Of a stretch of 56,996 nucleotides of DNA, positions 1 to 56,996 are shown in pieces. The DNA lies in contig CACZNT010000156.1 of the NCBI GenBank assembly GCA_902782635.1, forward strand, positions 1-56,996, written 5' to 3'. Position 1 is the first letter of the stretch; each line of letters begins with the position of its first letter. Source of the stretch: an uncultured Coriobacteriaceae bacterium (GTDB lineage: Bacteria; Actinomycetota; Coriobacteriia; Coriobacteriales; Atopobiaceae). Below the pieces are notes generated by a model. That model worked only from the letters and a program-made list of their open reading frames with translations. It searched no databases and was not told the origin of the DNA. The position numbers were made by a program, and so were the translations under genes.

Positions 1-1
1 C

Positions 2-945
<944 letters not shown>

Positions 946-949
<4 letters not shown>

Positions 950-2178
950 GCGGCCTCGGCCATCTGCCCCTCGGCATACGACGTCTCGCGCGCATTGGCG
1001 CCGGTGCGGTCGGGGTGATCCCAGGTCCAGCTCTCGTCGCGCTCGACGCCCGCGCCGTAGATGGTGGTCCAGTCGTCGGCCATCGACACCGGGACCCAGC
1101 CCTGCTCCTCGCAGAGCTTCCGCGACTCGGCGGCCTTCTCGGGATTCCCGTACTCGCGCTCGACATCGTCGGCCAGCACGAAGAGCGCCAGGGGCTCGTA
1201 CTCGGAGTTGGCGAGCGCGTAGTTGAGCATGGCCGCGTCGCTCGTCGAATTGCCCAGGGCGATCACCGGCTGCACGCCGATCTCGCGGGCGATGGCAGTC
1301 ACCTTGTTCATCTTGAGGTCCTTGATGATGGCCTCGCCGCCGAAGATCAGCTCGTCGCTGCCCTCCCAGGTGTAGTAGAGCCCCTCCTCGTCACCCTGCC
1401 CGGTGGCGACCATCGTGTTGTCCGAGCCGATGATCTGCGACGGCGGGATGTCGATCATGCCGTCGACGATGGCGCGGATGACGGTGCGGTCGGAGCCGGT
1501 GACGACGTAGAAGGTGAAGTCGTTGGCGATGAGATAATCGACCACCTCGAGCATGGGCGCGTAATAGGCCTCGTCGCGGTTGAGGTTGGTGAAGCGCGGC
1601 GACGCCTCCTGGCCGAAGGCGATCGCGTAGTCCCAGAGCTCGTCGGGGGTCATGCCCCCATAGGCGCCGGCCGCCATGCGCGCCTGCTTCTCCATGCCAT
1701 CCTTCTGGTAGACGCCGGTGCGCTCGGTCTCCTCAATCTCGAGCGCGATGGCAACCTGCTCGGGCGTGGGCTCGTAGCTGCTGTCGTAGAGGACGCGATG
1801 CACGGAGAGCGCCCAGTCGAAGTAGGTGGGGTTGAGCTCGCCGAAAAGCGTGCCGTCGAAGTCGGAGACGACGATGCGGTCCTCGGGCGGAATGAAATTG
1901 GGGCTGGACTCGTCCGTCACGTCCTCCACGTATGCCACGAGCTTGGCCAGGGGCTCGGAGCCCTCGACCCAGCTGGGAAACTCCGGGGCAGGTGCCTCCT
2001 CCGCCGGCTCCTCGGCCGCAGGCGTCTCGGCCTGCTCGGCCTCTGCAGCCTGCTCGGCCTGCTGACCCTCGGCTGCCTCCTGCTGCGCGCGGTTCTGGGC
2101 ACAGCCCACAAGGGCAAGCGCCAGAAGCGCGGCGAGCAGCGTCGTCATCATCGTCTTCGCAATCCTCATGTTCGTCAT
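946..2178 (-). CDS. HAD-superfamily phosphatase lipoprotein
   Basis: Predicted secreted lipoprotein of 410 residues. A signal peptide (about residues 1-25) ends in a lipobox, LVGC, with Cys26 as the lipid anchor. An Ala/Glu/Pro-rich linker (about 28-68) follows, as is usual for tethering on the outer face of a Gram-positive membrane. The catalytic motif is SDFDGT at about residues 105-110 (Asp106 nucleophile, Asp108 acid/base). Later motifs are VVTGSD and ALGNSTSDAAM. The fold resembles phosphoserine phosphatase-like HAD enzymes acting on small phosphate esters; the substrate is unknown. The start is supported by GAGAGG five bases upstream. It converges on the ABC exporter and diverges from the next gene. 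Confidence 0.85.
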
Positions 2179-2359
2179 CGTTGCCTCTCGTCATCTCGTC
2201 TTGCCGGCACTCCCCCGCCCACTGCCGAGGACCGACGCCTTTGCCATGATGATTATAGGCCTCGCCTTAGCAGACCGTCTTGTGCCCGACACCGCCGTTT
2301 GCAAAGCATGCGACTGCACGCAAGAATGGGACTCGAGCAAACGGGCGCAAGGGGGAAAC

Positions 2360-3130
2360 GTGATCAAGGCAGCATTCTTCGATGTTGACGGCACGCTGCT
2401 GTCGCATGCCACCCATGGCGTGCCCGAGAGCACGCGGGCTGCCCTGCGCAGGCTGCGGGAGCGTGGCGTGACCGTCAACCTCGCCACCGGGCGCCATGCG
2501 CAGGAGCTCGCCTCGATTCCGCCGCTGGGAATCGACTTCGACGCCAAGCTCCTCCAAGGAGGGCAGATCTGCGTGACGGGCGTCGACGAGCCCATCTTCG
2601 ACGTGCCGCTGAAGGACGAGCTCGCACAGGCGCTCGTCCGCGTGTTCGAGCGCGACGAGTTTGCCCTGCAGCTCGTGGAGTACGACCGCTGCTACATAAA
2701 CCACGTCGACGAGCGCGTTCGCGGCGTGTTTGCCGACATCTCCTCGCCGGCTCCCCCCACGGGCTCGTACGACGGAGCGCCGCTCTACATGGGCGTGGCC
2801 ATCGTCACTGCCGAGGAAGAGGCGCGCATGGCCGAGGAGCTGCCCGCCTGCCACATCACGCGCTGGCACGACGGGGCCATCGACGTGGTGGACGTCGGCT
2901 TCGACAAGGGCGTGGGCGTCGCGATGTTCTGCGAGATGATGGGCATCGCGCAGGAGGAGACGATCGCGTTCGGCGATTCGGAGAACGATCGCGAGATGCT
3001 CGAGTGGTGCGGCATCGGCGTGGCGATGGGAAACTCGGATGAGGGGACCAAGGCCGTCGCCGACTACGTGGCGCCCGACATCGACGACGATGGCATCGCC
3101 CGCGCGCTTGCCGACCTCGGCCTCATCTAG
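2360..3130 (+). CDS. Cof-type HAD-IIB hydrolase
   Basis: Cytosolic sugar-phosphatase-like HAD hydrolase of 256 residues. The first motif FFDVDGTLL lies at the very N-terminus, motif II is NLATGR, a conserved Lys follows in the GFDKGVG stretch, and the last motif is FGDSENDREM, all typical of the Cof/YbjI group. The frame is open further upstream, but GTG at 2360 is preferred. It places the HAD motif within ten residues of the start, as in the family, and GGGGGA lies just upstream. Relatives dephosphorylate sugar phosphates or flavin/pyridoxal phosphates; the substrate here is not known. It appears to be the last chromosomal-type gene before the accessory island. Confidence 0.88.
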   Translation: MIKAAFFDVDGTLLSHATHGVPESTRAALRRLRERGVTVNLATGRHAQELASIPPLGIDFDAKLLQGGQICVTGVDEPIFDVPLKDELAQALVRVFERDEFALQLVEYDRCYINHVDERVRGVFADISSPAPPTGSYDGAPLYMGVAIVTAEEEARMAEELPACHITRWHDGAIDVVDVGFDKGVGVAMFCEMMGIAQEETIAFGDSENDREMLEWCGIGVAMGNSDEGTKAVADYVAPDIDDDGIARALADLGLI

Positions 3131-3164
3131 CTCAACAACCCCGCCCGACGAGGGGCATGACAAA

Positions 3165-4103
3165 TCATTTGGCGGAGACGGCAATCTTCTCTCCGTCGGG
3201 GCGAACGCGGACCGAGATGCCCTCGACATCGGCGAGGAGCTTGTCCATCCTCGTGTAGCCGAGCGCGCGGATGGACTGCCCGGGATAGCGCTCGTTGATC
3301 TCGGCGCCTATCTCCGGGAGGGTGTGGCCGCGCTTGCCGGCAGCGGCAACGAACTCCTGGATGAGGGTGAACACCTGCTCGGTGCGGCTCTTGGAATCCG
3401 TGAGCGCCACGAACATCGGGGCCTCGGGCGGGATGAGCTCGAATCGCCTGAAGCTGTTGAGGAACTTCGAGAACGCGCTGAAGCCAAACGAGCGCTCGTC
3501 GAAGTCGGGTCGCTGGTTTACCAGGGCGTCCTTGAGCTGGCTGATGTTCATCTTGCCGTCGGCGTCGGCATTGGCCAGCACGAGGTCGGAGACGGCGCGC
3601 TCGATCCCATCGCGGTCGGCCTCCGCGAAGTCGCCCTTGCCAGACGCCTGCTCGCCGTCGCCCACGAGGTTCTCGATGAAGATGAACTTCGAGCAGGCGC
3701 GCGCGAGGGCGGAGTCGTCCTTCACCGTGTCGTGCATGCCGATGCCAATGACGTCCTTTCCGCTCTCGCGCAGGCGGATGACGAGCGCGGTGAAGTCGGA
3801 GTCGCTCGACACGATGCAGAAGGTGTCGGCGGCGCCGGCGTAGAGGGCGTCCATCGCGTCGATGATGAGCTTGATGTCGGCGGAGTTCTTGCCGCGCACG
3901 TTGCTCGCCTGGTAGATGGGCTGCATGGAGTAGCGCGCGACGATGTCCTGCCAATCGGCGTTGGGGATGGCCCAGTTGCGGTAGGCGCGGCGGTAGGTGA
4001 CCTCGCCGTACGTGCCCGTGAGCTCGTCCATGATGGCGGGGATGATCTTGGGCGATACGTTGTCCGCATCGATGAAGAGCGCGATCTTTGCTTGTTCGGC
4101 CAT
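3165..4103 (-). CDS. NYN-domain nuclease-like protein with OST-HTH/LOTUS tail
   Basis: A 312-residue protein. Residues ~1-150 form a NYN (LabA/DUF88, PIN-like) domain. The acidic positions expected for a metal-dependent RNase are visible: FIDADN near the N-terminus, SADIKLIIDAM in the middle, and SSDSDF. The C-terminal half contains an OST-HTH/LOTUS-like RNA-binding region (about 165-310), the usual partner of bacterial NYN domains. The start is set by AGGAGG eight bases upstream. Bacterial NYN/LOTUS proteins are believed to act on RNA and sometimes sit in defence neighbourhoods. It is first on the left edge of the minus-strand accessory block and ends 34 bp from the HAD gene. Confidence 0.83.
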   Translation of the reverse strand: MAEQAKIALFIDADNVSPKIIPAIMDELTGTYGEVTYRRAYRNWAIPNADWQDIVARYSMQPIYQASNVRGKNSADIKLIIDAMDALYAGAADTFCIVSSDSDFTALVIRLRESGKDVIGIGMHDTVKDDSALARACSKFIFIENLVGDGEQASGKGDFAEADRDGIERAVSDLVLANADADGKMNISQLKDALVNQRPDFDERSFGFSAFSKFLNSFRRFELIPPEAPMFVALTDSKSRTEQVFTLIQEFVAAAGKRGHTLPEIGAEINERYPGQSIRALGYTRMDKLLADVEGISVRVRPDGEKIAVSAK

Positions 4104-4116
4104 GGCTGGCCTCCTA

Positions 4117-5259
4117 TCACTTTCGCGGGGTCCCGTGGGACCGGCCGTCGAGTTCCTCTTGCTCCTGGGCAACATACCCAGAAACGTCGACCTGCTCATC
4201 CGGCTCGAGGAAATACCATGAATAGCGGCTCGGGCACCCTTTGGGACGCGCCCCATTCTTCGCGAAGGCGGATAGCGCCTTTGAGCTCGAATACCTGTTC
4301 TCCTCGATGAAGCCCCACAGGTTCTCCTCGATGAAGCTCCACAGGCCATCGATGTCTTTCAGGCGATACGCTTTGCCGAGGGAGACGACTTCGACATTGC
4401 CCTTGCCAACCGGTGGGTACTGTGCGAAGAACGCCACCCGGCTTCCATTCGATATCATCCGCAGCGATGCACCGCTCAGGGCGTTGATCCGCACGGGCAC
4501 GACGAATGGGCGATCCCCCGACGCGTCGAGTAGCTCCTGGGCCTGCTGGGATTCGAACTCCTCATCCTCGAGCGCGATCTCCTTGTGGCGCGCGAGAACC
4601 GTCGTTGCGAGGTCTATCGGGATGTCCCAAGCGCGCAGACTGGAATTCGTTCGTTTCGGCGTGGGATCCGTTCGTTCCGACGTGGAATTCGTTCGTTTCG
4701 GCGTGGGATCCGTTCGTTCCGACGTGGAATCCGTTAGTTCCGACGTGGGGTAGCCCCTGTCGAGCAGCCATTGGCTCGCCTCCACCCTGAGGTGATGCTC
4801 GATGCGCTCCTGCACTTTGCCACGCTCGTCCGACCCCTCGGCGAGACCCTCCCGCTCGATCATCAGCGCAGTGCTCTTCGCCGGGCGCGGCAGCTTGGGG
4901 AGCATGATTTCGAGCAAGGCCTCCAGCTGCTTGCGGGAGAGCAGTTCCGGCCCAGCCGAAAGCTCGGCCAAACGGGCACGGATTCTCCTGTTCCCCTTGA
5001 TATCCGAGCTGGCGACGTCACCCGCGTCCTTCATTATGTGCGGCGCGATCTCGCCGAGCTTGACCTTGGCGCTTCGCTGGATCGCAGACACGAGGGCGGC
5101 CTGCAGACCGAACGGGTCTTCATCGAGCAGGCGGCCGGCACATACGCGCAGGTCACGCTCGCTCTTGCCGCGAAGAAACTCGACGATCATCGACGAGCCA
5201 GCGTTTTTGCAATAGTCCTCGCGCAGCTCGTCGAGGATCTCCTCGCGAATCCCCTCCAC
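4117..5259 (-). CDS. Unknown protein with a central tandem heptapeptide repeat
   Basis: Unrecognised 380-residue protein. The N-terminal ~165 residues are highly charged and probably helical. A low-complexity linker of five seven-residue units (types TSERTDP and TPKRTNS) follows at about residues 172-206. The C-terminal ~170 residues look globular, with a basic stretch near KNGARPKGCPSRYSWYF. The gene starts 4 bp after the preceding gene ends, and the NYN gene follows after 13 bp, so it is probably co-transcribed with both. The linker is encoded by nearly perfect 21-bp DNA repeats, which could expand or contract without a frameshift. No function can be assigned. Confidence 0.7.
   Translation of the reverse strand: MEGIREEILDELREDYCKNAGSSMIVEFLRGKSERDLRVCAGRLLDEDPFGLQAALVSAIQRSAKVKLGEIAPHIMKDAGDVASSDIKGNRRIRARLAELSAGPELLSRKQLEALLEIMLPKLPRPAKSTALMIEREGLAEGSDERGKVQERIEHHLRVEASQWLLDRGYPTSELTDSTSERTDPTPKRTNSTSERTDPTPKRTNSSLRAWDIPIDLATTVLARHKEIALEDEEFESQQAQELLDASGDRPFVVPVRINALSGASLRMISNGSRVAFFAQYPPVGKGNVEVVSLGKAYRLKDIDGLWSFIEENLWGFIEENRYSSSKALSAFAKNGARPKGCPSRYSWYFLEPDEQVDVSGYVAQEQEELDGRSHGTPRK
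4640..4744 (-). repeat. Five tandem 21-bp coding repeats
   Basis: Five adjoining 21-bp units, alternating two variants (…ATTCGTTCGTTTCGGC and …ATCCGTTCGTTCCGAC as read on the plus strand), with partial copies on the right. Each unit encodes seven residues of the linker in the overlapping gene. The 42-bp pair is duplicated exactly, which points to recent slippage or unequal crossover. Confidence 0.95.
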
Positions 5260-5263
5260 GGCA

Positions 5264-6202
5264 CTACACCTCCCTCGAAGTCAGCTGCCCCTGGAGCCCC
5301 CGCAGGCGATGGTAGGTGGTGAAATAGGTCTCGTCGTCGAGCAAATGCGAGATGCCATGGCTTGCGAAGAGCATGTCGAAAGCGAAGCTCACGTCCTGGG
5401 CAAAGCTCTCGCGAAGGTCCATCCCCTCTCGCCAGGCCTCGGCAAAAGACTGGTAGCGCGCGAGAAGCTTGTCAGCGTCGGAGAAACCCTCCTTCCACAA
5501 CCTGCCCTCCTCCTCGACTCGCTCGAAGAAGGCCTCGTTCTCGGCCATGTCAATCCTCGCCCAGCGATCCTCCTCGGCCCATGCCTCGCGTTGCTCGTCG
5601 CTCGCATCCGCGTACTCCTGTGCTATGAGCTCCGCGAAGGTCTCGTCCGGCTCATGCTCGGCAACGCTGCCATCGGCGGAGAGCTCGCCCTCAAGAAGCC
5701 GCCTGAGCGCATCCATGTTCTGGAAGAAGCTCATGTCCGGCCCGACCTGCGCATAGACGTCATTGAGGATGAAGACCCCTTCCGGCGCATCATCCCCCAC
5801 GCTCGTGGGCTCTCCCACGTGTGCCGCCAGTCGTCTCACCTCGTCGACCGTTCCCTCGAAGTGCCAGGGGCAACTCCCCACGAGGCGCAGCGAGCAGTAG
5901 AGGAAGTCGGCAGCGGGGCCGGCATCGACATCCCAGTCGTAGGTGTACTCCCCATCGCGCTCCGTGGCCGCTTCGGCGAAGTCCCAATCGGAGCGATACA
6001 ACTCGTGTATGCCCCATGCCTGCGTGAGCTCCTCCACGAGCCCGTCCATCCGCTCCATGGAATACGCGCCGAAGGCGTCGGAGATGAGCGGGCGCACGGG
6101 GAGATTCCCGCCATCCAGTGCCGAGCGAAGGCGCGCCAGGCGCTCGGCGAGCTTGTCCCTGCGCAGTGCGAGCTTCTCGAGATCACGTGGACTCAGTCTC
6201 AT
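5264..6202 (-). CDS. Unknown acidic protein (312 aa)
   Basis: Unrecognised 312-residue, strongly acidic cytosolic protein with no signal peptide or membrane segment. The first ~40 residues are helical and basic (LEKLALRRDKLAERLARL). The middle is rich in Trp, Tyr and Asp, and the end is helical. Its start codon overlaps the stop of the upstream 681-residue gene in an ATGA arrangement, so the two are translationally coupled and probably work together. The next gene follows after 4 bp. Function unknown. Confidence 0.7.
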   Translation of the reverse strand: MRLSPRDLEKLALRRDKLAERLARLRSALDGGNLPVRPLISDAFGAYSMERMDGLVEELTQAWGIHELYRSDWDFAEAATERDGEYTYDWDVDAGPAADFLYCSLRLVGSCPWHFEGTVDEVRRLAAHVGEPTSVGDDAPEGVFILNDVYAQVGPDMSFFQNMDALRRLLEGELSADGSVAEHEPDETFAELIAQEYADASDEQREAWAEEDRWARIDMAENEAFFERVEEEGRLWKEGFSDADKLLARYQSFAEAWREGMDLRESFAQDVSFAFDMLFASHGISHLLDDETYFTTYHRLRGLQGQLTSREV

Positions 6203-8244
6203 GATTCCTCGCTTCCGTTGTTATTACTGCCTTCGATGGTAGCAGTTGAGTCGTCCTCAGCGCCTTCGCTCGCAGCACCATCGCTCCCGTCACCCACATC
6301 TCCAAAGGGATTGGCGCCTACGATCAAATCCGCCAGCGAGCTCGCGAGGTCTTCGCATTCCTCGGGGGCAGACCTCTCGGCAGCGAGCACGAGCTCGTCG
6401 ATGCCCGAGCGCAGCTCGTCAAGGTCGTCACGGTCGATGCCCCCGATCGAGAGGAAGATGTCGTCGCTTATGCCCGCCGCATCGCCCACCGTGTTGATGC
6501 CGACTTCGTAGAGCTTGTGGGCCAGGTGCCGCGAGACGACTTCGTGCACGTTGACCTGCGCCACGTCGCACGGGAGCTCATGCTCCCCCACGAGCAGGCG
6601 GAGGAGCGACTGCATACGCTTGCACCTCTCATCGCTCAACAGGTCTCGCACATCGCGAAACGGATCGTTCCAGTCCTGCAGGCGCCAACAGCTCCGCACG
6701 CCCACCGCGAGCCTGTCATAGTCGATGGACGAATCCTGGTCCTTCTCGCAACTCGGCACGGGAGGCCACACCCCACCATCGGTGACGCGATGGTAGAGAA
6801 TGTCCGTCGCCAAGCGGATGGCTTTATAGCGGTCGAATGCGGCGAACGCGACATCCGCGGCCCCCGGGAACCTCTCGCACAGCAGCGAGCGCATCTCGGC
6901 ATCACCCACGTCGAGGCCGCTCGTGAACACCCAAGGCGTGAGCGCGGTGGCTCCTACGTATTCGACGCCCTCCTCGTCACCCGGTCCGTGGTATCTCCGC
7001 CCAATCTCGTACGAAAGGGTTGACGGCATGTCGGATGAGGTGGTGACGAGGCGCACGGATACATCACCCACGATCAGCAGGTGTTTGATGAGGGGGTTCT
7101 CGTCGGGGATATCGAAGGTGAGGTATTCGTCGTAATCTCCACCCCCAATGTCGATCGTCCCATAACTCACCGGGACATTGAGACGCGGATCGCACAGGCA
7201 CTCGTAGTAGACCGCCTCGAGCTTCCCCATCCAGTCCGGATCCGCCACGATCAACTTATAGAAATCCTCGCGGCGAAGGTACCGACGCAAATCGCCCCAC
7301 GTCCCCGCACCCGATATGACTCGGCTGGTCAGTGCAAGGTCGTCGGGTTCGATGCGCAGGAGCGTGAAGCCCAGAGGCGCCTTCGGACGACGGGCCAGCA
7401 GGATGCGCAGGGAGCTCACCTTCATCAGGCGAACGCCCCCCGTACGCCGATTGCGAACCAGGTAACTCGCCTCCGGCGCACGACTTCCCAGCTCGCAGTA
7501 GAGCTCGGCTTGAGGGCAGCCAGGCGCGTTCTTGAGCCACCCCGCAATCTCGTGTGCATAGCCCAAGACGAGCTCTTCGACCAGATGCCACATCCTCACA
7601 GGATCCGGGCGCCACGACATGGGGAAGATATGGCTTTCGTCCCTGCCGAGCCCCGTCATCCTCTGCAGCCGGTTGACGCCCCTCAACACCTCTTCGAGCA
7701 CGGAGTGGCCTTCATCCGGGCATGGATAGTCGAAGTCCAGGAAGTGGCTCATGTCCTGCCCGTCGGCAAGCTTCAAGTCCAACTCCCCCTCGGCATCGAC
7801 GATGAAGGATGCATCCACCCCCTCATCGCCATCCTCGCAGGGCACGCTTCGAATGATCGGGAAGGGACGGGCGGGCGGATTGTCGTCCTCGCTCGTTCGC
7901 GGGAACGTGAGCTTCGAGTGGCTATTGCGATAGAGGTCGTATGTCGCGTCGAAGGGGGGTGTCAACAGGCTGAGCGCGGCGGCGAGCATGTCCTCCTCGG
8001 GAACGCGGGAGACGATGATGCCGCACGATGCGGAGAATATCCCCCGCTCCTCGAAGGGAGCCATCATGGCGCGAGCCTCCGATGCGGAAAGGGGGGCGTA
8101 CTCGGCCTTGATCCTGGACCAGTAGTGATGCGTGACCTCGATTCCCTGGTCTCGCATGACCTGTGCGAGATAGTACGCCTCCGGGGCGGGCATCACGAAT
8201 GGCCTCTCCTCTGCAAGCAGATTTGATTTGGTGAAATCAATCAT
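6199..8244 (-). CDS. Unknown large protein with a C-terminal helix-hairpin-helix (RNAP alpha-CTD-like) segment
   Basis: Unrecognised 681-residue protein. Most of it matches no family I know. Residues ~570-620 resemble the helix-hairpin-helix fold of the RNA polymerase alpha C-terminal domain: the pattern KLYEVGINTVGDAAGIS, then IGGIDRDDLDELRSGI. An acidic, Gly/Ser-rich tail follows (about 640-681). The start at 8244 is chosen for the AGAGAGG just upstream; the frame is open a further 26 codons. It couples by ATGA overlap to the 312-residue gene and lies downstream of a hairpin after the 91-residue gene. A DNA- or protein-binding role of the tail domain is inferred only. Confidence 0.68.
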   Translation of the reverse strand: MIDFTKSNLLAEERPFVMPAPEAYYLAQVMRDQGIEVTHHYWSRIKAEYAPLSASEARAMMAPFEERGIFSASCGIIVSRVPEEDMLAAALSLLTPPFDATYDLYRNSHSKLTFPRTSEDDNPPARPFPIIRSVPCEDGDEGVDASFIVDAEGELDLKLADGQDMSHFLDFDYPCPDEGHSVLEEVLRGVNRLQRMTGLGRDESHIFPMSWRPDPVRMWHLVEELVLGYAHEIAGWLKNAPGCPQAELYCELGSRAPEASYLVRNRRTGGVRLMKVSSLRILLARRPKAPLGFTLLRIEPDDLALTSRVISGAGTWGDLRRYLRREDFYKLIVADPDWMGKLEAVYYECLCDPRLNVPVSYGTIDIGGGDYDEYLTFDIPDENPLIKHLLIVGDVSVRLVTTSSDMPSTLSYEIGRRYHGPGDEEGVEYVGATALTPWVFTSGLDVGDAEMRSLLCERFPGAADVAFAAFDRYKAIRLATDILYHRVTDGGVWPPVPSCEKDQDSSIDYDRLAVGVRSCWRLQDWNDPFRDVRDLLSDERCKRMQSLLRLLVGEHELPCDVAQVNVHEVVSRHLAHKLYEVGINTVGDAAGISDDIFLSIGGIDRDDLDELRSGIDELVLAAERSAPEECEDLASSLADLIVGANPFGDVGDGSDGAASEGAEDDSTATIEGSNNNGSEES

Positions 8245-8322
8245 GTCGTTCCTCTCTGGATGAAGTAACTGAATTCGAGCGAGATCCCGCCGCGCTGCGT
8301 CGCGAATCCCCGACGAGGGCAA

Positions 8323-8346
8323 GGCGGGGCGCCGAAGCGCCCCGCC
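8323..8346 (-). terminator. GC-rich hairpin between the 91-aa and 681-aa genes
   Basis: Perfect 10-bp arms GGCGGGGCGC / GCGCCCCGCC around the tetraloop CGAA. No clear U-tract follows on the minus strand, so it may attenuate or stabilise rather than fully terminate transcription entering the 681-residue gene. Confidence 0.55.
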
Positions 8347-8353
8347 CCCCTCC

Positions 8354-8629
8354 TTAGCTCATGCAGTAACTGCTGAGCTCCTTACCCTCCTTGAGGGCGT
8401 AGCCGCCGATGTTGCGGCCCCTACGGTCGACCACCGTGCACTGGGCCTCACGCCCGCGCATCTGGTCGAGCTCCGCGAGCTCCCCCATGAACATCAGGGC
8501 GTCGTCATCCAGCGCGAAGCTGGCGACGAGGGAGCCGTTGCGAACCACGATGTAGTTCGCGAAGGCGTCCACCGCAGCGGCGACTGCGGCCTCGCGGGCG
8601 AGGGTCTTTCCGGGGTTCCTGTCGCTCAT
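8354..8629 (-). CDS. Small unknown protein (91 aa)
   Basis: Unrecognised 91-residue protein. It is helical at the N-terminus (REAAVAAAVDAFANYIVV), followed by what looks like a small beta-rich half ending in SSYCMS. It is preceded by a plausible AAGGGAG ribosome site. It is the first gene after the shared CAGTAA(N)3TACT-type element at 8706-8720, with 76 bases between, and it leads the block containing the 681-, 312- and 380-residue unknown proteins. No function can be assigned. Confidence 0.6.
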   Translation of the reverse strand: MSDRNPGKTLAREAAVAAAVDAFANYIVVRNGSLVASFALDDDALMFMGELAELDQMRGREAQCTVVDRRGRNIGGYALKEGKELSSYCMS

Positions 8630-8705
8630 GTGAGCTCCCTTCTGTCTTCCCGGTATCTCCGGGAACCGACTGACAAGAGGGAGTATGTGCCCGCGGTCAG
8701 GTTTA

Positions 8706-8720
8706 TAGTATTTATTACTG
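8706..8720 (-). promoter_or_regulatory. Shared island element, copy 1 (TAGTATTTATTACTG on plus strand)
   Basis: One of four nearly identical 15-bp AT-rich elements in intergenic DNA of this GC-rich island. Here the imperfect inverted repeat reads CAGTAATAAATACTA toward the 91-residue gene. It may be an operator or part of a promoter; the adjoining TACTATAAA could serve as a -10 region. Confidence 0.55.
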
Positions 8721-8746
8721 TTACTAGGAAAACTGGCAGGAAGCGG

Positions 8747-9499
8747 CTAGCGCCACTCCTCCTCGACATTGCCCGGAAGCGCCGCGCCCAGCGGCACCAC
8801 CATGTCGAATATCACGCCATGCGCCTCGTCGAGGCCCGTGTCCTTGTGATAGTGGCCCATGTACCAATAGTCGAAGCCCAGCTTGTCCTCCAGCATGTCG
8901 AGCCAGGCAGTGAGCCGGTTGGGCTGCGGGGCCGCGGAGGCCGCCGAGGGCCAGCGCGCGTGATACTGCATGCGCGAGCTCGCGCAGTGGGTGACCACGT
9001 AGTCCACCTTCCAGCCCACGCGCGCGAGGCTCTCCTCGCCATGCGCGAGCTCGTCCTCGTCCGGCAGCTCCTGAGGCCACCAGTCCCAGCCCTCCTGGCG
9101 CCATCGCCTGTCGACCACCGACTCAGCGCCGCCCATGCAGAAGACCCTCGATGATCCCGATTCGTTCGGGAGGTCGTAGACCTCACCTCGTTTCAGGTGG
9201 ATGAGGTGCGGGAAGTCTGGCAGGCGGGATGCGCGGCCGCCGAAGAACGACTCAGTGGCCAGCCCGTCGAGGAACGGATAGTGCTCGTGGTTTCCGTCGA
9301 TGAAGAGCGTCGTCCACAGACGGCTCTCGAGCCACGCGCAGTTCTCATCAGAGTAGTCGGCACCCGGCCAAGGAAGGCCGAAGTCCCCCGCGACGATCAG
9401 GTAGTCGTCACGCGTGAGCTCGTAGAGCTCTGGCGAGGCGTAGCGCTCGAGCTTCTCGGCGTAGCTGCCCCCATGGAGGTCGCCCGTGATGTAGATCAT
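8747..9499 (-). CDS. Calcineurin-like metallophosphoesterase
   Basis: A 250-residue member of the calcineurin-like phosphoesterase superfamily. Metal-binding motifs appear in order: ITGDLHGG at the N-terminus (Asp and His), VAGDFG (Asp), IDGNHEHY (the GNHE box), VVTHCAS (His) and YMGHYHKD (GHxH). Such enzymes hydrolyse phosphomonoesters or phosphodiesters with a two-metal centre; the substrate is not evident. GGGGAGGGG lies upstream of the chosen start, which puts the first metal ligand within ten residues of Met1. It follows the 237-residue gene by 13 bp and seems to be the last gene of the VirD4/ClpP transcription unit. Confidence 0.85.
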   Translation of the reverse strand: MIYITGDLHGGSYAEKLERYASPELYELTRDDYLIVAGDFGLPWPGADYSDENCAWLESRLWTTLFIDGNHEHYPFLDGLATESFFGGRASRLPDFPHLIHLKRGEVYDLPNESGSSRVFCMGGAESVVDRRWRQEGWDWWPQELPDEDELAHGEESLARVGWKVDYVVTHCASSRMQYHARWPSAASAAPQPNRLTAWLDMLEDKLGFDYWYMGHYHKDTGLDEAHGVIFDMVVPLGAALPGNVEEEWR

Positions 9500-9512
9500 C
9501 CGTCCCCTCCCC

Positions 9513-10226
9513 TCAGAGTCGGTGGAGCAGGCAGCTGCCGATCGGCCATGCGGGGATGTCCATCCCGTGCCTGTTGGGCATGGTGTGCAATCCGGTATGC
9601 GTCCGCCGGCCTTCGATTGGGTCGAAGCCACAGGCCTCGCGAAGCGCGTCCATCTCCTCGGGCAGCAGTGTATCCCAGGGAATATCGTTCAGGCCGTCCG
9701 GGCGCCTCGGAAAGTGGACGCCATCCCTGTCAAGCTCGAAGTCGTGCTCGCTTATGAACCAGCTCTCCACGGAGTGGTCGAGCCCCACGCCATCCAGCTG
9801 AATCTCGCCCATGTACATGCGCTCGGCATCGTACGCACCGTAGCAGCGCGACTCGGCGGGAACCCTCGGCGTGCCGAAGGGGGTGTTCGGCCTTTGCCCC
9901 GGAAAGTAGCCTACGAGCTTGTGGTAGTCGGGGTCGTGCGCCGCCGCATCCTCCACCAGGCGGCGGAGGGTGCCGGCATCGACCGGAGAGACGAGCAGGC
10001 AGGGCAGGTCGCTGTGGAAGGGAGTTCCCACCCAGTCATACATCGCCCCATGGGCGCTCTGCGGCGTGATGGGGGCATCGCCGCGCTCGATCACGAAGTG
10101 GGGCCAGACCTCATTCGGAATGCCCTCCATCGTGAGCTGGGCCGAGAGGTACCTGATCGCGAGCTCGTAGTCGGCGACGAAGCACGTGGGCTCCTCTAGG
10201 ATCCGAATTGCGCTGAAGTCGATCAT
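9513..10226 (-). CDS. Unknown protein (237 aa) in the ClpP/VirD4 unit
   Basis: Unrecognised 237-residue soluble protein, rich in aromatic residues, Pro and Asp, without signal peptide or membrane segment. It starts nine bases after clpP and is followed 13 bp later by the metallophosphoesterase, so it belongs to the same operon. It has three His/Asp-rich patches (VIERGDAPITPQSAHG, HSVESWFISEHDFELDRDG and GLHTMPNRHGMD) but no motif I recognise as catalytic. Function unknown. Confidence 0.65.
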   Translation of the reverse strand: MIDFSAIRILEEPTCFVADYELAIRYLSAQLTMEGIPNEVWPHFVIERGDAPITPQSAHGAMYDWVGTPFHSDLPCLLVSPVDAGTLRRLVEDAAAHDPDYHKLVGYFPGQRPNTPFGTPRVPAESRCYGAYDAERMYMGEIQLDGVGLDHSVESWFISEHDFELDRDGVHFPRRPDGLNDIPWDTLLPEEMDALREACGFDPIEGRRTHTGLHTMPNRHGMDIPAWPIGSCLLHRL

Positions 10227-10235
10227 GACGCGCTC

Positions 10236-10835
10236 CTAGAGCGTCTCGATGATGCGGTCTGCGAGCCCCCACTCCAGGGCCTCCGCCGCCTCGAAGTAGC
10301 TGTCGTGCGAAGTGGCCTCGAAGACCTCCTCGAGCGACTTGCCCGTGTGGTCGGCGATGATCTGCGCCGTGATCTCGCGGGTCCGCATGATGCCCTCGGC
10401 TGCCGTCTGGATGTCGAGCGCCGAGCCCCCGATGCCTCCCGCCACGAGCGGGTCGTGGATCATCACGCGGGCGTGAGGCAGCATGTCGCGCTCGTCGCCG
10501 GCGATGAACAGGAGCGCCGCCATCGATGCGGCCATGCCCAGGCACACCGTGCGGATTGGGCAGCTGATGGCCTTCATCACGTCGTAGATGGCCAAGCCGC
10601 TCGTCACCTCCCCGCCGGGGCTGTTGAAGTAGATGGTGATCTTGCCATCAGGGTCCTCGTGCTGCAGATGGCGCAGCTGCTGGCAAAGGGAGTAGGTCAT
10701 GTCGCGGTCGATGGTGCCCACGCACTCGATCTCCCTGCGCTCGAAGAGCGCGTCGCGGATGGGGATCACCTCGATTCCGCGCGACGTCTCGCGCAGGATG
10801 TTCGGGGTGCGGACGATGGTCGTGTCGTTGCTCAT
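10236..10835 (-). CDS. clpP: ClpP-family serine protease, orphan copy
   Basis: A 199-residue ClpP-type peptidase of normal length. The catalytic triad is visible: Ser in MAASMAAL, His in VMIHDP and Asp in SHDSYFEAAEALEWGLAD. Expected features such as YFNSPGGEVTSGLAIYD and the C-terminal GLAD block are present. The surroundings of the active site differ from housekeeping ClpP (GMAASMAA instead of GQAASMGA; HDPLVAGG instead of HQPLGG). It lies 21 bp downstream of a VirD4-like ATPase and far from any clpX or clpA gene. A specialised role with the co-encoded ATPase or with an unrelated Clp ATPase is inferred. Confidence 0.88.
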   Translation of the reverse strand: MSNDTTIVRTPNILRETSRGIEVIPIRDALFERREIECVGTIDRDMTYSLCQQLRHLQHEDPDGKITIYFNSPGGEVTSGLAIYDVMKAISCPIRTVCLGMAASMAALLFIAGDERDMLPHARVMIHDPLVAGGIGGSALDIQTAAEGIMRTREITAQIIADHTGKSLEEVFEATSHDSYFEAAEALEWGLADRIIETL

Positions 10836-10856
10836 GGTTTTCTCCTATTCCTCGAG

Positions 10857-12152
10857 CTAGAGGGAAGTATTGATATCGGGTTCGCAGACGCTTGCCCCCG
10901 AGTTGTGTTCCAACATTGCGGGATGGCTGTCCACGTCGTACTTGACCACGAGCTCGCCGGGCCTGCCGCGCACGAACAGCCAGGATTTGCCGAGGGGCGT
11001 GGCAATGAGGCGCTCGGCCGTCTTGCCCGCGAAGCTCTCGTAGTAGTTCGCCGTCGCCATGTCCTGGAAGGCAAGCACGAGCTGCGTGTCGCAGTTGCCC
11101 ATGATGGTCTGCGCGCCGGCCATCCCATAGAGGCCGTTGAGCTGGGCGACCGTCTGGCACAGCAGCGTGCACCAGATCTCGCGGCTGCGTGTGACCGAGA
11201 TGATCCTCTCGAAATCGGGGATGCGCAGGTTGGAGAAGTCGTCGAGATAGAGGCGGACGGGCCAGGGCATCATGCCGCCAGGGCACTCGTCGGCCTCCTC
11301 GACGAGAGCCTGGAATGCCTGCGTCACGAAGAGGTTGGTGAGCGGCATGAGGCTGTAGTCGACATCCGAGACGGTCACGAAGAGCGCCACCTTCTCATGC
11401 CCCATGCCCGCGAAGTCGACCTTCGGCTCCAGGGCATACATGTCCAGAGCCTCCCGGAAGCCGAGGCAGCGGATCTTCTCGGCTATGATGCCGAGGATCG
11501 ACGCGTGCATCTTGTCTGCCGTAATTCCTCCGCTGTAGCGCCGGTAGAGGGCGAGGGCGAAGCTATCGGGGTGCGTGACCTCCAAGCCCTCGAAGTGGTT
11601 CTCGTACTCGTTCTTGTTCGAGACCACCTCCTCGAAGAGGTCCACCACCTCCGCCATCGTGTGACGCTCGGGTGGCATGGTCTCCAGCACGTACGCGACG
11701 AAGCTCGCGAAGTAGTTTGCGGCCGCATGGTCCCAGAAGGGCTCGTGGCCGTTCTCGACCGGACAGATCGCATCGGACACCGAGAGGATGTCCCGCTGGC
11801 TCGGCGCGCCCGTCACCGGATCGCGGCGGATGTGGTCGAGCGGATCGTAGCCCACCGTGCCGCAGACGTCGGTGAAGTCGAGGTTCTCCACGCGGTAGCC
11901 GTTTGCCGCAAGTATCGGTCCGACCTCCTCGTACAGAAGTCCCTTGGTGTCGAGCACCAAATAGCTCGCGTTCATCTGCAGCAGGTTGGGCTTGAGGAAG
12001 TTGCGCGTCTTCCCCGTGCCCGACGGCCCGAGCACGAGCTGATTGCAGTTGAGGTGGGTCTCCCACGTGTTGTTGGAGATGGTGTGCCCCTCGGCGAGGA
12101 TCGACTCGCTTCGATAGGGCTTGCGTACGTCATGTGTCTTGGGCTGTGCCAT
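10857..12152 (-). CDS. VirD4/TraG-like P-loop ATPase without membrane anchor
   Basis: A 431-residue ATPase similar to type IV coupling proteins (TraG/VirD4) of conjugative elements. Visible motifs are Walker A GPSGTGKT with the typical following KPNLLQMNASYLVLDTKG, a Walker B-like VRLYLDDFSN, and later blocks (SVTRSREIWCTLLCQ, IMGNCDTQLVL). Conjugative relatives carry N-terminal transmembrane helices, which are absent here. No relaxase or secretion gene is nearby. The start at 12152 is chosen because GGAGGG lies eight bases before it; another ATG six bases upstream is too close. It sits between a 108-residue protein and ClpP. It may be a mobile-element remnant or an ATPase recruited to another task. 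Confidence 0.85.
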   Translation of the reverse strand: MAQPKTHDVRKPYRSESILAEGHTISNNTWETHLNCNQLVLGPSGTGKTRNFLKPNLLQMNASYLVLDTKGLLYEEVGPILAANGYRVENLDFTDVCGTVGYDPLDHIRRDPVTGAPSQRDILSVSDAICPVENGHEPFWDHAAANYFASFVAYVLETMPPERHTMAEVVDLFEEVVSNKNEYENHFEGLEVTHPDSFALALYRRYSGGITADKMHASILGIIAEKIRCLGFREALDMYALEPKVDFAGMGHEKVALFVTVSDVDYSLMPLTNLFVTQAFQALVEEADECPGGMMPWPVRLYLDDFSNLRIPDFERIISVTRSREIWCTLLCQTVAQLNGLYGMAGAQTIMGNCDTQLVLAFQDMATANYYESFAGKTAERLIATPLGKSWLFVRGRPGELVVKYDVDSHPAMLEHNSGASVCEPDINTSL

Positions 12153-12164
12153 TCTCATTCCCTC

Positions 12165-12491
12165 CTAGAAATCCAGGCTTGCCTGGTCGTCTTTCATGAA
12201 GCTCTCGTAACGGCAGAAGAGCTCGTTTAGGATGGGGTCCTTTCCGCTCTCGATGATGAGGCGGCCCAGCAGGGTGTCCGGATGGACGGTCGTCTGCCGA
12301 TGCCAAAGAGAGTTCGCGAGGTGCTTTACCTCGACCATCATCTTGTCGAAGTCCTTGTCCGACATGTCGTCGAACTCACGCCGCTCAATGCGCTCCTTGA
12401 GGCCGAGCGCTGGGTTGCGCGTCCTGTGCCTCAGCGCATACATGGGCATGGTGCGATACCGATAGATGAGGTCTCGCAGTTGCTGTTGCAT
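12165..12491 (-). CDS. Small unknown protein upstream of the VirD4-like gene
   Basis: Unrecognised 108-residue charged, helical protein (segments LKERIERREFDDMSDKDFD and ILNELFCRYESFMKDD). It has an AAGGA site eight bases before the start and ends 12 bp before the VirD4-like ATPase, so the two are likely co-expressed. It could be an accessory subunit of that ATPase; this rests only on position. Confidence 0.62.
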   Translation of the reverse strand: MQQQLRDLIYRYRTMPMYALRHRTRNPALGLKERIERREFDDMSDKDFDKMMVEVKHLANSLWHRQTTVHPDTLLGRLIIESGKDPILNELFCRYESFMKDDQASLDF

Positions 12492-12555
12492 GGGGTGTTC
12501 CTTCCCGCAGCGGACCCGAGGGCCCGCCGCCTTGTGGTCTATCGGACGTCGGGGG

Positions 12556-12615
12556 CTACTCCAGCTCGCCGGGTTCCTCCGCAGCGGGCGTCCAGACGAA
12601 CGAGCTCCTGTGCAT
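12556..12615 (-). CDS. Possible 19-residue micro-ORF
   Basis: Short frame encoding MHRSSFVWTPAAEEPGELE, located between the 21-residue ORF and the 108-residue gene. There is no convincing ribosome site, and it may be chance. It is listed only because it continues the same strand and spacing as the micro-ORF upstream. Confidence 0.2.
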   Translation of the reverse strand: MHRSSFVWTPAAEEPGELE

Positions 12616-12634
12616 GGGGAAGGTCGACGAGCGT

Positions 12635-12700
12635 CTACACACTGGCAATCACCTCCTCGTCGAGGACGTAGTCCATCATCTTCTTGAGCGCGTCTGCCAT
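12635..12700 (-). CDS. Micro-ORF, 21 residues, strong ribosome site
   Basis: Encodes a 21-residue amphipathic, probably helical peptide (starts MADALKKMMDYV, ends EEVIASV). AAAGGAG stands six bases before the ATG, as strong as any ribosome site in the window. It is the first possible gene downstream of the shared element at 12785-12799. It may be a leader peptide controlling the VirD4/ClpP unit or a genuine small protein. No homology is known to me. Confidence 0.4.
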   Translation of the reverse strand: MADALKKMMDYVLDEEVIASV

Positions 12701-12784
12701 CGCGTCTCCTTTCGACGTACCCGCGGCCCCTCCTTGCGGGAGCCGCTTCCGACGCGAGGAATCATCCCCCGCGTCACCAGAGGT

Positions 12785-12799
12785 CAGTTGTTTTTACTG
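12785..12799 (-). promoter_or_regulatory. Shared island element, copy 2 (CAGTTGTTTTTACTG)
   Basis: Second copy of the 15-bp element, reading CAGTAAAAACAACTG toward the VirD4/ClpP unit and lying 84 bases before the 21-residue ORF. It is an inverted repeat of CAGT around an A-tract. The preceding bases (TTCCTACAAC) resemble those at copy 1 (TTCCTAGTAA), which suggests a longer conserved site. Confidence 0.55.
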
Positions 12800-12849
12800 G
12801 TTGTAGGAATCCAGGGACTCGGCAATGGGTCCCTAGCTGCTATTGCCCG

Positions 12850-14040
12850 CTATCGCTGGGACCGCTCGAGCGCGTCGAGCATCTCCTCGGCCACATACAC
12901 GTGCACGGGCGAGAAACGCGCTTGGCGCTTCACGACCACGCCGAGATCGGCAAGCTCCTCAAGCGCGTCGTGGACGTCGACGCCCACCCGTTCGCTCACG
13001 AGGGCTTCGGTGAGGATGGGTAGCTTGGCGAACTCCGCAGTCACTCGCATCGCCAGAGCCGAGGCATCGCCCGCGCGGTCGATTCGAGACGCGAGAAATC
13101 TCTCGGTGATTACGCGCAGCGCATCGACGCGCTCGGCAGCCTGCCTGCACGATCGGGCGAAGAGCATCGCGAAGGTGCTCGGGTCGGAAGGGCCGTCTCC
13201 ATTCACGAACGAATGGATCGCGCCTACGTAATCGTGTCCGCCCGAAAGCATCGCAGCCGTAATGGGGGGCAACATGCCATGCGCGATTCCCGCCTCTTGA
13301 AGTAGGCGTTGCGAGATGGCGCGCGACGTGCGGCCATTGCCGTCTTCGAAGGGATGGATGGTGACGAGCTGCACCTGGGCTATCGCCGCCTGCGCAACCG
13401 GATTCGTCACCCGGCCTCCAATGTGGGCCACGAGATCGTCCATGAGCTCGTCGAGCTCGTCTGCAGGAGGTGCGACATACTCGGCGTCGAAGAGGTCCTT
13501 GCCTATGAACACGGGGCGCTCCCGGAGCTGCCCGCAATCGTCCGCACGCGAGCTCGTGCGGGAGAAGATGGCATTCGCGGCGCAGAGGTCCGGGAGCGTG
13601 ATCCTGCCACTTGCGTCGAGCGCGAAGTCGCGAAGCGCTTCCATCGCATCCAAAGCCGCGGTTTCGGCTTCCCGGTACGCGAGGTTCGGGTCCAACCGCC
13701 TGCAGGCCGCGTACTCGAGCATCGAGGCGCAGCTCACTGCGTAATCCTCGGCCTGCGTGGTGGAGACCGCCTCGTTTGCCAGCAGGAGCTCGGCACAGGC
13801 ATCCGCAGCCGGAGATGCCGCCGCTGCCGCCATTGCCCGTTCGATGGCCTCGGTCGCCTCTGCGCAGGCCGTTGCGGCATCTTCCGAGAGCGGCCGCAGC
13901 GCGACGAGCTTATCGGGGAGATACGCCTCGTACTCCCGATAGCTCCCGTAATCCTCCGATATGCCCTCTTCCTCGAAATCGAGGTCGTTGGGAAGCTCGA
14001 GCAGATCGGGATCGAAGGTCTGATATACGAATCGGCCCAT
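12850..14040 (-). CDS. Fic-family protein (probable AMP transferase) with winged-helix tail
   Basis: A 396-residue Fic/DOC protein. The Fic motif HPFEDGNGRTSR (residues 229-240) is fully canonical, with His229 as catalytic base and the phosphate-binding GNGR loop. An N-terminal TTQAED (about 94-99) may correspond to the class II inhibitory helix ([S/T]xxxE[G/N]) with Asp in the last position. The C-terminal ~75 residues look like a winged helix, as in Fic_N/DUF4172-type regulators. Fic enzymes transfer AMP or other nucleotide groups to target proteins; the target is unknown. It is a single-gene unit with an unusually long leader containing a copy of the shared island element. Confidence 0.87.
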   Translation of the reverse strand: MGRFVYQTFDPDLLELPNDLDFEEEGISEDYGSYREYEAYLPDKLVALRPLSEDAATACAEATEAIERAMAAAAASPAADACAELLLANEAVSTTQAEDYAVSCASMLEYAACRRLDPNLAYREAETAALDAMEALRDFALDASGRITLPDLCAANAIFSRTSSRADDCGQLRERPVFIGKDLFDAEYVAPPADELDELMDDLVAHIGGRVTNPVAQAAIAQVQLVTIHPFEDGNGRTSRAISQRLLQEAGIAHGMLPPITAAMLSGGHDYVGAIHSFVNGDGPSDPSTFAMLFARSCRQAAERVDALRVITERFLASRIDRAGDASALAMRVTAEFAKLPILTEALVSERVGVDVHDALEELADLGVVVKRQARFSPVHVYVAEEMLDALERSQR

Positions 14041-14300
14041 GCAACCTCCCTGTTCGGATGATTATCGCACGCGGACGTCTGGGCTCCGCGCTGCACTTCG
14101 TACGCATGTCCCAAGTGCGAAGGACCTCGGGGGGCTTACACCCCCTTCCCCTCTCCGGACCGCTCCGGGGAGGTCGCACCCCTTGCTTCAGGAGGGGTGC
14201 CGCCTGGGCGACCAGCGCCATTCGGCTGTCAAATCAGTCGGCATTCGGCCGACTCGGGACCCGTTCGGGTGAGGACATCTTGCCCCTGGGCTGAACTACT
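14041..14300 (-). other. Long structured leader of the Fic gene
   Basis: About 260 bases without a supported gene between the shared element and the Fic start. It contains several short hairpins: AGTCGGC/GCCGACT at 14236-14254, CCCG/CGGG at 14261-14270, and GCACCCC/GGGGTGC near 14167-14192. It may encode a regulatory RNA leader. An open frame here with many Arg and Pro residues has no ribosome site and is not called. Confidence 0.35.
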
Positions 14301-14315
14301 CAGTATTTTTTACTG
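14301..14315 (-). promoter_or_regulatory. Shared island element, copy 3 (CAGTATTTTTTACTG)
   Basis: Best-matching copy: perfect 5-bp arms CAGTA and TACTG around TTTTT. It lies 260 bases upstream of the Fic start, farther than the other copies. On the plus strand it also lies 173 bases before the broken ABC ATPase, but the orientation of the conserved half matches the other minus-strand units. Confidence 0.55.
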
Positions 14316-14488
14316 ATTGATTCAAGGAGACGAGAACCCGCAGTGAATCGCGCTATCGCCGAAGCCCTTCGCGCGCGGATGCCATAAAAGGAGATTCCCC
14401 CACGCCGCCAGGCAACAGGGGAATCCCGAAGTGTCGTATGTTGCGACCTGACTCAGTCTGGCTGCGAGGTACTTATTGCGCTAAGTCC

Positions 14489-15007
14489 ATGGCCGCAGAC
14501 ATGCAGATAGACGAGAACCTCGCCCCCGCCGCGCGCAGGGGGCAGAAGCGCGGGCTCTCGTGGGGCATCACGCGCGAGGAGCGCGAGCGCTACCGCGAGG
14601 CGCTTGCCATGCTCGAGCTTGGGCTCGAGACGCGCCTCTCCGACAAGGTGAGGCTTCTCTCCGGCGGGCAGCGCCAGGCCCTCACCCTGCTCATGGCAAC
14701 CATCAAGCGCCCCGACCCTCTGCTGCTCGACGAGCACACCGCCGCACTCGACCCAAAGACGGCCGCGAAGGTGCTCGAGCTCACCGACCGCATCGTGACC
14801 GAGAATAAGCTCACCACCATCATGGTCACGCACAACATGCACGACGCCATCCGCATGGGAACACGCCTCATCATGATGAGCGACGGGCGCGTGATCTACG
14901 ACGTGAGCGGCGAGGAGAAGGCCAACCTCCATCGCGCCGACCTCATGAAGAAGTTTGAGGAGGCCTCCGGCGTGGAGCTTGCCAGCGACCGCATGCTGCT
15001 TGGCTAG
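14489..15007 (+). pseudogene. 5'-truncated ABC importer ATPase
   Basis: This frame matches, over its whole length, the last ~170 residues of the intact ABC ATPase at 34891-35685, including AADMQI(D/E)ENLA, LLSGGQRQALTLLMAT, LLLDEHTAALDPKTAA, VTHNMHDAIR and the identical ending ELASDRMLLG. About 93 N-terminal residues, including the Walker A loop, are absent and no ribosome site precedes it. It cannot be a working ATPase. It is probably what remains of a second importer operon after the island DNA to its left was inserted or after a deletion. Confidence 0.9.
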
Positions 15008-15138
15008 GCAATCTCGCGAAGGGCATCGATAAGGGCGTCGTTTTCCAGCGTTACAAAGACCTGGTTGGCAGGCGGGTCAAAGGCGCGCTGCCCGTAATAA
15101 TCCTCGCCCTCGGCCATGTCGAGCAAAGGGGGCTCCAT
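15004..15138 (-). CDS. Possible small protein (44 aa), converging on the broken ABC gene
   Basis: Open frame encoding an acidic 44-residue peptide (starts MEPPLLDMAEGEDYYG, ends LIDALREIA). Its stop overlaps the stop of the pseudogene. It lacks a good ribosome site and may itself be the remains of a longer gene, for example an antitoxin-like protein, but no family can be assigned. Confidence 0.25.
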   Translation of the reverse strand: MEPPLLDMAEGEDYYGQRAFDPPANQVFVTLENDALIDALREIA

Positions 15139-15190
15139 GCTGGCCTGCGCCGCCAATCAGGAGCAATGCGCCATTACCCGAAGCCGGGGA

Positions 15191-15231
15191 TTGGGATTGC
15201 CTGATGCGACCTTATCATTGAAAAAAATGAT
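15191..15231 (+). promoter_or_regulatory. Probable promoter and operator of the helicase/dGTPase operon
   Basis: TTGGGA (15191-15196) and TATCAT (15213-15218), 16 bases apart, could be -35 and -10 hexamers. The -10 overlaps an inverted repeat, ATCATT(6)AATGAT, at 15214-15231 with an A-rich spacer. This is a suitable place for a repressor to bind. It lies 25 bases before the first gene of the operon. Confidence 0.45.
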
Positions 15232-15255
15232 GTGTCATAGGAAGGCCGTAGCTGC

Positions 15256-18129
15256 ATGTTTCCACCCAATGAGGCCCAGAGGGAAATTATCGAGCACATC
15301 GATGGACCCCTGCGCGTAATTGCCGGCCCCGGTACGGGAAAGACCGCCACCATCGTGCTTCGCGTCGCGCACATGGTAATGGACAAGGGAATCGACCCCG
15401 GAAGCATCATGGTGGCGACCTTTACGAAGAAAGCCGCCAACGAGCTGACGTCGCGCATCGCGAACGAGTTTGCCGAGCGGCAGATGACGGTGGACACGAG
15501 CCGCATGCTCGTTGGCACCTTCCACTCGATCTGCCTCAGGCTGCTCAGCGAGTACGCCCCCACGAACGCGCTCAAGAACCTCGGCGTCCGGAAAGACCAT
15601 GATGCCGTGTACGAGCTCTGCAGCAAAGAGCATGCGGGGCTCATGGCAAGCCTTGAGCGGGCGGGCATCTTCACCACCGCGAGCGGTCGTCCGCAAAAGG
15701 GAAGCCGGCTAGCGAAGTCGTTCCTCGATGCAGTCGATGCCATGAAGGACGCGCGCCTCAGCGCCGACGAGCTTCTTCAATCAAACGACGTTGCGCTGGC
15801 CAAGCTTGCGCCGATCGTCGCGCGCTACCAAGACGAGGCGGCGGGCAGCGACGAGTTTTCTTACGCCGACTGCCAGACGCGACTCCTCGACCTGCTGGAG
15901 ACTGACGAGGAGGTGCTCGCGCAGCTCAGGCGGCGCATCCGCTACATCATCGTGGACGAGTACCAAGACACCAACCCCATCCAGGAGGAGATTGTCCTCA
16001 AGCTCGGAGGAGAAGACGCAAACATCTGCGTCGTTGGCGACGACGACCAGAGCCTCTACCGCTTTCGCGGGGCGACCGTGGAGAACATCATCCGCTTCGA
16101 CGAGAACTTCGCGCCCGATCGCTGCGCGAAGAAGGAGCTCACCGTCAACTACCGCTCGCAGCCCGGCATCGTTGACTTCTGCTGCCGCTGGATGGAGAGC
16201 CTGCCCTGCAGCACGGGCATCTCATGGGAGGGCGAAGGTGGCGCGCGCTACCGGGTGCCCAAGCGTCTCTCTGCGTTCGAGCGCCCGGACGACCAGGGTA
16301 CCTGGCTCAACCCAATATCGGTGGCAAGCTGCACCGGCGACGGCCTCGACGACTGGTGCGAGCGAATGCTCGAACTCGTGCGTTCCCTCCCGGTGGATGA
16401 CCTCAGCCAGATAACGTTCCTCTGCCATTCCACGCGCTGGAGCGACGAGGTGAATGCCCTCATCAGCCATTTCGAGAAGAACGGGATTCGGACCTATTCG
16501 CCAAGATCGGGCGGCTTCTTCGAGCTCGAGGAAGTTCGGCTCGCCATCGGCACGCTGATGCTGGCAACCGAGGAGGAGGGCCGCAGCAGGCGCTCCGGCG
16601 CGTTCGACGATTGCGTTGCCAGCGCGCGCGACTTGGTCGCGACCGACCGCGGCCTCGCCGCTTGGATTGAGCAGTCACGCCTGATGGCATTGCAGAGGCA
16701 AACGGACAAGAGCGAGCATCCCGTGCTCGAGCTATTCTTCCAGATGCTCGCATTCGAGCCCTTCGCCAGCTGGATTGGGCAGAGCCGCAGCATGACGCTG
16801 GCGGACACCCTGCCCGCGCGCAACCTCGCCAAGCTGGCAGAGCTCATCGAGACGAGCGAGGCGGAGCAGAACGCGAAAAGCCGGTATGGGTGGAATCGCC
16901 CGTCATGGCAGGCGCACTGCCTCTTTGATGAGTACCTGCCCTTCCTGAAGGATGCGGGCCTCATTGAGGGATACGAGGACGAGGAGGAGGCCGTTCCGAG
17001 CGGGCACATCTCGTTCATGACCTTCCATCAGGCCAAAGGCATGGAGTTTCCCGTCACGATCGTCTGCTCGCTTGACCAAATCGCAAGGTCGCGGGATGAT
17101 GTCGCGTCCAAGCTCCACCGCCTGGGAGGGCATCGGAGGGCGGGCGCGGAGCCGGCGGAGCACACCGCGACATTCGACTACTGGCGCGTGTACTACACCG
17201 CATTCTCGCGCGCCGCCGACCTGCTTGTTCTCACTACCTCGGGCAAGAAGCCGATGAGCAGCTGCTTCGGAGGGCTCTACGAGGAGCTTCCCTCCACAGA
17301 GTCGCTCGACCTGAGCAGCCTCCACCTGCGCCCGCTCAAGCCCTCGCGAGACATGCGTAGCTATGCCTTCACCTCAGATGTCGCAGCCTACCGACGCTGC
17401 CCTCGCAAGTACCGCCTGAACCATCTGCTCGGCTTCTCGGAGACCACGAGGCAATCGCTGCTCTTCGGAACGCTCGTACACCATACAGTCGAGGACATCC
17501 ACCGGCGCGTGCTGCGCACGGGCGAGAGGTTCGTACCAAAAGACGACGTGTACAGCCTGGTATGCGCCAACGCCGCCGAGCTAGAGTCCGCGACGGGCTC
17601 GCGCCTCAAGGCAAGGGTCGACGAAGCGTACCGGCAGACGATGCGCTACATCGTCGGATACCGTGACATCTGGCAGAACGTGCGATTCACCGAGCTCTCC
17701 CTGAGTGACGTGCGCCAGCTTCCGGGCAGCGAGCGAGGAGGCTACATCCTCAAGGGCCAGATCGATCTCGTGAGCGGGGATGATGGGAGAACAACCATCG
17801 TCGACTTCAAGACCGGGCGCATCCCCCGTGACGACTCCCCAACCATGAGCCATTATCGCGAGCAGCTCCTCGTCTACAAGAGCCTGCTCGATCGGAGGAC
17901 AGATGTCGACCTGCCCCCGGCAAGCGAGGCAAAGCTGTTCTTCACGGGAGCCTCCAGGGAGGAAGACCCACTCAGAAGCTTCGAGGTAGACGCACAGGAC
18001 GTGCGCGCCATGCTCGAGGAATTCGACGGGGTCGTGCGCCGGATCGAGGAGCGCAATCTGGATGCCCGCGCGGAGGATTCGGGCGAGTGCAAGCGCTGCA
18101 ATTTTAGGTGGCACTGCGGCAGGGCATAA
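15256..18129 (+). CDS. UvrD/PcrA-like SF1A helicase fused to a Cas4/AddB-type nuclease
   Basis: A 957-residue helicase-nuclease. The helicase part shows Walker A AGPGTGKT (23-30), TFTKKAANEL (Ia), GTFHSI, Walker B IIVDEYQDTN (231-240), GDDDQSLYRFRGA (III), NYRSQPGI (IV), FMTFHQAKGMEFP (V) and YYTAFSRAADLL (VI). The C-terminal ~250 residues are a RecB/Cas4-like PD-(D/E)XK nuclease: GTLVHHTVED, GQIDLVSGDD and VDFKTG supply the active site. Cys in YRRCPRKYR (~715) and three Cys in CKRCNFRWHC (near the end) can hold a [4Fe-4S] cluster, as in AddB and Cas4. It opens a five-gene operon. Relatives resect DNA ends in repair, but the neighbours suggest phage defence. Confidence 0.92.
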   Translation: MFPPNEAQREIIEHIDGPLRVIAGPGTGKTATIVLRVAHMVMDKGIDPGSIMVATFTKKAANELTSRIANEFAERQMTVDTSRMLVGTFHSICLRLLSEYAPTNALKNLGVRKDHDAVYELCSKEHAGLMASLERAGIFTTASGRPQKGSRLAKSFLDAVDAMKDARLSADELLQSNDVALAKLAPIVARYQDEAAGSDEFSYADCQTRLLDLLETDEEVLAQLRRRIRYIIVDEYQDTNPIQEEIVLKLGGEDANICVVGDDDQSLYRFRGATVENIIRFDENFAPDRCAKKELTVNYRSQPGIVDFCCRWMESLPCSTGISWEGEGGARYRVPKRLSAFERPDDQGTWLNPISVASCTGDGLDDWCERMLELVRSLPVDDLSQITFLCHSTRWSDEVNALISHFEKNGIRTYSPRSGGFFELEEVRLAIGTLMLATEEEGRSRRSGAFDDCVASARDLVATDRGLAAWIEQSRLMALQRQTDKSEHPVLELFFQMLAFEPFASWIGQSRSMTLADTLPARNLAKLAELIETSEAEQNAKSRYGWNRPSWQAHCLFDEYLPFLKDAGLIEGYEDEEEAVPSGHISFMTFHQAKGMEFPVTIVCSLDQIARSRDDVASKLHRLGGHRRAGAEPAEHTATFDYWRVYYTAFSRAADLLVLTTSGKKPMSSCFGGLYEELPSTESLDLSSLHLRPLKPSRDMRSYAFTSDVAAYRRCPRKYRLNHLLGFSETTRQSLLFGTLVHHTVEDIHRRVLRTGERFVPKDDVYSLVCANAAELESATGSRLKARVDEAYRQTMRYIVGYRDIWQNVRFTELSLSDVRQLPGSERGGYILKGQIDLVSGDDGRTTIVDFKTGRIPRDDSPTMSHYREQLLVYKSLLDRRTDVDLPPASEAKLFFTGASREEDPLRSFEVDAQDVRAMLEEFDGVVRRIEERNLDARAEDSGECKRCNFRWHCGRA

Positions 18130-18166
18130 GGGCGGTTTGATGGCGGGGTCAAGCGGAGGAAGCGCC

Positions 18167-20272
18167 ATGACGGAGAAGACTGTCGACGAGTATTTCGAAG
18201 AGCGCGGCTGGGACATCACAGAGTTCTACCAAAGCCTCTACGACCGGGAGCGTCTGGCCGACTCGATGGACGCGGGCACGCCCGACCTGAACGCGCTCTA
18301 CGATTTCACAGATCCTTGGAGCGGATGCAACCTCCTGATTGCCAGGCTCTTGGACGAGGAATCAGGGCAGCGCTTCGTCGAGAATGTCCGCTGCACACTC
18401 GCCGCAAGCACGAGCTATCGAACCTCAAGGCAGCTGACGCTTGGGGAGCTGGCAGGGACGTGCGCTGATTACGCGGCACCCGAGCTGCTCATCATCGGGG
18501 GAATTGGCGAGTTCCTCCAGTCTCCAGATGACGGGTGCGCAGCCGCAATCAAAGCCACGCTCCAGGCCATTCGACAGGGAGGGGCTCTCAACGCCAAGGC
18601 CCTTGTCATAGGATCCCCCGAGGAGGTCGACTCCCTGATGCGCGACATCCTCGACGACGAGTACCAGCAATTCGTCATCCGCATCAGGCCCACGCACGCA
18701 GAGGCGCTCTTCTTGGATTTCGTCGATGCCCTGGATCCGGTTCTTCACGAAAAGCAGGAGGTTCGCATGCAGCAGGGCGAAGACGAGCTCCGGCCAAAGT
18801 TCGTCGATTATGTCGAGTTCAACTACGACAGGCTGCCCGCGCAGGGGAAGGAACTGGCGCACCTGCTCGCCGACAGGTGCAACGAGCAGGGCAAGCTTGG
18901 ACTTCCCGATGACGGCCGCTCCCTCGGGCGCGCCCTGCGGGAGTGCGGCCTCCTACTCAATGGGAGAATGCGCCGGAATCTAGGCGATTACTTCTCGTAT
19001 GCGAAGCAGTTCAAACGTGCCAGCAACGCAGGCAGAAAGATGCCGCCAGCAAATCACAACGCTATCGTCTTCGGAAATCCAGGTACCGGCAAGACGCGGT
19101 TTGCGAGAATTCTGGCCAAGATCCTGATTGAATGCGGCGTAGCCGAGACAGTTGCATCGGTTGATGCAATCGATTTGTTTGGCACGCGCGTCGGGCAGAC
19201 GAGGCGCAATGTCCTGAAAAAGGCAGAAGAGCTCCACCGAGGTGTGCTGATCATCGAGAACGCCTTTGCACTCGCGAGCGAGCAGACCCGGAGCCTAGGC
19301 GACGAGGCGGTGTCTGCCTTGGTCGAGGTGATGGACTCCTGGCCCGGAGAGCTCACGATCATCCTCGTGGCAGCATCTTCGGCTGCGGACTACATCCTGG
19401 AGGCCAACCCCGATCTCGCCTCCCGCCTGGGGTGGTCGTTCGCCCTACCACCTTGCGATGCAGACCTGCATGCGGCAATAGCACTGGACGAGCTAGACGA
19501 GTCGGAGCTCATCATCGAGGACATGGGGCTTGTCGCCAGCGAACTCGTCAAGCTGTTTTCCTATTTTGACGGCATGCCGCAGCTCGGAGGCGGCCGCTTT
19601 GCGAGGCGCGTTGCCCAGGAGATCATCTTCACCCATACGCTGAGAACCGGGGAGCTTGCGGGCAATCTGGAGCCCGAAGACATCCCCTCCCGGGAGAGGG
19701 TTTGCGAGATGATGCGAGTCCGGCACGTCAGCGGGACAGAGGAGGGCAAGCTCAAGACCGCACGGCACGAAGCGGGGCATGTCGTCTGCGACCTCGCGCA
19801 ATTTGGGCTGGGGTGCGTGCAAGAAGTTACCATCGACCCGAGGGGTGCGGGCGCGAACGGCTTCACCAGGCTCATCTATTCGGACGCGATGCCAAGCCTC
19901 TCCTTCTATCGCAAGAGGTTGGTCGGCATGTACGGCGGAATGGCCGCCGAGCTGCAGTTCTACAACGAGAGTTTCGGCGGCGTGGAAGGCGACCTCGAGC
20001 AGGCGACGCTGTACGCGCGCGAAATGGCAACGCGCCTCGGGATGGAGGAAACACTCACTAGCTATCCAAGGGCCTGCCCCCTGCACGAGCTACCGGAAGC
20101 GGTCCAGGAGGAGATAGAGGCCCGCCTGCGATGGGCCCTGGACGAGGCGCGGGTGATCGTCTCCAGGAACGCCGAGCTAGTTGACGCCATCGCGAAAGCA
20201 CTGATGACGAATACGGCCCTCAGGCAGAGGGAGATAGAGGATATCGTCGGCAAGCACGGCGGAATCCATTAG
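18167..20272 (+). CDS. CbxX/EccA-like AAA ATPase fused to an M41 (FtsH-type) peptidase
   Basis: A 701-residue protein with three parts. Residues ~1-280 are unrecognised. Residues ~295-430 form an AAA domain of the CbxX/SpoVK type (Walker A GNPGTGKT 303-310; DLFGTRVGQTRRNVLKKAEE; NPDLASRL). Residues ~525-700 form an M41 peptidase (HEAGH 534-538 for zinc; EGDLEQAT supplying the third ligand near 609). The Walker B/catalytic pair, normally IDEA, reads IENA here, so hydrolysis may be altered. There are no membrane helices, unlike FtsH. The start is set by GGAGGA before 18167. It probably unfolds and cleaves a specific protein. It follows the helicase by 37 bp and precedes the next gene by 8 bp. 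Confidence 0.86.
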   Translation: MTEKTVDEYFEERGWDITEFYQSLYDRERLADSMDAGTPDLNALYDFTDPWSGCNLLIARLLDEESGQRFVENVRCTLAASTSYRTSRQLTLGELAGTCADYAAPELLIIGGIGEFLQSPDDGCAAAIKATLQAIRQGGALNAKALVIGSPEEVDSLMRDILDDEYQQFVIRIRPTHAEALFLDFVDALDPVLHEKQEVRMQQGEDELRPKFVDYVEFNYDRLPAQGKELAHLLADRCNEQGKLGLPDDGRSLGRALRECGLLLNGRMRRNLGDYFSYAKQFKRASNAGRKMPPANHNAIVFGNPGTGKTRFARILAKILIECGVAETVASVDAIDLFGTRVGQTRRNVLKKAEELHRGVLIIENAFALASEQTRSLGDEAVSALVEVMDSWPGELTIILVAASSAADYILEANPDLASRLGWSFALPPCDADLHAAIALDELDESELIIEDMGLVASELVKLFSYFDGMPQLGGGRFARRVAQEIIFTHTLRTGELAGNLEPEDIPSRERVCEMMRVRHVSGTEEGKLKTARHEAGHVVCDLAQFGLGCVQEVTIDPRGAGANGFTRLIYSDAMPSLSFYRKRLVGMYGGMAAELQFYNESFGGVEGDLEQATLYAREMATRLGMEETLTSYPRACPLHELPEAVQEEIEARLRWALDEARVIVSRNAELVDAIAKALMTNTALRQREIEDIVGKHGGIH

Positions 20273-20280
20273 GAGATGGC

Positions 20281-23226
20281 ATGGGAGTCAGCGAATACTA
20301 CCTCGACGCAGTGCGATCTGCGTTCATGACGAGGCTCGACCTTTCGGAGGCGGGCTACGTGCGTGCAGAGGCGGGGAGCAGGCCCCCGTCAGGCACGCCC
20401 TACTATGCCGTTGACATGGACGCGATTCTCGACAGGAAGCTGCCCGACGGCCTCGCCAAAGAACTGAAGCCCTGCCAGAAGCACGATGAGGAGGATGAGG
20501 GGGCTGATACCCACACGGATCTGGTGAACCTCGCGCTGGTTCTCTCCTATGTGAAGAAGGACGAAGCCCCTGCGGACGCGCTGCTGATCGTGCCGGTGCA
20601 AATGCTCTCGGGCGGGCGCCTCATCGTGCCGTGGGATTGGACGTTCACGCCTGTCATCCCGCGGGATTTTCTCGCAGAGGACGGCGAGGATTTGGCAGAT
20701 GGCCCCTACATCGGCACATATGGCGCCTATCGCAGCTTTATCGACGAGTGGCAGAAAGCCTTCCTTGACCAGTTCAAAGACGCAAACGACCAGCAAGAAT
20801 GGGAGACGGCCTGGAACACGTACCTCGATTTCTGCTTTAGCCTCTACGAGAGCGTTGCTGGGCACGCGGACAATCTGCCGATAGAGCATGCGCGCGCAAG
20901 GGGAGATGTCGCCTACGTCCTCGAGGACAAATCCGTCAATGCGACGCGATCAATCATCGACCTGTATAAGTGGATCACAGCCGGCCACCCCCAAAGTAAC
21001 GCCTACAGGCGCTTCATCGGCGAGCTGGAGGACGGTCGGCCCGGCAGCGCGGCCACACTGTCGGCAGCGGAGCAGATGAAGCTATGCCGCGCCGCCCCGG
21101 ATACGAAGTACCCCCTATGCGCGTCCCAGCGCCAGGCGGTGGTCGAGGCCTCTGCCGCAGGACCAGGCAGCATCGTTGCTGTGAGCGGCCCTCCCGGCAC
21201 GGGCAAGACGACGCTTCTAAAGAGCGTCGTCGCCAACGAGCTCGTCAGGTGTGCCCTGGATGGTGAGTTACCGCCCGTAATCGTCGCCACATCGACCAAC
21301 AACCGCACCATCACGAATGTCACGGATGAGTTCGCGACAGCAGGCCAGGCAGATAAGGCCGGCGGGCTATTCGAACGCTGGCTTCCCGATCCAGACGATG
21401 CCAGAGCCCCTCTCAGGAGCTTGAGCGTCTATGTGCCCTCAGAGAAGAAGCGGAAAGCCGCACGGGAGAAGGGCTATCTGACGGACCGCTTTCGTCTGCC
21501 CGCAGACAAGGGCAACGTTGATGCAAGCTACCCCAGCTTCTATGACGAGATGAGCAATGCGGACAGCCTGGCCAAGGCCAAGGAGTTCTTTGGGGAGAAG
21601 GCGGTGAATGGCCTCGAGAGGCCCGGCGCGATAAGAGCCTGCCTGGCACGGATCGACAGGCTGCGGTGCGACCTGATTGATGCCGTCGCCGGAGGGCATG
21701 AGGGGAAGGCCGAAGGACTCATCAAGGAGCTGAACGGGTCAGACCTCGCAATCAGCCTTCCCGATGACATCTGCACCGATCTCGCGGGGCTTGGCAAAGC
21801 CCTGGAGACCACTGTCTGCCCGGTCGAGTTTTGGCTTGCGATTCACTACTACGAGGCGCTTTGGCTCGAGGGCAGCAAGGACAGCGGTTTGGGGCGGCGC
21901 CTGCCCAGGGAGTGGCGCGGAAACACGTTCCAGGAGAACGAGCGCAGCTTCCATCGCCAGCTGGCCTGCCTGACTCCCGTGCAGGTCATGACCCCCTACC
22001 TGCTCGCACGGGAATTCCAGGTGTATAAGGACGGCATCACGTACCCCGAAACACCTCCCATCGACCTGCTCATCATCGACGAGGCGGGACAAGTGGACAG
22101 CCCCATCGTCGCCCCGGCGCTCGCGCTTGCAAAGCGGGCAGTGGTTGTGGGCGACGGCGAGCAGCTCGAGCCCGTGTGGGGACGAGAGCCCGAGGAGGAT
22201 CTGCGCCGCTACCGGGGGCTTTCGCCAGAGTGCACCAGCGAGCGGTTCGAGGAGCTGCGCACGTCCGGCAGAGCGGCCTCAAAGCCCTCGTCATGCATGG
22301 TCGCCGCCCAGATGGCAGCTGGGAACAGACATGTTCTGCTCAGGGAGCACTTCAGGTGCAAGGCTCCGATAATCTCCTTTTGCAACGAGCTCGCCTACGA
22401 GGGCAAGCTGATACCGTCGAGAATTGACGAGGAGGGAAGCCCTGCATCGACCCTGTCCCTGCCACCGATGTCGCGAATCCCCGTGGACGGCGCGTCGTCC
22501 CGCAGCTTGGGCAGCAGGGCCAATTGCAACGAGGCGAAGGCCGTGCTGGACTGGATCGACGAGCATTTCGACGGACTATGCGAGCACTATGGGAGGAAGG
22601 ACGAGGATAGGGCTGGGCTTCTCGGCATAGTGACGCCCTACAAGGCGCAGGCAGAGCTCATCAAGAAGGGCCTCGGGGAGAGGCAGCTCAGCGAGGACAT
22701 TGTCTGCGATACCGTTCACGCCCTGCAGGGCGGCGAGTGCAACGTCATCCTCTTCTCCCTTGTGCTCGGGTCGATAGACAAGACCGGTTTTGTCGAGGAT
22801 CAGCCCAACTTGATGAATGTCGCCGTGTCGCGAGCTAAGGATGCCTTCGTGCTCTTTGCAAATCCCGAGGTACTGCAGAAGGCTGAGGAAGGCAGCGTGA
22901 TCGGACTCTTGGCAAAGCATTGCCCCGAGCACACGGTCGAAGATGCCCCGGCAGCGAGCCTCACGCAGCACATCAGGCAGTGGAAGGCCGATGATCCGTT
23001 GTTCGAGGGTCTGAGGGCTGCTGAGGTGAACAAGATGCTGAACGAGCTCGGCTACCTCGTGGGGCGCCCGGGAGATTGGGACATCACGGACAAGGGCGCA
23101 GGCATCGGGATGCGCCTCGTGCAGAAGACGAGAGACGGAGGCGAGGTCTTCGAGCAGATCGAGTACACAGACGCTGCGGCAGAGGCGCTCAGAGAGGTCC
23201 TTGCCGCGCGGCTTCGCGATAATTGA
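20281..23226 (+). CDS. UPF1/Dna2-like SF1B helicase
   Basis: A 981-residue superfamily 1 helicase. Motifs in order: Q-like CASQRQAV, Walker A GPPGTGKTT (~301-309), Walker B LLIIDEAGQVDS (~597-608), VVGDGEQLEPV (III), LREHFRC (IV), TVHALQGGECNVILFS (V) and LMNVAVSRAKDAFVLF (VI). These are typical of the UPF1/Dna2 group, which moves 5' to 3' on nucleic acid. About 300 N-terminal residues are unrecognised. A ~280-residue insertion separates the Walker A and B regions, longer than in simple relatives. The gene starts 8 bp after the AAA-M41 gene and ends 35 bp before the dGTPase gene, so it is in the same operon. Confidence 0.9.
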   Translation: MGVSEYYLDAVRSAFMTRLDLSEAGYVRAEAGSRPPSGTPYYAVDMDAILDRKLPDGLAKELKPCQKHDEEDEGADTHTDLVNLALVLSYVKKDEAPADALLIVPVQMLSGGRLIVPWDWTFTPVIPRDFLAEDGEDLADGPYIGTYGAYRSFIDEWQKAFLDQFKDANDQQEWETAWNTYLDFCFSLYESVAGHADNLPIEHARARGDVAYVLEDKSVNATRSIIDLYKWITAGHPQSNAYRRFIGELEDGRPGSAATLSAAEQMKLCRAAPDTKYPLCASQRQAVVEASAAGPGSIVAVSGPPGTGKTTLLKSVVANELVRCALDGELPPVIVATSTNNRTITNVTDEFATAGQADKAGGLFERWLPDPDDARAPLRSLSVYVPSEKKRKAAREKGYLTDRFRLPADKGNVDASYPSFYDEMSNADSLAKAKEFFGEKAVNGLERPGAIRACLARIDRLRCDLIDAVAGGHEGKAEGLIKELNGSDLAISLPDDICTDLAGLGKALETTVCPVEFWLAIHYYEALWLEGSKDSGLGRRLPREWRGNTFQENERSFHRQLACLTPVQVMTPYLLAREFQVYKDGITYPETPPIDLLIIDEAGQVDSPIVAPALALAKRAVVVGDGEQLEPVWGREPEEDLRRYRGLSPECTSERFEELRTSGRAASKPSSCMVAAQMAAGNRHVLLREHFRCKAPIISFCNELAYEGKLIPSRIDEEGSPASTLSLPPMSRIPVDGASSRSLGSRANCNEAKAVLDWIDEHFDGLCEHYGRKDEDRAGLLGIVTPYKAQAELIKKGLGERQLSEDIVCDTVHALQGGECNVILFSLVLGSIDKTGFVEDQPNLMNVAVSRAKDAFVLFANPEVLQKAEEGSVIGLLAKHCPEHTVEDAPAASLTQHIRQWKADDPLFEGLRAAEVNKMLNELGYLVGRPGDWDITDKGAGIGMRLVQKTRDGGEVFEQIEYTDAAAEALREVLAARLRDN

Positions 23227-23261
23227 TAGCAAGCACGAAAGCTTAGAGATGGGAGCTGGCT

Positions 23262-24905
23262 ATGGGCAAAACGCTGAAGAAGCGGAGGATGGAGTGGGGG
23301 AACCTGCTGGGCTCCGACGATGCGGTGCAAGCGGGCCATTCAACTCCGGAAATGGAAGGTTTGGACCCCGACGATGCGGTGCAAGCGGGCCATTCAACTC
23401 CGGATTCAACTAAGAAAGTAATGGACGAGTATGAGAAAAATCTACGTAAGATTGTACTGACTGCTCCCGATAAGCTTAGGGCAAGTTATCAGCGACTCGT
23501 CGCCTCCTCGCCCGTGCGCGCGATGCAGGACAAGACGCAGGTGTTCGCCTTGGATCCATCGGATTTCGTGCGCACCAGGCTCACGCACTCGCTCGAGGTG
23601 TCCGAGATCGCAGAGCACATCGTGCGCGCAGCGGTGGTCCTGATGACGGACGAACAGAAAAAAGAGAAATATGAGGAGACGTTTAAGGAGAAAGGTGAGG
23701 ATATCGCGATTGGCAATGAGTTTGTGGAGAACGCTGAGGATATCGCGATTGTCGCCAAGACCGCAGGCCTCCTCCACGATATGGGAAATCCCCCCTTCGG
23801 CCACATGGGCGAGCAGGTGATCAAAGGCTGGATGGGGCAGCGCCTGAAGCAGGGCCTGAGAGGGATGGAGGGTATCGACGAAGAACATAGAAAAGCTAAG
23901 ATAAAAGATCTGATTAACTTCGAGGGCAATGCGCAGGCAATCAGAATCCTTCTGCGCAAGACCGCCTTTGGCGACATGGCCGATATCACAGTCTCGAAGT
24001 CGGTCATCGGCGCGCTCGCGAAATATACGAGGTGCGCTGCCGAGAACAAAGAAGACGAGTCCATTTGGAATCACAAGCCCGGATACTACCTGAGCGAAGC
24101 AACAGCCTTTGAAGATCTCATGAAAGACATGATGAAACCCATGAACCTAGATGAGCTAAAGAAGACGAAGGCGGGCATTCCGCGGCATCCGATAGCGTTC
24201 ATTCTCGAGGCGGCGGACGATATCGCATACGCGACGGCGGATTTCGAGGACTCCTTCAGCAAGGGACTGATCGGCAAAGAGGAGATTGAGGAGTACGGCA
24301 AGCGGGCTAAAGAGGCACATATTACGGATTTCGAGGACTACTGGTGCGCCATGATACACTTCGATTGCCTTCGCGAGCTGCTTAAGACCAATAAGGACGA
24401 GGACTTCGCCGTCCACTGGTGGATGAGGCACGTGAGAGAGGCTCTTGTCTATGTTGCCGCCTACCAGTTCCTGGATAAACTTCCGGATATTATGAAGGGC
24501 ACCTTTACGGGAGAGCTGCTCTTCTGCAACAGCGATAATCACCCTTCGAATGGGGCAGCCACTGCCAAGCTGCTCAAGCAATACGCCAAGACCTATGCCC
24601 ACGAGAGCTCTGAGGTGAAGCATCAAGACGAATTGGCAAAGCGCTACCTCACGCGCCTGCTCGACGAGCTTGCCGATGCGGCTGAGGACTACGTGAGATT
24701 GGGCAAGGATAACCAGCTGCTTCCAGGGGAGCTCAGGAAGGCCCTCGCCCTCGGTCCCATCAAGGAAAAGGAAGACGACTGGCATTACGAGCTGTATCGC
24801 ACGGTTCTTGACTACGTGAGCATCTTGACGGACCACAAGGCCCAGGAGCTTGCCGAGGCGTACGAGAGCATCCGGGCGCCATGGGAGCTCATCTCAAAAA
24901 ACTGA
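23262..24905 (+). CDS. dGTPase-type HD-domain dNTP triphosphohydrolase
   Basis: A 547-residue HD phosphohydrolase of the Dgt family, which hydrolyses dGTP or other dNTPs to nucleoside and triphosphate. Family signs: N-terminal MEWGNLLGS, QDKTQVFAL, TRLTHSLEVSEIA (first metal His), LLHDMGNPPFGH (HD pair near 170) and EAADDIAYATADFED (last metal Asp). Such enzymes are known to protect bacteria from phage by depleting dNTPs. Two exact 37-bp DNA repeats make a 13-residue duplication near the N-terminus. Composition is more AT-rich than that of its neighbours, suggesting separate acquisition. It overlaps the next gene by one base. Confidence 0.92.
   Translation: MGKTLKKRRMEWGNLLGSDDAVQAGHSTPEMEGLDPDDAVQAGHSTPDSTKKVMDEYEKNLRKIVLTAPDKLRASYQRLVASSPVRAMQDKTQVFALDPSDFVRTRLTHSLEVSEIAEHIVRAAVVLMTDEQKKEKYEETFKEKGEDIAIGNEFVENAEDIAIVAKTAGLLHDMGNPPFGHMGEQVIKGWMGQRLKQGLRGMEGIDEEHRKAKIKDLINFEGNAQAIRILLRKTAFGDMADITVSKSVIGALAKYTRCAAENKEDESIWNHKPGYYLSEATAFEDLMKDMMKPMNLDELKKTKAGIPRHPIAFILEAADDIAYATADFEDSFSKGLIGKEEIEEYGKRAKEAHITDFEDYWCAMIHFDCLRELLKTNKDEDFAVHWWMRHVREALVYVAAYQFLDKLPDIMKGTFTGELLFCNSDNHPSNGAATAKLLKQYAKTYAHESSEVKHQDELAKRYLTRLLDELADAAEDYVRLGKDNQLLPGELRKALALGPIKEKEDDWHYELYRTVLDYVSILTDHKAQELAEAYESIRAPWELISKN
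23314..23404 (+). repeat. Two exact 37-bp direct repeats inside the dGTPase gene
   Basis: Copies at 23314-23350 and 23368-23404 are identical, with starts 54 bp apart, so the frame is kept. Each encodes DDAVQAGHSTP in the loop between the N-terminal motif and the HD core. The spacer encodes EMEGLDP. Confidence 0.97.
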
Positions 24906-26038
24906 TGATGCCTCCTGCCGAAGTCACACAAGCGCGTGCGAAGGGATCCATTCGCGCAATCGCCTACAAGGGCAGCTATCTCGAGACGCGCTGGGATGAC
25001 GACGGCACGGGGGCACGCTACCACAACGAGCGCGTACGGCGCATTCTCGAGCGGTTACCCGAATCGGCTCGAAAGGGCGCAGAAGTGCTGCACGTCGCGG
25101 ATCTCGAAAAAAAGACGGACGAGGAGATTGGACGGCTGCGAGATGCCATCGTCTTGGTCGATGACGATCGCGTTGCCTGGGATGACGCAGGCGATCCCGC
25201 GAAGAAGCAGCTTGGGGCGCTTGTCGGCAGGCTGCGCAAGGCGCAGGGCGCCCATGTACAGCTCATCTGCTCGGAAGACATCCTGCCTAAGGGAATGGCG
25301 GCGGAGCCCGTCGACGCACCTTCCATATTCGACGTCAGCTTCGAGCGAGACTCAAAGATCGTCAACAGGATGGAGAACGCCTTCGAGATAGCGATCGAGG
25401 AGGTCTTGTCGCGACTTGATGGCCTGTTCCTCAGCGACCACGTCAAATTCGATTCGATCAAGCAGGGCACGCGAAAGCTGTCGGAACGAAAGGACATCAG
25501 ATGCCTGTGGACAAGCCCCGGCTATGTCGAGTTCGACTACGTGGTGTACGACGAGCACAATAGGATTGTCGCCGCGATCGAGATTGACGGCAGCGTCCAC
25601 AGGTACAAGTATGAGGAAGATGCGAGTGGCAGCAGCTCGTCTCCACGATGGAAGCGCTTCGCGTTTCCCGAGAGCGAGGGCGAGCTGGCGGAGAAAGACA
25701 GGAACGCCCTCTTGGACACCTGCAAGAACGACATCCGGAAGGACAGGTTCGCTGTTGACAAACTTGGCGCAGCGCCCGTGAGGCTCTCGACGGACAGCGC
25801 ATACACTCCCGCATCGCTGCTGTTCATGAGAGAGCGGCTTCCCGACATCCAGCCGGTGAATTGGATCAGGTCGGCGGAGGAGATACCAAAGGATGCTCCG
25901 TTCATCTACATGCGCATCTCCACAGACGGCAGCACCTATGGCGAGATTGATGAGCTATGCGAGCTCATAGGCAGGCAAGCCAAGCTGATGACCAGCCAGA
26001 GGAAAGGCGTTCGCTACCTGACCCTCAGCGCAACGTGA
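24905..26038 (+). CDS. DUF2726-like PD-(D/E)XK nuclease candidate
   Basis: A 377-residue protein and the last of the operon. The region at about residues 205-300 resembles DUF2726 restriction-endonuclease-like proteins: EFDYVVYDEHNRIVAAIEIDG places Asp and Glu as in PD-(D/E)XK active sites, and a following NALLDTCKNDIRKDRFA helix is also typical of that family. The N-terminal ~150 residues are unrecognised. The start is taken at 24905, where TGATG joins the previous stop; an in-frame ATG at 24881 would overlap 25 bases. It presumably nicks or cuts DNA together with the helicases. Confidence 0.68.
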   Translation: MMPPAEVTQARAKGSIRAIAYKGSYLETRWDDDGTGARYHNERVRRILERLPESARKGAEVLHVADLEKKTDEEIGRLRDAIVLVDDDRVAWDDAGDPAKKQLGALVGRLRKAQGAHVQLICSEDILPKGMAAEPVDAPSIFDVSFERDSKIVNRMENAFEIAIEEVLSRLDGLFLSDHVKFDSIKQGTRKLSERKDIRCLWTSPGYVEFDYVVYDEHNRIVAAIEIDGSVHRYKYEEDASGSSSSPRWKRFAFPESEGELAEKDRNALLDTCKNDIRKDRFAVDKLGAAPVRLSTDSAYTPASLLFMRERLPDIQPVNWIRSAEEIPKDAPFIYMRISTDGSTYGEIDELCELIGRQAKLMTSQRKGVRYLTLSAT

Positions 26039-26126
26039 AATAAAGGCGGCTCCTTTTCCGCATTGGGATAAGGAGATCGTCCGCTTCGACCAGGCAATCT
26101 CGGTTATATTGCCGAACGATCGGCGA

Positions 26127-26290
26127 TTATCCGAGATAATCGTCGAGATCGCGTCGTGCATAGAGGGCATGGGCGATGGTGACCAGCTCCTCACGCTCGC
26201 TCACCCAGAAGAAGATGAGGTAGTTTGCCACGCGCAGCTTCCGGGTCTCATGGGAGAGCGGCTTCTTGGAAATCTCGTACGTTGATGCTC
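26127..26290 (-). pseudogene. RelE/ParE-type toxin, C-terminal fragment
   Basis: The final ~50 residues, LSHETRKLRVANYLIFFWV through ALYARRDLDDYLG, match the end of ParE/RelE toxins (central R-V-NY-IF strand, RRD near the end). The N-terminal half and any antitoxin gene are missing; the frame upstream continues into unrelated sequence. It is a broken toxin gene in a stretch of gene fragments. Confidence 0.75.
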
Positions 26291-26685
26291 GGGGTGTCGG
26301 AGTCGAGCTTTGCCAGCTCACTTGCAAAGTCCCTATACAGGCTCACGTTTTTGCCACCGCCTGGCAGCTCGGTATTCAGGCTCTGGCTTGGCGTCGGCGC
26401 AAAGACGATTCTGGTCTCGATGTGTACATCACAGTCGCCCAACGCCTCCGCCACCTTGGAAGCAGTCTGTCGCAATCCCCGCAGAGCGTCGTCCAGCCTG
26501 TCCTGCTGCTTCCCTTGATCACCTTCTGCTTTCCACGATTTCACATCCACGAGATAGAGCACGTTGTCGAAGAGCAGGGCACAATCTAGGTCCCAGCCAC
26601 CCTTGTGTTTGAGCGACCAGAAGGACGTACATCTTTCAAGAACTCCACTCTGGGAGAGTACGCTCATCAAGAACCGCTCGCCCAA
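26248..26685 (-). pseudogene. NERD-domain (nuclease-related) gene fragment
   Basis: About 145 residues resembling the NERD domain: GERFLMSVLSQSGV at the start, then WDLDCALLFDNVLYLVDVKSW, which holds the Asp and the D-x-K expected of the nuclease-like core. No ATG/ribosome site precedes it, the frame is open upstream toward the Pif1-like fragment, and the end runs into the ParE fragment. It is probably a remnant of a larger helicase or nuclease gene. Confidence 0.6.
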
Positions 26686-26708
26686 GCGTCCCTGAACCCA
26701 GGAGGGCG

Positions 26709-26735
26709 GGTCCTCGGCTTCATGCTGAGGACCCC
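26709..26735 (-). terminator. Small hairpin between the NERD and Pif1-like fragments
   Basis: GGGTCCTC and GAGGACCC form 8-bp arms with an 11-base loop. There is no T-run, so the function is uncertain. Confidence 0.3.
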
Positions 26736-26920
26736 GTAGTGAGGCTCCAGGACTCCCAAATATGCGGAAGCCTGTTATGGGTTTCTCGATGATGATTGAT
26801 GAACTCCCTTATTACGAAGCTCTTTCCCGTACCAGCGTTGCCGCTAAGCATGACGTCTGCGCCAGAGCACAGCAGATCGAAGGCCTCTTCTTGGCCTGGG
26901 TTGAGTCCAATGTCAGCCAC
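26720..26920 (-). pseudogene. Pif1/RecD-like helicase, N-terminal fragment
   Basis: A GTG-started frame with LNPGQEEAFDLLCSGADVML then SGNAGTGKSF, the Q-motif and Walker A of Pif1/RecD-like SF1 helicases, ends after about 65 residues. The rest of the helicase is missing. The frame is also open upstream to about 27020. It appears to be the front end of a deleted gene. Confidence 0.6.
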
Positions 26921-27020
26921 CTTGCCGTCCCTCCCGAAATCGTCGACCAGCAGCGGAGCTCGTGCGGCAGGCCCTATTTCTCTCCCGCCAACGCCGCATG
27001 AGCCCGCCCTTCCCCAGCCG

Positions 27021-27515
27021 CTACCTATCGCGGAGGAAGGCGAAGTAGATGAGCGCTGGCACGATGACCCAATCCAGCGTGCCGACCTGCTCCGGGTGGC
27101 CCGAAGAGAGGGAGACGAAGAACAGGAGCGCCCAGAGGACTGCGACGACCTTGAGGATGGCCATGCCGCATCCCCCGAGTCCGCCGCTGCTCAGACCGGC
27201 TGCCAGTATGTAGCCAAGCGGGTTCTCCGCATCATAGGAGGGCATGTCGCCGTAGGAGCCGTATGAGCTGCCGCTCGAGGCGGAGCTGGACTGGCTCTGA
27301 TAGCTGTCCCATGTATCCTGCTGCCGCTGCTGCCACGCCCGCTGGCGCTCGGCCTCCTCCCGCTGACGTTCCGCCTGCTCGCGGCGGCGCTGCGCATCAG
27401 CGTCGAAGCGGGCTCCTTCTGCCGCGCGCATATGGGCGTCGTGCTCAGCCCACGACCGCGCGCTTCCCGCCTGGTTTTGGTGCCAGTTGGCCTGATCGCC
27501 ATAGTTCCATGCCAT
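27021..27515 (-). CDS. Unknown membrane protein with coiled coil (164 aa)
   Basis: Unrecognised 164-residue protein. The N-terminal ~70 residues are rich in Arg, Gln and Glu and likely form a coiled coil (DAQRRREQAERQREEAERQR). A Ser/Gly/Tyr-rich linker follows, then two hydrophobic segments (around 100-135 and 145-160), so the C-terminus is probably in the membrane. GGGGGA precedes the start. It follows the 135-residue gene by 14 bp, forming a two-gene unit behind copy 4 of the shared element. Confidence 0.65.
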   Translation of the reverse strand: MAWNYGDQANWHQNQAGSARSWAEHDAHMRAAEGARFDADAQRRREQAERQREEAERQRAWQQRQQDTWDSYQSQSSSASSGSSYGSYGDMPSYDAENPLGYILAAGLSSGGLGGCGMAILKVVAVLWALLFFVSLSSGHPEQVGTLDWVIVPALIYFAFLRDR

Positions 27516-27529
27516 GGCATGTCCCCCGC

Positions 27530-27937
27530 CTAGTCGAGCTTGATTTTGGCCAGACCGAGGAACTTCATCTCCTCATCCGACACCCCGACGATCTCAGCCG
27601 CAAAGCGGGCGACCTTCTTGCGATGATCCTGTCCATAGGGGTCGACACCTTCGGGAGCCGCCGGGGCGATGGGGTCGATGCCGATGAGCTCGCACAGCTC
27701 GTTGATGTCGAGGGAGGCGGAGATGGCGGCGTTGTGGGCGCGCGTCCTCGCGTCGTCTGCCGCCTTCACCGAGATCGCGAGCTCGGGATCTCCCTTAGAG
27801 TCCCTCTCGAGCTGGATGTGAGCATGGCGCCTGTCGATGTACTCGGCGAACCGCTCCTCCGCCCGCGCGATGCGCCTTGGTACGCTGGGGTCGAATATGA
27901 ATGCGTCGATGATGGGCTGGAACCTTTCGTGTGCCAT
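27530..27937 (-). CDS. Unknown protein (135 aa)
   Basis: Unrecognised 135-residue soluble helical protein (RRIARAEERFAEYIDRRHAH; AADDARTRAHNAAISAS). The start at 27937 is chosen for GGAGG four bases before; an ATG six codons upstream lacks one. It is the first gene of a two-gene unit with the membrane protein and lies 105 bases after copy 4 of the shared element. Confidence 0.62.
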   Translation of the reverse strand: MAHERFQPIIDAFIFDPSVPRRIARAEERFAEYIDRRHAHIQLERDSKGDPELAISVKAADDARTRAHNAAISASLDINELCELIGIDPIAPAAPEGVDPYGQDHRKKVARFAAEIVGVSDEEMKFLGLAKIKLD

Positions 27938-28042
27938 GTGGCCTCCAATCTCCACCCCACAGTCTACTTATCACTGCAGGTCTCCTTGACGGCACGGCGC
28001 TTGCCGTCGGCGAGATGCAGTGTCCCATTGCCCGCCAGACGA

Positions 28043-28057
28043 AAGTATTTTTTACTG
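28043..28057 (-). promoter_or_regulatory. Shared island element, copy 4 (AAGTATTTTTTACTG)
   Basis: Fourth copy, identical to copy 3 at 13 of 15 positions, upstream of the two-gene unit at 27021-27937. It lies just before the right edge of the island, where purF begins. Confidence 0.55.
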
Positions 28058-28100
28058 TATGGTGTTTTCGCCCCCGACCCGGCACCTCAGCCGGATCGCC

Positions 28101-29522
28101 CTACTCCCGGCCGTTCCAGCAGTAGGTGCACACCTTTTCCGGGTCGATGCCGATGGCGTCGAGCATCCCCTCGAGCGACTGGAACGAGAGCGAGTCGAAG
28201 CCCATCTCCTCGCAGATGGAGCGCAGCAGGCACTGGCCGCGCTCGGTGCGCGCGTCGGCGTACTCGTCGATGTGGGCCTCGCCCTCCTCGCCCTCCGCCT
28301 CGCGAATCACGCGACGCGCGATGAGGTCGTAGTCGGAGCGGCCGCGGGAGAACGAGAGGTACTTGCAGCCGTACATGATGGGCGGGCAGGCGCTGCGCAT
28401 GTGGACCTCCGCGGCACCGGCCTCGTAGAGGAAGTCGACCGTCTCCTTGAGCTGGTTGCCGCGCACGATCGAGTCGTCCACGAACAGCAGCCTCTTGCCC
28501 TCGATGAGCTCGGGCACGGGAATCTGCTTCATCTTGGCCACGCGCTTGCGCACGGCCTCGTTTGCCGGCATGAAGGAGCGCGGCCAGGTGGGCGTGTACT
28601 TCACGAACGGGCGGGCAAAGTGCGCGCCGCTCTCGGTGGCATAGCCCACCGCATGGGGGATGCCCGAATCCGGCACGCCCGCCACGTAGTCCACCTCGGG
28701 AAGCACGCCGCGCTTGCGCTCGTCGGCCGCCATGCGCGCGCCATTGCGATAGCGCATCACCTCGACGTTCACGCCCTCGTAGTTTGAATTGGGGTAGCCG
28801 TAGTACACCCACAGGAACGCGCAGATGCGCATCTTGTCGCCCGCGGGAACGAGCGTCTCGTAGCCGTTGGCCGTGATGAGGCAGATCTCGCCCGGCCCCA
28901 GCTCGTAGGCGTCCTCGTAGCCCAGCTTGCCGTAGGCGAAGCTCTCGAAGGTGACGCAGCAGCCGTCCGCATCGCGCCCGATGAGGACGGGCAGGCGGCC
29001 CATCCTGTCGCGCGCGGCGATGAGCGTGCCATCCTGGCGCATGATGAGCAGCGTGAGCGAGCCCTCGACCTGCTCCTGCGCATAGCGGATGCCGTCGATG
29101 AGGTTGTTCTGGGTGTTGATGAGCGCTGCCACGAGCTCGGTGTTGTTCACCTCGCCCGAGCTCTGCGCCATGAACTGATGCCCCACATGGCTGAAGGCGT
29201 CGATGAGCGCGTTGTAATTGTTGATGCAGCCCACCGTAGTGATGGCGAACACGCCCAGGTGCGAGCGCACGAGCAGCGGCTGGGGATCCGAGTCGGAGAT
29301 GCAGCCGATGCCCGAATTGCCGCGGAACTCGGGCAGGTCGTGCTCGAAGCGCGTGCGGAACGGCGTGTTCTCGATGGAGTGGATCTCCTTCTTGAAGCCG
29401 CCCTCGGGGTCGATGAACACCATGCCCGCGCGGCGCGTGCCGAGATGTGAGTGGTAGTCGACGCCAAAGAACACGTCCATCACGACGGCACGATGAGATG
29501 CCGCGCCAAAGAATGCGCCCAT
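28101..29522 (-). CDS. PurF-like amidophosphoribosyltransferase lacking the N-terminal cysteine
   Basis: A 473-residue homologue of glutamine PRPP amidotransferase. The C-terminal PRTase domain is well kept, with the PRPP loop LLFVDDSIVRGNQ. The N-terminal Ntn-hydrolase domain is recognisable (YHSHLGTRRAGM, LGVFAITTVGCINN, GEVNNTELVAALI), but where PurF begins CG(I/V)xG this protein begins MGAFFG. The nucleophilic cysteine for glutamine hydrolysis is therefore missing, and Met or Gly would be first. I recall similar MG(G/A)FFG-type PurF paralogues in gut anaerobes. It may use ammonia directly or act on something other than glutamine. It marks the right side of the island. Confidence 0.87.
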   Translation of the reverse strand: MGAFFGAASHRAVVMDVFFGVDYHSHLGTRRAGMVFIDPEGGFKKEIHSIENTPFRTRFEHDLPEFRGNSGIGCISDSDPQPLLVRSHLGVFAITTVGCINNYNALIDAFSHVGHQFMAQSSGEVNNTELVAALINTQNNLIDGIRYAQEQVEGSLTLLIMRQDGTLIAARDRMGRLPVLIGRDADGCCVTFESFAYGKLGYEDAYELGPGEICLITANGYETLVPAGDKMRICAFLWVYYGYPNSNYEGVNVEVMRYRNGARMAADERKRGVLPEVDYVAGVPDSGIPHAVGYATESGAHFARPFVKYTPTWPRSFMPANEAVRKRVAKMKQIPVPELIEGKRLLFVDDSIVRGNQLKETVDFLYEAGAAEVHMRSACPPIMYGCKYLSFSRGRSDYDLIARRVIREAEGEEGEAHIDEYADARTERGQCLLRSICEEMGFDSLSFQSLEGMLDAIGIDPEKVCTYCWNGRE

Positions 29523-29670
29523 GCAGGCTCCTTCGCCCTCGCTTGCCCCTGTCCACCATACTACGTTGACCCACGTGCCGAAGGGCCGGCGGCCAAGCGT
29601 CTTTCACGCCGTTAACATCCCCTGAAAAAGTGGCACAGGGGCGAGCTATCTCACTATGGGCCTGCGCCGG

Positions 29671-29913
29671 CTAGGCGAAGGCACGCTCGAGGTAGTCGAT
29701 GATGTCGGCGCTCTCGTACATGGGCTCCCCGTCCACGAACAGGCAGGGCACCTGGTGCTTGCCGCCGACGCGCACCAACGTGGCGTCGGCCTCGTCATCT
29801 GCGTGGATGTTCTTGAGGACGATCTTGTCGGCGATGCCCCTGGCGTCCATGAAGCGCAGGACGCGCTGGCAGAAGGGGCAGCTGGGATAGTAGTAGAGCT
29901 CGTAGCTTGGCAT
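29671..29913 (-). CDS. Glutaredoxin-like thiol oxidoreductase
   Basis: An 80-residue glutaredoxin-fold protein with a CPFC active site at about residues 12-15, the cis-Pro in QVPCLFVDG and the YESADIIDYL ending. It reduces disulfides or mixed disulfides in the cytosol, or supports iron-sulfur or ribonucleotide reductase chemistry. It is a single gene; the leader to its right is repeat-rich. AAGGAG lies close upstream of the ATG. Confidence 0.9.
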   Translation of the reverse strand: MPSYELYYYPSCPFCQRVLRFMDARGIADKIVLKNIHADDEADATLVRVGGKHQVPCLFVDGEPMYESADIIDYLERAFA

Positions 29914-29985
29914 GTCGTCTCCTTGCCTCGTTGTTGCACCTCTACCTTAGCGCCTCGCCCTCCCCCGCGCGAGGGCGAACGCAAC

Positions 29986-30042
29986 ACCTGTCCCTCTTGT
30001 CATGACAACGGGGACAGTCCCTCTTGTCATGACAAGAGGGAC
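29986..30042. repeat. TGTCCCTC palindromes (REP-like)
   Basis: Two adjoining inverted repeats built from TGTCCCTCTTGTCATGACA. The second (30017-30042) is a perfect 26-bp palindrome. They resemble in style the other palindromes at 30251-30308, 38321-38397 and 49182-49277. Confidence 0.85.
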
Positions 30043-30070
30043 AGGTTCAATTGTCTTTTGCGGGGAGGGT

Positions 30071-30200
30071 TGGCTACAAAACGAAGTATTGCGGCTGAAT
30101 TCAGCGACTCGTCGAGTAGCAGCCATCTACGACCTGCTGATTTGCAGCGCACTACCCAGCGAATCCCAAAACTTAACCGCAATACTTCGTTTTGTAGCCA
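30071..30200. mobile_element. MITE-like element with 24-bp perfect terminal inverted repeats
   Basis: TGGCTACAAAACGAAGTATT plus GCGG at the left end is repeated exactly in inverse at the right end (24/24), with 82 bp between and no gene inside. Size and structure fit a non-autonomous miniature transposable element. There is no clear target-site duplication. A long hairpin RNA is the alternative. Confidence 0.6.
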
Positions 30201-30250
30201 TCCGTGCGGTTCCAGAGCAGTTTTCAGCCTCAAGCAACACGCATGACAGG

Positions 30251-30308
30251 GGGGACTGTCCCCAAGTGTCACAAAACGTGACAGAAGGGGACTGTCCCCA
30301 AGTGTCAC
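30251..30308. repeat. Two 22-bp direct repeats with TGTCCCC
   Basis: GGGGACTGTCCCCAAGTGTC plus AC occurs at 30251-30272 and 30287-30308, each containing the palindrome GGGGACTGTCCCC. They stand about 50-110 bp before the isocitrate dehydrogenase start. The rest of the ~440-bp gap from the glutaredoxin start shows no gene. Confidence 0.9.
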
Positions 30309-30358
30309 GCGGCGGACGTCCGATACAATGGGGCGGAAAATGCGGCGGGAGGAGACCC

Positions 30359-31555
30359 ATGGCCAAGATCGAGATGGCAACGCCCCTGGTGGAGATGGAC
30401 GGCGACGAGATGACCCGCATCATCTGGCGGCTCATCAAGGAGAGGCTCATCTGCCCCTTCGTCGACCTCAAGACCGAGTACTTTGACCTCGGGCTCGAGA
30501 ACCGCGAGGCCACCAAGGATGCCGTCACGGCGGAGTCGGCCGAGGCCTGCCTGCGCCTGGGCGTGGCCGTGAAGTGCGCCACCATCACCCCGAATGCCGC
30601 GCGCGTCGACGAGTACAAGCTCTCCGAGATGTGGAAGAGCCCCAACGGCACCATCCGCACCATCCTCGACGGCACCGTGTTCCGCACGCCCATCCTGGTG
30701 AAGGGCATCGAGCCCTACGTGCGCACGTGGACGAAGCCCATCACGCTGGCCCGCCACGCCTATGGCGACGTGTACCGCAACGTCGAGATGCGCGTGCCCG
30801 CCGGCTCGAAGGTCGAGCTCGTCCGCACCGCGCCCGACGGCTCCGAGGAGCGCACGCTCGTCCACGAGTTCGCCGGCGACGGCGTCGCCCAGGGCGTCCA
30901 CAACCTCGACGCCTCCATCGAGGGCTTCGCTCGCAGCTGCTTCAACTACGCCCTCGGCACCAAGCAGGACGTGTGGTTTGGCGCCAAGGACACCATCTCC
31001 AAGACCTACGACCACCGCTTCAAGGACGTCTTCCAGGAGATCTTCGACGCCGAGTACAAGGAGCGCTTCGCCGAGGCGGGGCTCGAGTACTTCTACACCC
31101 TCATCGACGACGTCGTCGCGCGCGTCATCCGCAGCGAGGGCGGCTTCATCTGGGCCTGCAAGAACTACGACGGCGACGTGATGAGCGACATGGTGTCCAC
31201 GGCCTTCGGCAGCCTCGCCATGATGACGAGCGTGCTCGTGAGCCCGAGCGGCGCCTACGAGTTCGAGGCCGCGCACGGCACCGTGCAACGCCACTACTAC
31301 AAGCATCTCGAGGGCAAGGAGACCTCCACCAACTCGGTGGCGACGATCTTTGCCTGGACGGGGGCGCTGGCCAAGCGCGGCGAGCTCGACGGCACGCCCG
31401 AGCTGGTCGACTTCGCGAAGCGGCTGGAGCGCGCCACCATCGACACCATCGAGTCAGGTCAGATGACGGGCGACCTCGCCGCCATCACCTCGCTGAAGAA
31501 CCCGGAGAAGCTCTCGACCGAGGCCTTCATCGACGCCGTCGCTTCGCGCCTGTAG
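30359..31555 (+). CDS. icd: NADP-dependent isocitrate dehydrogenase, eukaryote-type dimeric form
   Basis: A 398-residue enzyme converting isocitrate to 2-oxoglutarate and CO2 with NADP+. The sequence is of the dimeric type found in mitochondria and many anaerobes: MDGDEMTRIIW near the start, the substrate-binding SPNGTIRTILDGTVFR, YDGDVMSDM with metal-binding Asp residues, AAHGTVQRH and the cofactor-contacting region TNSVATIFAW. GGGAGGAG lies just before the ATG. It is a single gene followed by a hairpin terminator. It likely feeds glutamate synthesis. Confidence 0.95.
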   Translation: MAKIEMATPLVEMDGDEMTRIIWRLIKERLICPFVDLKTEYFDLGLENREATKDAVTAESAEACLRLGVAVKCATITPNAARVDEYKLSEMWKSPNGTIRTILDGTVFRTPILVKGIEPYVRTWTKPITLARHAYGDVYRNVEMRVPAGSKVELVRTAPDGSEERTLVHEFAGDGVAQGVHNLDASIEGFARSCFNYALGTKQDVWFGAKDTISKTYDHRFKDVFQEIFDAEYKERFAEAGLEYFYTLIDDVVARVIRSEGGFIWACKNYDGDVMSDMVSTAFGSLAMMTSVLVSPSGAYEFEAAHGTVQRHYYKHLEGKETSTNSVATIFAWTGALAKRGELDGTPELVDFAKRLERATIDTIESGQMTGDLAAITSLKNPEKLSTEAFIDAVASRL

Positions 31556-31564
31556 ACGCAAGTA

Positions 31565-31603
31565 CCGCACCTGACGAGTTGCCCGGTCATCTGTCAGGTG
31601 CGG
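31565..31603. terminator. Bidirectional terminator between icd and the LOR/SDH-family gene
   Basis: CCGCACCTGAC and GTCAGGTGCGG give 11 perfect base pairs with a 17-base loop between two convergent genes. There is no long T-tract. Confidence 0.65.
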
Positions 31604-31608
31604 GGATC

Positions 31609-32739
31609 CTACGCGCCGAGGCCGCGGGCGATGAGGTGGATGAAGTCGCAGGCGTTGGCGACGATGGTGGTTGCCGCGAGGCTCCCGCGGTCGTGCAGCT
31701 TGTTGAGCGGGAACTCATTGGCGTCCACCGCATAGAAGTACTTCGGCCGCACCGTGCCGTCGTCTGTCACGCAATACGAGCCGGCCAGATTGCCCGTGGC
31801 GATGGTGTGCAGCATCGTCGCCATGCACACGATGGTGGTCGCCTTGCATATGAGCTCGTACATCTGGCCCTGAGCCGCATACACGTCCGCCTCGACCTCC
31901 GGCAGCGGGCCATCGTCGCGGATGGAGCCGGCCAGCGAGAAGGGCACGCCCTTCCTCACCAGCGCGTACATGATGCCGTCCGTGATGTCGTGGTCGTCGA
32001 TGAACTGCGGAATCGAGCCCGAGCGGCGCACCTCGTTGATGACGTCGAGATGGTTGTAGTGCCCGAGCTCCACCGACTGCTGGGTGTAGATATCCTGGCC
32101 GAGCGCCGTGTGCAGGAGCGCGCCCTCGAGGTCGTGCGTGGCAAGGGCGTTGCCCGCCAGCACGCCATGGACGTAGCCGCCCTCGACGAGGCGCTGCATC
32201 GCGGCACGCGCGTCGGCGTCGAAGGAGAAGGCGGGCCCCATCACCCAGAGCACGTTGCCATGCTCGCGCTCGTAGGCGAGCAGCTCCATGAGGCGGTCGT
32301 AGTCGCGCGCGTAGGAGGTCTCGCGGCTGCGGGCGCTGCGGAAGGCGAAGGCGTCCGCGCTCCTCTCCTCCCCCGCATCGAAGCCATGCGGCCAGACGAG
32401 CACGCCCTCCGACCCGTCCTCGGCACGGCCCAGCGCCACCTCGTCGTCTGCGCGAAGCACGCGCTCGGGTACCACGTCGATGCGGCCGTCCGGCCGACGG
32501 CGGATGACGTCGTCCATGGCCATGTCGCGCACGAGCTGCCAGGCGCCGTCGATCTTGAGGTACTCGGGGTGCATCGAGGTGCTGTGGAAGCCGCGCGGCG
32601 CCACTCCCGGCGCATCCGCGCGGGCCCAGCGCACGTCGGGCGCCTGCAAGAGCAGCGGGTCGGAGAAGTCGGGCTCACGGTATGCGGGAAGCTCGAAGGC
32701 CATGGGCATCCAATCGCCGTAGCTGGGGAACGCGTTCAT
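31609..32739 (-). CDS. LOR/SDH-family (ornithine cyclodeaminase-type) protein
   Basis: A 376-residue protein of the TIGR00300 'LOR/SDH bifunctional enzyme conserved domain' group, as in the C-terminal part of the cyanobacterial ornithine-converting enzyme AgrE/ArgZ. Recognised stretches: VLWVMGPAF, LAGNALATHDLEGALLHTAL, GHYNHLDVINEVRRSGSI, GVPFSLAGSIRDDGPLPEV and MATMLHTIATGNL. An NAD-dependent step such as ornithine to proline plus ammonia is possible but not certain. The N-terminal ~115 residues, a small lead domain, are typical of stand-alone members. No clear ribosome site; Met at 32709 is an alternative start. Confidence 0.72.
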   Translation of the reverse strand: MNAFPSYGDWMPMAFELPAYREPDFSDPLLLQAPDVRWARADAPGVAPRGFHSTSMHPEYLKIDGAWQLVRDMAMDDVIRRRPDGRIDVVPERVLRADDEVALGRAEDGSEGVLVWPHGFDAGEERSADAFAFRSARSRETSYARDYDRLMELLAYEREHGNVLWVMGPAFSFDADARAAMQRLVEGGYVHGVLAGNALATHDLEGALLHTALGQDIYTQQSVELGHYNHLDVINEVRRSGSIPQFIDDHDITDGIMYALVRKGVPFSLAGSIRDDGPLPEVEADVYAAQGQMYELICKATTIVCMATMLHTIATGNLAGSYCVTDDGTVRPKYFYAVDANEFPLNKLHDRGSLAATTIVANACDFIHLIARGLGA

Positions 32740-32914
32740 TATGCCGTATCGGGATGTTTGCGGGTGCGTGTTTCAGCGCATGCGCCCTCGTGTTTCGATT
32801 GAGCAAAAACGCCCTGCGTGAGCGCCCGTTTTCGAAATGCAAGCTATTGAATGTCATTACTGAAGATATGCGGAAAACCCGATATGGGACGCATGCGCTG
32901 AGAAGGGAACGACC

Positions 32915-33886
32915 ATGAAGAATGTGACGCGTCGCGGTGCCATTGCCATGGCTCTTGGCATGGGCCTCGCTGCCTGCGGAAACTCCGGCTCCGGCAACTC
33001 CGGCTCGGGCGAGGGCTCCGGCGACGGCTACAAGATCGGCGTCATCCAGCTCGTCGAGCACCCCGCGCTCGACGCCTCCAACAAGGGCTTCGTCGCCGCG
33101 CTCGACGAGGCGGGCATCAGCTACACCATCGACCAGCAGAACGCCCAGGGCGACCAGTCGGCCTGCCAGACCATCGCGTCCAAGCTGGTGAACGACAAGG
33201 ACGACCTCATCCTCGCCATCGCCACCCCGGCGGCCGAGGCCATCGCCGGCGCCACCACCGAGATCCCCATCGTGGGCACCGCCATCACCGACTTCGCCGA
33301 GTCGGGCCTGGTGGCCTCCAACGATGCCCCCGGCGGCAACATCACCGGCACCTCCGACCTCACGCCGGTCGAGGCCCAGATCGAGCTGCTCCAGAAGCTG
33401 CTCCCCGATGCGAAGACGGTGGGCGTGCTCTTCTGCTCCGCCGAGTCGAACTCCGAGATCCAGGTGCAGATGGCCGAGGAGGCCTGCGCAGCGGCCGGCA
33501 TCACGGCCGAGCGCTACTCCGTCTCCAGCTCCAACGAGATCCAGCAGGTCGTCGAGTCGATGATCGGCAAGGTCGACGCCATCTACTGCCCCACCGACAA
33601 CACCATCGCCGCGGGCATGGCCACGGTCGCCATGGTGGCGAACGAGAACGGCCTGCCCACCATCTGCGGCGAGTCCGGCATGGTGGAGAGCGGCGGCCTG
33701 GTGACCTACGGCATCGACTACTACGAGCTGGGTTACCGCGCGGGCAAGATGGCCGTGCGCATCCTCGTCGACGGCGAGGACCCCGCGTCCATGCCCATCG
33801 AGCACCTCGCCACCGAGGAGTGCGAGCTCGCCAAGAACGACGAGACGGCCGCCGCGCTCGGCATCGACCTCTCCGTGCTGGACTAA
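32915..33886 (+). CDS. ABC importer substrate-binding lipoprotein (ABC_sub_bind family)
   Basis: A 323-residue lipoprotein. The signal peptide ends in LAAC (Cys21), followed by a Gly/Ser linker. The mature part has the periplasmic-binding fold of the TrpX-like ABC_sub_bind family: YKIGVIQLVEHPALDAS, then ATPAAEAIAGATTEIPIVGTA-like strands and GIDYYELGYRAGKMA. Relatives bind amino acids such as tryptophan or tyrosine, or other small aromatic solutes. AGAAGGGAA precedes the ATG. Permease and ATPase genes follow, so this is a complete importer operon. Confidence 0.9.
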   Translation: MKNVTRRGAIAMALGMGLAACGNSGSGNSGSGEGSGDGYKIGVIQLVEHPALDASNKGFVAALDEAGISYTIDQQNAQGDQSACQTIASKLVNDKDDLILAIATPAAEAIAGATTEIPIVGTAITDFAESGLVASNDAPGGNITGTSDLTPVEAQIELLQKLLPDAKTVGVLFCSAESNSEIQVQMAEEACAAAGITAERYSVSSSNEIQQVVESMIGKVDAIYCPTDNTIAAGMATVAMVANENGLPTICGESGMVESGGLVTYGIDYYELGYRAGKMAVRILVDGEDPASMPIEHLATEECELAKNDETAAALGIDLSVLD

Positions 33887-33913
33887 CGCATCCGGCACAC
33901 ACCAAGCAAGACA

Positions 33914-33947
33914 GCGCACCCCGGCGCGGCCAGTGTCCGGGGTGCGC
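33914..33947 (+). terminator. Intercistronic hairpin after the binding-protein gene
   Basis: GCGCACCCCGG and CCGGGGTGCGC pair perfectly (11 bp) with a 12-base loop. A hairpin here commonly protects the binding-protein mRNA and lowers downstream expression. Confidence 0.65.
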
Positions 33948-33973
33948 GCCATCTGGAAGGGAAGTCACACGAC

Positions 33974-34891
33974 ATGCTGCTAGCCCTGCAAGGCGCCATC
34001 TCCCAGGGAATCCTCTGGGGCATCATGGTTCTGGGCGTCTACATCACCTATCGACTGCTCGACATCGCCGACCTCACCATCGACGGCAGCTTCGCCCTGG
34101 GCGGCTGCACCTGCGCGGTGATGGTGGTGGGCCTGGGACTCAACCCCTGGCTGGCGCTTCTGGTGGGAGCTGCCGTAGGCGTAGCGGCGGGCGCGGTGAC
34201 GGGCATCCTGCACACCGTCTTCGACATCCCGGCCATCCTCGCCGGCATCCTCACCCAGATCGGCCTCTGGTCGATCAACCTGCGCATCATGGGCAAGTCG
34301 AACACGCCGCTCCTGCAGGTGGACACCGTCTTCACGCAGGTGGCCAAGCTCACCGGCATGTCGCAGCCCGTCGCCACGATGGTGATTGGCCTGCTCTTCG
34401 CCGCCGCCTGCATCGGCGGGCTCTACTGGTTCTTCGGCACCGAGATCGGCGCCGCGCTGCGCGCCACGGGCAACAACGAGAACATGGTGCGCGCGCTGGG
34501 CATCAACACGGGCACCACCAAGATGATCGCCCTCATGCTCTCCAACGGCCTCATCGGCCTGGCCGGCGCGCTCATCTGCCAGAGCCAGAAGTACGCCGAC
34601 ATCGGCATGGGCACCGGCGCCATCATCATCGGCCTGGCCGCCATCGTGATCGGCGAGGTGCTGGGAAGGCTCGCCCCCGGCAAGCTCACCTCGTTCGGCA
34701 GCCGCCTCACCAGCGCGGTCGTCGGCTCGGCGGTCTACTTCCTCATCCGCGCCATCGTGCTGCAGATGGGCCTCGACGCAAACGACATGAAGCTCTTCTC
34801 GGCCATCATCGTGGCGCTCGCCCTGGCCGTTCCGGTGGCAATCGAGCGTACGCAGCAACGCCGCATGTACGCGAAGGGAGGCGAGGCCTGA
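33974..34891 (+). CDS. ABC importer permease (BPD_transp_2 family)
   Basis: A 305-residue membrane protein with about eight hydrophobic segments, of the branched-chain amino acid/ribose-type permease family that pairs with ABC_sub_bind proteins. The cytosolic coupling loop lies around GAALRATGNNENMVRALGIN. It forms the membrane channel, probably as a dimer. GGAAGGGAAG precedes the start. Its stop overlaps the ATPase start in TGATG, giving coupled translation. Confidence 0.9.
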   Translation: MLLALQGAISQGILWGIMVLGVYITYRLLDIADLTIDGSFALGGCTCAVMVVGLGLNPWLALLVGAAVGVAAGAVTGILHTVFDIPAILAGILTQIGLWSINLRIMGKSNTPLLQVDTVFTQVAKLTGMSQPVATMVIGLLFAAACIGGLYWFFGTEIGAALRATGNNENMVRALGINTGTTKMIALMLSNGLIGLAGALICQSQKYADIGMGTGAIIIGLAAIVIGEVLGRLAPGKLTSFGSRLTSAVVGSAVYFLIRAIVLQMGLDANDMKLFSAIIVALALAVPVAIERTQQRRMYAKGGEA

Positions 34892-35685
34892 TGCTGACGC
34901 TCACGGGTGTGCGCAAGACCTTCAACATCGGCACCGTCAACGAGAAGCCGGCGCTGCGCGGCGTCGACCTGCACCTGGCCAAGGGCGACTTCGTCACCGT
35001 CATCGGCGGCAACGGCGCGGGCAAGTCGACGATGCTGAACGTGATCGCCGGCGTCTTCCCGCCGGATTCGGGCACCATCGAGCTGGGCGGCGAGGACATC
35101 TCGCGCCTCTCCGAGCATGCGCGCGCGAAGCACCTGGGTCGCGTCTTCCAGGACCCGATGATGGGCACCGCCGCCGACATGCAGATCGAGGAGAACCTTG
35201 CGCTCGCCGCCCGTCGCGGGCAGAGCCGCGGCCTCGCCTGGAACATCACGCGCGAGGAGCGCGCCGAGTTTCGCGAGAAGCTCGCCACGCTGGGCCTCGG
35301 CCTGGAGGATCGTCTGTCCGACAAGGTGGGCCTGCTCTCGGGCGGCCAGCGCCAGGCGCTCACGCTGCTCATGGCCACGCTCAAGGAGCCGGAGCTGCTC
35401 CTGCTCGACGAGCACACGGCGGCGCTCGACCCCAAGACCGCGGCCCTGGTGCTCGACCTCACGCAGAAGATCGTGGAGCGCGCGGGGCTCACGACGCTGA
35501 TGGTGACGCACAACATGCACGACGCCATCCGCACGGGCAACCGCCTCATCATGATGGCCGACGGCAAGGTGATCTACGACGTCTCCGGCGAGGAGAAGGC
35601 GAACCTGCACCGCGCCGACCTCATGGCGAAGTTCGAGGAGGCGGCGGGCAACGAGCTCGCGAGCGACCGCATGCTGCTCGGCTAG
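34891..35685 (+). CDS. ABC importer ATP-binding protein
   Basis: A 264-residue ATPase. Walker A GGNGAGKST (39-47), Q-loop VFQDPMMG, signature LLSGGQRQALTLLMAT, Walker B LLLLDEHTAALD and VTHNMHDAI with the switch His. In Walker B the usual Glu-Pro/Ala reads DEHTAALD, a form found in this subfamily and also in the truncated copy at 14489-15007. It drives the permease encoded upstream. Confidence 0.93.
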   Translation: MLTLTGVRKTFNIGTVNEKPALRGVDLHLAKGDFVTVIGGNGAGKSTMLNVIAGVFPPDSGTIELGGEDISRLSEHARAKHLGRVFQDPMMGTAADMQIEENLALAARRGQSRGLAWNITREERAEFREKLATLGLGLEDRLSDKVGLLSGGQRQALTLLMATLKEPELLLLDEHTAALDPKTAALVLDLTQKIVERAGLTTLMVTHNMHDAIRTGNRLIMMADGKVIYDVSGEEKANLHRADLMAKFEEAAGNELASDRMLLG

Positions 35686-35692
35686 CGGGCGC

Positions 35693-35740
35693 GGGCCTCG
35701 CCTGCCCGGCCAACCCGGGCCTCGCCTGCCCGGCCAACCC
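35693..35740. repeat. Tandem 24-bp duplication
   Basis: Two adjoining exact copies of GGGCCTCGCCTGCCCGGCCA plus ACCC directly after the ABC ATPase gene. Confidence 0.95.
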
Positions 35741-35778
35741 TCATCCAGCTTTCATCTTCGCCTCAGCAAGGGTTAATC
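35741..35778 (+). promoter_or_regulatory. Direct repeats typical of an OmpR-type regulator, with possible -10
   Basis: TCATC (35741), TCATC (35752) and TCAGC (35763) recur every 11 bp, one helical turn, as in binding sites of OmpR/PhoB response regulators. GTTAATCTT just downstream could contain the -10. The operon following encodes such a regulator, so autoregulation is likely. Confidence 0.45.
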
Positions 35779-35835
35779 TTGTGCTGCCACCATTCTTGTC
35801 ACCGGGGGCACAGGGCCTCCGCACGAGAAGGGACC

Positions 35836-36381
35836 ATGATGGACCGGCTGGAGAAGGTCGAGCTCATTCGCGAGAAGACCGGCGTCTCCTACGATGACGC
35901 CCAGGCAGCGCTTGCCGCCAACAACGATGACGTGCTCGACGCGATCGTCTGGCTCGAGCGGCTCGGCAAGGTGGAGACCACCGCGGCTCGCCATACCACG
36001 GCTGCGGAGGCGGGCTCCCCCATCTCGGCAGAGATGGTTGCCGCGCAGGAGAGCTACGAGCGCGCAAGCAAGAAGACCAAGATCGGCACGCTCGTCGAGC
36101 GCCTGCTCTCCGTTATCGAGCGCCTGTGCCGCAAGGGCCTCGACACCACCTTCGTGGTCGAGCGTCGCGGCGAGCGCATCGTCGCCCTGCCCGTGCTGGT
36201 GCTCGTGATTGGCATCCTGGTTTGGTGGGTGACGCTCCCGCTGCTCATCGTCGGCCTCTTCCTCGAGTGCCACTATCGCTTCGAGGGCGTGGACAAGGTC
36301 ACCGTCAATCTCAACGACATGATGGACGCGGCCTCGGAGGGCGCGACCACCCTCAAGGACAGCTTCAAGAAGGACGAGTAG
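35836..36381 (+). CDS. DUF4342 membrane protein with UBA-like start
   Basis: A 181-residue protein. The first ~45 residues resemble a UBA-like helical bundle (VELIREKTGVSYDDAQAALA…DAIVWLE), as in DUF4342 proteins. A basic middle is followed by one or two membrane helices (LPVLVLVIGILVWWVTLPLL) and a charged tail. GAGAAGGGA precedes the ATG. It ends two bases before the response-regulator start, so it belongs to the two-component operon and may be its target or a modulator at the membrane. Confidence 0.78.
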   Translation: MMDRLEKVELIREKTGVSYDDAQAALAANNDDVLDAIVWLERLGKVETTAARHTTAAEAGSPISAEMVAAQESYERASKKTKIGTLVERLLSVIERLCRKGLDTTFVVERRGERIVALPVLVLVIGILVWWVTLPLLIVGLFLECHYRFEGVDKVTVNLNDMMDAASEGATTLKDSFKKDE

Positions 36382-36383
36382 CC

Positions 36384-37073
36384 ATGGCGAGGATCCTCAT
36401 AGTGGAGGACGAGGCGAAGATTGCCCGCTTCATCGAGCTCGAGCTCGCCCATGAGGGATATGAAGTCGACAAGGTAGAGGACGGGAGGGCAGGCGTCGAT
36501 GCCGCCCTCTCGTCTCCGTACGACCTCATCCTGCTCGACGTGCTCCTCCCCCATCTCAATGGCATGGAGGTGCTCAGGAGGATCCGCCGCGAATCCGACG
36601 TGCCCGTGATCATGCTCACGGCCCGCGATGCCGTCATGGACAAGGTTGCCGGCCTCGATGCCGGTGCCGACGACTACATAACCAAGCCCTTCGCCATCGA
36701 GGAGCTGCTCGCGCGCATCCGCGTGGCGCTCAAGCGCAAGGCCGAGCAGGAGCACGGCTCGACCCTGCAGACGGAGGTCCTGCAGCTTGGCCCCGTCTCG
36801 CTCGACGTCGACCGCCACGAGGTGAGCGTGAACGGCGAGCCCATCGAGCTCACCAATCGCGAGTTCGAGGTGTTGCGGACCCTCATGGAGAGCCCGGGGA
36901 TCGTCCAAACCCGTGAGCGGCTCGCGAGCGAGGCACTCGATTACGACTTCGTGGGCGAGAGCAACATCGTCGACGTCTACATCCGCCAGCTGCGCTCCAA
37001 GATAGACGACCGATACGACGTCAAGCTCATCACGACCGTGCGCGGTGTTGGGTATGTCATCCGCGAACCCTAG
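36384..37073 (+). CDS. OmpR/PhoB-family response regulator
   Basis: A 229-residue regulator. Receiver domain: acidic pocket EDE at 8-10, phospho-acceptor Asp in LILLDVLLP, Thr in MLTARD and Lys in YITKPF. Then a winged-helix effector (ELTNREFEVLRTLM … VDVYIRQLRSKID … TTVRGVGYVIR). It binds DNA as a dimer when phosphorylated by the kinase encoded next. The candidate site is the 11-bp repeat before the operon. Confidence 0.95.
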   Translation: MARILIVEDEAKIARFIELELAHEGYEVDKVEDGRAGVDAALSSPYDLILLDVLLPHLNGMEVLRRIRRESDVPVIMLTARDAVMDKVAGLDAGADDYITKPFAIEELLARIRVALKRKAEQEHGSTLQTEVLQLGPVSLDVDRHEVSVNGEPIELTNREFEVLRTLMESPGIVQTRERLASEALDYDFVGESNIVDVYIRQLRSKIDDRYDVKLITTVRGVGYVIREP

Positions 37074-38316
37074 GGAGGGGCTGCGCGTTCCCTCGATAGC
37101 GCGGGGGATCGCCTGGGGCTATTGGTGGCGCAGGCTGCTCTCGTGGCTCGTCTTCGACATCGTGCTCATCGCGCTTGCCCTGGCACTCGTCCTGCATGCC
37201 AACCGCGCCAAGATCGCGCCGCTCGACGCGACCGTCATTCCCATCGGCATCCGCGGCGAGGGGCTGGACCCCGACACCATCCGCTTCTACTTCCTGGTTG
37301 ACGATGTGGAGCGCAGCATTCCGCTTGGCGCCACCGTCCGCCAGGCCATGCCGTTTGCCGCCGTCATCGGCGCATGGGAGCTGTTCGACCTGCTGTCCCT
37401 CGCGATGAGCACAAGGCGCGTGCGCAGGCGGCTCCAGCCACTCAACGAGCTCGCGCTCACCGCCGAGGAAATCGGCGCGCGTCCGCTCATGGACGCCGCG
37501 CAAATCGAGACGCTCGAGCAGGCCATCGAACGGGCGAGCGTCGACTCCCCCACCGTCACCACGGGCGATCGCGACCTCCAGAGCATCGAGGTTGCGCTCA
37601 ACGGCCTGCTGAGGCGCATGCAGGAGGCCAAGCTCCAGCAGATGCGCTTTGTCTCGGATGCGAGCCACGAGCTGCGCACGCCCATCGCCGTGATCCAGGG
37701 GTACGTCAACATGCTCGACCGGTGGGGCAAGACCGACGAGAAGGTGCTCGACGAGTCGATCGAGGCCCTCAAGGCCGAGTCGGATCACATGCACGAGCTG
37801 GTGGAGCAGCTCCTCTTCCTCGCGCGCGGCGACTCCGGACGCAACTCGCTGCGCCTCGCGTCGGTTGATGTGGGCGAGATGCTGCACGAGGTGTGCGAGG
37901 AATACCAGATGATTGACGAATCGCACGAGTACCTCTGCAGCGTCCCCGACGGCAGCTCGGCCAACCTCGTCGCCCAGGTTGACCTCGCGATGCTCAAGCA
38001 GTCTCTGCGCATCATGGTGGAGAACGCCCGCAAGTACTCCCCCGCGGGCACGCAGATCAGCCTCAGCGCGGCAGCAGATGACGCCAGCGTGACGTTTTCC
38101 GTGCAGGACGAGGGCATAGGGCTCTCACCTGCTGATGCCGCACATATCTTCGATCGCTTCTATCGCTCCGATTCTGCACGCCAGAAGGATGTCGAGGGGT
38201 CGGGCCTGGGGCTCTCGATTGCCAAGTGGATCGTCGACGCGCACGGAGGCACGATCGAGGTGCTCTCCAGCGAGGGCGTGGGCACACGTTTCACCGTCCG
38301 CATCCCCCGCGCCTGA
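37054..38316 (+). CDS. Sensor histidine kinase
   Basis: A 420-residue membrane kinase. It has two transmembrane helices (WLVFDIVLIALALALVL; MPFAAVIGAWELFDLLSLAM) enclosing a short ~60-residue extracellular sensor. The dimerisation/H-box is SDASHELRTPIAVI (His phospho-acceptor), the N-box MVENARKYS, G1 VQDEGIGL and G2 GSGLGLSIAKW. The start overlaps the regulator gene by 20 bases; GTG at 37045 is an alternative. The cognate stimulus is unknown. The last residues VRIPRA and the stop lie in a duplicated DNA segment. Confidence 0.93.
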   Translation: MSSANPREGLRVPSIARGIAWGYWWRRLLSWLVFDIVLIALALALVLHANRAKIAPLDATVIPIGIRGEGLDPDTIRFYFLVDDVERSIPLGATVRQAMPFAAVIGAWELFDLLSLAMSTRRVRRRLQPLNELALTAEEIGARPLMDAAQIETLEQAIERASVDSPTVTTGDRDLQSIEVALNGLLRRMQEAKLQQMRFVSDASHELRTPIAVIQGYVNMLDRWGKTDEKVLDESIEALKAESDHMHELVEQLLFLARGDSGRNSLRLASVDVGEMLHEVCEEYQMIDESHEYLCSVPDGSSANLVAQVDLAMLKQSLRIMVENARKYSPAGTQISLSAAADDASVTFSVQDEGIGLSPADAAHIFDRFYRSDSARQKDVEGSGLGLSIAKWIVDAHGGTIEVLSSEGVGTRFTVRIPRA

Positions 38317-38397
38317 GCGCATGACAGTTTGGGGACAGGCACCTAAGTGTCATATCGTCCGCATCCCCCGCGCCTGAGGGCATGACAGTTTGGGGAC
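38295..38397. repeat. Duplicated 42-bp segment covering the kinase stop codon, with REP-like core
   Basis: Copies at 38295-38336 and 38356-38397 differ at one base. Each carries the last codons of the kinase, its stop, and ATGACAGTTTGGGGAC. Between them is AGGCACCTAAGTGTCAT, the same module as in the palindrome at 49182-49277. Confidence 0.92.
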
Positions 38398-38402
38398 CCC
38401 GT

Positions 38403-39515
38403 TCACTCGAACGTAGCGGCGGCCTCGGCCAGCAGCTTGATGACGGGCAGGTGCTGCGGGCAGGCGGCCTCGCACTGTCCGCATTCGATGCACGCGCTTG
38501 CCGGCGCCGCCGTTGCGACCGCCTGCGCATAGGCCTCGCGCGCAGCCTCAATCCTTCCCGTCGACAGCTTGTCGTTCATCGCGGCGAACACCTTGGGGAT
38601 GGGGATGGACTGCGGGCATCCCGTGGTGCAGTACCCGCAGGCAGTGCATCCGATGGCGGCCGACTTCCCCAGCAGCTCCTGAGCCTTGCGGATCACCTCG
38701 CGTTCGGCCTCGTCGAGCGGCTTGAAGTCGCGCATGAACGAGAGGTTGTCGGCCATCTGCGCGCGATTCGACATGCCCGAGAGCACCGTGATGATGCCGT
38801 CGAGCGACGCCGCGAAGCGGATGGCCCAGCTGGCAGGCGACGCGTCCGGGTTTGCGGCGCGCAGGAGCTCGGCCACCTCCCGCGGCGGGTCGGCCAGCTG
38901 CCCGCCCTTCACCGGCTCCATCACCACGATCGACACGTCATGCGCGCGGGCCACTTCGTAGCAGGCGCGAGACGCGATGCCCGCATCCTCCCAATCGCGG
39001 TAGTTGAGCTGCAGCTGGACGAACTCGGCATCCGCGTTCTCGGTGAGCAGGCGATCGAGCAGCGCGGGCGTCCCGTGGAACGAGAATCCCCAGTGGCGCA
39101 CCTTCCCCTCGCGCTTGAGCTCGCGCGCCCAATCCCAGAGGTCGAGGCGCTCGTACTTCTTGCTGTTCGACTCCATAAGGGTGTGTAGCAGGTAGTAGTC
39201 GACGTAGTCGACGCCCAGCTTGCGCAGGCTCGTCTCGATCTGGCCGCGGGCGATGCCCGCCGTGGGCGCAACCGGGGCATAGAGCTTGGTCGCGATGGTG
39301 AAGCTCTCGCGCGGATGACGCTCCACGAGCGCCTTGCGCGTCGCCGTCTCCGACCCCGGGTAGATGCGCGCAGTGTCGAAGTAGCTCATGCCTGCGTCGA
39401 GGAACATGTCGACCATCTCGGCGGTGGCGTCCACGTCGATGCGCGGCCCCTTGCGCGGCAGGCGCATCATGCCAAAGCCCAGCTTGGGCGTATCGCTGCC
39501 AAAGTACTCGGCCAT
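38403..39515 (-). CDS. Aldo/keto reductase with C-terminal ferredoxin domain
   Basis: A 370-residue protein. Residues ~1-270 are an aldo/keto reductase barrel with the tetrad Asp and Tyr in FDTARIYPGS, Lys in IATKLY and His in RHWGFSFHG. The C-terminal ~90 residues hold two cysteine clusters, CTACGYCTTGCP and CIECGQCEAACP, for two [4Fe-4S] centres. This architecture is common in anaerobes and probably passes electrons between ferredoxin and a carbonyl substrate. GGGAGAGGAG supports the start. Its end lies next to the duplicated repeats. Confidence 0.92.
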   Translation of the reverse strand: MAEYFGSDTPKLGFGMMRLPRKGPRIDVDATAEMVDMFLDAGMSYFDTARIYPGSETATRKALVERHPRESFTIATKLYAPVAPTAGIARGQIETSLRKLGVDYVDYYLLHTLMESNSKKYERLDLWDWARELKREGKVRHWGFSFHGTPALLDRLLTENADAEFVQLQLNYRDWEDAGIASRACYEVARAHDVSIVVMEPVKGGQLADPPREVAELLRAANPDASPASWAIRFAASLDGIITVLSGMSNRAQMADNLSFMRDFKPLDEAEREVIRKAQELLGKSAAIGCTACGYCTTGCPQSIPIPKVFAAMNDKLSTGRIEAAREAYAQAVATAAPASACIECGQCEAACPQHLPVIKLLAEAAATFE

Positions 39516-39620
39516 GGTGGCTCCTCTCCCCCGAGTTGCGCACATTGTACGCCCGCCACACGAGAATGCGGGCAGGATGCACCCCTCCGCCTGGCTTGCT
39601 CGAGCGCCGGCGGCGAGAGC

Positions 39621-40193
39621 CTACAAGACGAGGATGCCGAGGTGCTCGAGCAGGATCTTCGCGCCGATCAGGATGAGGATCGTGCCACCGGCGATGCTGG
39701 CGGGCTTGCGCCAGTGCGACCCGAACGTCGCGCCAATGGCGACGCCCACCATGGAGAGCGCGCAGGTGACGATGCCGATGAGCGTCACCGCCCCGACGAT
39801 CGGGACGTTGAGGGCGGCGAAGGTGAGGCCCACTGCGAGCGCGTCTATCGAGGTGGCGATGGCCAGGAGCAGGCACTCGACGAGGTCGAGCCCGCCGTCC
39901 ACCGCACATTCCTCTTCCCCCTCGTGCACGGCGTCGGCGATCATCTTCATCCCGATGAGCGCGAGCAGCGAGAAGGCGATCCAGTGGTCGTATGGCGCGA
40001 TGACGCGGATGAAGCGCGAGCCGAGCGCCCATCCGATGAGTGGCATGAGCGCCTGGAAGCCACCGAAGAGCACCCCCAGGAACGCGGCCTGGCCCCACTT
40101 GATGCGCTCCATGCACAGGCCCTTGCAGAGCGAGACGGCGAAGGCGTCCATGGCGACTCCGACGGCTATGAGCACGAGTTCGGCAATTCCCAC
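39621..40193 (-). CDS. mntP: Manganese efflux pump MntP
   Basis: A 190-residue membrane protein with six predicted helices in two inverted halves. Acidic signature residues sit in MDAFAVSLCKGL (helix 1) and IDALAVGLTFAAL (helix 4), as in MntP. It exports Mn2+ and prevents manganese toxicity. It starts 9 bp after the feoAB gene, so the two metal transporters are likely co-transcribed; export of Mn while Fe2+ is imported would keep the metal ratio. Confidence 0.93.
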   Translation of the reverse strand: MGIAELVLIAVGVAMDAFAVSLCKGLCMERIKWGQAAFLGVLFGGFQALMPLIGWALGSRFIRVIAPYDHWIAFSLLALIGMKMIADAVHEGEEECAVDGGLDLVECLLLAIATSIDALAVGLTFAALNVPIVGAVTLIGIVTCALSMVGVAIGATFGSHWRKPASIAGGTILILIGAKILLEHLGILVL

Positions 40194-40202
40194 GATGCCT
40201 CC

Positions 40203-42563
40203 CTAGAGAAACGCCTGCGCCACGAGGTGGACGAGGAACGCCGCCACCCAGGCCACCGCGCATTGTTCGACGACGATGCCAATTGCCCAGCCGCGTCCCA
40301 GCTCGCGCTTGACGGCTGCGATGGCTGCCACGCAGGGGGTGTAGATGAGGCAGAAGACGAGCAGGGCGAGGGCGGCTGCGGGCGTGAGGACGGCTGCGAT
40401 GGCGGCCGTCCCGCCATAGAGCATCGACAGCATGGCGACCACGCCCTCCTTGGCGAGGAATCCGGTCACGAGCGCCGTCGCGATGCGCCAGTCGCCCAGG
40501 CCGAGCGGGGCGAGCACCGGCGCGATGGCTCCCGAGATGGCGGCGAGGATACTGTCCGCAGGGTCGTCGATGAACGAGAAGCCGAAGTCGAAGTGCTGCA
40601 GGAACCACACGACGACCGTCGCGACGAGGATGACGGTGAACGCGCGGTGGATGAAGTCGGCCGTCTTGGCCCAAAGCAGGCGCGCCACGTTCTGCGGGCT
40701 GGGCATGCGGTAGTCGGGCAGCTCCATCACGAAGGGCACCGGCTCGCCCTTGAACGCCGTGCGCTTGGCGACGAGCGCAACGACGATGGCAACGATGATG
40801 CCCAGCACGTAGAGGCAGACAGTTACGAGCGCGGCATGCGCGGGGAAGAAGATGGTGGCGAGGAAGGTGTAGATGGGGAGCTTGGCCGAGCAGCTCATGA
40901 ACGGTATGAGCAGGATCGTCATCTTGCGGTCGCGCTCCGAGGGCAGCGTGCGCGTGGCCATGACGGCGGGCACCGAGCACCCGAAGCCGATGAGCATGGG
41001 AACGATGCTGCGCCCGGACAGGCCGAGCCTGCGCAGAATCTTGTCCACCACGAAGGCGACGCGGGCGAGGTATCCCGAGTCCTCGAGGATGGAGAGGAAG
41101 AGGTAGAGCGTCACGATGATGGGCGCAAAGGAGAGCACGCTGCCCACGCCGCCGAAGATGCCCTCCGCGACGAGCGATCGTGCTGCCTCGCTTGCGCCCC
41201 CGCGGGCGAGCAGGACATCGGCCTGGGCGGCAAGCGCGTCGACGCCGGAGGCGAGCAGGTCCTGCAAGGCGGGTCCTATCACGTGGAAGGTGAGCCAGAA
41301 CACGAGCCCCATCACGGCAATGAATGCGGGAATGGCCGTGTAGGTGCCCGTGAGCACCTCGTCCATGCGCGAGCTGCGGATGCGCTCGCGGCTCTCCCTC
41401 GGGACGACCACCGTCTGCGCGCACACGCGGCGGACGAACGAGAAGCGCATCTCGGCGATGGCGGCCGCTCGGTCGAGGCCGACCTCGTCCTCCATGTGCG
41501 AGACGATGCGCTCGATGGTCTCCAGCTCCGCCCCCTCGAGTCCCAGGGACTTGCGCACCAGCTCGTCGCCCTCGACGAGCTTGCTCGCGGCGAAGCGCAG
41601 CGGGATGGAGGCCGCCTCGGCGTGGTCCTCGATGAGGTGGATGACGCTGTGCAGGCAGCGGTGCAGCGCCCCGCCATGGTCCTCCTTGTCGCAGAAGTCC
41701 TGGCGGTCGGGCGGCTCGCAGTAGGCCGCGACGTGGAGGGCGTGCCCCACGAGCTCGTCAATGCCGGCGCCCTTGAGCGCGGATATGGGCACCACGGGGG
41801 CGCCCAGCAGGGCCTCGAGCTCGTTCACGCGCACCGATCCCCCGTTTGCGCTCACCTCGTCCATCATGTTGAGCGCAATCACCATCGGGACGCCGAGCTC
41901 GAGGAGCTGCATCGTGAGATAGAGGTTGCGCTCGATGTTGGTGGCATCGACGATGTTGATGACGGCCGTGGCCTCGCCCGACATTATGAGGTCGCGCGAG
42001 ACGACCTCCTCGGCGGAATAGGGCGAGAGCGAATAGATGCCGGGGAGGTCGACGATGGTGGCCTCATGGCCGCGGATCTTCCCGCTCTTGCGCTCGACCG
42101 TCACGCCGGGGAAGTTTCCCACATGCTGGTTTGCGCCCGTGAGCTGGTTGAAGAGCGTCGTCTTGCCAGAGTTCTGGTTGCCGACGAGCGCGATAGTGAT
42201 CTGGTTCTCGGGAAGCGGCGAGCGCCCCTCGTCCACATGGAAGCGGCCGCCCTCGCCCAGGCCCGGGTGCTCGAGCGCCGAGGCCGGCGCGGCGACGGGA
42301 CGCACCTCGCAGGCCTCCGCCTCGCCGTCAGCGAGCTCGACGACCTCGATCTTCGCGGCATCCGCCATGCGCAGCGTCAGGCGGTAGCCCGAAACCTCGA
42401 CCTCGAGGGGGTCGCCCATGGGCGCGTGCTTGACGGCAGTGAGGGTCATGCCCGGGATGAGCCCCATGTCGAGCAGATGCTGGCGCAGTGCGCCCTCGCC
42501 TCCGACCGACTCGATGCGCGCGCTCGATCCGAGCGCGAGCTTCCCCAGATTCATGCAGCCCAT
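40203..42563 (-). CDS. feoB: Ferrous iron transporter, FeoA-FeoB fusion
   Basis: About 786 residues. The first ~80 are a FeoA/SH3-like domain (LGKLALGSSARIESVGGEG; LIPGMTLTAV). Then comes a FeoB G domain: G1 GNQNSGKTTLFN, G2 region FPGVTVERK, G3 DLPGIYS and G4 NMMDE. The membrane part includes two Gate motifs and the core CFeoB block (GCSVPAVMATRTL). It imports Fe2+. ATG 42554, nine bases downstream, is an alternative start with better spacing to GGGAG. The first gene of the pair with mntP, it diverges from the MATE gene. Confidence 0.95.
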   Translation of the reverse strand: MGCMNLGKLALGSSARIESVGGEGALRQHLLDMGLIPGMTLTAVKHAPMGDPLEVEVSGYRLTLRMADAAKIEVVELADGEAEACEVRPVAAPASALEHPGLGEGGRFHVDEGRSPLPENQITIALVGNQNSGKTTLFNQLTGANQHVGNFPGVTVERKSGKIRGHEATIVDLPGIYSLSPYSAEEVVSRDLIMSGEATAVINIVDATNIERNLYLTMQLLELGVPMVIALNMMDEVSANGGSVRVNELEALLGAPVVPISALKGAGIDELVGHALHVAAYCEPPDRQDFCDKEDHGGALHRCLHSVIHLIEDHAEAASIPLRFAASKLVEGDELVRKSLGLEGAELETIERIVSHMEDEVGLDRAAAIAEMRFSFVRRVCAQTVVVPRESRERIRSSRMDEVLTGTYTAIPAFIAVMGLVFWLTFHVIGPALQDLLASGVDALAAQADVLLARGGASEAARSLVAEGIFGGVGSVLSFAPIIVTLYLFLSILEDSGYLARVAFVVDKILRRLGLSGRSIVPMLIGFGCSVPAVMATRTLPSERDRKMTILLIPFMSCSAKLPIYTFLATIFFPAHAALVTVCLYVLGIIVAIVVALVAKRTAFKGEPVPFVMELPDYRMPSPQNVARLLWAKTADFIHRAFTVILVATVVVWFLQHFDFGFSFIDDPADSILAAISGAIAPVLAPLGLGDWRIATALVTGFLAKEGVVAMLSMLYGGTAAIAAVLTPAAALALLVFCLIYTPCVAAIAAVKRELGRGWAIGIVVEQCAVAWVAAFLVHLVAQAFL

Positions 42564-42693
42564 CTCTCCCTTCGGCTCCGATGCCGCGTTGCGGTACCCT
42601 CCCGGAGCACAGTTTGGATAATCTAGCATATTGATGTGAACGCATGGCCCTCTGCATCTCGATGGGCTTTCGTGCTGAGAGGGGTAGTGGGGG

Positions 42694-44049
42694 TTGGCTG
42701 AGGTCGATTCAGACGAGCTCTTCGCGAAGACGCCGCCTGCGCGTCTCTTCCTGCGCGCCGCATTGCCGGGCGCGCTGGGCATGCTCATCTCGTCGGCCTA
42801 CGACATCCTCGACGGCGTGCTCGTGGGGACCTTCCTCGGGGAGACGGCCTTCGCCGCCATCAACCTCGCCATGCCCTTCGTCATCGTCGCCTTCGCCATC
42901 GGCGACCTCGTGGGCTCGGGGTCGTCCGTGCCCATCGCCATCCACCTGGGGAAGGGCAACGCAAAGCGCGCCAACGAGATCTTCACCGGCTCCTGCCTCA
43001 TGAACATCGTCTCCGGGGCGGCGATGGGCGCGGGCTTCTTCCTGGCGGCCCCTCACATCATGGCCGCAATGGGCGCGACGGGCGAGCTGGCCGACACGGC
43101 CACCGTCTTCCTGCGCGTCTACGCCCTCTTCCTCCCGCTCACCACCAACCTCTACGCCGTCGACAACTTCCTGCGCATATCCGGGCAGATACGGCGGAGC
43201 TTCCTGGTGAACGTCTTCATGGCCGTCGTCGGCGCCGCGCTCGAGATCGCCTTGCTGGGATTTGCCGGCTTCGGAATCTGGGCGGCCGCGCTCGCCTACT
43301 GCCTCGCCATGACCATCTCCGTCATCCTCGCCTTCCTCCCCTTCGTCCGGGGCCAGCTCACCCTCAAGCTCGTCCGCCCGCACATCGACGCCGAGATGGT
43401 GGGCGAGGTGGTCCGCTGCGGCATGCCGGTCTTCCTCGAGAACGTCGCGGGCAGGGTCTTCTCGATAGTGATGAACATCGTCCTTCTGCGCATGGGCGGC
43501 GAGCAGGCCGTGTCGATCTTCGGGCTGCTCTTCTTCTCGGCGGGCATCGTCATGCCGCTCATCTACGGCGCCATCGACTCGGTACAGCCCGCCGTCGGCT
43601 ACAACTGGGGCGCAGGGCTGCTCGGCCGCGTGCGCTCGCTGGAGCTGCTCTGCTTCGCCTCCAGCGCCGTGCTGAGCCTCCTCTTCCTGGTGTGGGTGCA
43701 GCTCTTCCCCGAGACGGTGACGCTGCTGTTCCTGCCCGACTCCACGCCCGATTTCGTCGCGCTCGCATCGCACGCGCTCAGGCTCTTCAGCCTGGCCTTC
43801 ATCGTGCGCTGGGTCTCCACTGCCACGCAGGGCTTCATGGTGGCGGTGGGCCAGACGAGGCTCGCCTCCTTCGTCTCCGTGGTGATGGCCTTCGCCGCCC
43901 CCATGGTGGCGCTGGTCATCCTCATGCCGATGGGCCTCGACGGCCTCTGGCTCACGATGCCGCTCGCCGCGGCCATCACGGCCGTCGCCTGCGCGTACAC
44001 GCTCATTCGCTTCGTGCGCACCGTTCACGAGCGCGCCGCGCGTGCCTAG
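42694..44049 (+). CDS. MATE-family efflux transporter
   Basis: A 451-residue membrane protein with about 12 helices in two similar halves, of the MATE/MOP group (GALGMLISSAYDILDGVLVG; GSGSSVPIAIHLGKGN; second half AVGYNWGAGLLGRVR). It exports drugs or cationic metabolites using Na+ or H+. The start is a TTG preceded by GGTAGTGGGGG. It shares its ~130-bp promoter region with the divergent feoAB gene. Confidence 0.92.
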   Translation: MAEVDSDELFAKTPPARLFLRAALPGALGMLISSAYDILDGVLVGTFLGETAFAAINLAMPFVIVAFAIGDLVGSGSSVPIAIHLGKGNAKRANEIFTGSCLMNIVSGAAMGAGFFLAAPHIMAAMGATGELADTATVFLRVYALFLPLTTNLYAVDNFLRISGQIRRSFLVNVFMAVVGAALEIALLGFAGFGIWAAALAYCLAMTISVILAFLPFVRGQLTLKLVRPHIDAEMVGEVVRCGMPVFLENVAGRVFSIVMNIVLLRMGGEQAVSIFGLLFFSAGIVMPLIYGAIDSVQPAVGYNWGAGLLGRVRSLELLCFASSAVLSLLFLVWVQLFPETVTLLFLPDSTPDFVALASHALRLFSLAFIVRWVSTATQGFMVAVGQTRLASFVSVVMAFAAPMVALVILMPMGLDGLWLTMPLAAAITAVACAYTLIRFVRTVHERAARA

Positions 44050-44159
44050 CGCGCTGGCCCGGAGACCCATCCAGCCGCGCGCCCGATATGCGGGCTTCGC
44101 AGCGGGCGTTAGTGGGATAATTCCCCCAGGCAACTCCGACATCGCGAAAGGAGCTCCGC

Positions 44160-45155
44160 ATGGCAAGCAAGAGCACCGTCACCAACGGCAACGTCTACGT
44201 TCCCTTCGACCAGCGCGACGGCGAGGAATCCGTCGTCTACTTCACGCGCGACCTCTCCGCCGCCGGCCTGGCCAAGGCCTACGCGAAGGTGTCGGCACCC
44301 ATCTCCGGCCAGGTGGCCGTGAAGCTGCACACCGGCGAGCCGAATGGCCCCAACATCATCCCGCGCGAGTGGGTGAAGTCACTCATGCAGGCCGATCTCG
44401 CCGGCGCCATCATCGTCGAGACCAACACCTTCTACGACGGCGATCGCCTCACCACCGAGCAGCACCACGAGACCATTAAGGTGAACGGCTGGACCTTCGC
44501 GCCCGTCGACATCATGGACGAGGACGGTGCGGCCCTCCTGCCCGTCAAGGGCGGCAAGTGGTTCGAGGAGATGTCCGTCGGCAAGCACATGCTCAACTAC
44601 GACTCCCTCGTGGCGCTCACGCACTTCAAGGGCCATGCCATGGGCGGCTTCGGCGGATCCAACAAGAACATCGGCATCGGCTGCGCCGACGGTCCGGTGG
44701 GCAAGAAGTGGATTCACCAGGCGGAGGGCTCCGACGACCAGTGGTCAATCGACCAGGAGGAGCTCATGGAGCGCATGACCGAGTCGACCAAGGCCACCAT
44801 CGACCACTTCGGCGAGAAGGTCGCCTACGTGAACGTGATGCGCAACATGAGCGTGTCCTGCGACTGCGAGGGCGTGGCGGCAGCTCCGGTGGTTACGCCC
44901 AACGTGGGCATCCTCGCCTCGAGCGACATCTGCGCCATCGACTCGGCATGCGTCGACCTCGTGATGGCGATGAAGGAGGAGGACCACCACGACCTCGTGG
45001 AGCGCATGACCAGCCGCCATGGCTTCCGCCAGCTTTCCTACATGCACGAGCTGGGAATGGGCAACTGGCGCTACAAGCTCATCGACCTCGACAACGGCGA
45101 GGCCGAGATCACGCCGGCCGAGGGCGTGGCGCACGTGGTGCCCTTCGAGGGGTAG
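44160..45155 (+). CDS. DUF362-family protein
   Basis: A 331-residue cytosolic DUF362 protein: VAVKLHTGEPNGPNIIPREW near the start, then ALTHFKGHAMGGFGGSNKNIGIG, NVMRNMSVSCDCEG and DICAIDSACVDLV. Homologues in anaerobes often end in a ferredoxin domain, which is absent here, though Cys residues remain in SCDCEG and near IDSAC. The role is not established; a redox- or metal-linked function is inferred. GAAAGGAG precedes the ATG, and a strong terminator follows. Confidence 0.82.
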   Translation: MASKSTVTNGNVYVPFDQRDGEESVVYFTRDLSAAGLAKAYAKVSAPISGQVAVKLHTGEPNGPNIIPREWVKSLMQADLAGAIIVETNTFYDGDRLTTEQHHETIKVNGWTFAPVDIMDEDGAALLPVKGGKWFEEMSVGKHMLNYDSLVALTHFKGHAMGGFGGSNKNIGIGCADGPVGKKWIHQAEGSDDQWSIDQEELMERMTESTKATIDHFGEKVAYVNVMRNMSVSCDCEGVAAAPVVTPNVGILASSDICAIDSACVDLVMAMKEEDHHDLVERMTSRHGFRQLSYMHELGMGNWRYKLIDLDNGEAEITPAEGVAHVVPFEG

Positions 45156-45194
45156 GGCGCGTACGGCCAATCCCCGAGCTTCGAGCGAAAGACA

Positions 45195-45225
45195 GGCGGG
45201 CCCATCGAATGGCGATGGGCCCGCC
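45195..45225 (+). terminator. Terminator after the DUF362 gene
   Basis: GGCGGGCCCATCG and CGATGGGCCCGCC pair perfectly (13 bp) around a 5-base loop, followed by CTTCT. Confidence 0.8.
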
Positions 45226-45336
45226 CTTCTATCGCGCATCTGCGCATTAGGGCCAACGGCCGTTGTTGAGAAACGCAAGTCTGGGATGGATGGACAGGCG
45301 AGCACGGCAGCACTGCAGCCACCCCCCCCACAAAGG

Positions 45337-45364
45337 GCGCCGCCCCGGTCTCCCGGGGCGGCGC
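45337..45364. terminator. Strong GC hairpin
   Basis: GCGCCGCCCCGG and CCGGGGCGGCGC, 12 bp with a 4-base loop, in the 356-bp convergent gap that shows no gene. It could serve either strand. Confidence 0.6.
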
Positions 45365-45431
45365 ACTCAATTCTCCCACGTGCGAAGCACGCGAGGGGGT
45401 CCTGCCGACGCGACGTCGGAGAGCGGTTAGT

Positions 45432-45504
45432 CTCCCACTGGTTTTGAAAGGAGAGTTCTGAGCGTGCGCAGCACGCGATCACTCTCCGTCAAAACCAGTG
45501 GGAG
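45432..45504. repeat. Nested inverted repeats before the dihydroxyacetone kinase end
   Basis: Outer arms CTCCCACTGGTTTTGA and TCAAAACCAGTGGGAG (16/16) enclose GGAGAG/CTCTCC and GCGTGC/GCACGC, so the whole 73 bp can fold into one long stem. It probably terminates the minus-strand dha operon or is a REP-like insertion. Confidence 0.75.
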
Positions 45505-45511
45505 CAGAGCA

Positions 45512-47224
45512 TTACTCCTCCGTCTTCTCCGGCAGGACCTGCTCGATGCAGAGGGCCATTGAGACCGCGCCCGCATCAGGCGTGCCCAGGCTGCGCTCGG
45601 CAGCCGGGCGAGCACGGCCGACCTTGGGAACCATGTTGGCGGTCTCCTCGGCCGAGGTCTTCGCAACCTCGGCCGCGGCAGTCCAGGCATCCAGCAGCGA
45701 CTTGCCGGCCGCCGCGGCGGCGTCGAGCGCCTCGCCGAACGGAATCAGCGTGTCGAGCATGGTCTTGTCGCCACGGTGCGCGCCGCCTAGCGAGAGCATC
45801 TTCTCGTAGGCCGCCTTGACGGCGTCGGCCACCATCTGGGCGTCGATGCTCTCGGCCGTGTCGCCGATCACCTTGCCGGCAGCCTCGAGGGCGCTTCCCC
45901 AGAGGACGCCGGAGGTGCCGCCTGCCTTGGCGGCCCATGCCTTGCCGGCCTCCTTGAGGACCGAGCCTGCGGCCGCGCCCCTGGCGAGCGCGTCCTCGGC
46001 AGCCTCGTAGGCGAAGGTCGAGCCCTTCACCATGCCGCGGCCGTGGTCGCCGTCGCCGGCAACGCCGTCGATCTTGGCGAGGTCGGCCTCGGCGTCGGCG
46101 ATGGCCTTCTGCATGCGGCCGAAGGCGGCGACGATGTACTCGGCTGCGGCCTTGGCGGCGTCGGAGCCCTCCTCGAAGGTCTCGGCTGCCGCGGAGACGT
46201 CGGCGTACACCTTGCGCTCGCCCTTGGGGCCAGCGGTGTCGCCCTTGCGGAAGGCGGGGGTGTCGCAGGGGGCGCACCAGTACTTCTCGAGCTCATCGTC
46301 GAGGAACTCGATGGAGAGCGCGATGCCCTCCATGTCGAGCGAGGTGACGAACTCGCCCACCTGCGGCTCGACCAGCTCGTAGCCCTTGCTCTCGAGCAGC
46401 TCGCGCACGGTGCCCCACACCACGAAGAGCTCCTCGTACTTGGTGGAGCCCAGGCCGTCGAGGATGACGGCGATGCGCTTGCCGGCGCCCTCGGGGGCCT
46501 CGTCGAGCACGCGGTTCACCAGCAGCTCGGCAACCTCGGCCGCGCTGGCAAGATCGGCCTCGCCCACGCCCGGCTCGCCGTGGATGCCCTGGCCAACCTC
46601 CATCTTGCCCTTGGGCACCTGGAAGAGCGGCTCGCCTGCGCCCGGCAGGGTGCAGCCGCGGAATCCCATGGACATCGTGCGGGTCATGTCATTCGACTTC
46701 TCGGTGACGCGCACGAGCTCGTCGAAGGAGACGCCGGCCGCGGCGGCTGCGCCGGCGGTCTTGAACACGGTGAAGGTACCCACGTTGCCACGGCGCTTCT
46801 CGATCTCGTCCTTGGAGGCGGAGGCGACGTCGTCGGTGATGTAGAACGACCTCGCGTCGACGCCCTCCTCGATGAGGCGGTCGCGGGCAAGGTTGAAGTT
46901 CATCTTGTCGCCGGCGTAGTTGCCGCCCACGATGAAGATGCCGTTGCCGTTCTCGACGGCCTTCGCGACGTCGTAGACGTCCTCGGTGGACGGCGAGGTG
47001 AAGACGTTGCCCACCACGGTGGCGTCCATGAAGCCGTCGCCGATGATGCCGCAGAACGCCGGGAAGTGTCCCGAGCCGCCGCCGTTGATGACGGCGATCT
47101 TGCCCTCGGGCATCTTGGTGGCGCGCGCCACGCCGCCGTTGACCTCGACCACGTAGTCGGGGTAGGCGGCGACATAGCCCTTGAGCATGTCCTCGCGGAA
47201 GGTCTTGGGATCGTTGTAGAGCAT
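45512..47224 (-). CDS. Dihydroxyacetone kinase, DhaK-DhaL fusion
   Basis: A 570-residue ATP-type kinase that phosphorylates dihydroxyacetone. DhaK part (1-~335): INGGGSGHFPAFCG, VGGNYAGDKMNFN, and QGIHGEPGVG with the His that binds substrate covalently. DhaL part (~355-570): the Mg-binding GDGDHGRGM, AGGTSGVLWGSAL, GAHRGDKTMLDTLIP and RARPAAERSLGTPDAGA. Last of three genes, it lies 87 bp after the stand-alone DhaL gene. A fused and a split set together suggest different substrates or donors. Confidence 0.93.
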   Translation of the reverse strand: MLYNDPKTFREDMLKGYVAAYPDYVVEVNGGVARATKMPEGKIAVINGGGSGHFPAFCGIIGDGFMDATVVGNVFTSPSTEDVYDVAKAVENGNGIFIVGGNYAGDKMNFNLARDRLIEEGVDARSFYITDDVASASKDEIEKRRGNVGTFTVFKTAGAAAAAGVSFDELVRVTEKSNDMTRTMSMGFRGCTLPGAGEPLFQVPKGKMEVGQGIHGEPGVGEADLASAAEVAELLVNRVLDEAPEGAGKRIAVILDGLGSTKYEELFVVWGTVRELLESKGYELVEPQVGEFVTSLDMEGIALSIEFLDDELEKYWCAPCDTPAFRKGDTAGPKGERKVYADVSAAAETFEEGSDAAKAAAEYIVAAFGRMQKAIADAEADLAKIDGVAGDGDHGRGMVKGSTFAYEAAEDALARGAAAGSVLKEAGKAWAAKAGGTSGVLWGSALEAAGKVIGDTAESIDAQMVADAVKAAYEKMLSLGGAHRGDKTMLDTLIPFGEALDAAAAAGKSLLDAWTAAAEVAKTSAEETANMVPKVGRARPAAERSLGTPDAGAVSMALCIEQVLPEKTEE

Positions 47225-47311
47225 GGCCTAAACCTCTTTCTCTCTTCTCCCTACGTGCAAGGGAGGGAGCTACCGCATGGCCGCCCCCTCCCCTCTTTCA
47301 CTGTGGCCGAC

Positions 47312-47965
47312 CTACTTCTCGAAGTAGTTCTTGATGCCCTCGAGCATGTACTTGCCAGCGAGCGCGCCCTGGTCGATGACGCCCTTGGCCTTGGCGGAGT
47401 GCACTGCCGCCTTGCCGAACTTGGGCAGCATGTCCTTGGTGGCCTCGCAGCCGGCCTCGGCACCCTCGACGGCGGCGGTGATCACCTCGAGGAAGGTCGC
47501 GTCGGGCTTGTCGGCCACGAGGGCCTCGGCGGCCTTGGCGCCAGCATCCACCGAGTCGAGGATGGTGCGGTCGCCCAGCTCGCACTTGCCGCGCTTCTTG
47601 ATGCCGGCGGCGAACGCCGTCGCGTAGGTGGCGAGATCTGCCGGGACAAGCTCCTCCTTGCCCTTGAAGGTCTTGCCAGCCTCCATGAGGCCCGAGCTCA
47701 TGAGCGTGCCCATGGTGGAGGGCACGGTGTTCTGCATCTTCATGGCCGCCTTGAACAGCTGCTTGCCGATCTCGCCCTCAGCGGCGGTCTCGCGCAGGAA
47801 GCCGGGCAGCGCGCCATAGCCCTTGGACATGGTGAGGCCGAGGTCGCCGTCGCCCATGGCGGCGTCCATCTCGCAGAGCTCGTCCTTCTTCTCGGCAAAG
47901 AGCGCGCCGACGCATTCGAACATCTCGGGAATCTCGTTGACCGTGAGCTTGTCCATGCTTGTCAT
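47312..47965 (-). CDS. dhaL: DhaL-type kinase subunit, stand-alone
   Basis: A 217-residue ATP/ADP-binding subunit of dihydroxyacetone kinase. The three metal-binding Asp are kept in EMDAAMGDGDLG, but the His of the usual D-x-D-H-G is Leu. Other blocks: TVPSTMGTLMSSGLMEAGK, LGDRTILDSVDAGA. It pairs with the DhaK gene 24 bp upstream. No DhaM or PTS gene is visible, so the phosphate donor is likely ATP unless DhaM is elsewhere. Start codon: ATG 47965 or, nine bases in, ATG 47956. Confidence 0.88.
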   Translation of the reverse strand: MTSMDKLTVNEIPEMFECVGALFAEKKDELCEMDAAMGDGDLGLTMSKGYGALPGFLRETAAEGEIGKQLFKAAMKMQNTVPSTMGTLMSSGLMEAGKTFKGKEELVPADLATYATAFAAGIKKRGKCELGDRTILDSVDAGAKAAEALVADKPDATFLEVITAAVEGAEAGCEATKDMLPKFGKAAVHSAKAKGVIDQGALAGKYMLEGIKNYFEK

Positions 47966-47989
47966 TCCCTTCGCTTGGCTCGCCGGGAG

Positions 47990-48982
47990 CTACTTCTGGC
48001 AGATGAACGGGGTGTTGACGGGATAGTCAACGTAGCCCTTGAGCTCGTCGTCGAGCTTGCAGACGGAGATGGAGGCGCCCATCATCTCCATCGACGTGGC
48101 ATACTCGCCCACGATGGACTTGTAGATCTTGACGCCCTTGCCCGCCAGGTACTCGCGCACCGAGTTGAGCAGGATGTAGAGCTCCTCGATGGAGGTGGCG
48201 CCCAGGCCGTTGATGAGGACGGCAACCTCGTCGCCGTCGCCGAGCGGCATGTCCTTGAGGATGGCGTCGAGCGACTCGGAAGCCAGCTCGTCGGCCGTCT
48301 TGATGGGGCCGTTCCAGACGCCGGGCTCGCCATGGATGCCCATGCCGAAGGCCATCTCATCGTCAGCCAGCTCGAAATTGGCCTTGCCGGCCTCGGGGAC
48401 GATGCAGGGGGTGAGGGCAAATCCCACGGTGCGGACGTTGTCGCCGGCCTTCTTGGCGGCCTCGTAGACCTCGTCCAGGCTGCCCATCTGGTCGGCCTTG
48501 GCGCCGGCCGCCTTGTACATGAAGTAGATGCCGGCAACGCCGCGGCGGACGGAGACGTCCTCGTTGGAGAGCACGTCATCGGCGCCCACGATGGAGCGGG
48601 TCTCGATGTCGTCCATCTCGAGCATCTCGGCGGCCATGTCGAAGTTCATGATGTCGCCGGTGTAGTTGCCGTAGAGGTACAGGATGCCGGAGCCGGCCTC
48701 GACCTCCTTGGAGATGTTGTAGATCTGCTCGGCCGACGGGGACTGGAACACGCCGCCCACGCCGCAGCCGTCGATGAGGCCCTCGCCCACGTAGCCCAGG
48801 AACAGGGGCAGGTGGCCGGTGCCGCCGCCGGTGATGATGGCGACCTTGCCGGGCTTCTTGTTGGCGATGCAATAGCAGCGCAGGTCGTCCTCGGCGTACT
48901 TGACCTTGTCAGGGTGCGCCTCGTAGATGCCCTTGAGCATCTCGTCGACATAGTTCTCGGGAGCGTTGATGATCTTCTTCAT
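47990..48982 (-). CDS. dhaK: Dihydroxyacetone kinase subunit DhaK
   Basis: A 330-residue DhaK: ITGGGTGHLPLFLGYVG, LYGNYTGDIMNFDMA, GMGIHGEPGVW with the covalent His, and INGLGATSIEELYILL. It binds dihydroxyacetone or a related ketose for phosphorylation by DhaL. AGGAAAG lies before the ATG. First gene of the three-gene unit; the ~200 bp upstream holds a 96-bp palindrome and no gene. Confidence 0.93.
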   Translation of the reverse strand: MKKIINAPENYVDEMLKGIYEAHPDKVKYAEDDLRCYCIANKKPGKVAIITGGGTGHLPLFLGYVGEGLIDGCGVGGVFQSPSAEQIYNISKEVEAGSGILYLYGNYTGDIMNFDMAAEMLEMDDIETRSIVGADDVLSNEDVSVRRGVAGIYFMYKAAGAKADQMGSLDEVYEAAKKAGDNVRTVGFALTPCIVPEAGKANFELADDEMAFGMGIHGEPGVWNGPIKTADELASESLDAILKDMPLGDGDEVAVLINGLGATSIEELYILLNSVREYLAGKGVKIYKSIVGEYATSMEMMGASISVCKLDDELKGYVDYPVNTPFICQK

Positions 48983-49181
48983 GCGCGACTTCCTTTCCTA
49001 TCGACTTGGCTTTGGCAGGAATCCACCAATGAATTGATTATATGTGCGCATATTGCTGCCAGGCGCCACGCATGGACGAACGGGCGCCATTGCACTGCAA
49101 TAGGAAGCAACTGATTGCTATTTTTCGCGGGATAGGTGCCTGGGCTGCCGGACGCAAGACGCTTCTGCGCCAGGCACCCCG

Positions 49182-49277
49182 CTGTCATAAGACACTTTGG
49201 GGACAGGCACCTAAATGTCATATGAGCGCTCGCTCATATGACAGGTAGGTGCCTGTCCCCAAAGCGTCTTATGACAG
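49182..49277. repeat. 96-bp near-perfect palindrome (REP-like)
   Basis: The two 48-base halves match at 44 of 48 positions. The core TTTGGGGACAGGCACCTA recurs inverted at TAGGTGCCTGTCCCCAAA. Its right end supplies the last codons and stop of the dCMP deaminase gene. Related modules occur at 38321-38397. Confidence 0.93.
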
Positions 49278-49736
49278 GGTCATCTGGCGATAGGACACGC
49301 CGCAGCGGTCGAGCACCGACTTGGATACCTGCCCGCCGATGGTGTCGCCGTACTTGTCGTCCAGGTAGACCACCTCGCCGATGCCTGCCTGCACGAGCGT
49401 CTTGGCGCACTCCTGGCAGGGGAAGAGCGTCACGTACACCGTCGCGCCGGTGAGCTCGGTGAGCGAGCCGCGGTAGTTGAGGATGGCGTTGGCCTCGGCG
49501 TGGATGACGTAGTTGTGCTTGTCGGTGAGCGGGTCGTCGGTGGTGTCCCAGGGGAAGATGTCGTCGTCCATCCCGTGGGGCGTGCCGTTGTATCCCACCG
49601 AGAGGATGCGGTTGTCGGAGCTGGCAATGCAGGCCCCCACCTGCGTATTCGGGTCCTTGCTGCGCAGGCTCGCCGCCACGGCGACGCGCATGAAGAACTC
49701 GTCCCAGGAGATGACGTCCGCTCGCTTGCCCGGCAT
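49269..49736 (-). CDS. dCMP deaminase (ComEB-type)
   Basis: A 155-residue zinc deaminase converting dCMP to dUMP for dTMP synthesis. Zinc ligands and catalytic Glu: HAEANAI and PCQECAKTLVQAG. Other family signs: WDEFFMRVAVAASLRSKDP and VGYNGTPHGMDD. GAGGAGG stands before the chosen ATG. The C-terminal residues MTLS and stop come from a palindromic repeat, so the original end may have been changed. Confidence 0.92.
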   Translation of the reverse strand: MPGKRADVISWDEFFMRVAVAASLRSKDPNTQVGACIASSDNRILSVGYNGTPHGMDDDIFPWDTTDDPLTDKHNYVIHAEANAILNYRGSLTELTGATVYVTLFPCQECAKTLVQAGIGEVVYLDDKYGDTIGGQVSKSVLDRCGVSYRQMTLS

Positions 49737-49802
49737 GGTGCCTCCTCGCCTCGCGTTGACCGCACGCGCACATTGTACGTCAGCCGCGCGCAGTCGGCCC
49801 AT

Positions 49803-50054
49803 CTAGTCGAGCCGCGCCTCCCTTTGGGCCTCCACCTGCCATCCGTCTACCTCGAGCACCGTTGTGGGGAGGCGCACGACCACCTCGCATCCGCAGGCAC
49901 GTGCGATGGAGGCGAAGGTATCAACCTGCGGATAGCTCTCCCCGTGCAGCAGCGATGCGACATAGGTGGGGTGACGGCCGATCTCGGTGCTGATGAGGCG
50001 CTGGCTCTTGCCGCTCGCGTCAACCATCTGACGGAGAATGTCGCGCGCATCCAT
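49803..50054 (-). CDS. XRE-type helix-turn-helix protein (83 aa)
   Basis: A small DNA-binding protein with a Cro/C1-type HTH at about residues 5-55 (LRQMVDASGKSQRLISTEIGR, HPTYVASLLHGESYPQVDT; split for length). The start is set by AGGAGG four bases before. It is divergent from the toxin-antitoxin-like pair, sharing a 106-bp promoter region, and may regulate it or act alone. Confidence 0.78.
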   Translation of the reverse strand: MDARDILRQMVDASGKSQRLISTEIGRHPTYVASLLHGESYPQVDTFASIARACGCEVVVRLPTTVLEVDGWQVEAQREARLD

Positions 50055-50092
50055 ACTTCCTCCTGATGACTCATTCTTCATTATGTGCTATG

Positions 50093-50138
50093 GTGACACT
50101 AATTACTCATCATGTTATGTCAAATGGTTTTGTTTGAC
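50093..50138 (+). promoter_or_regulatory. Promoter and operator of the toxin-antitoxin-like pair
   Basis: GTGACA (50093-50098) and TTATGT (50115-50120), 16 bases apart, could be -35 and -10. Directly after is an inverted repeat GTCAAA…TTTGAC (50119-50138), well placed as the binding site of the ribbon-helix-helix protein encoded downstream or of the XRE protein. Confidence 0.4.
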
Positions 50139-50160
50139 AATACTTGGGAGGATGATTACC

Positions 50161-50427
50161 ATGTGCTTGAGAGTGCGAGTGCACGAGCGCGTCATGAAGC
50201 GCCACCCCGAGCTGCGCGAGGAGGATGTGCTGCACGCCTGGAGGAATGCGTTTATTGCCCAGGAGCGTCTCGATACGGCACCAGGAACAGTCGTTGCACT
50301 TGGCGTCGACTCTCATGGAAGGGGCGTCGAGATGATCGCGTCAACTTGTAGTGCCGACAGCGTGCTCATCTATCACGCTAAGACGCCTCCGACTGACGGC
50401 ATCATGGTCGAACTGGGACTGGAGTGA
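50161..50427 (+). CDS. Small toxin-like protein (88 aa)
   Basis: An 88-residue protein that looks like a BrnT/DUF4258-type toxin-like protein by length, order and ending (HPELREEDVLHAWRNAF; DSVLIYHAKTPPTDGIMVEL), but I cannot assign the family firmly. GGGAGG lies nine bases before the chosen ATG. The stop overlaps the next gene's start region. The gene order small toxin then ribbon-helix-helix protein fits BrnT-BrnA-like modules. Confidence 0.55.
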   Translation: MCLRVRVHERVMKRHPELREEDVLHAWRNAFIAQERLDTAPGTVVALGVDSHGRGVEMIASTCSADSVLIYHAKTPPTDGIMVELGLE

Positions 50428-50432
50428 TGATC

Positions 50433-50720
50433 ATGGCAGTATCTGGTGACGTTAAGCTGGCAGACGGGACCATCCTCACCGAGGCGATGATGGACGAGAT
50501 TGCCGAGCAGATGGAGAAGGGCATCATTCCCGGAAAGCCCGGTCGCATCCTCATCGCTCCCCCGGGTCGTCCGCGCATCTCAGAGGAGGAGCTCGTGTCG
50601 CTCGCCTTCAAGGTGCCGCGCTCACAGCGCGAGGCCATAGATTGCGCCGCCGCCGAGCGCAACCAGACGCGATCCGAGTTCCTCCGCGCGGCGGTGGAGG
50701 CAGCGCTCGCAAGCGCCTAG
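50433..50720 (+). CDS. Ribbon-helix-helix antitoxin-like protein (95 aa)
   Basis: A 95-residue protein with a disordered Pro/Gly-rich middle (PGKPGRILIAPPGRPRIS) and a C-terminal CopG-like RHH segment (LAFKVPRSQREAIDCAAAE, then NQTRSEFLRAAVEAALA). This fits an antitoxin that represses its own promoter. The start is chosen eight bases after GGAG; ATG 50427, in TGATG with the previous stop, is an alternative. Confidence 0.65.
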   Translation: MAVSGDVKLADGTILTEAMMDEIAEQMEKGIIPGKPGRILIAPPGRPRISEEELVSLAFKVPRSQREAIDCAAAERNQTRSEFLRAAVEAALASA

Positions 50721-50755
50721 GGCCGGCAGACGGCTCGGCGGCAAGCGGATCCTGG

Positions 50756-51619
50756 CTACGCCGCCGTCTTCTGCCTCTGCGCAGCCCGATACTGCTTGGG
50801 CGTCATGCCCCACGCACGACCGAAGACGCGATTGAAGTAGCTCTGCTGGGAGAAGCCACACGAGGAGGCGATGCGCGCAATCGTGTCATCCGTCCTCACG
50901 AGCTTGATGGCAGCTACCTCGAGGCGGTATCGGTTGAGGAACTCGATGGGTGATGTGCCAAGACGCGCCTTGAACACGGCCGACGCCTTGGATCGGCTCA
51001 CCCCGCCGGCGCGGGCGATGTCCTCGAGCGAGATGTGCTCGGCATAGCGCTCGTAGATGAGCGACGTCATGGCGCGCAATACCATGTCATCCTGGCTCAC
51101 AGAGCCAGCTGCCAGCTCGTCGGCAAGCGCGTGGCGGCGCAGGTAGATCTGCCTGAAGACGAGATGGGCCAGCGCGATGACCTCGAGCTCATAGGCTTGG
51201 GGACGCTCCCTCTCCAGCTCTGCGATCTGATCCATGAGGCGGCATATCTCCCCTGCCGTGCCCGCGCAATCGCAGCCGAGCATGAAGTCAAACGATTCGT
51301 CCTCGAGCACAGGTGCGATGTAGCGCGCATAGACGTCCTCATCGCGCGTGAGCTTGGCGGGGTCGAGGTGCATGACGCTATAGGTGCAGCGATGCCCCTC
51401 TACCTCACGCGCCCGATGCATCCGCCCGGCATTGATGAGGCAGACATCGCCCGCCTCGAGCCTGTTGACGGACGTGCCGGCGATGCAGTCCATGCACCCC
51501 TCATCAACCCGCACAAGCTCGAGGCTCTCATGCGCGTGCATGAGAGGGTCGTGCTGCGAGGGCGCGCCCAGCTCCTCCACGCCCACGCGCGCGGGCATGC
51601 TTGCGCTCTCAGGTTCCAT
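50756..51619 (-). CDS. AraC-family transcriptional regulator
   Basis: A 287-residue regulator. The N-terminal cupin-like sensor (about 20-110) has HDPLMHAHESLELVRV and GDVCLINAGRMHRA. The C-terminal double HTH (about 185-285) shows ISLEDIARAGGVSRSKASAVF and TIARIASSCGFSQQSYFNRVF, then WGMTPKQYR. It senses a small molecule and probably controls itself or the divergent peroxiredoxin gene. The start at 51619 has GAAGGGAG six bases upstream; ATG 51625 is too close. Confidence 0.92.
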   Translation of the reverse strand: MEPESASMPARVGVEELGAPSQHDPLMHAHESLELVRVDEGCMDCIAGTSVNRLEAGDVCLINAGRMHRAREVEGHRCTYSVMHLDPAKLTRDEDVYARYIAPVLEDESFDFMLGCDCAGTAGEICRLMDQIAELERERPQAYELEVIALAHLVFRQIYLRRHALADELAAGSVSQDDMVLRAMTSLIYERYAEHISLEDIARAGGVSRSKASAVFKARLGTSPIEFLNRYRLEVAAIKLVRTDDTIARIASSCGFSQQSYFNRVFGRAWGMTPKQYRAAQRQKTAA

Positions 51620-51650
51620 GAGCATCTCCCTTCGTCGGTCAAAATCATAG

Positions 51651-51688
51651 CATTATTTATCCTATCTACTTTAAAATAGATGATAATG
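51651..51688. promoter_or_regulatory. Nested inverted repeat in the araC-peroxiredoxin gap
   Basis: CATTAT…ATAATG encloses ATCTA…TAGAT within a ~165-bp AT-rich divergent promoter region. Candidate binding site for the AraC-type regulator. TATGAT on the minus strand just outside could be its -10. Confidence 0.4.
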
Positions 51689-51785
51689 CAAAATTTAGAG
51701 AATAATTTATTATCTTTTCTTCTTTCCATGGGGAATACTAGTGGTGTCAGAGTTAGACACGCAACACGAGCGAAAGGAATCAATC

Positions 51786-52460
51786 ATGGAAGAGACCACC
51801 GTACAGCGCCTCCCCCTCATCGGCGACGATGCCCCCGCATTCACCGCCAACACTACCCAGGGCGAAATCAACTTCCCCGCAGACTACAAGGGCAAGTGGG
51901 TCATCCTGTTCTCCCACCCCGCCGACTTCACCCCCGTCTGCACCACCGAGTTCATGACCTTCGCGTCGATGATCGACGAGTTCCGCGAGCTCGACACCGA
52001 GCTGGTGGGCCTGTCCGTCGACGGACTGTATTCCCACATCGCCTGGCTGCGCAAGATCCAGGAGCTCGAGTGGAAGGGCATGAAGAACATCGAGGTGACC
52101 TTCCCGCTGATCGACGACATCCGCATGGAGGTCGCCACCAAATACGGGATGATCCAGCCCAACGCCTCGAATACGCAGGCCGTGCGCGCCGTCTTCATCA
52201 TCGACCCCGAGGGCAAGATCCGCACCATCCTCTACTACCCGCAGTCGACCGGCCGCAACTTCGACGAGCTCAAGCGCATCATCCAGGCCCTGCAGAAGGC
52301 CGATGCCGAGCAGATTGCCACACCTGCCGATTGGCGCCCCGGCGACGACGTGATCGTCCCGCCCGCGGGTTCGTGCGGCACCGCCAAGGACCGCATGGAG
52401 AACCAGACCGACGAGCAGTACTGTCTCGATTGGTTCCTCTGCTTCCGCAAGAGCAAGTAG
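51786..52460 (+). CDS. Peroxiredoxin (AhpC/TSA family)
   Basis: A 224-residue thiol peroxidase reducing H2O2 and organic peroxides. The peroxidatic Cys is in FTPVCTTEF (about 48), with the conserved Arg in NTQAVRAVFIID. Additional Cys at PAGSCGTAK and in the C-terminal YCLDWFLCF could resolve the disulfide; length and tail resemble Prx6-like archaeal/anaerobe enzymes. AAAGGA precedes the ATG. It lies opposite the AraC regulator. Confidence 0.93.
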   Translation: MEETTVQRLPLIGDDAPAFTANTTQGEINFPADYKGKWVILFSHPADFTPVCTTEFMTFASMIDEFRELDTELVGLSVDGLYSHIAWLRKIQELEWKGMKNIEVTFPLIDDIRMEVATKYGMIQPNASNTQAVRAVFIIDPEGKIRTILYYPQSTGRNFDELKRIIQALQKADAEQIATPADWRPGDDVIVPPAGSCGTAKDRMENQTDEQYCLDWFLCFRKSK

Positions 52461-52631
52461 TGTCCCGCCAGCTTGCTGGCAATCCCTTCTCTTCCTGCCC
52501 CGCGACCAATTTTCGGCCGCGGGGCAGCTCCTTTCATGCCACAAGCGAGCCCTCCTTGCCGATGGGAGACCAGATGGGCGCCTGCGCGGGAGTACGGTTT
52601 TCCCAACGAGCCAGCGTGCGAGGAGGTCATC

Positions 52632-54095
52632 ATGCTCAAGGAGTTCGCGGCACCTGAGGTTCCTGCCAGTGACGAGCTCAAGCAGAAGCTGAAGGTGCAG
52701 CGGTTGCGCCTCGAGGGCTTCCAGACGCGCATCAAGGAGGCGGGCCTGCCCGTCATGGTAATCGTCGAGGGCTGGGGCAGCTCGGGCAAGGGCACCACCA
52801 TCGACCGCGTGATCCAAAACCTCGACCCACGCTTCTTCGCCGTTCGCAACATGTCGGCCGCGAACAAGCAGGCGAAGCGCTATCCCTTCCTCCACCGCTT
52901 CATGATGGAGATCCCCGAGGCGGGTCGATTCGCCTTCTTCGACACCTACTGGATGGAGGAGGTGTGCGACCAGCTCATCGCCGGGAAGCTCGGCGACAAG
53001 GCCTTCGACGAGCGCGTCGCCTCCATCAACGCCTGCGAGCGCTCGCTTGCCGACAACGGCTACCTCATCGTCAAGCTCTTCTTCCACCTGGGCAAGAAGG
53101 AGCAGGGCAAGCGCATCGAGCAGTTGCTCGCCGACAAGAACAAGCGCTGGCGCGTGGATGACGACGACCTGCGCGAGAACAAGCACTACAAGGAGCACCT
53201 CAAGGCATACGACCGCTTCCTCGAGGCCACGAACGGCGAGCGCGCCCCCTGGCACATCATCGACGCCGCCGATCGCGATTGGCGCGAGCTGCAGGTGCTC
53301 GCCATCGTCAACGACGCCATCGAGGACGCGCTCGATGCGGGCAGGCTGGATACGCCCGTCGTGGATGGCGGCTTCAAGCTCAAGCCCATCCCCAAGCTCG
53401 CCGACATCCCGCTCGAGGACAAGGTCATCGAGAAGGACGAGTACGAGAAGCGCCTCGAGGAGCTCCAAGCCGAGCTGCGCGATCTGCAGAACAAGGTCTT
53501 CCGCAAGCGCACGCCGGTGGTCATCGCCTACGAGGGGTGGGACGCCGCGGGCAAGGGCGGCAACATCAAGCGCATCACGGCCGCCCTCGACTCGCGCGGC
53601 TACGAGGGGCACCCAATCGCCTCGCCGGAGCCCCACGAGAAGGCCCGCCACTTCCTCTGGCGCTTCTGGTGCCGGCTTCCCGAGCGCGGCCACATCGCCA
53701 TCTTCGACCGCAGCTGGTACGGACGCGTGATGGTGGAGCGCATCGAGGGCTTCTGCAGCGAGAACGATTGGCAGCGGGCGTATCGCGAGATCAACGAGTT
53801 TGAGGCCGAGCTCGTCGACTGGGGCGCCCGCGTGATCAAGTTCTGGGTGCAGATCGACAAGGACACGCAGCTCGCGCGCTTCGAGGACCGGCAGAACACC
53901 CCCGAGAAGCAGTGGAAGATCACCGAGGAGGATTGGCGCAACCGCGAGAAGTGGGACGCCTACGAGACCGCGATTGACGAGATGCTCGCGAAGACGAGCA
54001 CCAAGGCTGCGCCCTGGCATGTGCTGGAATCGGTGGACAAGCGCTACGCGCGCATCAAGGCCCTGGAGATCGTGATCGACGCCCTCAAGGGCTAG
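52632..54095 (+). CDS. pap: Polyphosphate:AMP phosphotransferase (two-domain PPK2)
   Basis: A 487-residue class II PPK2 with two fused domains, usual for enzymes making ADP from AMP and polyphosphate. Domain 1 has GWGSSGKG (P-loop) and a lid region after DTYWMEEV. Domain 2 has GWDAAGKGGNIKR, and IFDRSWYGRVMVER with the catalytic Asp. The second domain is probably the active one, as in related enzymes. AGGAGG five bases before the ATG sets the start. It supports energy recovery from polyphosphate. Confidence 0.93.
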   Translation: MLKEFAAPEVPASDELKQKLKVQRLRLEGFQTRIKEAGLPVMVIVEGWGSSGKGTTIDRVIQNLDPRFFAVRNMSAANKQAKRYPFLHRFMMEIPEAGRFAFFDTYWMEEVCDQLIAGKLGDKAFDERVASINACERSLADNGYLIVKLFFHLGKKEQGKRIEQLLADKNKRWRVDDDDLRENKHYKEHLKAYDRFLEATNGERAPWHIIDAADRDWRELQVLAIVNDAIEDALDAGRLDTPVVDGGFKLKPIPKLADIPLEDKVIEKDEYEKRLEELQAELRDLQNKVFRKRTPVVIAYEGWDAAGKGGNIKRITAALDSRGYEGHPIASPEPHEKARHFLWRFWCRLPERGHIAIFDRSWYGRVMVERIEGFCSENDWQRAYREINEFEAELVDWGARVIKFWVQIDKDTQLARFEDRQNTPEKQWKITEEDWRNREKWDAYETAIDEMLAKTSTKAAPWHVLESVDKRYARIKALEIVIDALKG

Positions 54096-54202
54096 GGCAC
54101 ACTCAATAGGGACGTCTCTTTTCCGCATGGCGGCGGCTATTGCAAGCTTGCATGCACTTTGTTATCATATGTTCTACATTCTACAAATATGAGAGGAACG
54201 AT

Positions 54203-55354
54203 ATGAACAGCTTCAACTTCACCATTCCGCAGAACATCAGCTTCGGAACGGGCAGCCTCGCCGAGCTCCCGCAGATCATCGGCAGGATTGGTGCGGAGAA
54301 GGTGTTCATCATCTCCGACCGCGGCCTGGAGTCGATTGGCGTCGTGGGAAAGGTGCGCGAGATCATCGAGGGCTCAGGCCTTGCCTGCGATGCCTATCTG
54401 GACGTACTCCCCAACCCCACCATCGAGATCGTCGACGCGGCGACCGCTGCGTACGAGGCGTCCGGTGCCACGGCCATCGTCGCGCTCGGCGGCGGAAGCC
54501 CGATGGACGTGGCCAAGGCCGTGGGCGTGATCGCGCGCTATGGGGGCGAGATCTCCGACTACGAGGGCGCCGACAAGGTGCCCGGCGACATCGAGCCCGT
54601 CATCGCCATTCCCACGACGGCAGGCACGGGAAGCGAGGTTACCCCCTTCTCCGTCATCACTGACGAGGCCCACAACCACAAGCTCTCGGTGTTCAGCTAT
54701 CGTGTGCTTCCGGCCTACGCCCTGCTCGACCCCGAGCTCATCATGACGGCGCCCGCCGGCGTTGCCGCGGCATGCGGCCTAGACGCGATGATTCACGCCT
54801 GGGAGGCGTACACCTCGCGCGCCGCCAACCCCTTCACCGACGCCATGGCCGAGAAGGCGCTCGACCTCATCGGTGGCCACATCCGCCGCTTCGTTGCAAA
54901 CCGCCAGGATCGCGAGGCGGCCGAGGCCATGATGGCAGGGTCGACCTTTGCCGGCATCGCGTTTGCCTGGGCGCGTCTCGGCAACGTCCACGCGATGAGC
55001 CATCCGGTGAGCGGGTTCTTCAACGTTGCCCACGGAGTTGCGAACGCCATCCTGCTGCCGACCATCGTCGAGTACAACGCCATCGCCGACCGTGGCCAGT
55101 ATCGTCGTATCTATCGCTATATCCGCGAGGTGCGCCACCAGCCCATCGTCGACTTTCGTCCGCAAGTGCTCGTCGACGAGACGCGCAAGCTCCTGCGCGA
55201 CCTCGGCATTCCCGCGACGCTCTCGGAGGTGGGCGTGACCGAGGACAAGATTGAGGCCATGGCAGACGATGCCATGACGAGCGGCAACATCGCCGTCAAC
55301 CCGCGCAGCACGACGCGCGCCGACATCATCGCGCTCTACAAGAAGGCCCTCTAG
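54203..55354 (+). CDS. Iron-containing alcohol dehydrogenase (type III)
   Basis: A 383-residue NAD(P)-dependent dehydrogenase. Cofactor site ALGGGSPMDVAKAVG, TTAGTGSEVTPFSV; metal ligands Asp and His in GLDAMIHAWEAY and two His in NVHAMSHPVSGFFNVAHG. Close types include 1,3-propanediol, 4-hydroxybutyrate and butanol dehydrogenases. Next to a glycyl-radical enzyme locus it could reduce the aldehyde made from a diol or triol. GAGAGGAACG precedes the ATG. Confidence 0.92.
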   Translation: MNSFNFTIPQNISFGTGSLAELPQIIGRIGAEKVFIISDRGLESIGVVGKVREIIEGSGLACDAYLDVLPNPTIEIVDAATAAYEASGATAIVALGGGSPMDVAKAVGVIARYGGEISDYEGADKVPGDIEPVIAIPTTAGTGSEVTPFSVITDEAHNHKLSVFSYRVLPAYALLDPELIMTAPAGVAAACGLDAMIHAWEAYTSRAANPFTDAMAEKALDLIGGHIRRFVANRQDREAAEAMMAGSTFAGIAFAWARLGNVHAMSHPVSGFFNVAHGVANAILLPTIVEYNAIADRGQYRRIYRYIREVRHQPIVDFRPQVLVDETRKLLRDLGIPATLSEVGVTEDKIEAMADDAMTSGNIAVNPRSTTRADIIALYKKAL

Positions 55355-55372
55355 CCCTGCCTTCGGGCTGAG

Positions 55373-55477
55373 GCGCACCCCGCCATCCAAGACGGGAGGG
55401 CCCTGCTGCCATCAGGCGAGTTGTGTCTTCGAGCCTGATGGCAGCAGGGCCCTCCCGTCTTGGATGGCGGGGTGCGC
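55373..55477. terminator. Perfect 45-bp inverted repeat, bidirectional terminator
   Basis: Arms 55373-55417 and 55433-55477 are perfect reverse complements (45/45) around a 15-base loop, between the convergent alcohol dehydrogenase and activase genes. Far longer than an ordinary intrinsic terminator. Confidence 0.9.
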
Positions 55478-55495
55478 AACGTGAAGGGCGGGGGA

Positions 55496-56473
55496 CTAGC
55501 GTTGGCCGGCGTTCTCCCCGCCAATGGTAAGCGGCGTATTCGGCGCGAGCTCGGCCATGATCTCCCTGATGCGATCGATGCGCTCGTCAGACTTCTTCAT
55601 CATGTCGAGCCCGGCCACTTCGCACTGCTCGCCGATCATCTCGTACTTGAGCTCGCCCAGGTTGTGATAGGGCAGCACGTTGAGCTCGGGCAGCCCCGGC
55701 AATCCCGCCATGAAGCTCGCAATCCCCCGCCAGTTCTCCTCGTCGTCGTTCATGTCGGGGATCACCGGATGCCTCACGATGATGTACTTGCCGCGCTCGC
55801 TCATGAATGACGCCATGCGCTCGATGTTCTCGAGGATGAGCTCGTTGGGAACGCCCGTGATCTCCCTGTGCCGCACGGAGTCGATGTGCTTGAGGTCGAT
55901 GAATGCGCTGTCGCAATACTGGGCCACCTCCTTGAGATGGTCCCATGGCGCGAAGGCAGACGTCTCTATGCAGGTGTCGATGTAGTTGGCCTTGCAGAGG
56001 CGCAGGACTTCGGCAGCGACATCCCATTGCATGAGCAGCTCGCCGCCGGAGAGCGTGATGCCGCTCTTGCCGCGCCTCGTGAAGGTGAGGTCGCGGTACA
56101 CGCGGTCGAAGAGCTCGCGTGCGGTGTGCCGGGTCCCCGAGACCTGCCGGCACTTCTCCGGGCAGGTCTGGACGCACAGGCCGCAGGTCGTGCACTTCGA
56201 GAAGTCGACCACCACCTTGCCGCCATCATCGATGGCATTCACCCCATGCGGGCACACGCGCACGCATGCGCCGCAGCCCGAGCAGCGGTCGCGGTTGACG
56301 GCAAGCTGCGGCTGCACCGATAGCCCCCAGGGATTGGAGCACCACTTGCAGCGCAGCGGGCATCCCTTGAAGAAGATCATCGTGCGAATGCCCTCGCCGT
56401 CGGTGTTGCGGAAGCGTCCGAAGTCGAAGACCACCGCCTGCTTGTCGCGAATGTCGCCAGCCTGTGCCTGCAT
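55496..56473 (-). CDS. Glycyl-radical enzyme activating protein
   Basis: A 325-residue radical SAM activase. SAM cluster CPLRCKWC (Cx3Cx2C), followed by an inserted ferredoxin region with two clusters (CSGCGACVRVCP and CTTCGLCVQTCP), as in activases of choline lyase, glycerol dehydratase and HPAD-type enzymes but not of pyruvate formate-lyase. GGE motif: LSGGELLMQWD. It installs the glycyl radical on the enzyme encoded upstream. AGGAGGAAAG precedes the start. Confidence 0.95.
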   Translation of the reverse strand: MQAQAGDIRDKQAVVFDFGRFRNTDGEGIRTMIFFKGCPLRCKWCSNPWGLSVQPQLAVNRDRCSGCGACVRVCPHGVNAIDDGGKVVVDFSKCTTCGLCVQTCPEKCRQVSGTRHTARELFDRVYRDLTFTRRGKSGITLSGGELLMQWDVAAEVLRLCKANYIDTCIETSAFAPWDHLKEVAQYCDSAFIDLKHIDSVRHREITGVPNELILENIERMASFMSERGKYIIVRHPVIPDMNDDEENWRGIASFMAGLPGLPELNVLPYHNLGELKYEMIGEQCEVAGLDMMKKSDERIDRIREIMAELAPNTPLTIGGENAGQR

Positions 56474-56491
56474 CTTTCCTCCTACGGGAAA

Positions 56492-56523
56492 GGGGCCGCA
56501 GGAGCATGGCTTCCTGCGGCCCC
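56492..56523 (-). terminator. Hairpin between the radical subunit and activase genes
   Basis: GGGGCCGCAGGA and TCCTGCGGCCCC pair perfectly (12 bp) with an 8-base loop. It likely lowers activase expression relative to the enzyme. Confidence 0.7.
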
Positions 56524-56585
56524 GTCGTACATGCCCGTTGGCGTGGCCGTCCGATCTGGAAGGCTGCGCCCGGAAGGCCGGAGCC

Positions 56586-56882
56586 TTAGAACTGGTGCTC
56601 GGTCCTGCTGATCACGTCATCCTGGACGCGCTCGGCGAGGTCGGTCCAGTAGACGCTGTAGCCAGCGACGCGGACCATGAGCGTGGGGTACTTCTCGGGA
56701 TGGTGCTTGGCGTCAACAAGGGTGTCCTTGCTGAGCGTGTTGAACTGCACGTGGTAGACACCGTAGTCGTTGACCATGGTGCGCACGAGGTTCATGAAGT
56801 TGCTCATGCCTGCCTCTTTGTAGGTGGGCATCTGGTAGGTGGCCTCGGGAATGTTCAGGCCGGTATCGCGAATAGTCTCCAT
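56586..56882 (-). CDS. Separate glycyl-radical subunit of a split glycyl-radical enzyme (98 aa)
   Basis: A 98-residue protein equal to the C-terminal glycyl-radical domain of large GREs: YGVYHVQFNTLSKDTLVDA, then MVRVAGYSVYWTDL with the radical Gly in RVAGYS, ending DDVISRTEHQF. It has its own strong ribosome site (AAGGAGG, seven bases before ATG) and starts 26 bases after the stop of the large-subunit gene. It resembles GrcA/YfiD in size but stands directly behind a large subunit that ends before the domain, so the two probably form one enzyme. Confidence 0.88.
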   Translation of the reverse strand: METIRDTGLNIPEATYQMPTYKEAGMSNFMNLVRTMVNDYGVYHVQFNTLSKDTLVDAKHHPEKYPTLMVRVAGYSVYWTDLAERVQDDVISRTEHQF

Positions 56883-56908
56883 CGGTAAACCTCCTTTTCC
56901 GGGCGTCT

Positions 56909-56996
56909 CTAGACTTCCATCATCTCGGACTGGCTGATCCACATGTTGAGCAGCGTGCCGTTGCTGTACTTGGTGTAGTCCAGCTTGCCATAGCTG
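56909..56996 (-). CDS. Glycyl-radical enzyme large subunit (C-terminal end only)
   Basis: The last 28 codons of a gene running off the right edge. They encode YGKLDYTKYSNGTLLNMWIS and a short tail, then a stop. In single-chain GREs the same (K)-x-P/S-NGTLLNM segment is followed ~50-60 residues later by the radical-bearing RVxGY loop. Here translation stops and the loop is on the next gene. The enzyme's substrate cannot be read from this piece. Confidence 0.75.
   Translation of the reverse strand, partial: SYGKLDYTKYSNGTLLNMWISQSEMMEV

Follow-up and report, generated by a model that had tools for sequence, protein, structure and literature searches.

The locus described here raises the question of whether five adjacent genes for two helicases, two nucleases (one of them fused to a helicase), a protease and a dNTPase constitute a new anti-phage system, as was proposed in a sequence-only reading. 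The window, that is, the whole 56,996-nucleotide stretch of DNA analysed, comes from a gut-type actinobacterium of the Coriobacteriales, probably of the Atopobiaceae. On balance we lean towards a mobile, composite operon for defence against phages (or plasmids); in its defensible version, this is a candidate operon for defence that combines modules recurring elsewhere.

Organization of the operon and its surroundings

The features are as follows, with the basis of each assignment in parentheses.

10857..12158, minus strand: TraG/VirD4-type T4SS coupling protein (Pfam T4SS-DNA_transf, 1e-34)
14492..15007, plus strand: truncated ABC ATPase, immediately upstream of the operon (profile and sequence comparison)
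15256..18129, plus strand: g1, UvrD/Rep SF1A helicase with a C-terminal PD-(D/E)XK nuclease (Pfam, NCBIfam, motifs and plasmid homologues)
18167..20272, plus strand: g2, N-terminal domain, single AAA domain (SpoVK/CbbX-like) and M41 metallopeptidase (Pfam, NCBIfam and motifs)
20281..23226, plus strand: g3, UPF1-like SF1 helicase with an MkoC-type core and without a PLD domain (Pfam AAA_11/AAA_12 and PADLOC)
23262..24905, plus strand: g4, Dgt-type HD dNTP triphosphohydrolase (Pfam, PADLOC, NCBIfam and motifs)
24905..26038, plus strand: g5, DUF2726-type PD-(D/E)XK nuclease (Pfam and alignment with helicase fusions)

Inspection of the open reading frames in the window bore out the arrangement first reported. 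All five genes are open and co-directional, with gaps of 37 bp (g1-g2), 8 bp (g2-g3) and 35 bp (g3-g4), and g4 and g5 overlap by one base (-1 bp) in a TGATG stop/start. The same five frames were chosen by a codon-model gene call, which is not fully independent since the caller had first been trained on four of the five. No frameshift interrupts the approximately 10.8 kb from g1 to g5. A motif scan found the active-site residues retained in the nucleases, the dNTPase, the zinc site of the protease and both helicases, the sole exception among the catalytic motifs being the Walker B of g2. A tight tandem of five long intact genes such as this is far beyond chance, and the short intergenic distances (8 to 37 bp) together with the TGATG overlap suggest that g1 to g5 form one regulated unit. 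In a promoter and terminator scan, the number of promoters equalled that expected from shuffled sequence.

The coupling-protein gene lies 3 kb upstream of the operon and is a sign of a conjugative element or its remnant; Pfam recognised no relaxase in the neighbour genes tested. The truncated ABC ATPase shows 78% identity to the 3' portion of another ABC ATPase gene at 35170-35685. A hotspot beside a purF-like gene (28101-29522) was considered and is not claimed, the neighbourhood being unconserved in most of 12 relatives.

Component genes and their relatives

The five family assignments proposed earlier held up against Pfam, NCBIfam, PADLOC and motifs, and for g5 through the fusion alignment. 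The product of g1 matches UvrD-helicase (5e-66) and PDDEXK_1 (1e-26), and possesses Walker A (GPGTGKT) and Walker B (VDEYQD) motifs, a nuclease motif (DFKTG) and clustered cysteines of the Fe-S Cas4/AddB type (RRCPRK ... CKRCNFRWHC). Its similarity is to PcrA/UvrD and, more weakly, to AdnAB/AddA helicases. Nine full-length plasmid homologues were examined (33-35% identity, 99-100% coverage). Eight of them head a UvrD-nuclease/methyltransferase/endonuclease operon, their companions being a methyltransferase and a protein of the DEAD or TnsA-N type; at the one locus scanned, the methyltransferase is of type III by profile.

The g2 protein has matches to AAA (9e-11), Peptidase_M41 (5e-21) and the SpoVK/CbbX-type AAA (8e-25), with Walker A GNPGTGKT and the M41 motif HEAGH ... 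GDLEQA. Its Walker B is degenerate (LIIEN, with EN in place of DE), and it contains one AAA domain against two in its relatives. It is not a member of the FtsH (AAA-M41) family, scoring 74 bits against 600 for the equivalog and having a non-canonical Walker B. One AAA-AAA-M41 relative (genome G064) carries at its N-terminus the C-terminal domain of g3 (8e-11) and lies near an SF1 helicase in a restriction-modification island with R-M/TA-like genes. The literature searched yielded no M41 protease linked with defence against phages.

The core of g3 is that of an MkoC helicase, matching the PADLOC profile for Mokosh type II (PDLC03924) with 562 bits (1.1e-168). From the sequence pattern, we guess that residues ~887-981 form a winged-helix-like domain, which is common to g2- and g5-type proteins. 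None of the 80 nearest GTDB loci of g3 has a g4 or g5 neighbour, and the nearest actinobacterial relatives sit among ordinary genes.

The g4 protein is a dGTP triphosphohydrolase (Pfam dGTP_triPase, 2e-69; PADLOC dGTPase, 3e-55; TIGR01353, 234.8 bits against a cut-off of 152.35) with an intact HD motif (RLTH ... LHDMGNPPFGH ... DD). It is closer to PRK01096 (278 bits, cut-off 439) than to the anti-phage dGTPase family NF041026, where its 142 bits fall below the curated cut-off of 400. Its relatives include ordinary dgt genes and also the last genes of composite defence operons that three Aliarcobacter plasmids carry (L164-L166); these plasmids have a common tail and count as one lineage. Taken together, their operons include Qat, SIR2-HerA, Mokosh type I, NACHT and LmuB-like genes. 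In L164 and L166 the gene immediately before the g4 relative encodes an MkoC-like helicase; in L165 an MkoA-like helicase plus one gene precedes it.

Pfam assigns g5 to DUF2726 with a score below gathering (0.004 alone), yet we regard it as DUF2726-type because it is colinear in alignment with DUF2726 helicase fusions. It has the motifs FDYVV ... IEIDGSVHR and, as in the fusions, a C-terminal 'FIYMRISTDGSTYGE' extension; the N-terminal ~139 amino acids lie outside the assigned domain. The fused relatives consist of an SF1 helicase, DUF2726 and a C-terminal domain homologous to residues 887-980 of g3, with values of 1.6e-7 to 2.4e-6 for four proteins and weaker matches for two. Three of the eight fusion loci have restriction or Abi genes nearby (HsdM/HsdS with DUF262; AbiE; Dcm with a restriction endonuclease), and the other five have no obvious defence neighbours. 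Four (L131, L132, L133 and L135) are near the same purF-like gene as the operon, the fused helicase being on the opposite side of it, compared with the operon, in L131, L132 and L135. A PDB profile search with the g5 domain gave no match. A single-sequence structure prediction of g5 (pLDDT 39.8) was discarded, and a g5 relative in genome G317, which overlaps the dGTPase frame at locus L136 and was not reproduced, was treated as chance.

Occurrence and competing explanations

The full set was found nowhere around relatives in 140 genomes of the family, samples of 400 genomes of the class and 397 of the phylum, or 80 GTDB loci, nor in viral contigs or in plasmids searched for g5. Since no other genome in the data searched has it, a recurrent five-gene system is unsupported, an outcome that the sequence-only reading had itself named as counting against its proposal. 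An accessory character of the genes was supported: at the thresholds used, no other sampled relative has g1, g4 or g5, g3 occurs in 6 of the 140 family genomes (its own included), and g2-type proteins occur in 8 others of the 140. In keeping with its remark on known systems, neither PADLOC nor the literature searched (combinations of DUF2726, Mokosh, M41 and dGTPase) yielded a described system that combines these genes. The recurrent units are pairs and fusions: a dGTPase after a helicase, a helicase fused to DUF2726 and the C-terminal domain, that domain attached to an AAA-M41 protein, and restriction operons that include g1 relatives.

Of the joint anti-phage operon originally claimed, then, the defence role stands as plausible, because relatives of g1 to g5 associate with defence genes. 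A mobile composite operon is further supported by the tight co-directional spacing and stop/start overlap, the upstream coupling-protein gene and the rarity of the genes in relatives. It is weakened by the uniqueness of the set, the absence of g4 or g5 neighbours from the 80 nearest GTDB loci of g3, the ordinary contexts of some g3 and g4 relatives, the single Aliarcobacter lineage, the five fusion loci lacking defence neighbours, and neighbourhood counts that are best matches with no matched control.

From these observations we infer an antiviral function, physical interaction, an order of events and a role for g2. By analogy with the fused relatives, g3 and g5 would be a split helicase-nuclease, in which g3 engages or detects foreign nucleic acid by loading onto it or sensing it, and g5 makes the cut. 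The g1 product would be a second, RecB/AdnB-like helicase-nuclease resecting DNA, and g4 would hydrolyse dNTPs and stall phage DNA synthesis. Because its remaining AAA domain probably binds, and hardly hydrolyses, ATP, g2 is more likely a nucleotide-gated switch cutting one partner or inhibitor than an unfoldase. That all five work as one integrated immune system, with a split g3/g5 sensor-cutter, starvation by g4, degradation by g1 and a hydrolysis-defective AAA protease cleaving a partner, is a tentative and rather doubtful proposition.

It is unlikely, though worth serious thought, that two to four independent defence units (g1; g2; g3 with g5; g4) are stacked behind one promoter and make the locus a small defence island. 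The Aliarcobacter super-operons stack likewise, with their middle modules swapped, and each of the five families occurs also without the others; against this, g4 sits between g5 and its likely helicase partner g3, the close spacing and overlap suggest one regulated unit, and the C-terminal domain of g3 links it to g2- and g5-type proteins. The PcrA/UvrD and weaker AdnAB/AddA resemblance of g1 and the nearby coupling protein would suit a repair or maintenance module serving recombination, transfer or protection of a conjugative element's own DNA. We judge this improbable, given that no relaxase was recognised among the neighbours tested, that dNTP hydrolysis has no obvious benefit to repair synthesis, and that R-M, Abi, Qat, Druantia and Mokosh genes are found grouped with the relatives. 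Mobile cargo in decay, stacked by chance and without joint function, would account for a set seen once, the truncated ABC fragment next to it, and the missing AAA domain and altered Walker B of g2; with some 10.8 kb free of frameshifts and the active sites otherwise kept, it is very improbable.

If the favoured reading of a composite defence operon is correct, a single promoter would serve both nucleolytic attack and dNTP depletion, usually studied apart, and a dedicated protease might regulate them. The helicase-dGTPase pairing occurs in both Actinomycetota and Campylobacterota, and the winged-helix-like domain that appears to link helicases, DUF2726 nucleases and AAA-M41 proteases would make a wider modular family searchable.

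Comparison with known systems

Mokosh type II is a single-protein system with a PLD nuclease at its C-terminus, an HxK-type PLD-like tail being visible in the MkoC relatives at loci L112 and L068. In contrast, g3 ends in another domain and is accompanied by four extra genes; assignment to Mokosh type II was rejected since Pfam found no PLD match in g3. The g1 protein matches GajB of Gabija mainly across the helicase core (PADLOC), whereas no GajA/OLD match to g1-g5 is among the PADLOC matches listed (for g1, the best 25) and Pfam found no TOPRIM/OLD domain in g1-g5. With anti-phage dGTPases, g4 shares the HD triphosphohydrolase family and the intact motif.

The plasmid UvrD-nuclease/methyltransferase/DEAD-TnsA operons (L150-L157) are compact, like that of the window, and begin with a full-length g1 homologue. 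They differ in having a methyltransferase and a TnsA-like gene, both absent from the window, where g1 is followed by g2-g5; in these four Pfam found no methyltransferase domain. In the Aliarcobacter operons L164 and L166, an MkoC-like helicase is followed co-directionally by a g4-type dGTPase within a long defence run; on these plasmids the upstream partner is DUF2779, the dGTPase is ~31% identical to g4, and no homologues of g1, g2 or g5 were found in the three operons. Hachiman comprises the nuclease HamA and the helicase HamB (PMC12278908). Its helicase and nuclease families differ from those in the window, and no Hachiman profile is among the PADLOC matches listed; the likeness is in how the two would work, a sensor helicase being paired with an effector nuclease.

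Operon organization and gene families

The sequence-only reading had described five plus-strand genes separated by 37, 8, 35 and -1 bp. Both the open reading frames and, with starts at 18167 and 24905 for the second and fifth, the spacings were borne out:

15256-18129, plus strand, g1, UvrD helicase/Fe-S nuclease
18167-20272, plus strand, g2, AAA-M41 protease
20281-23226, plus strand, g3, UPF1/MkoC-like SF1 helicase
23262-24905, plus strand, g4, Dgt-type dNTPase
24905-26038, plus strand, g5, DUF2726-type nuclease

The g4 stop and g5 start overlap by one base (TGATG), and a codon model, first trained on four of the five, chose the same ORFs. Pfam, NCBIfam and PADLOC upheld the family assignments, the top PADLOC match of g3 being MkoC (562 bits). 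The g5 assignment by profile alone is weak (DUF2726, E 0.0036, under the gathering score); it is secured by comparison with the helicase-DUF2726 fusions described below. The sequence motifs of g1 (Walker A/B, DFKTG, four cysteines), g3, g4 (RLTH, LHDMGNPPFGH, DD) and g5 (FDYVV, IEIDGSVHR) are preserved, as is the g2 zinc site, HEAGH.

The g2 protein possesses a single AAA domain with the Walker B sequence LIIENAF. Relatives of g2 from the same family and order carry two AAA domains upstream of the M41 domain, each with a canonical FIDEAY/FVDEAY in those inspected. An altered Walker B of this kind is expected to permit ATP binding and impair hydrolysis, and the g2 AAA domain should behave accordingly. 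In several family genomes a small YbjN-like protein accompanies the AAA-AAA-M41 proteins (Pfam match tested in L014 only):

L014 9068-9583, L017 2657-3193 and L018 11297-11833, small YbjN-like proteins

Fusions and plasmid relatives

In eight genomes of the order an SF1 helicase and a DUF2726 domain are joined in one protein, usually of about 1000 amino acids (that of locus L129 is broken in two by a frame break). The DUF2726 domain of these fusions aligns colinearly with g5 140-353 and shares its 'SIFD' start and 'FLRIPSDGSTFWE' extension; at least six of the eight have a homologue of the g3 887-980 domain at the C-terminus. It seems that the functions of the fused proteins are carried in the window by two proteins, g3 and g5. 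The g3 helicase core belongs to the MkoC subfamily and is no close relative of the fused-helicase cores. The g3 C-terminal domain also opens an AAA-AAA-M41 relative of g2 in genome G064 (L020 7641-11177; blastp 8e-11), where the next plus-strand gene codes for an SF1 helicase that gives a UvrD-type match, followed by type I R-M-like and toxin-antitoxin-like genes.

A winged-helix-like domain of roughly 70-95 amino acids, with no Pfam family match, is found repeatedly at the termini of SF1 helicases, of helicase-DUF2726 fusions and of one AAA-AAA-M41 protease:

L131 7641-10637, L128 7883-10885 and L132-L135, carriers
window 20281-23226, carrier (C-terminus)
L020 7641-7946, carrier; probably also 4051-5619

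Obvious defence neighbours are absent at five of the eight fused-helicase loci. A purF-like gene (28101-29522) sits 2 kb from the window operon; four of the eight fusion loci, which come from another family (L131, L132, L133, L135), also have it only a few kb away, mostly on the opposite side. This probably reflects chance or a loosely defined hotspot.

A g4 relative (31% identity) closes a long gene run on three Aliarcobacter plasmids. It immediately follows an MkoC-like helicase in pM830MA (annotated there as two ORFs) and pAFAEC, and in pACRY43158 is preceded by an MkoA-like helicase and one unknown gene. One or another of these runs encodes QatA, HerA with SIR2, an MkoA/PLD pair, a NACHT protein and an LmuB-like ATPase. 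Their ends are similar (SbcCD/LmuB-like at the start; DUF2779, helicase and dGTPase at the end), with swapped middle modules (NACHT; QatABCD; SIR2-HerA, DUF6602 and MkoA/PLD):

L164 6823-21462, L165 1-16359 and L166 1-16359, Aliarcobacter super-operons

Against a general link, some relatives of g4 are plain dgt genes (P. aeruginosa, Enterobacter), others neighbour TcmP, QueC-like genes or Druantia, and actinobacterial g3 relatives stand alone. Neighbourhood counts here are small and drawn from the top-scoring hits, with no matched controls, and so do not amount to an enrichment test.

In seven loci the genes directly after the full-length plasmid homologue of g1 encode a methyltransferase and a protein of DEAD or TnsA-N type; in Spirosoma two small genes intervene, and only the Annamia locus has neither protein. 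This compact operon, headed by a UvrD/Fe-S PD-(D/E)XK helicase-nuclease, occurs on plasmids of Bacillota, Pseudomonadota and Bacteroidota:

L150 8959-16202, L151 8965-16551, L152 8989-16423, L153 8986-17525, L154 8986-16287, L155 8977-18131, L156 8001-15417 and L157 7986-15287, g1-type plasmid operons

The L150 methyltransferase is type III by profile, and the third gene of L150 has no PADLOC match. The arrangement resembles a restriction system of the type III kind, with a helicase-nuclease as its leading gene.

Distribution and genomic setting

The five-gene set, whose recurrence the earlier proposal wanted checked, was absent from all loci fetched around homologues. Among 140 family genomes, g2-type proteins occur in 8 others, g3 in six (1e-20, own genome counted), and g5 and g1 (1e-55) in the own genome only, as does g4 (1e-15) among 91 genomes of the family and order. 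In the class sample g2 matched 11 of 400 genomes, 10 of them others (threshold 1e-28), and the g5 domain 10 of 400; in the phylum sample g2 matched 2 of 397. None of the 80 best GTDB g3 loci had a g4 or g5 neighbour, a few generic UvrD matches and one FtsH-like match being the sole operon-type neighbours, and no g5 homologue was found among 72,556 plasmid records.

The source genome is a draft (224 contigs, completeness 84%, contamination 5.5%). The contig belongs to the lineage, since part of the 28-33 kb block is syntenic with relative G082 at 75-82% protein identity. Upstream of the operon lies a minus-strand block (5264-14040) which also contains several large unassigned ORFs:

10857-12158, minus strand, TraG/VirD4 (T4SS) coupling protein
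upstream of the operon, minus strand, ClpP and metallophosphatase
12850-14040, minus-strand block, Fic protein

Together with a truncated ABC ATPase (14492-15007), which shares 78% identity with the 3' portion of a copy 20 kb away (35170-35685), these genes suggest a conjugative element, or a remnant of one, beside core genes. Among the operon neighbours tested, none was recognisable as a relaxase, and the window contains no tRNA. There is a direct repeat of 42 bp (98%), and also several stretches of about 60-105 bp that are self-complementary; most lie in or near intergenic regions:

38295-38397, 49182-49277, 55373-55477 and 29986-30046, direct repeat/self-complementary stretches

Proposed function and comparison with known systems

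The gene structure, conserved active sites, rarity and module pairings are directly established. Judging from the families, g3 and g5 would find and cut nucleic acid, g1 would resect DNA, g4 would lower dNTPs, and g2 may be an ATP-gated protease acting on a partner. Though the set occurs only once in the data searched and every function is predicted, the gene anatomy and linked fusions merit a test.

Membership in Mokosh type II is ruled out, as g3 lacks a PLD domain, in Gabija, as no GajA is among the matches listed for the operon, and in the R-M linked g1 operon, as there is no methyltransferase; g4 scores under the cut-off of the curated anti-phage dGTPase model. In its predicted action the operon resembles Hachiman, a helicase-nuclease pair (PMC12278908), and the dNTP-depleting defence enzymes. 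It is a new combination of parts that would work like known defence classes.
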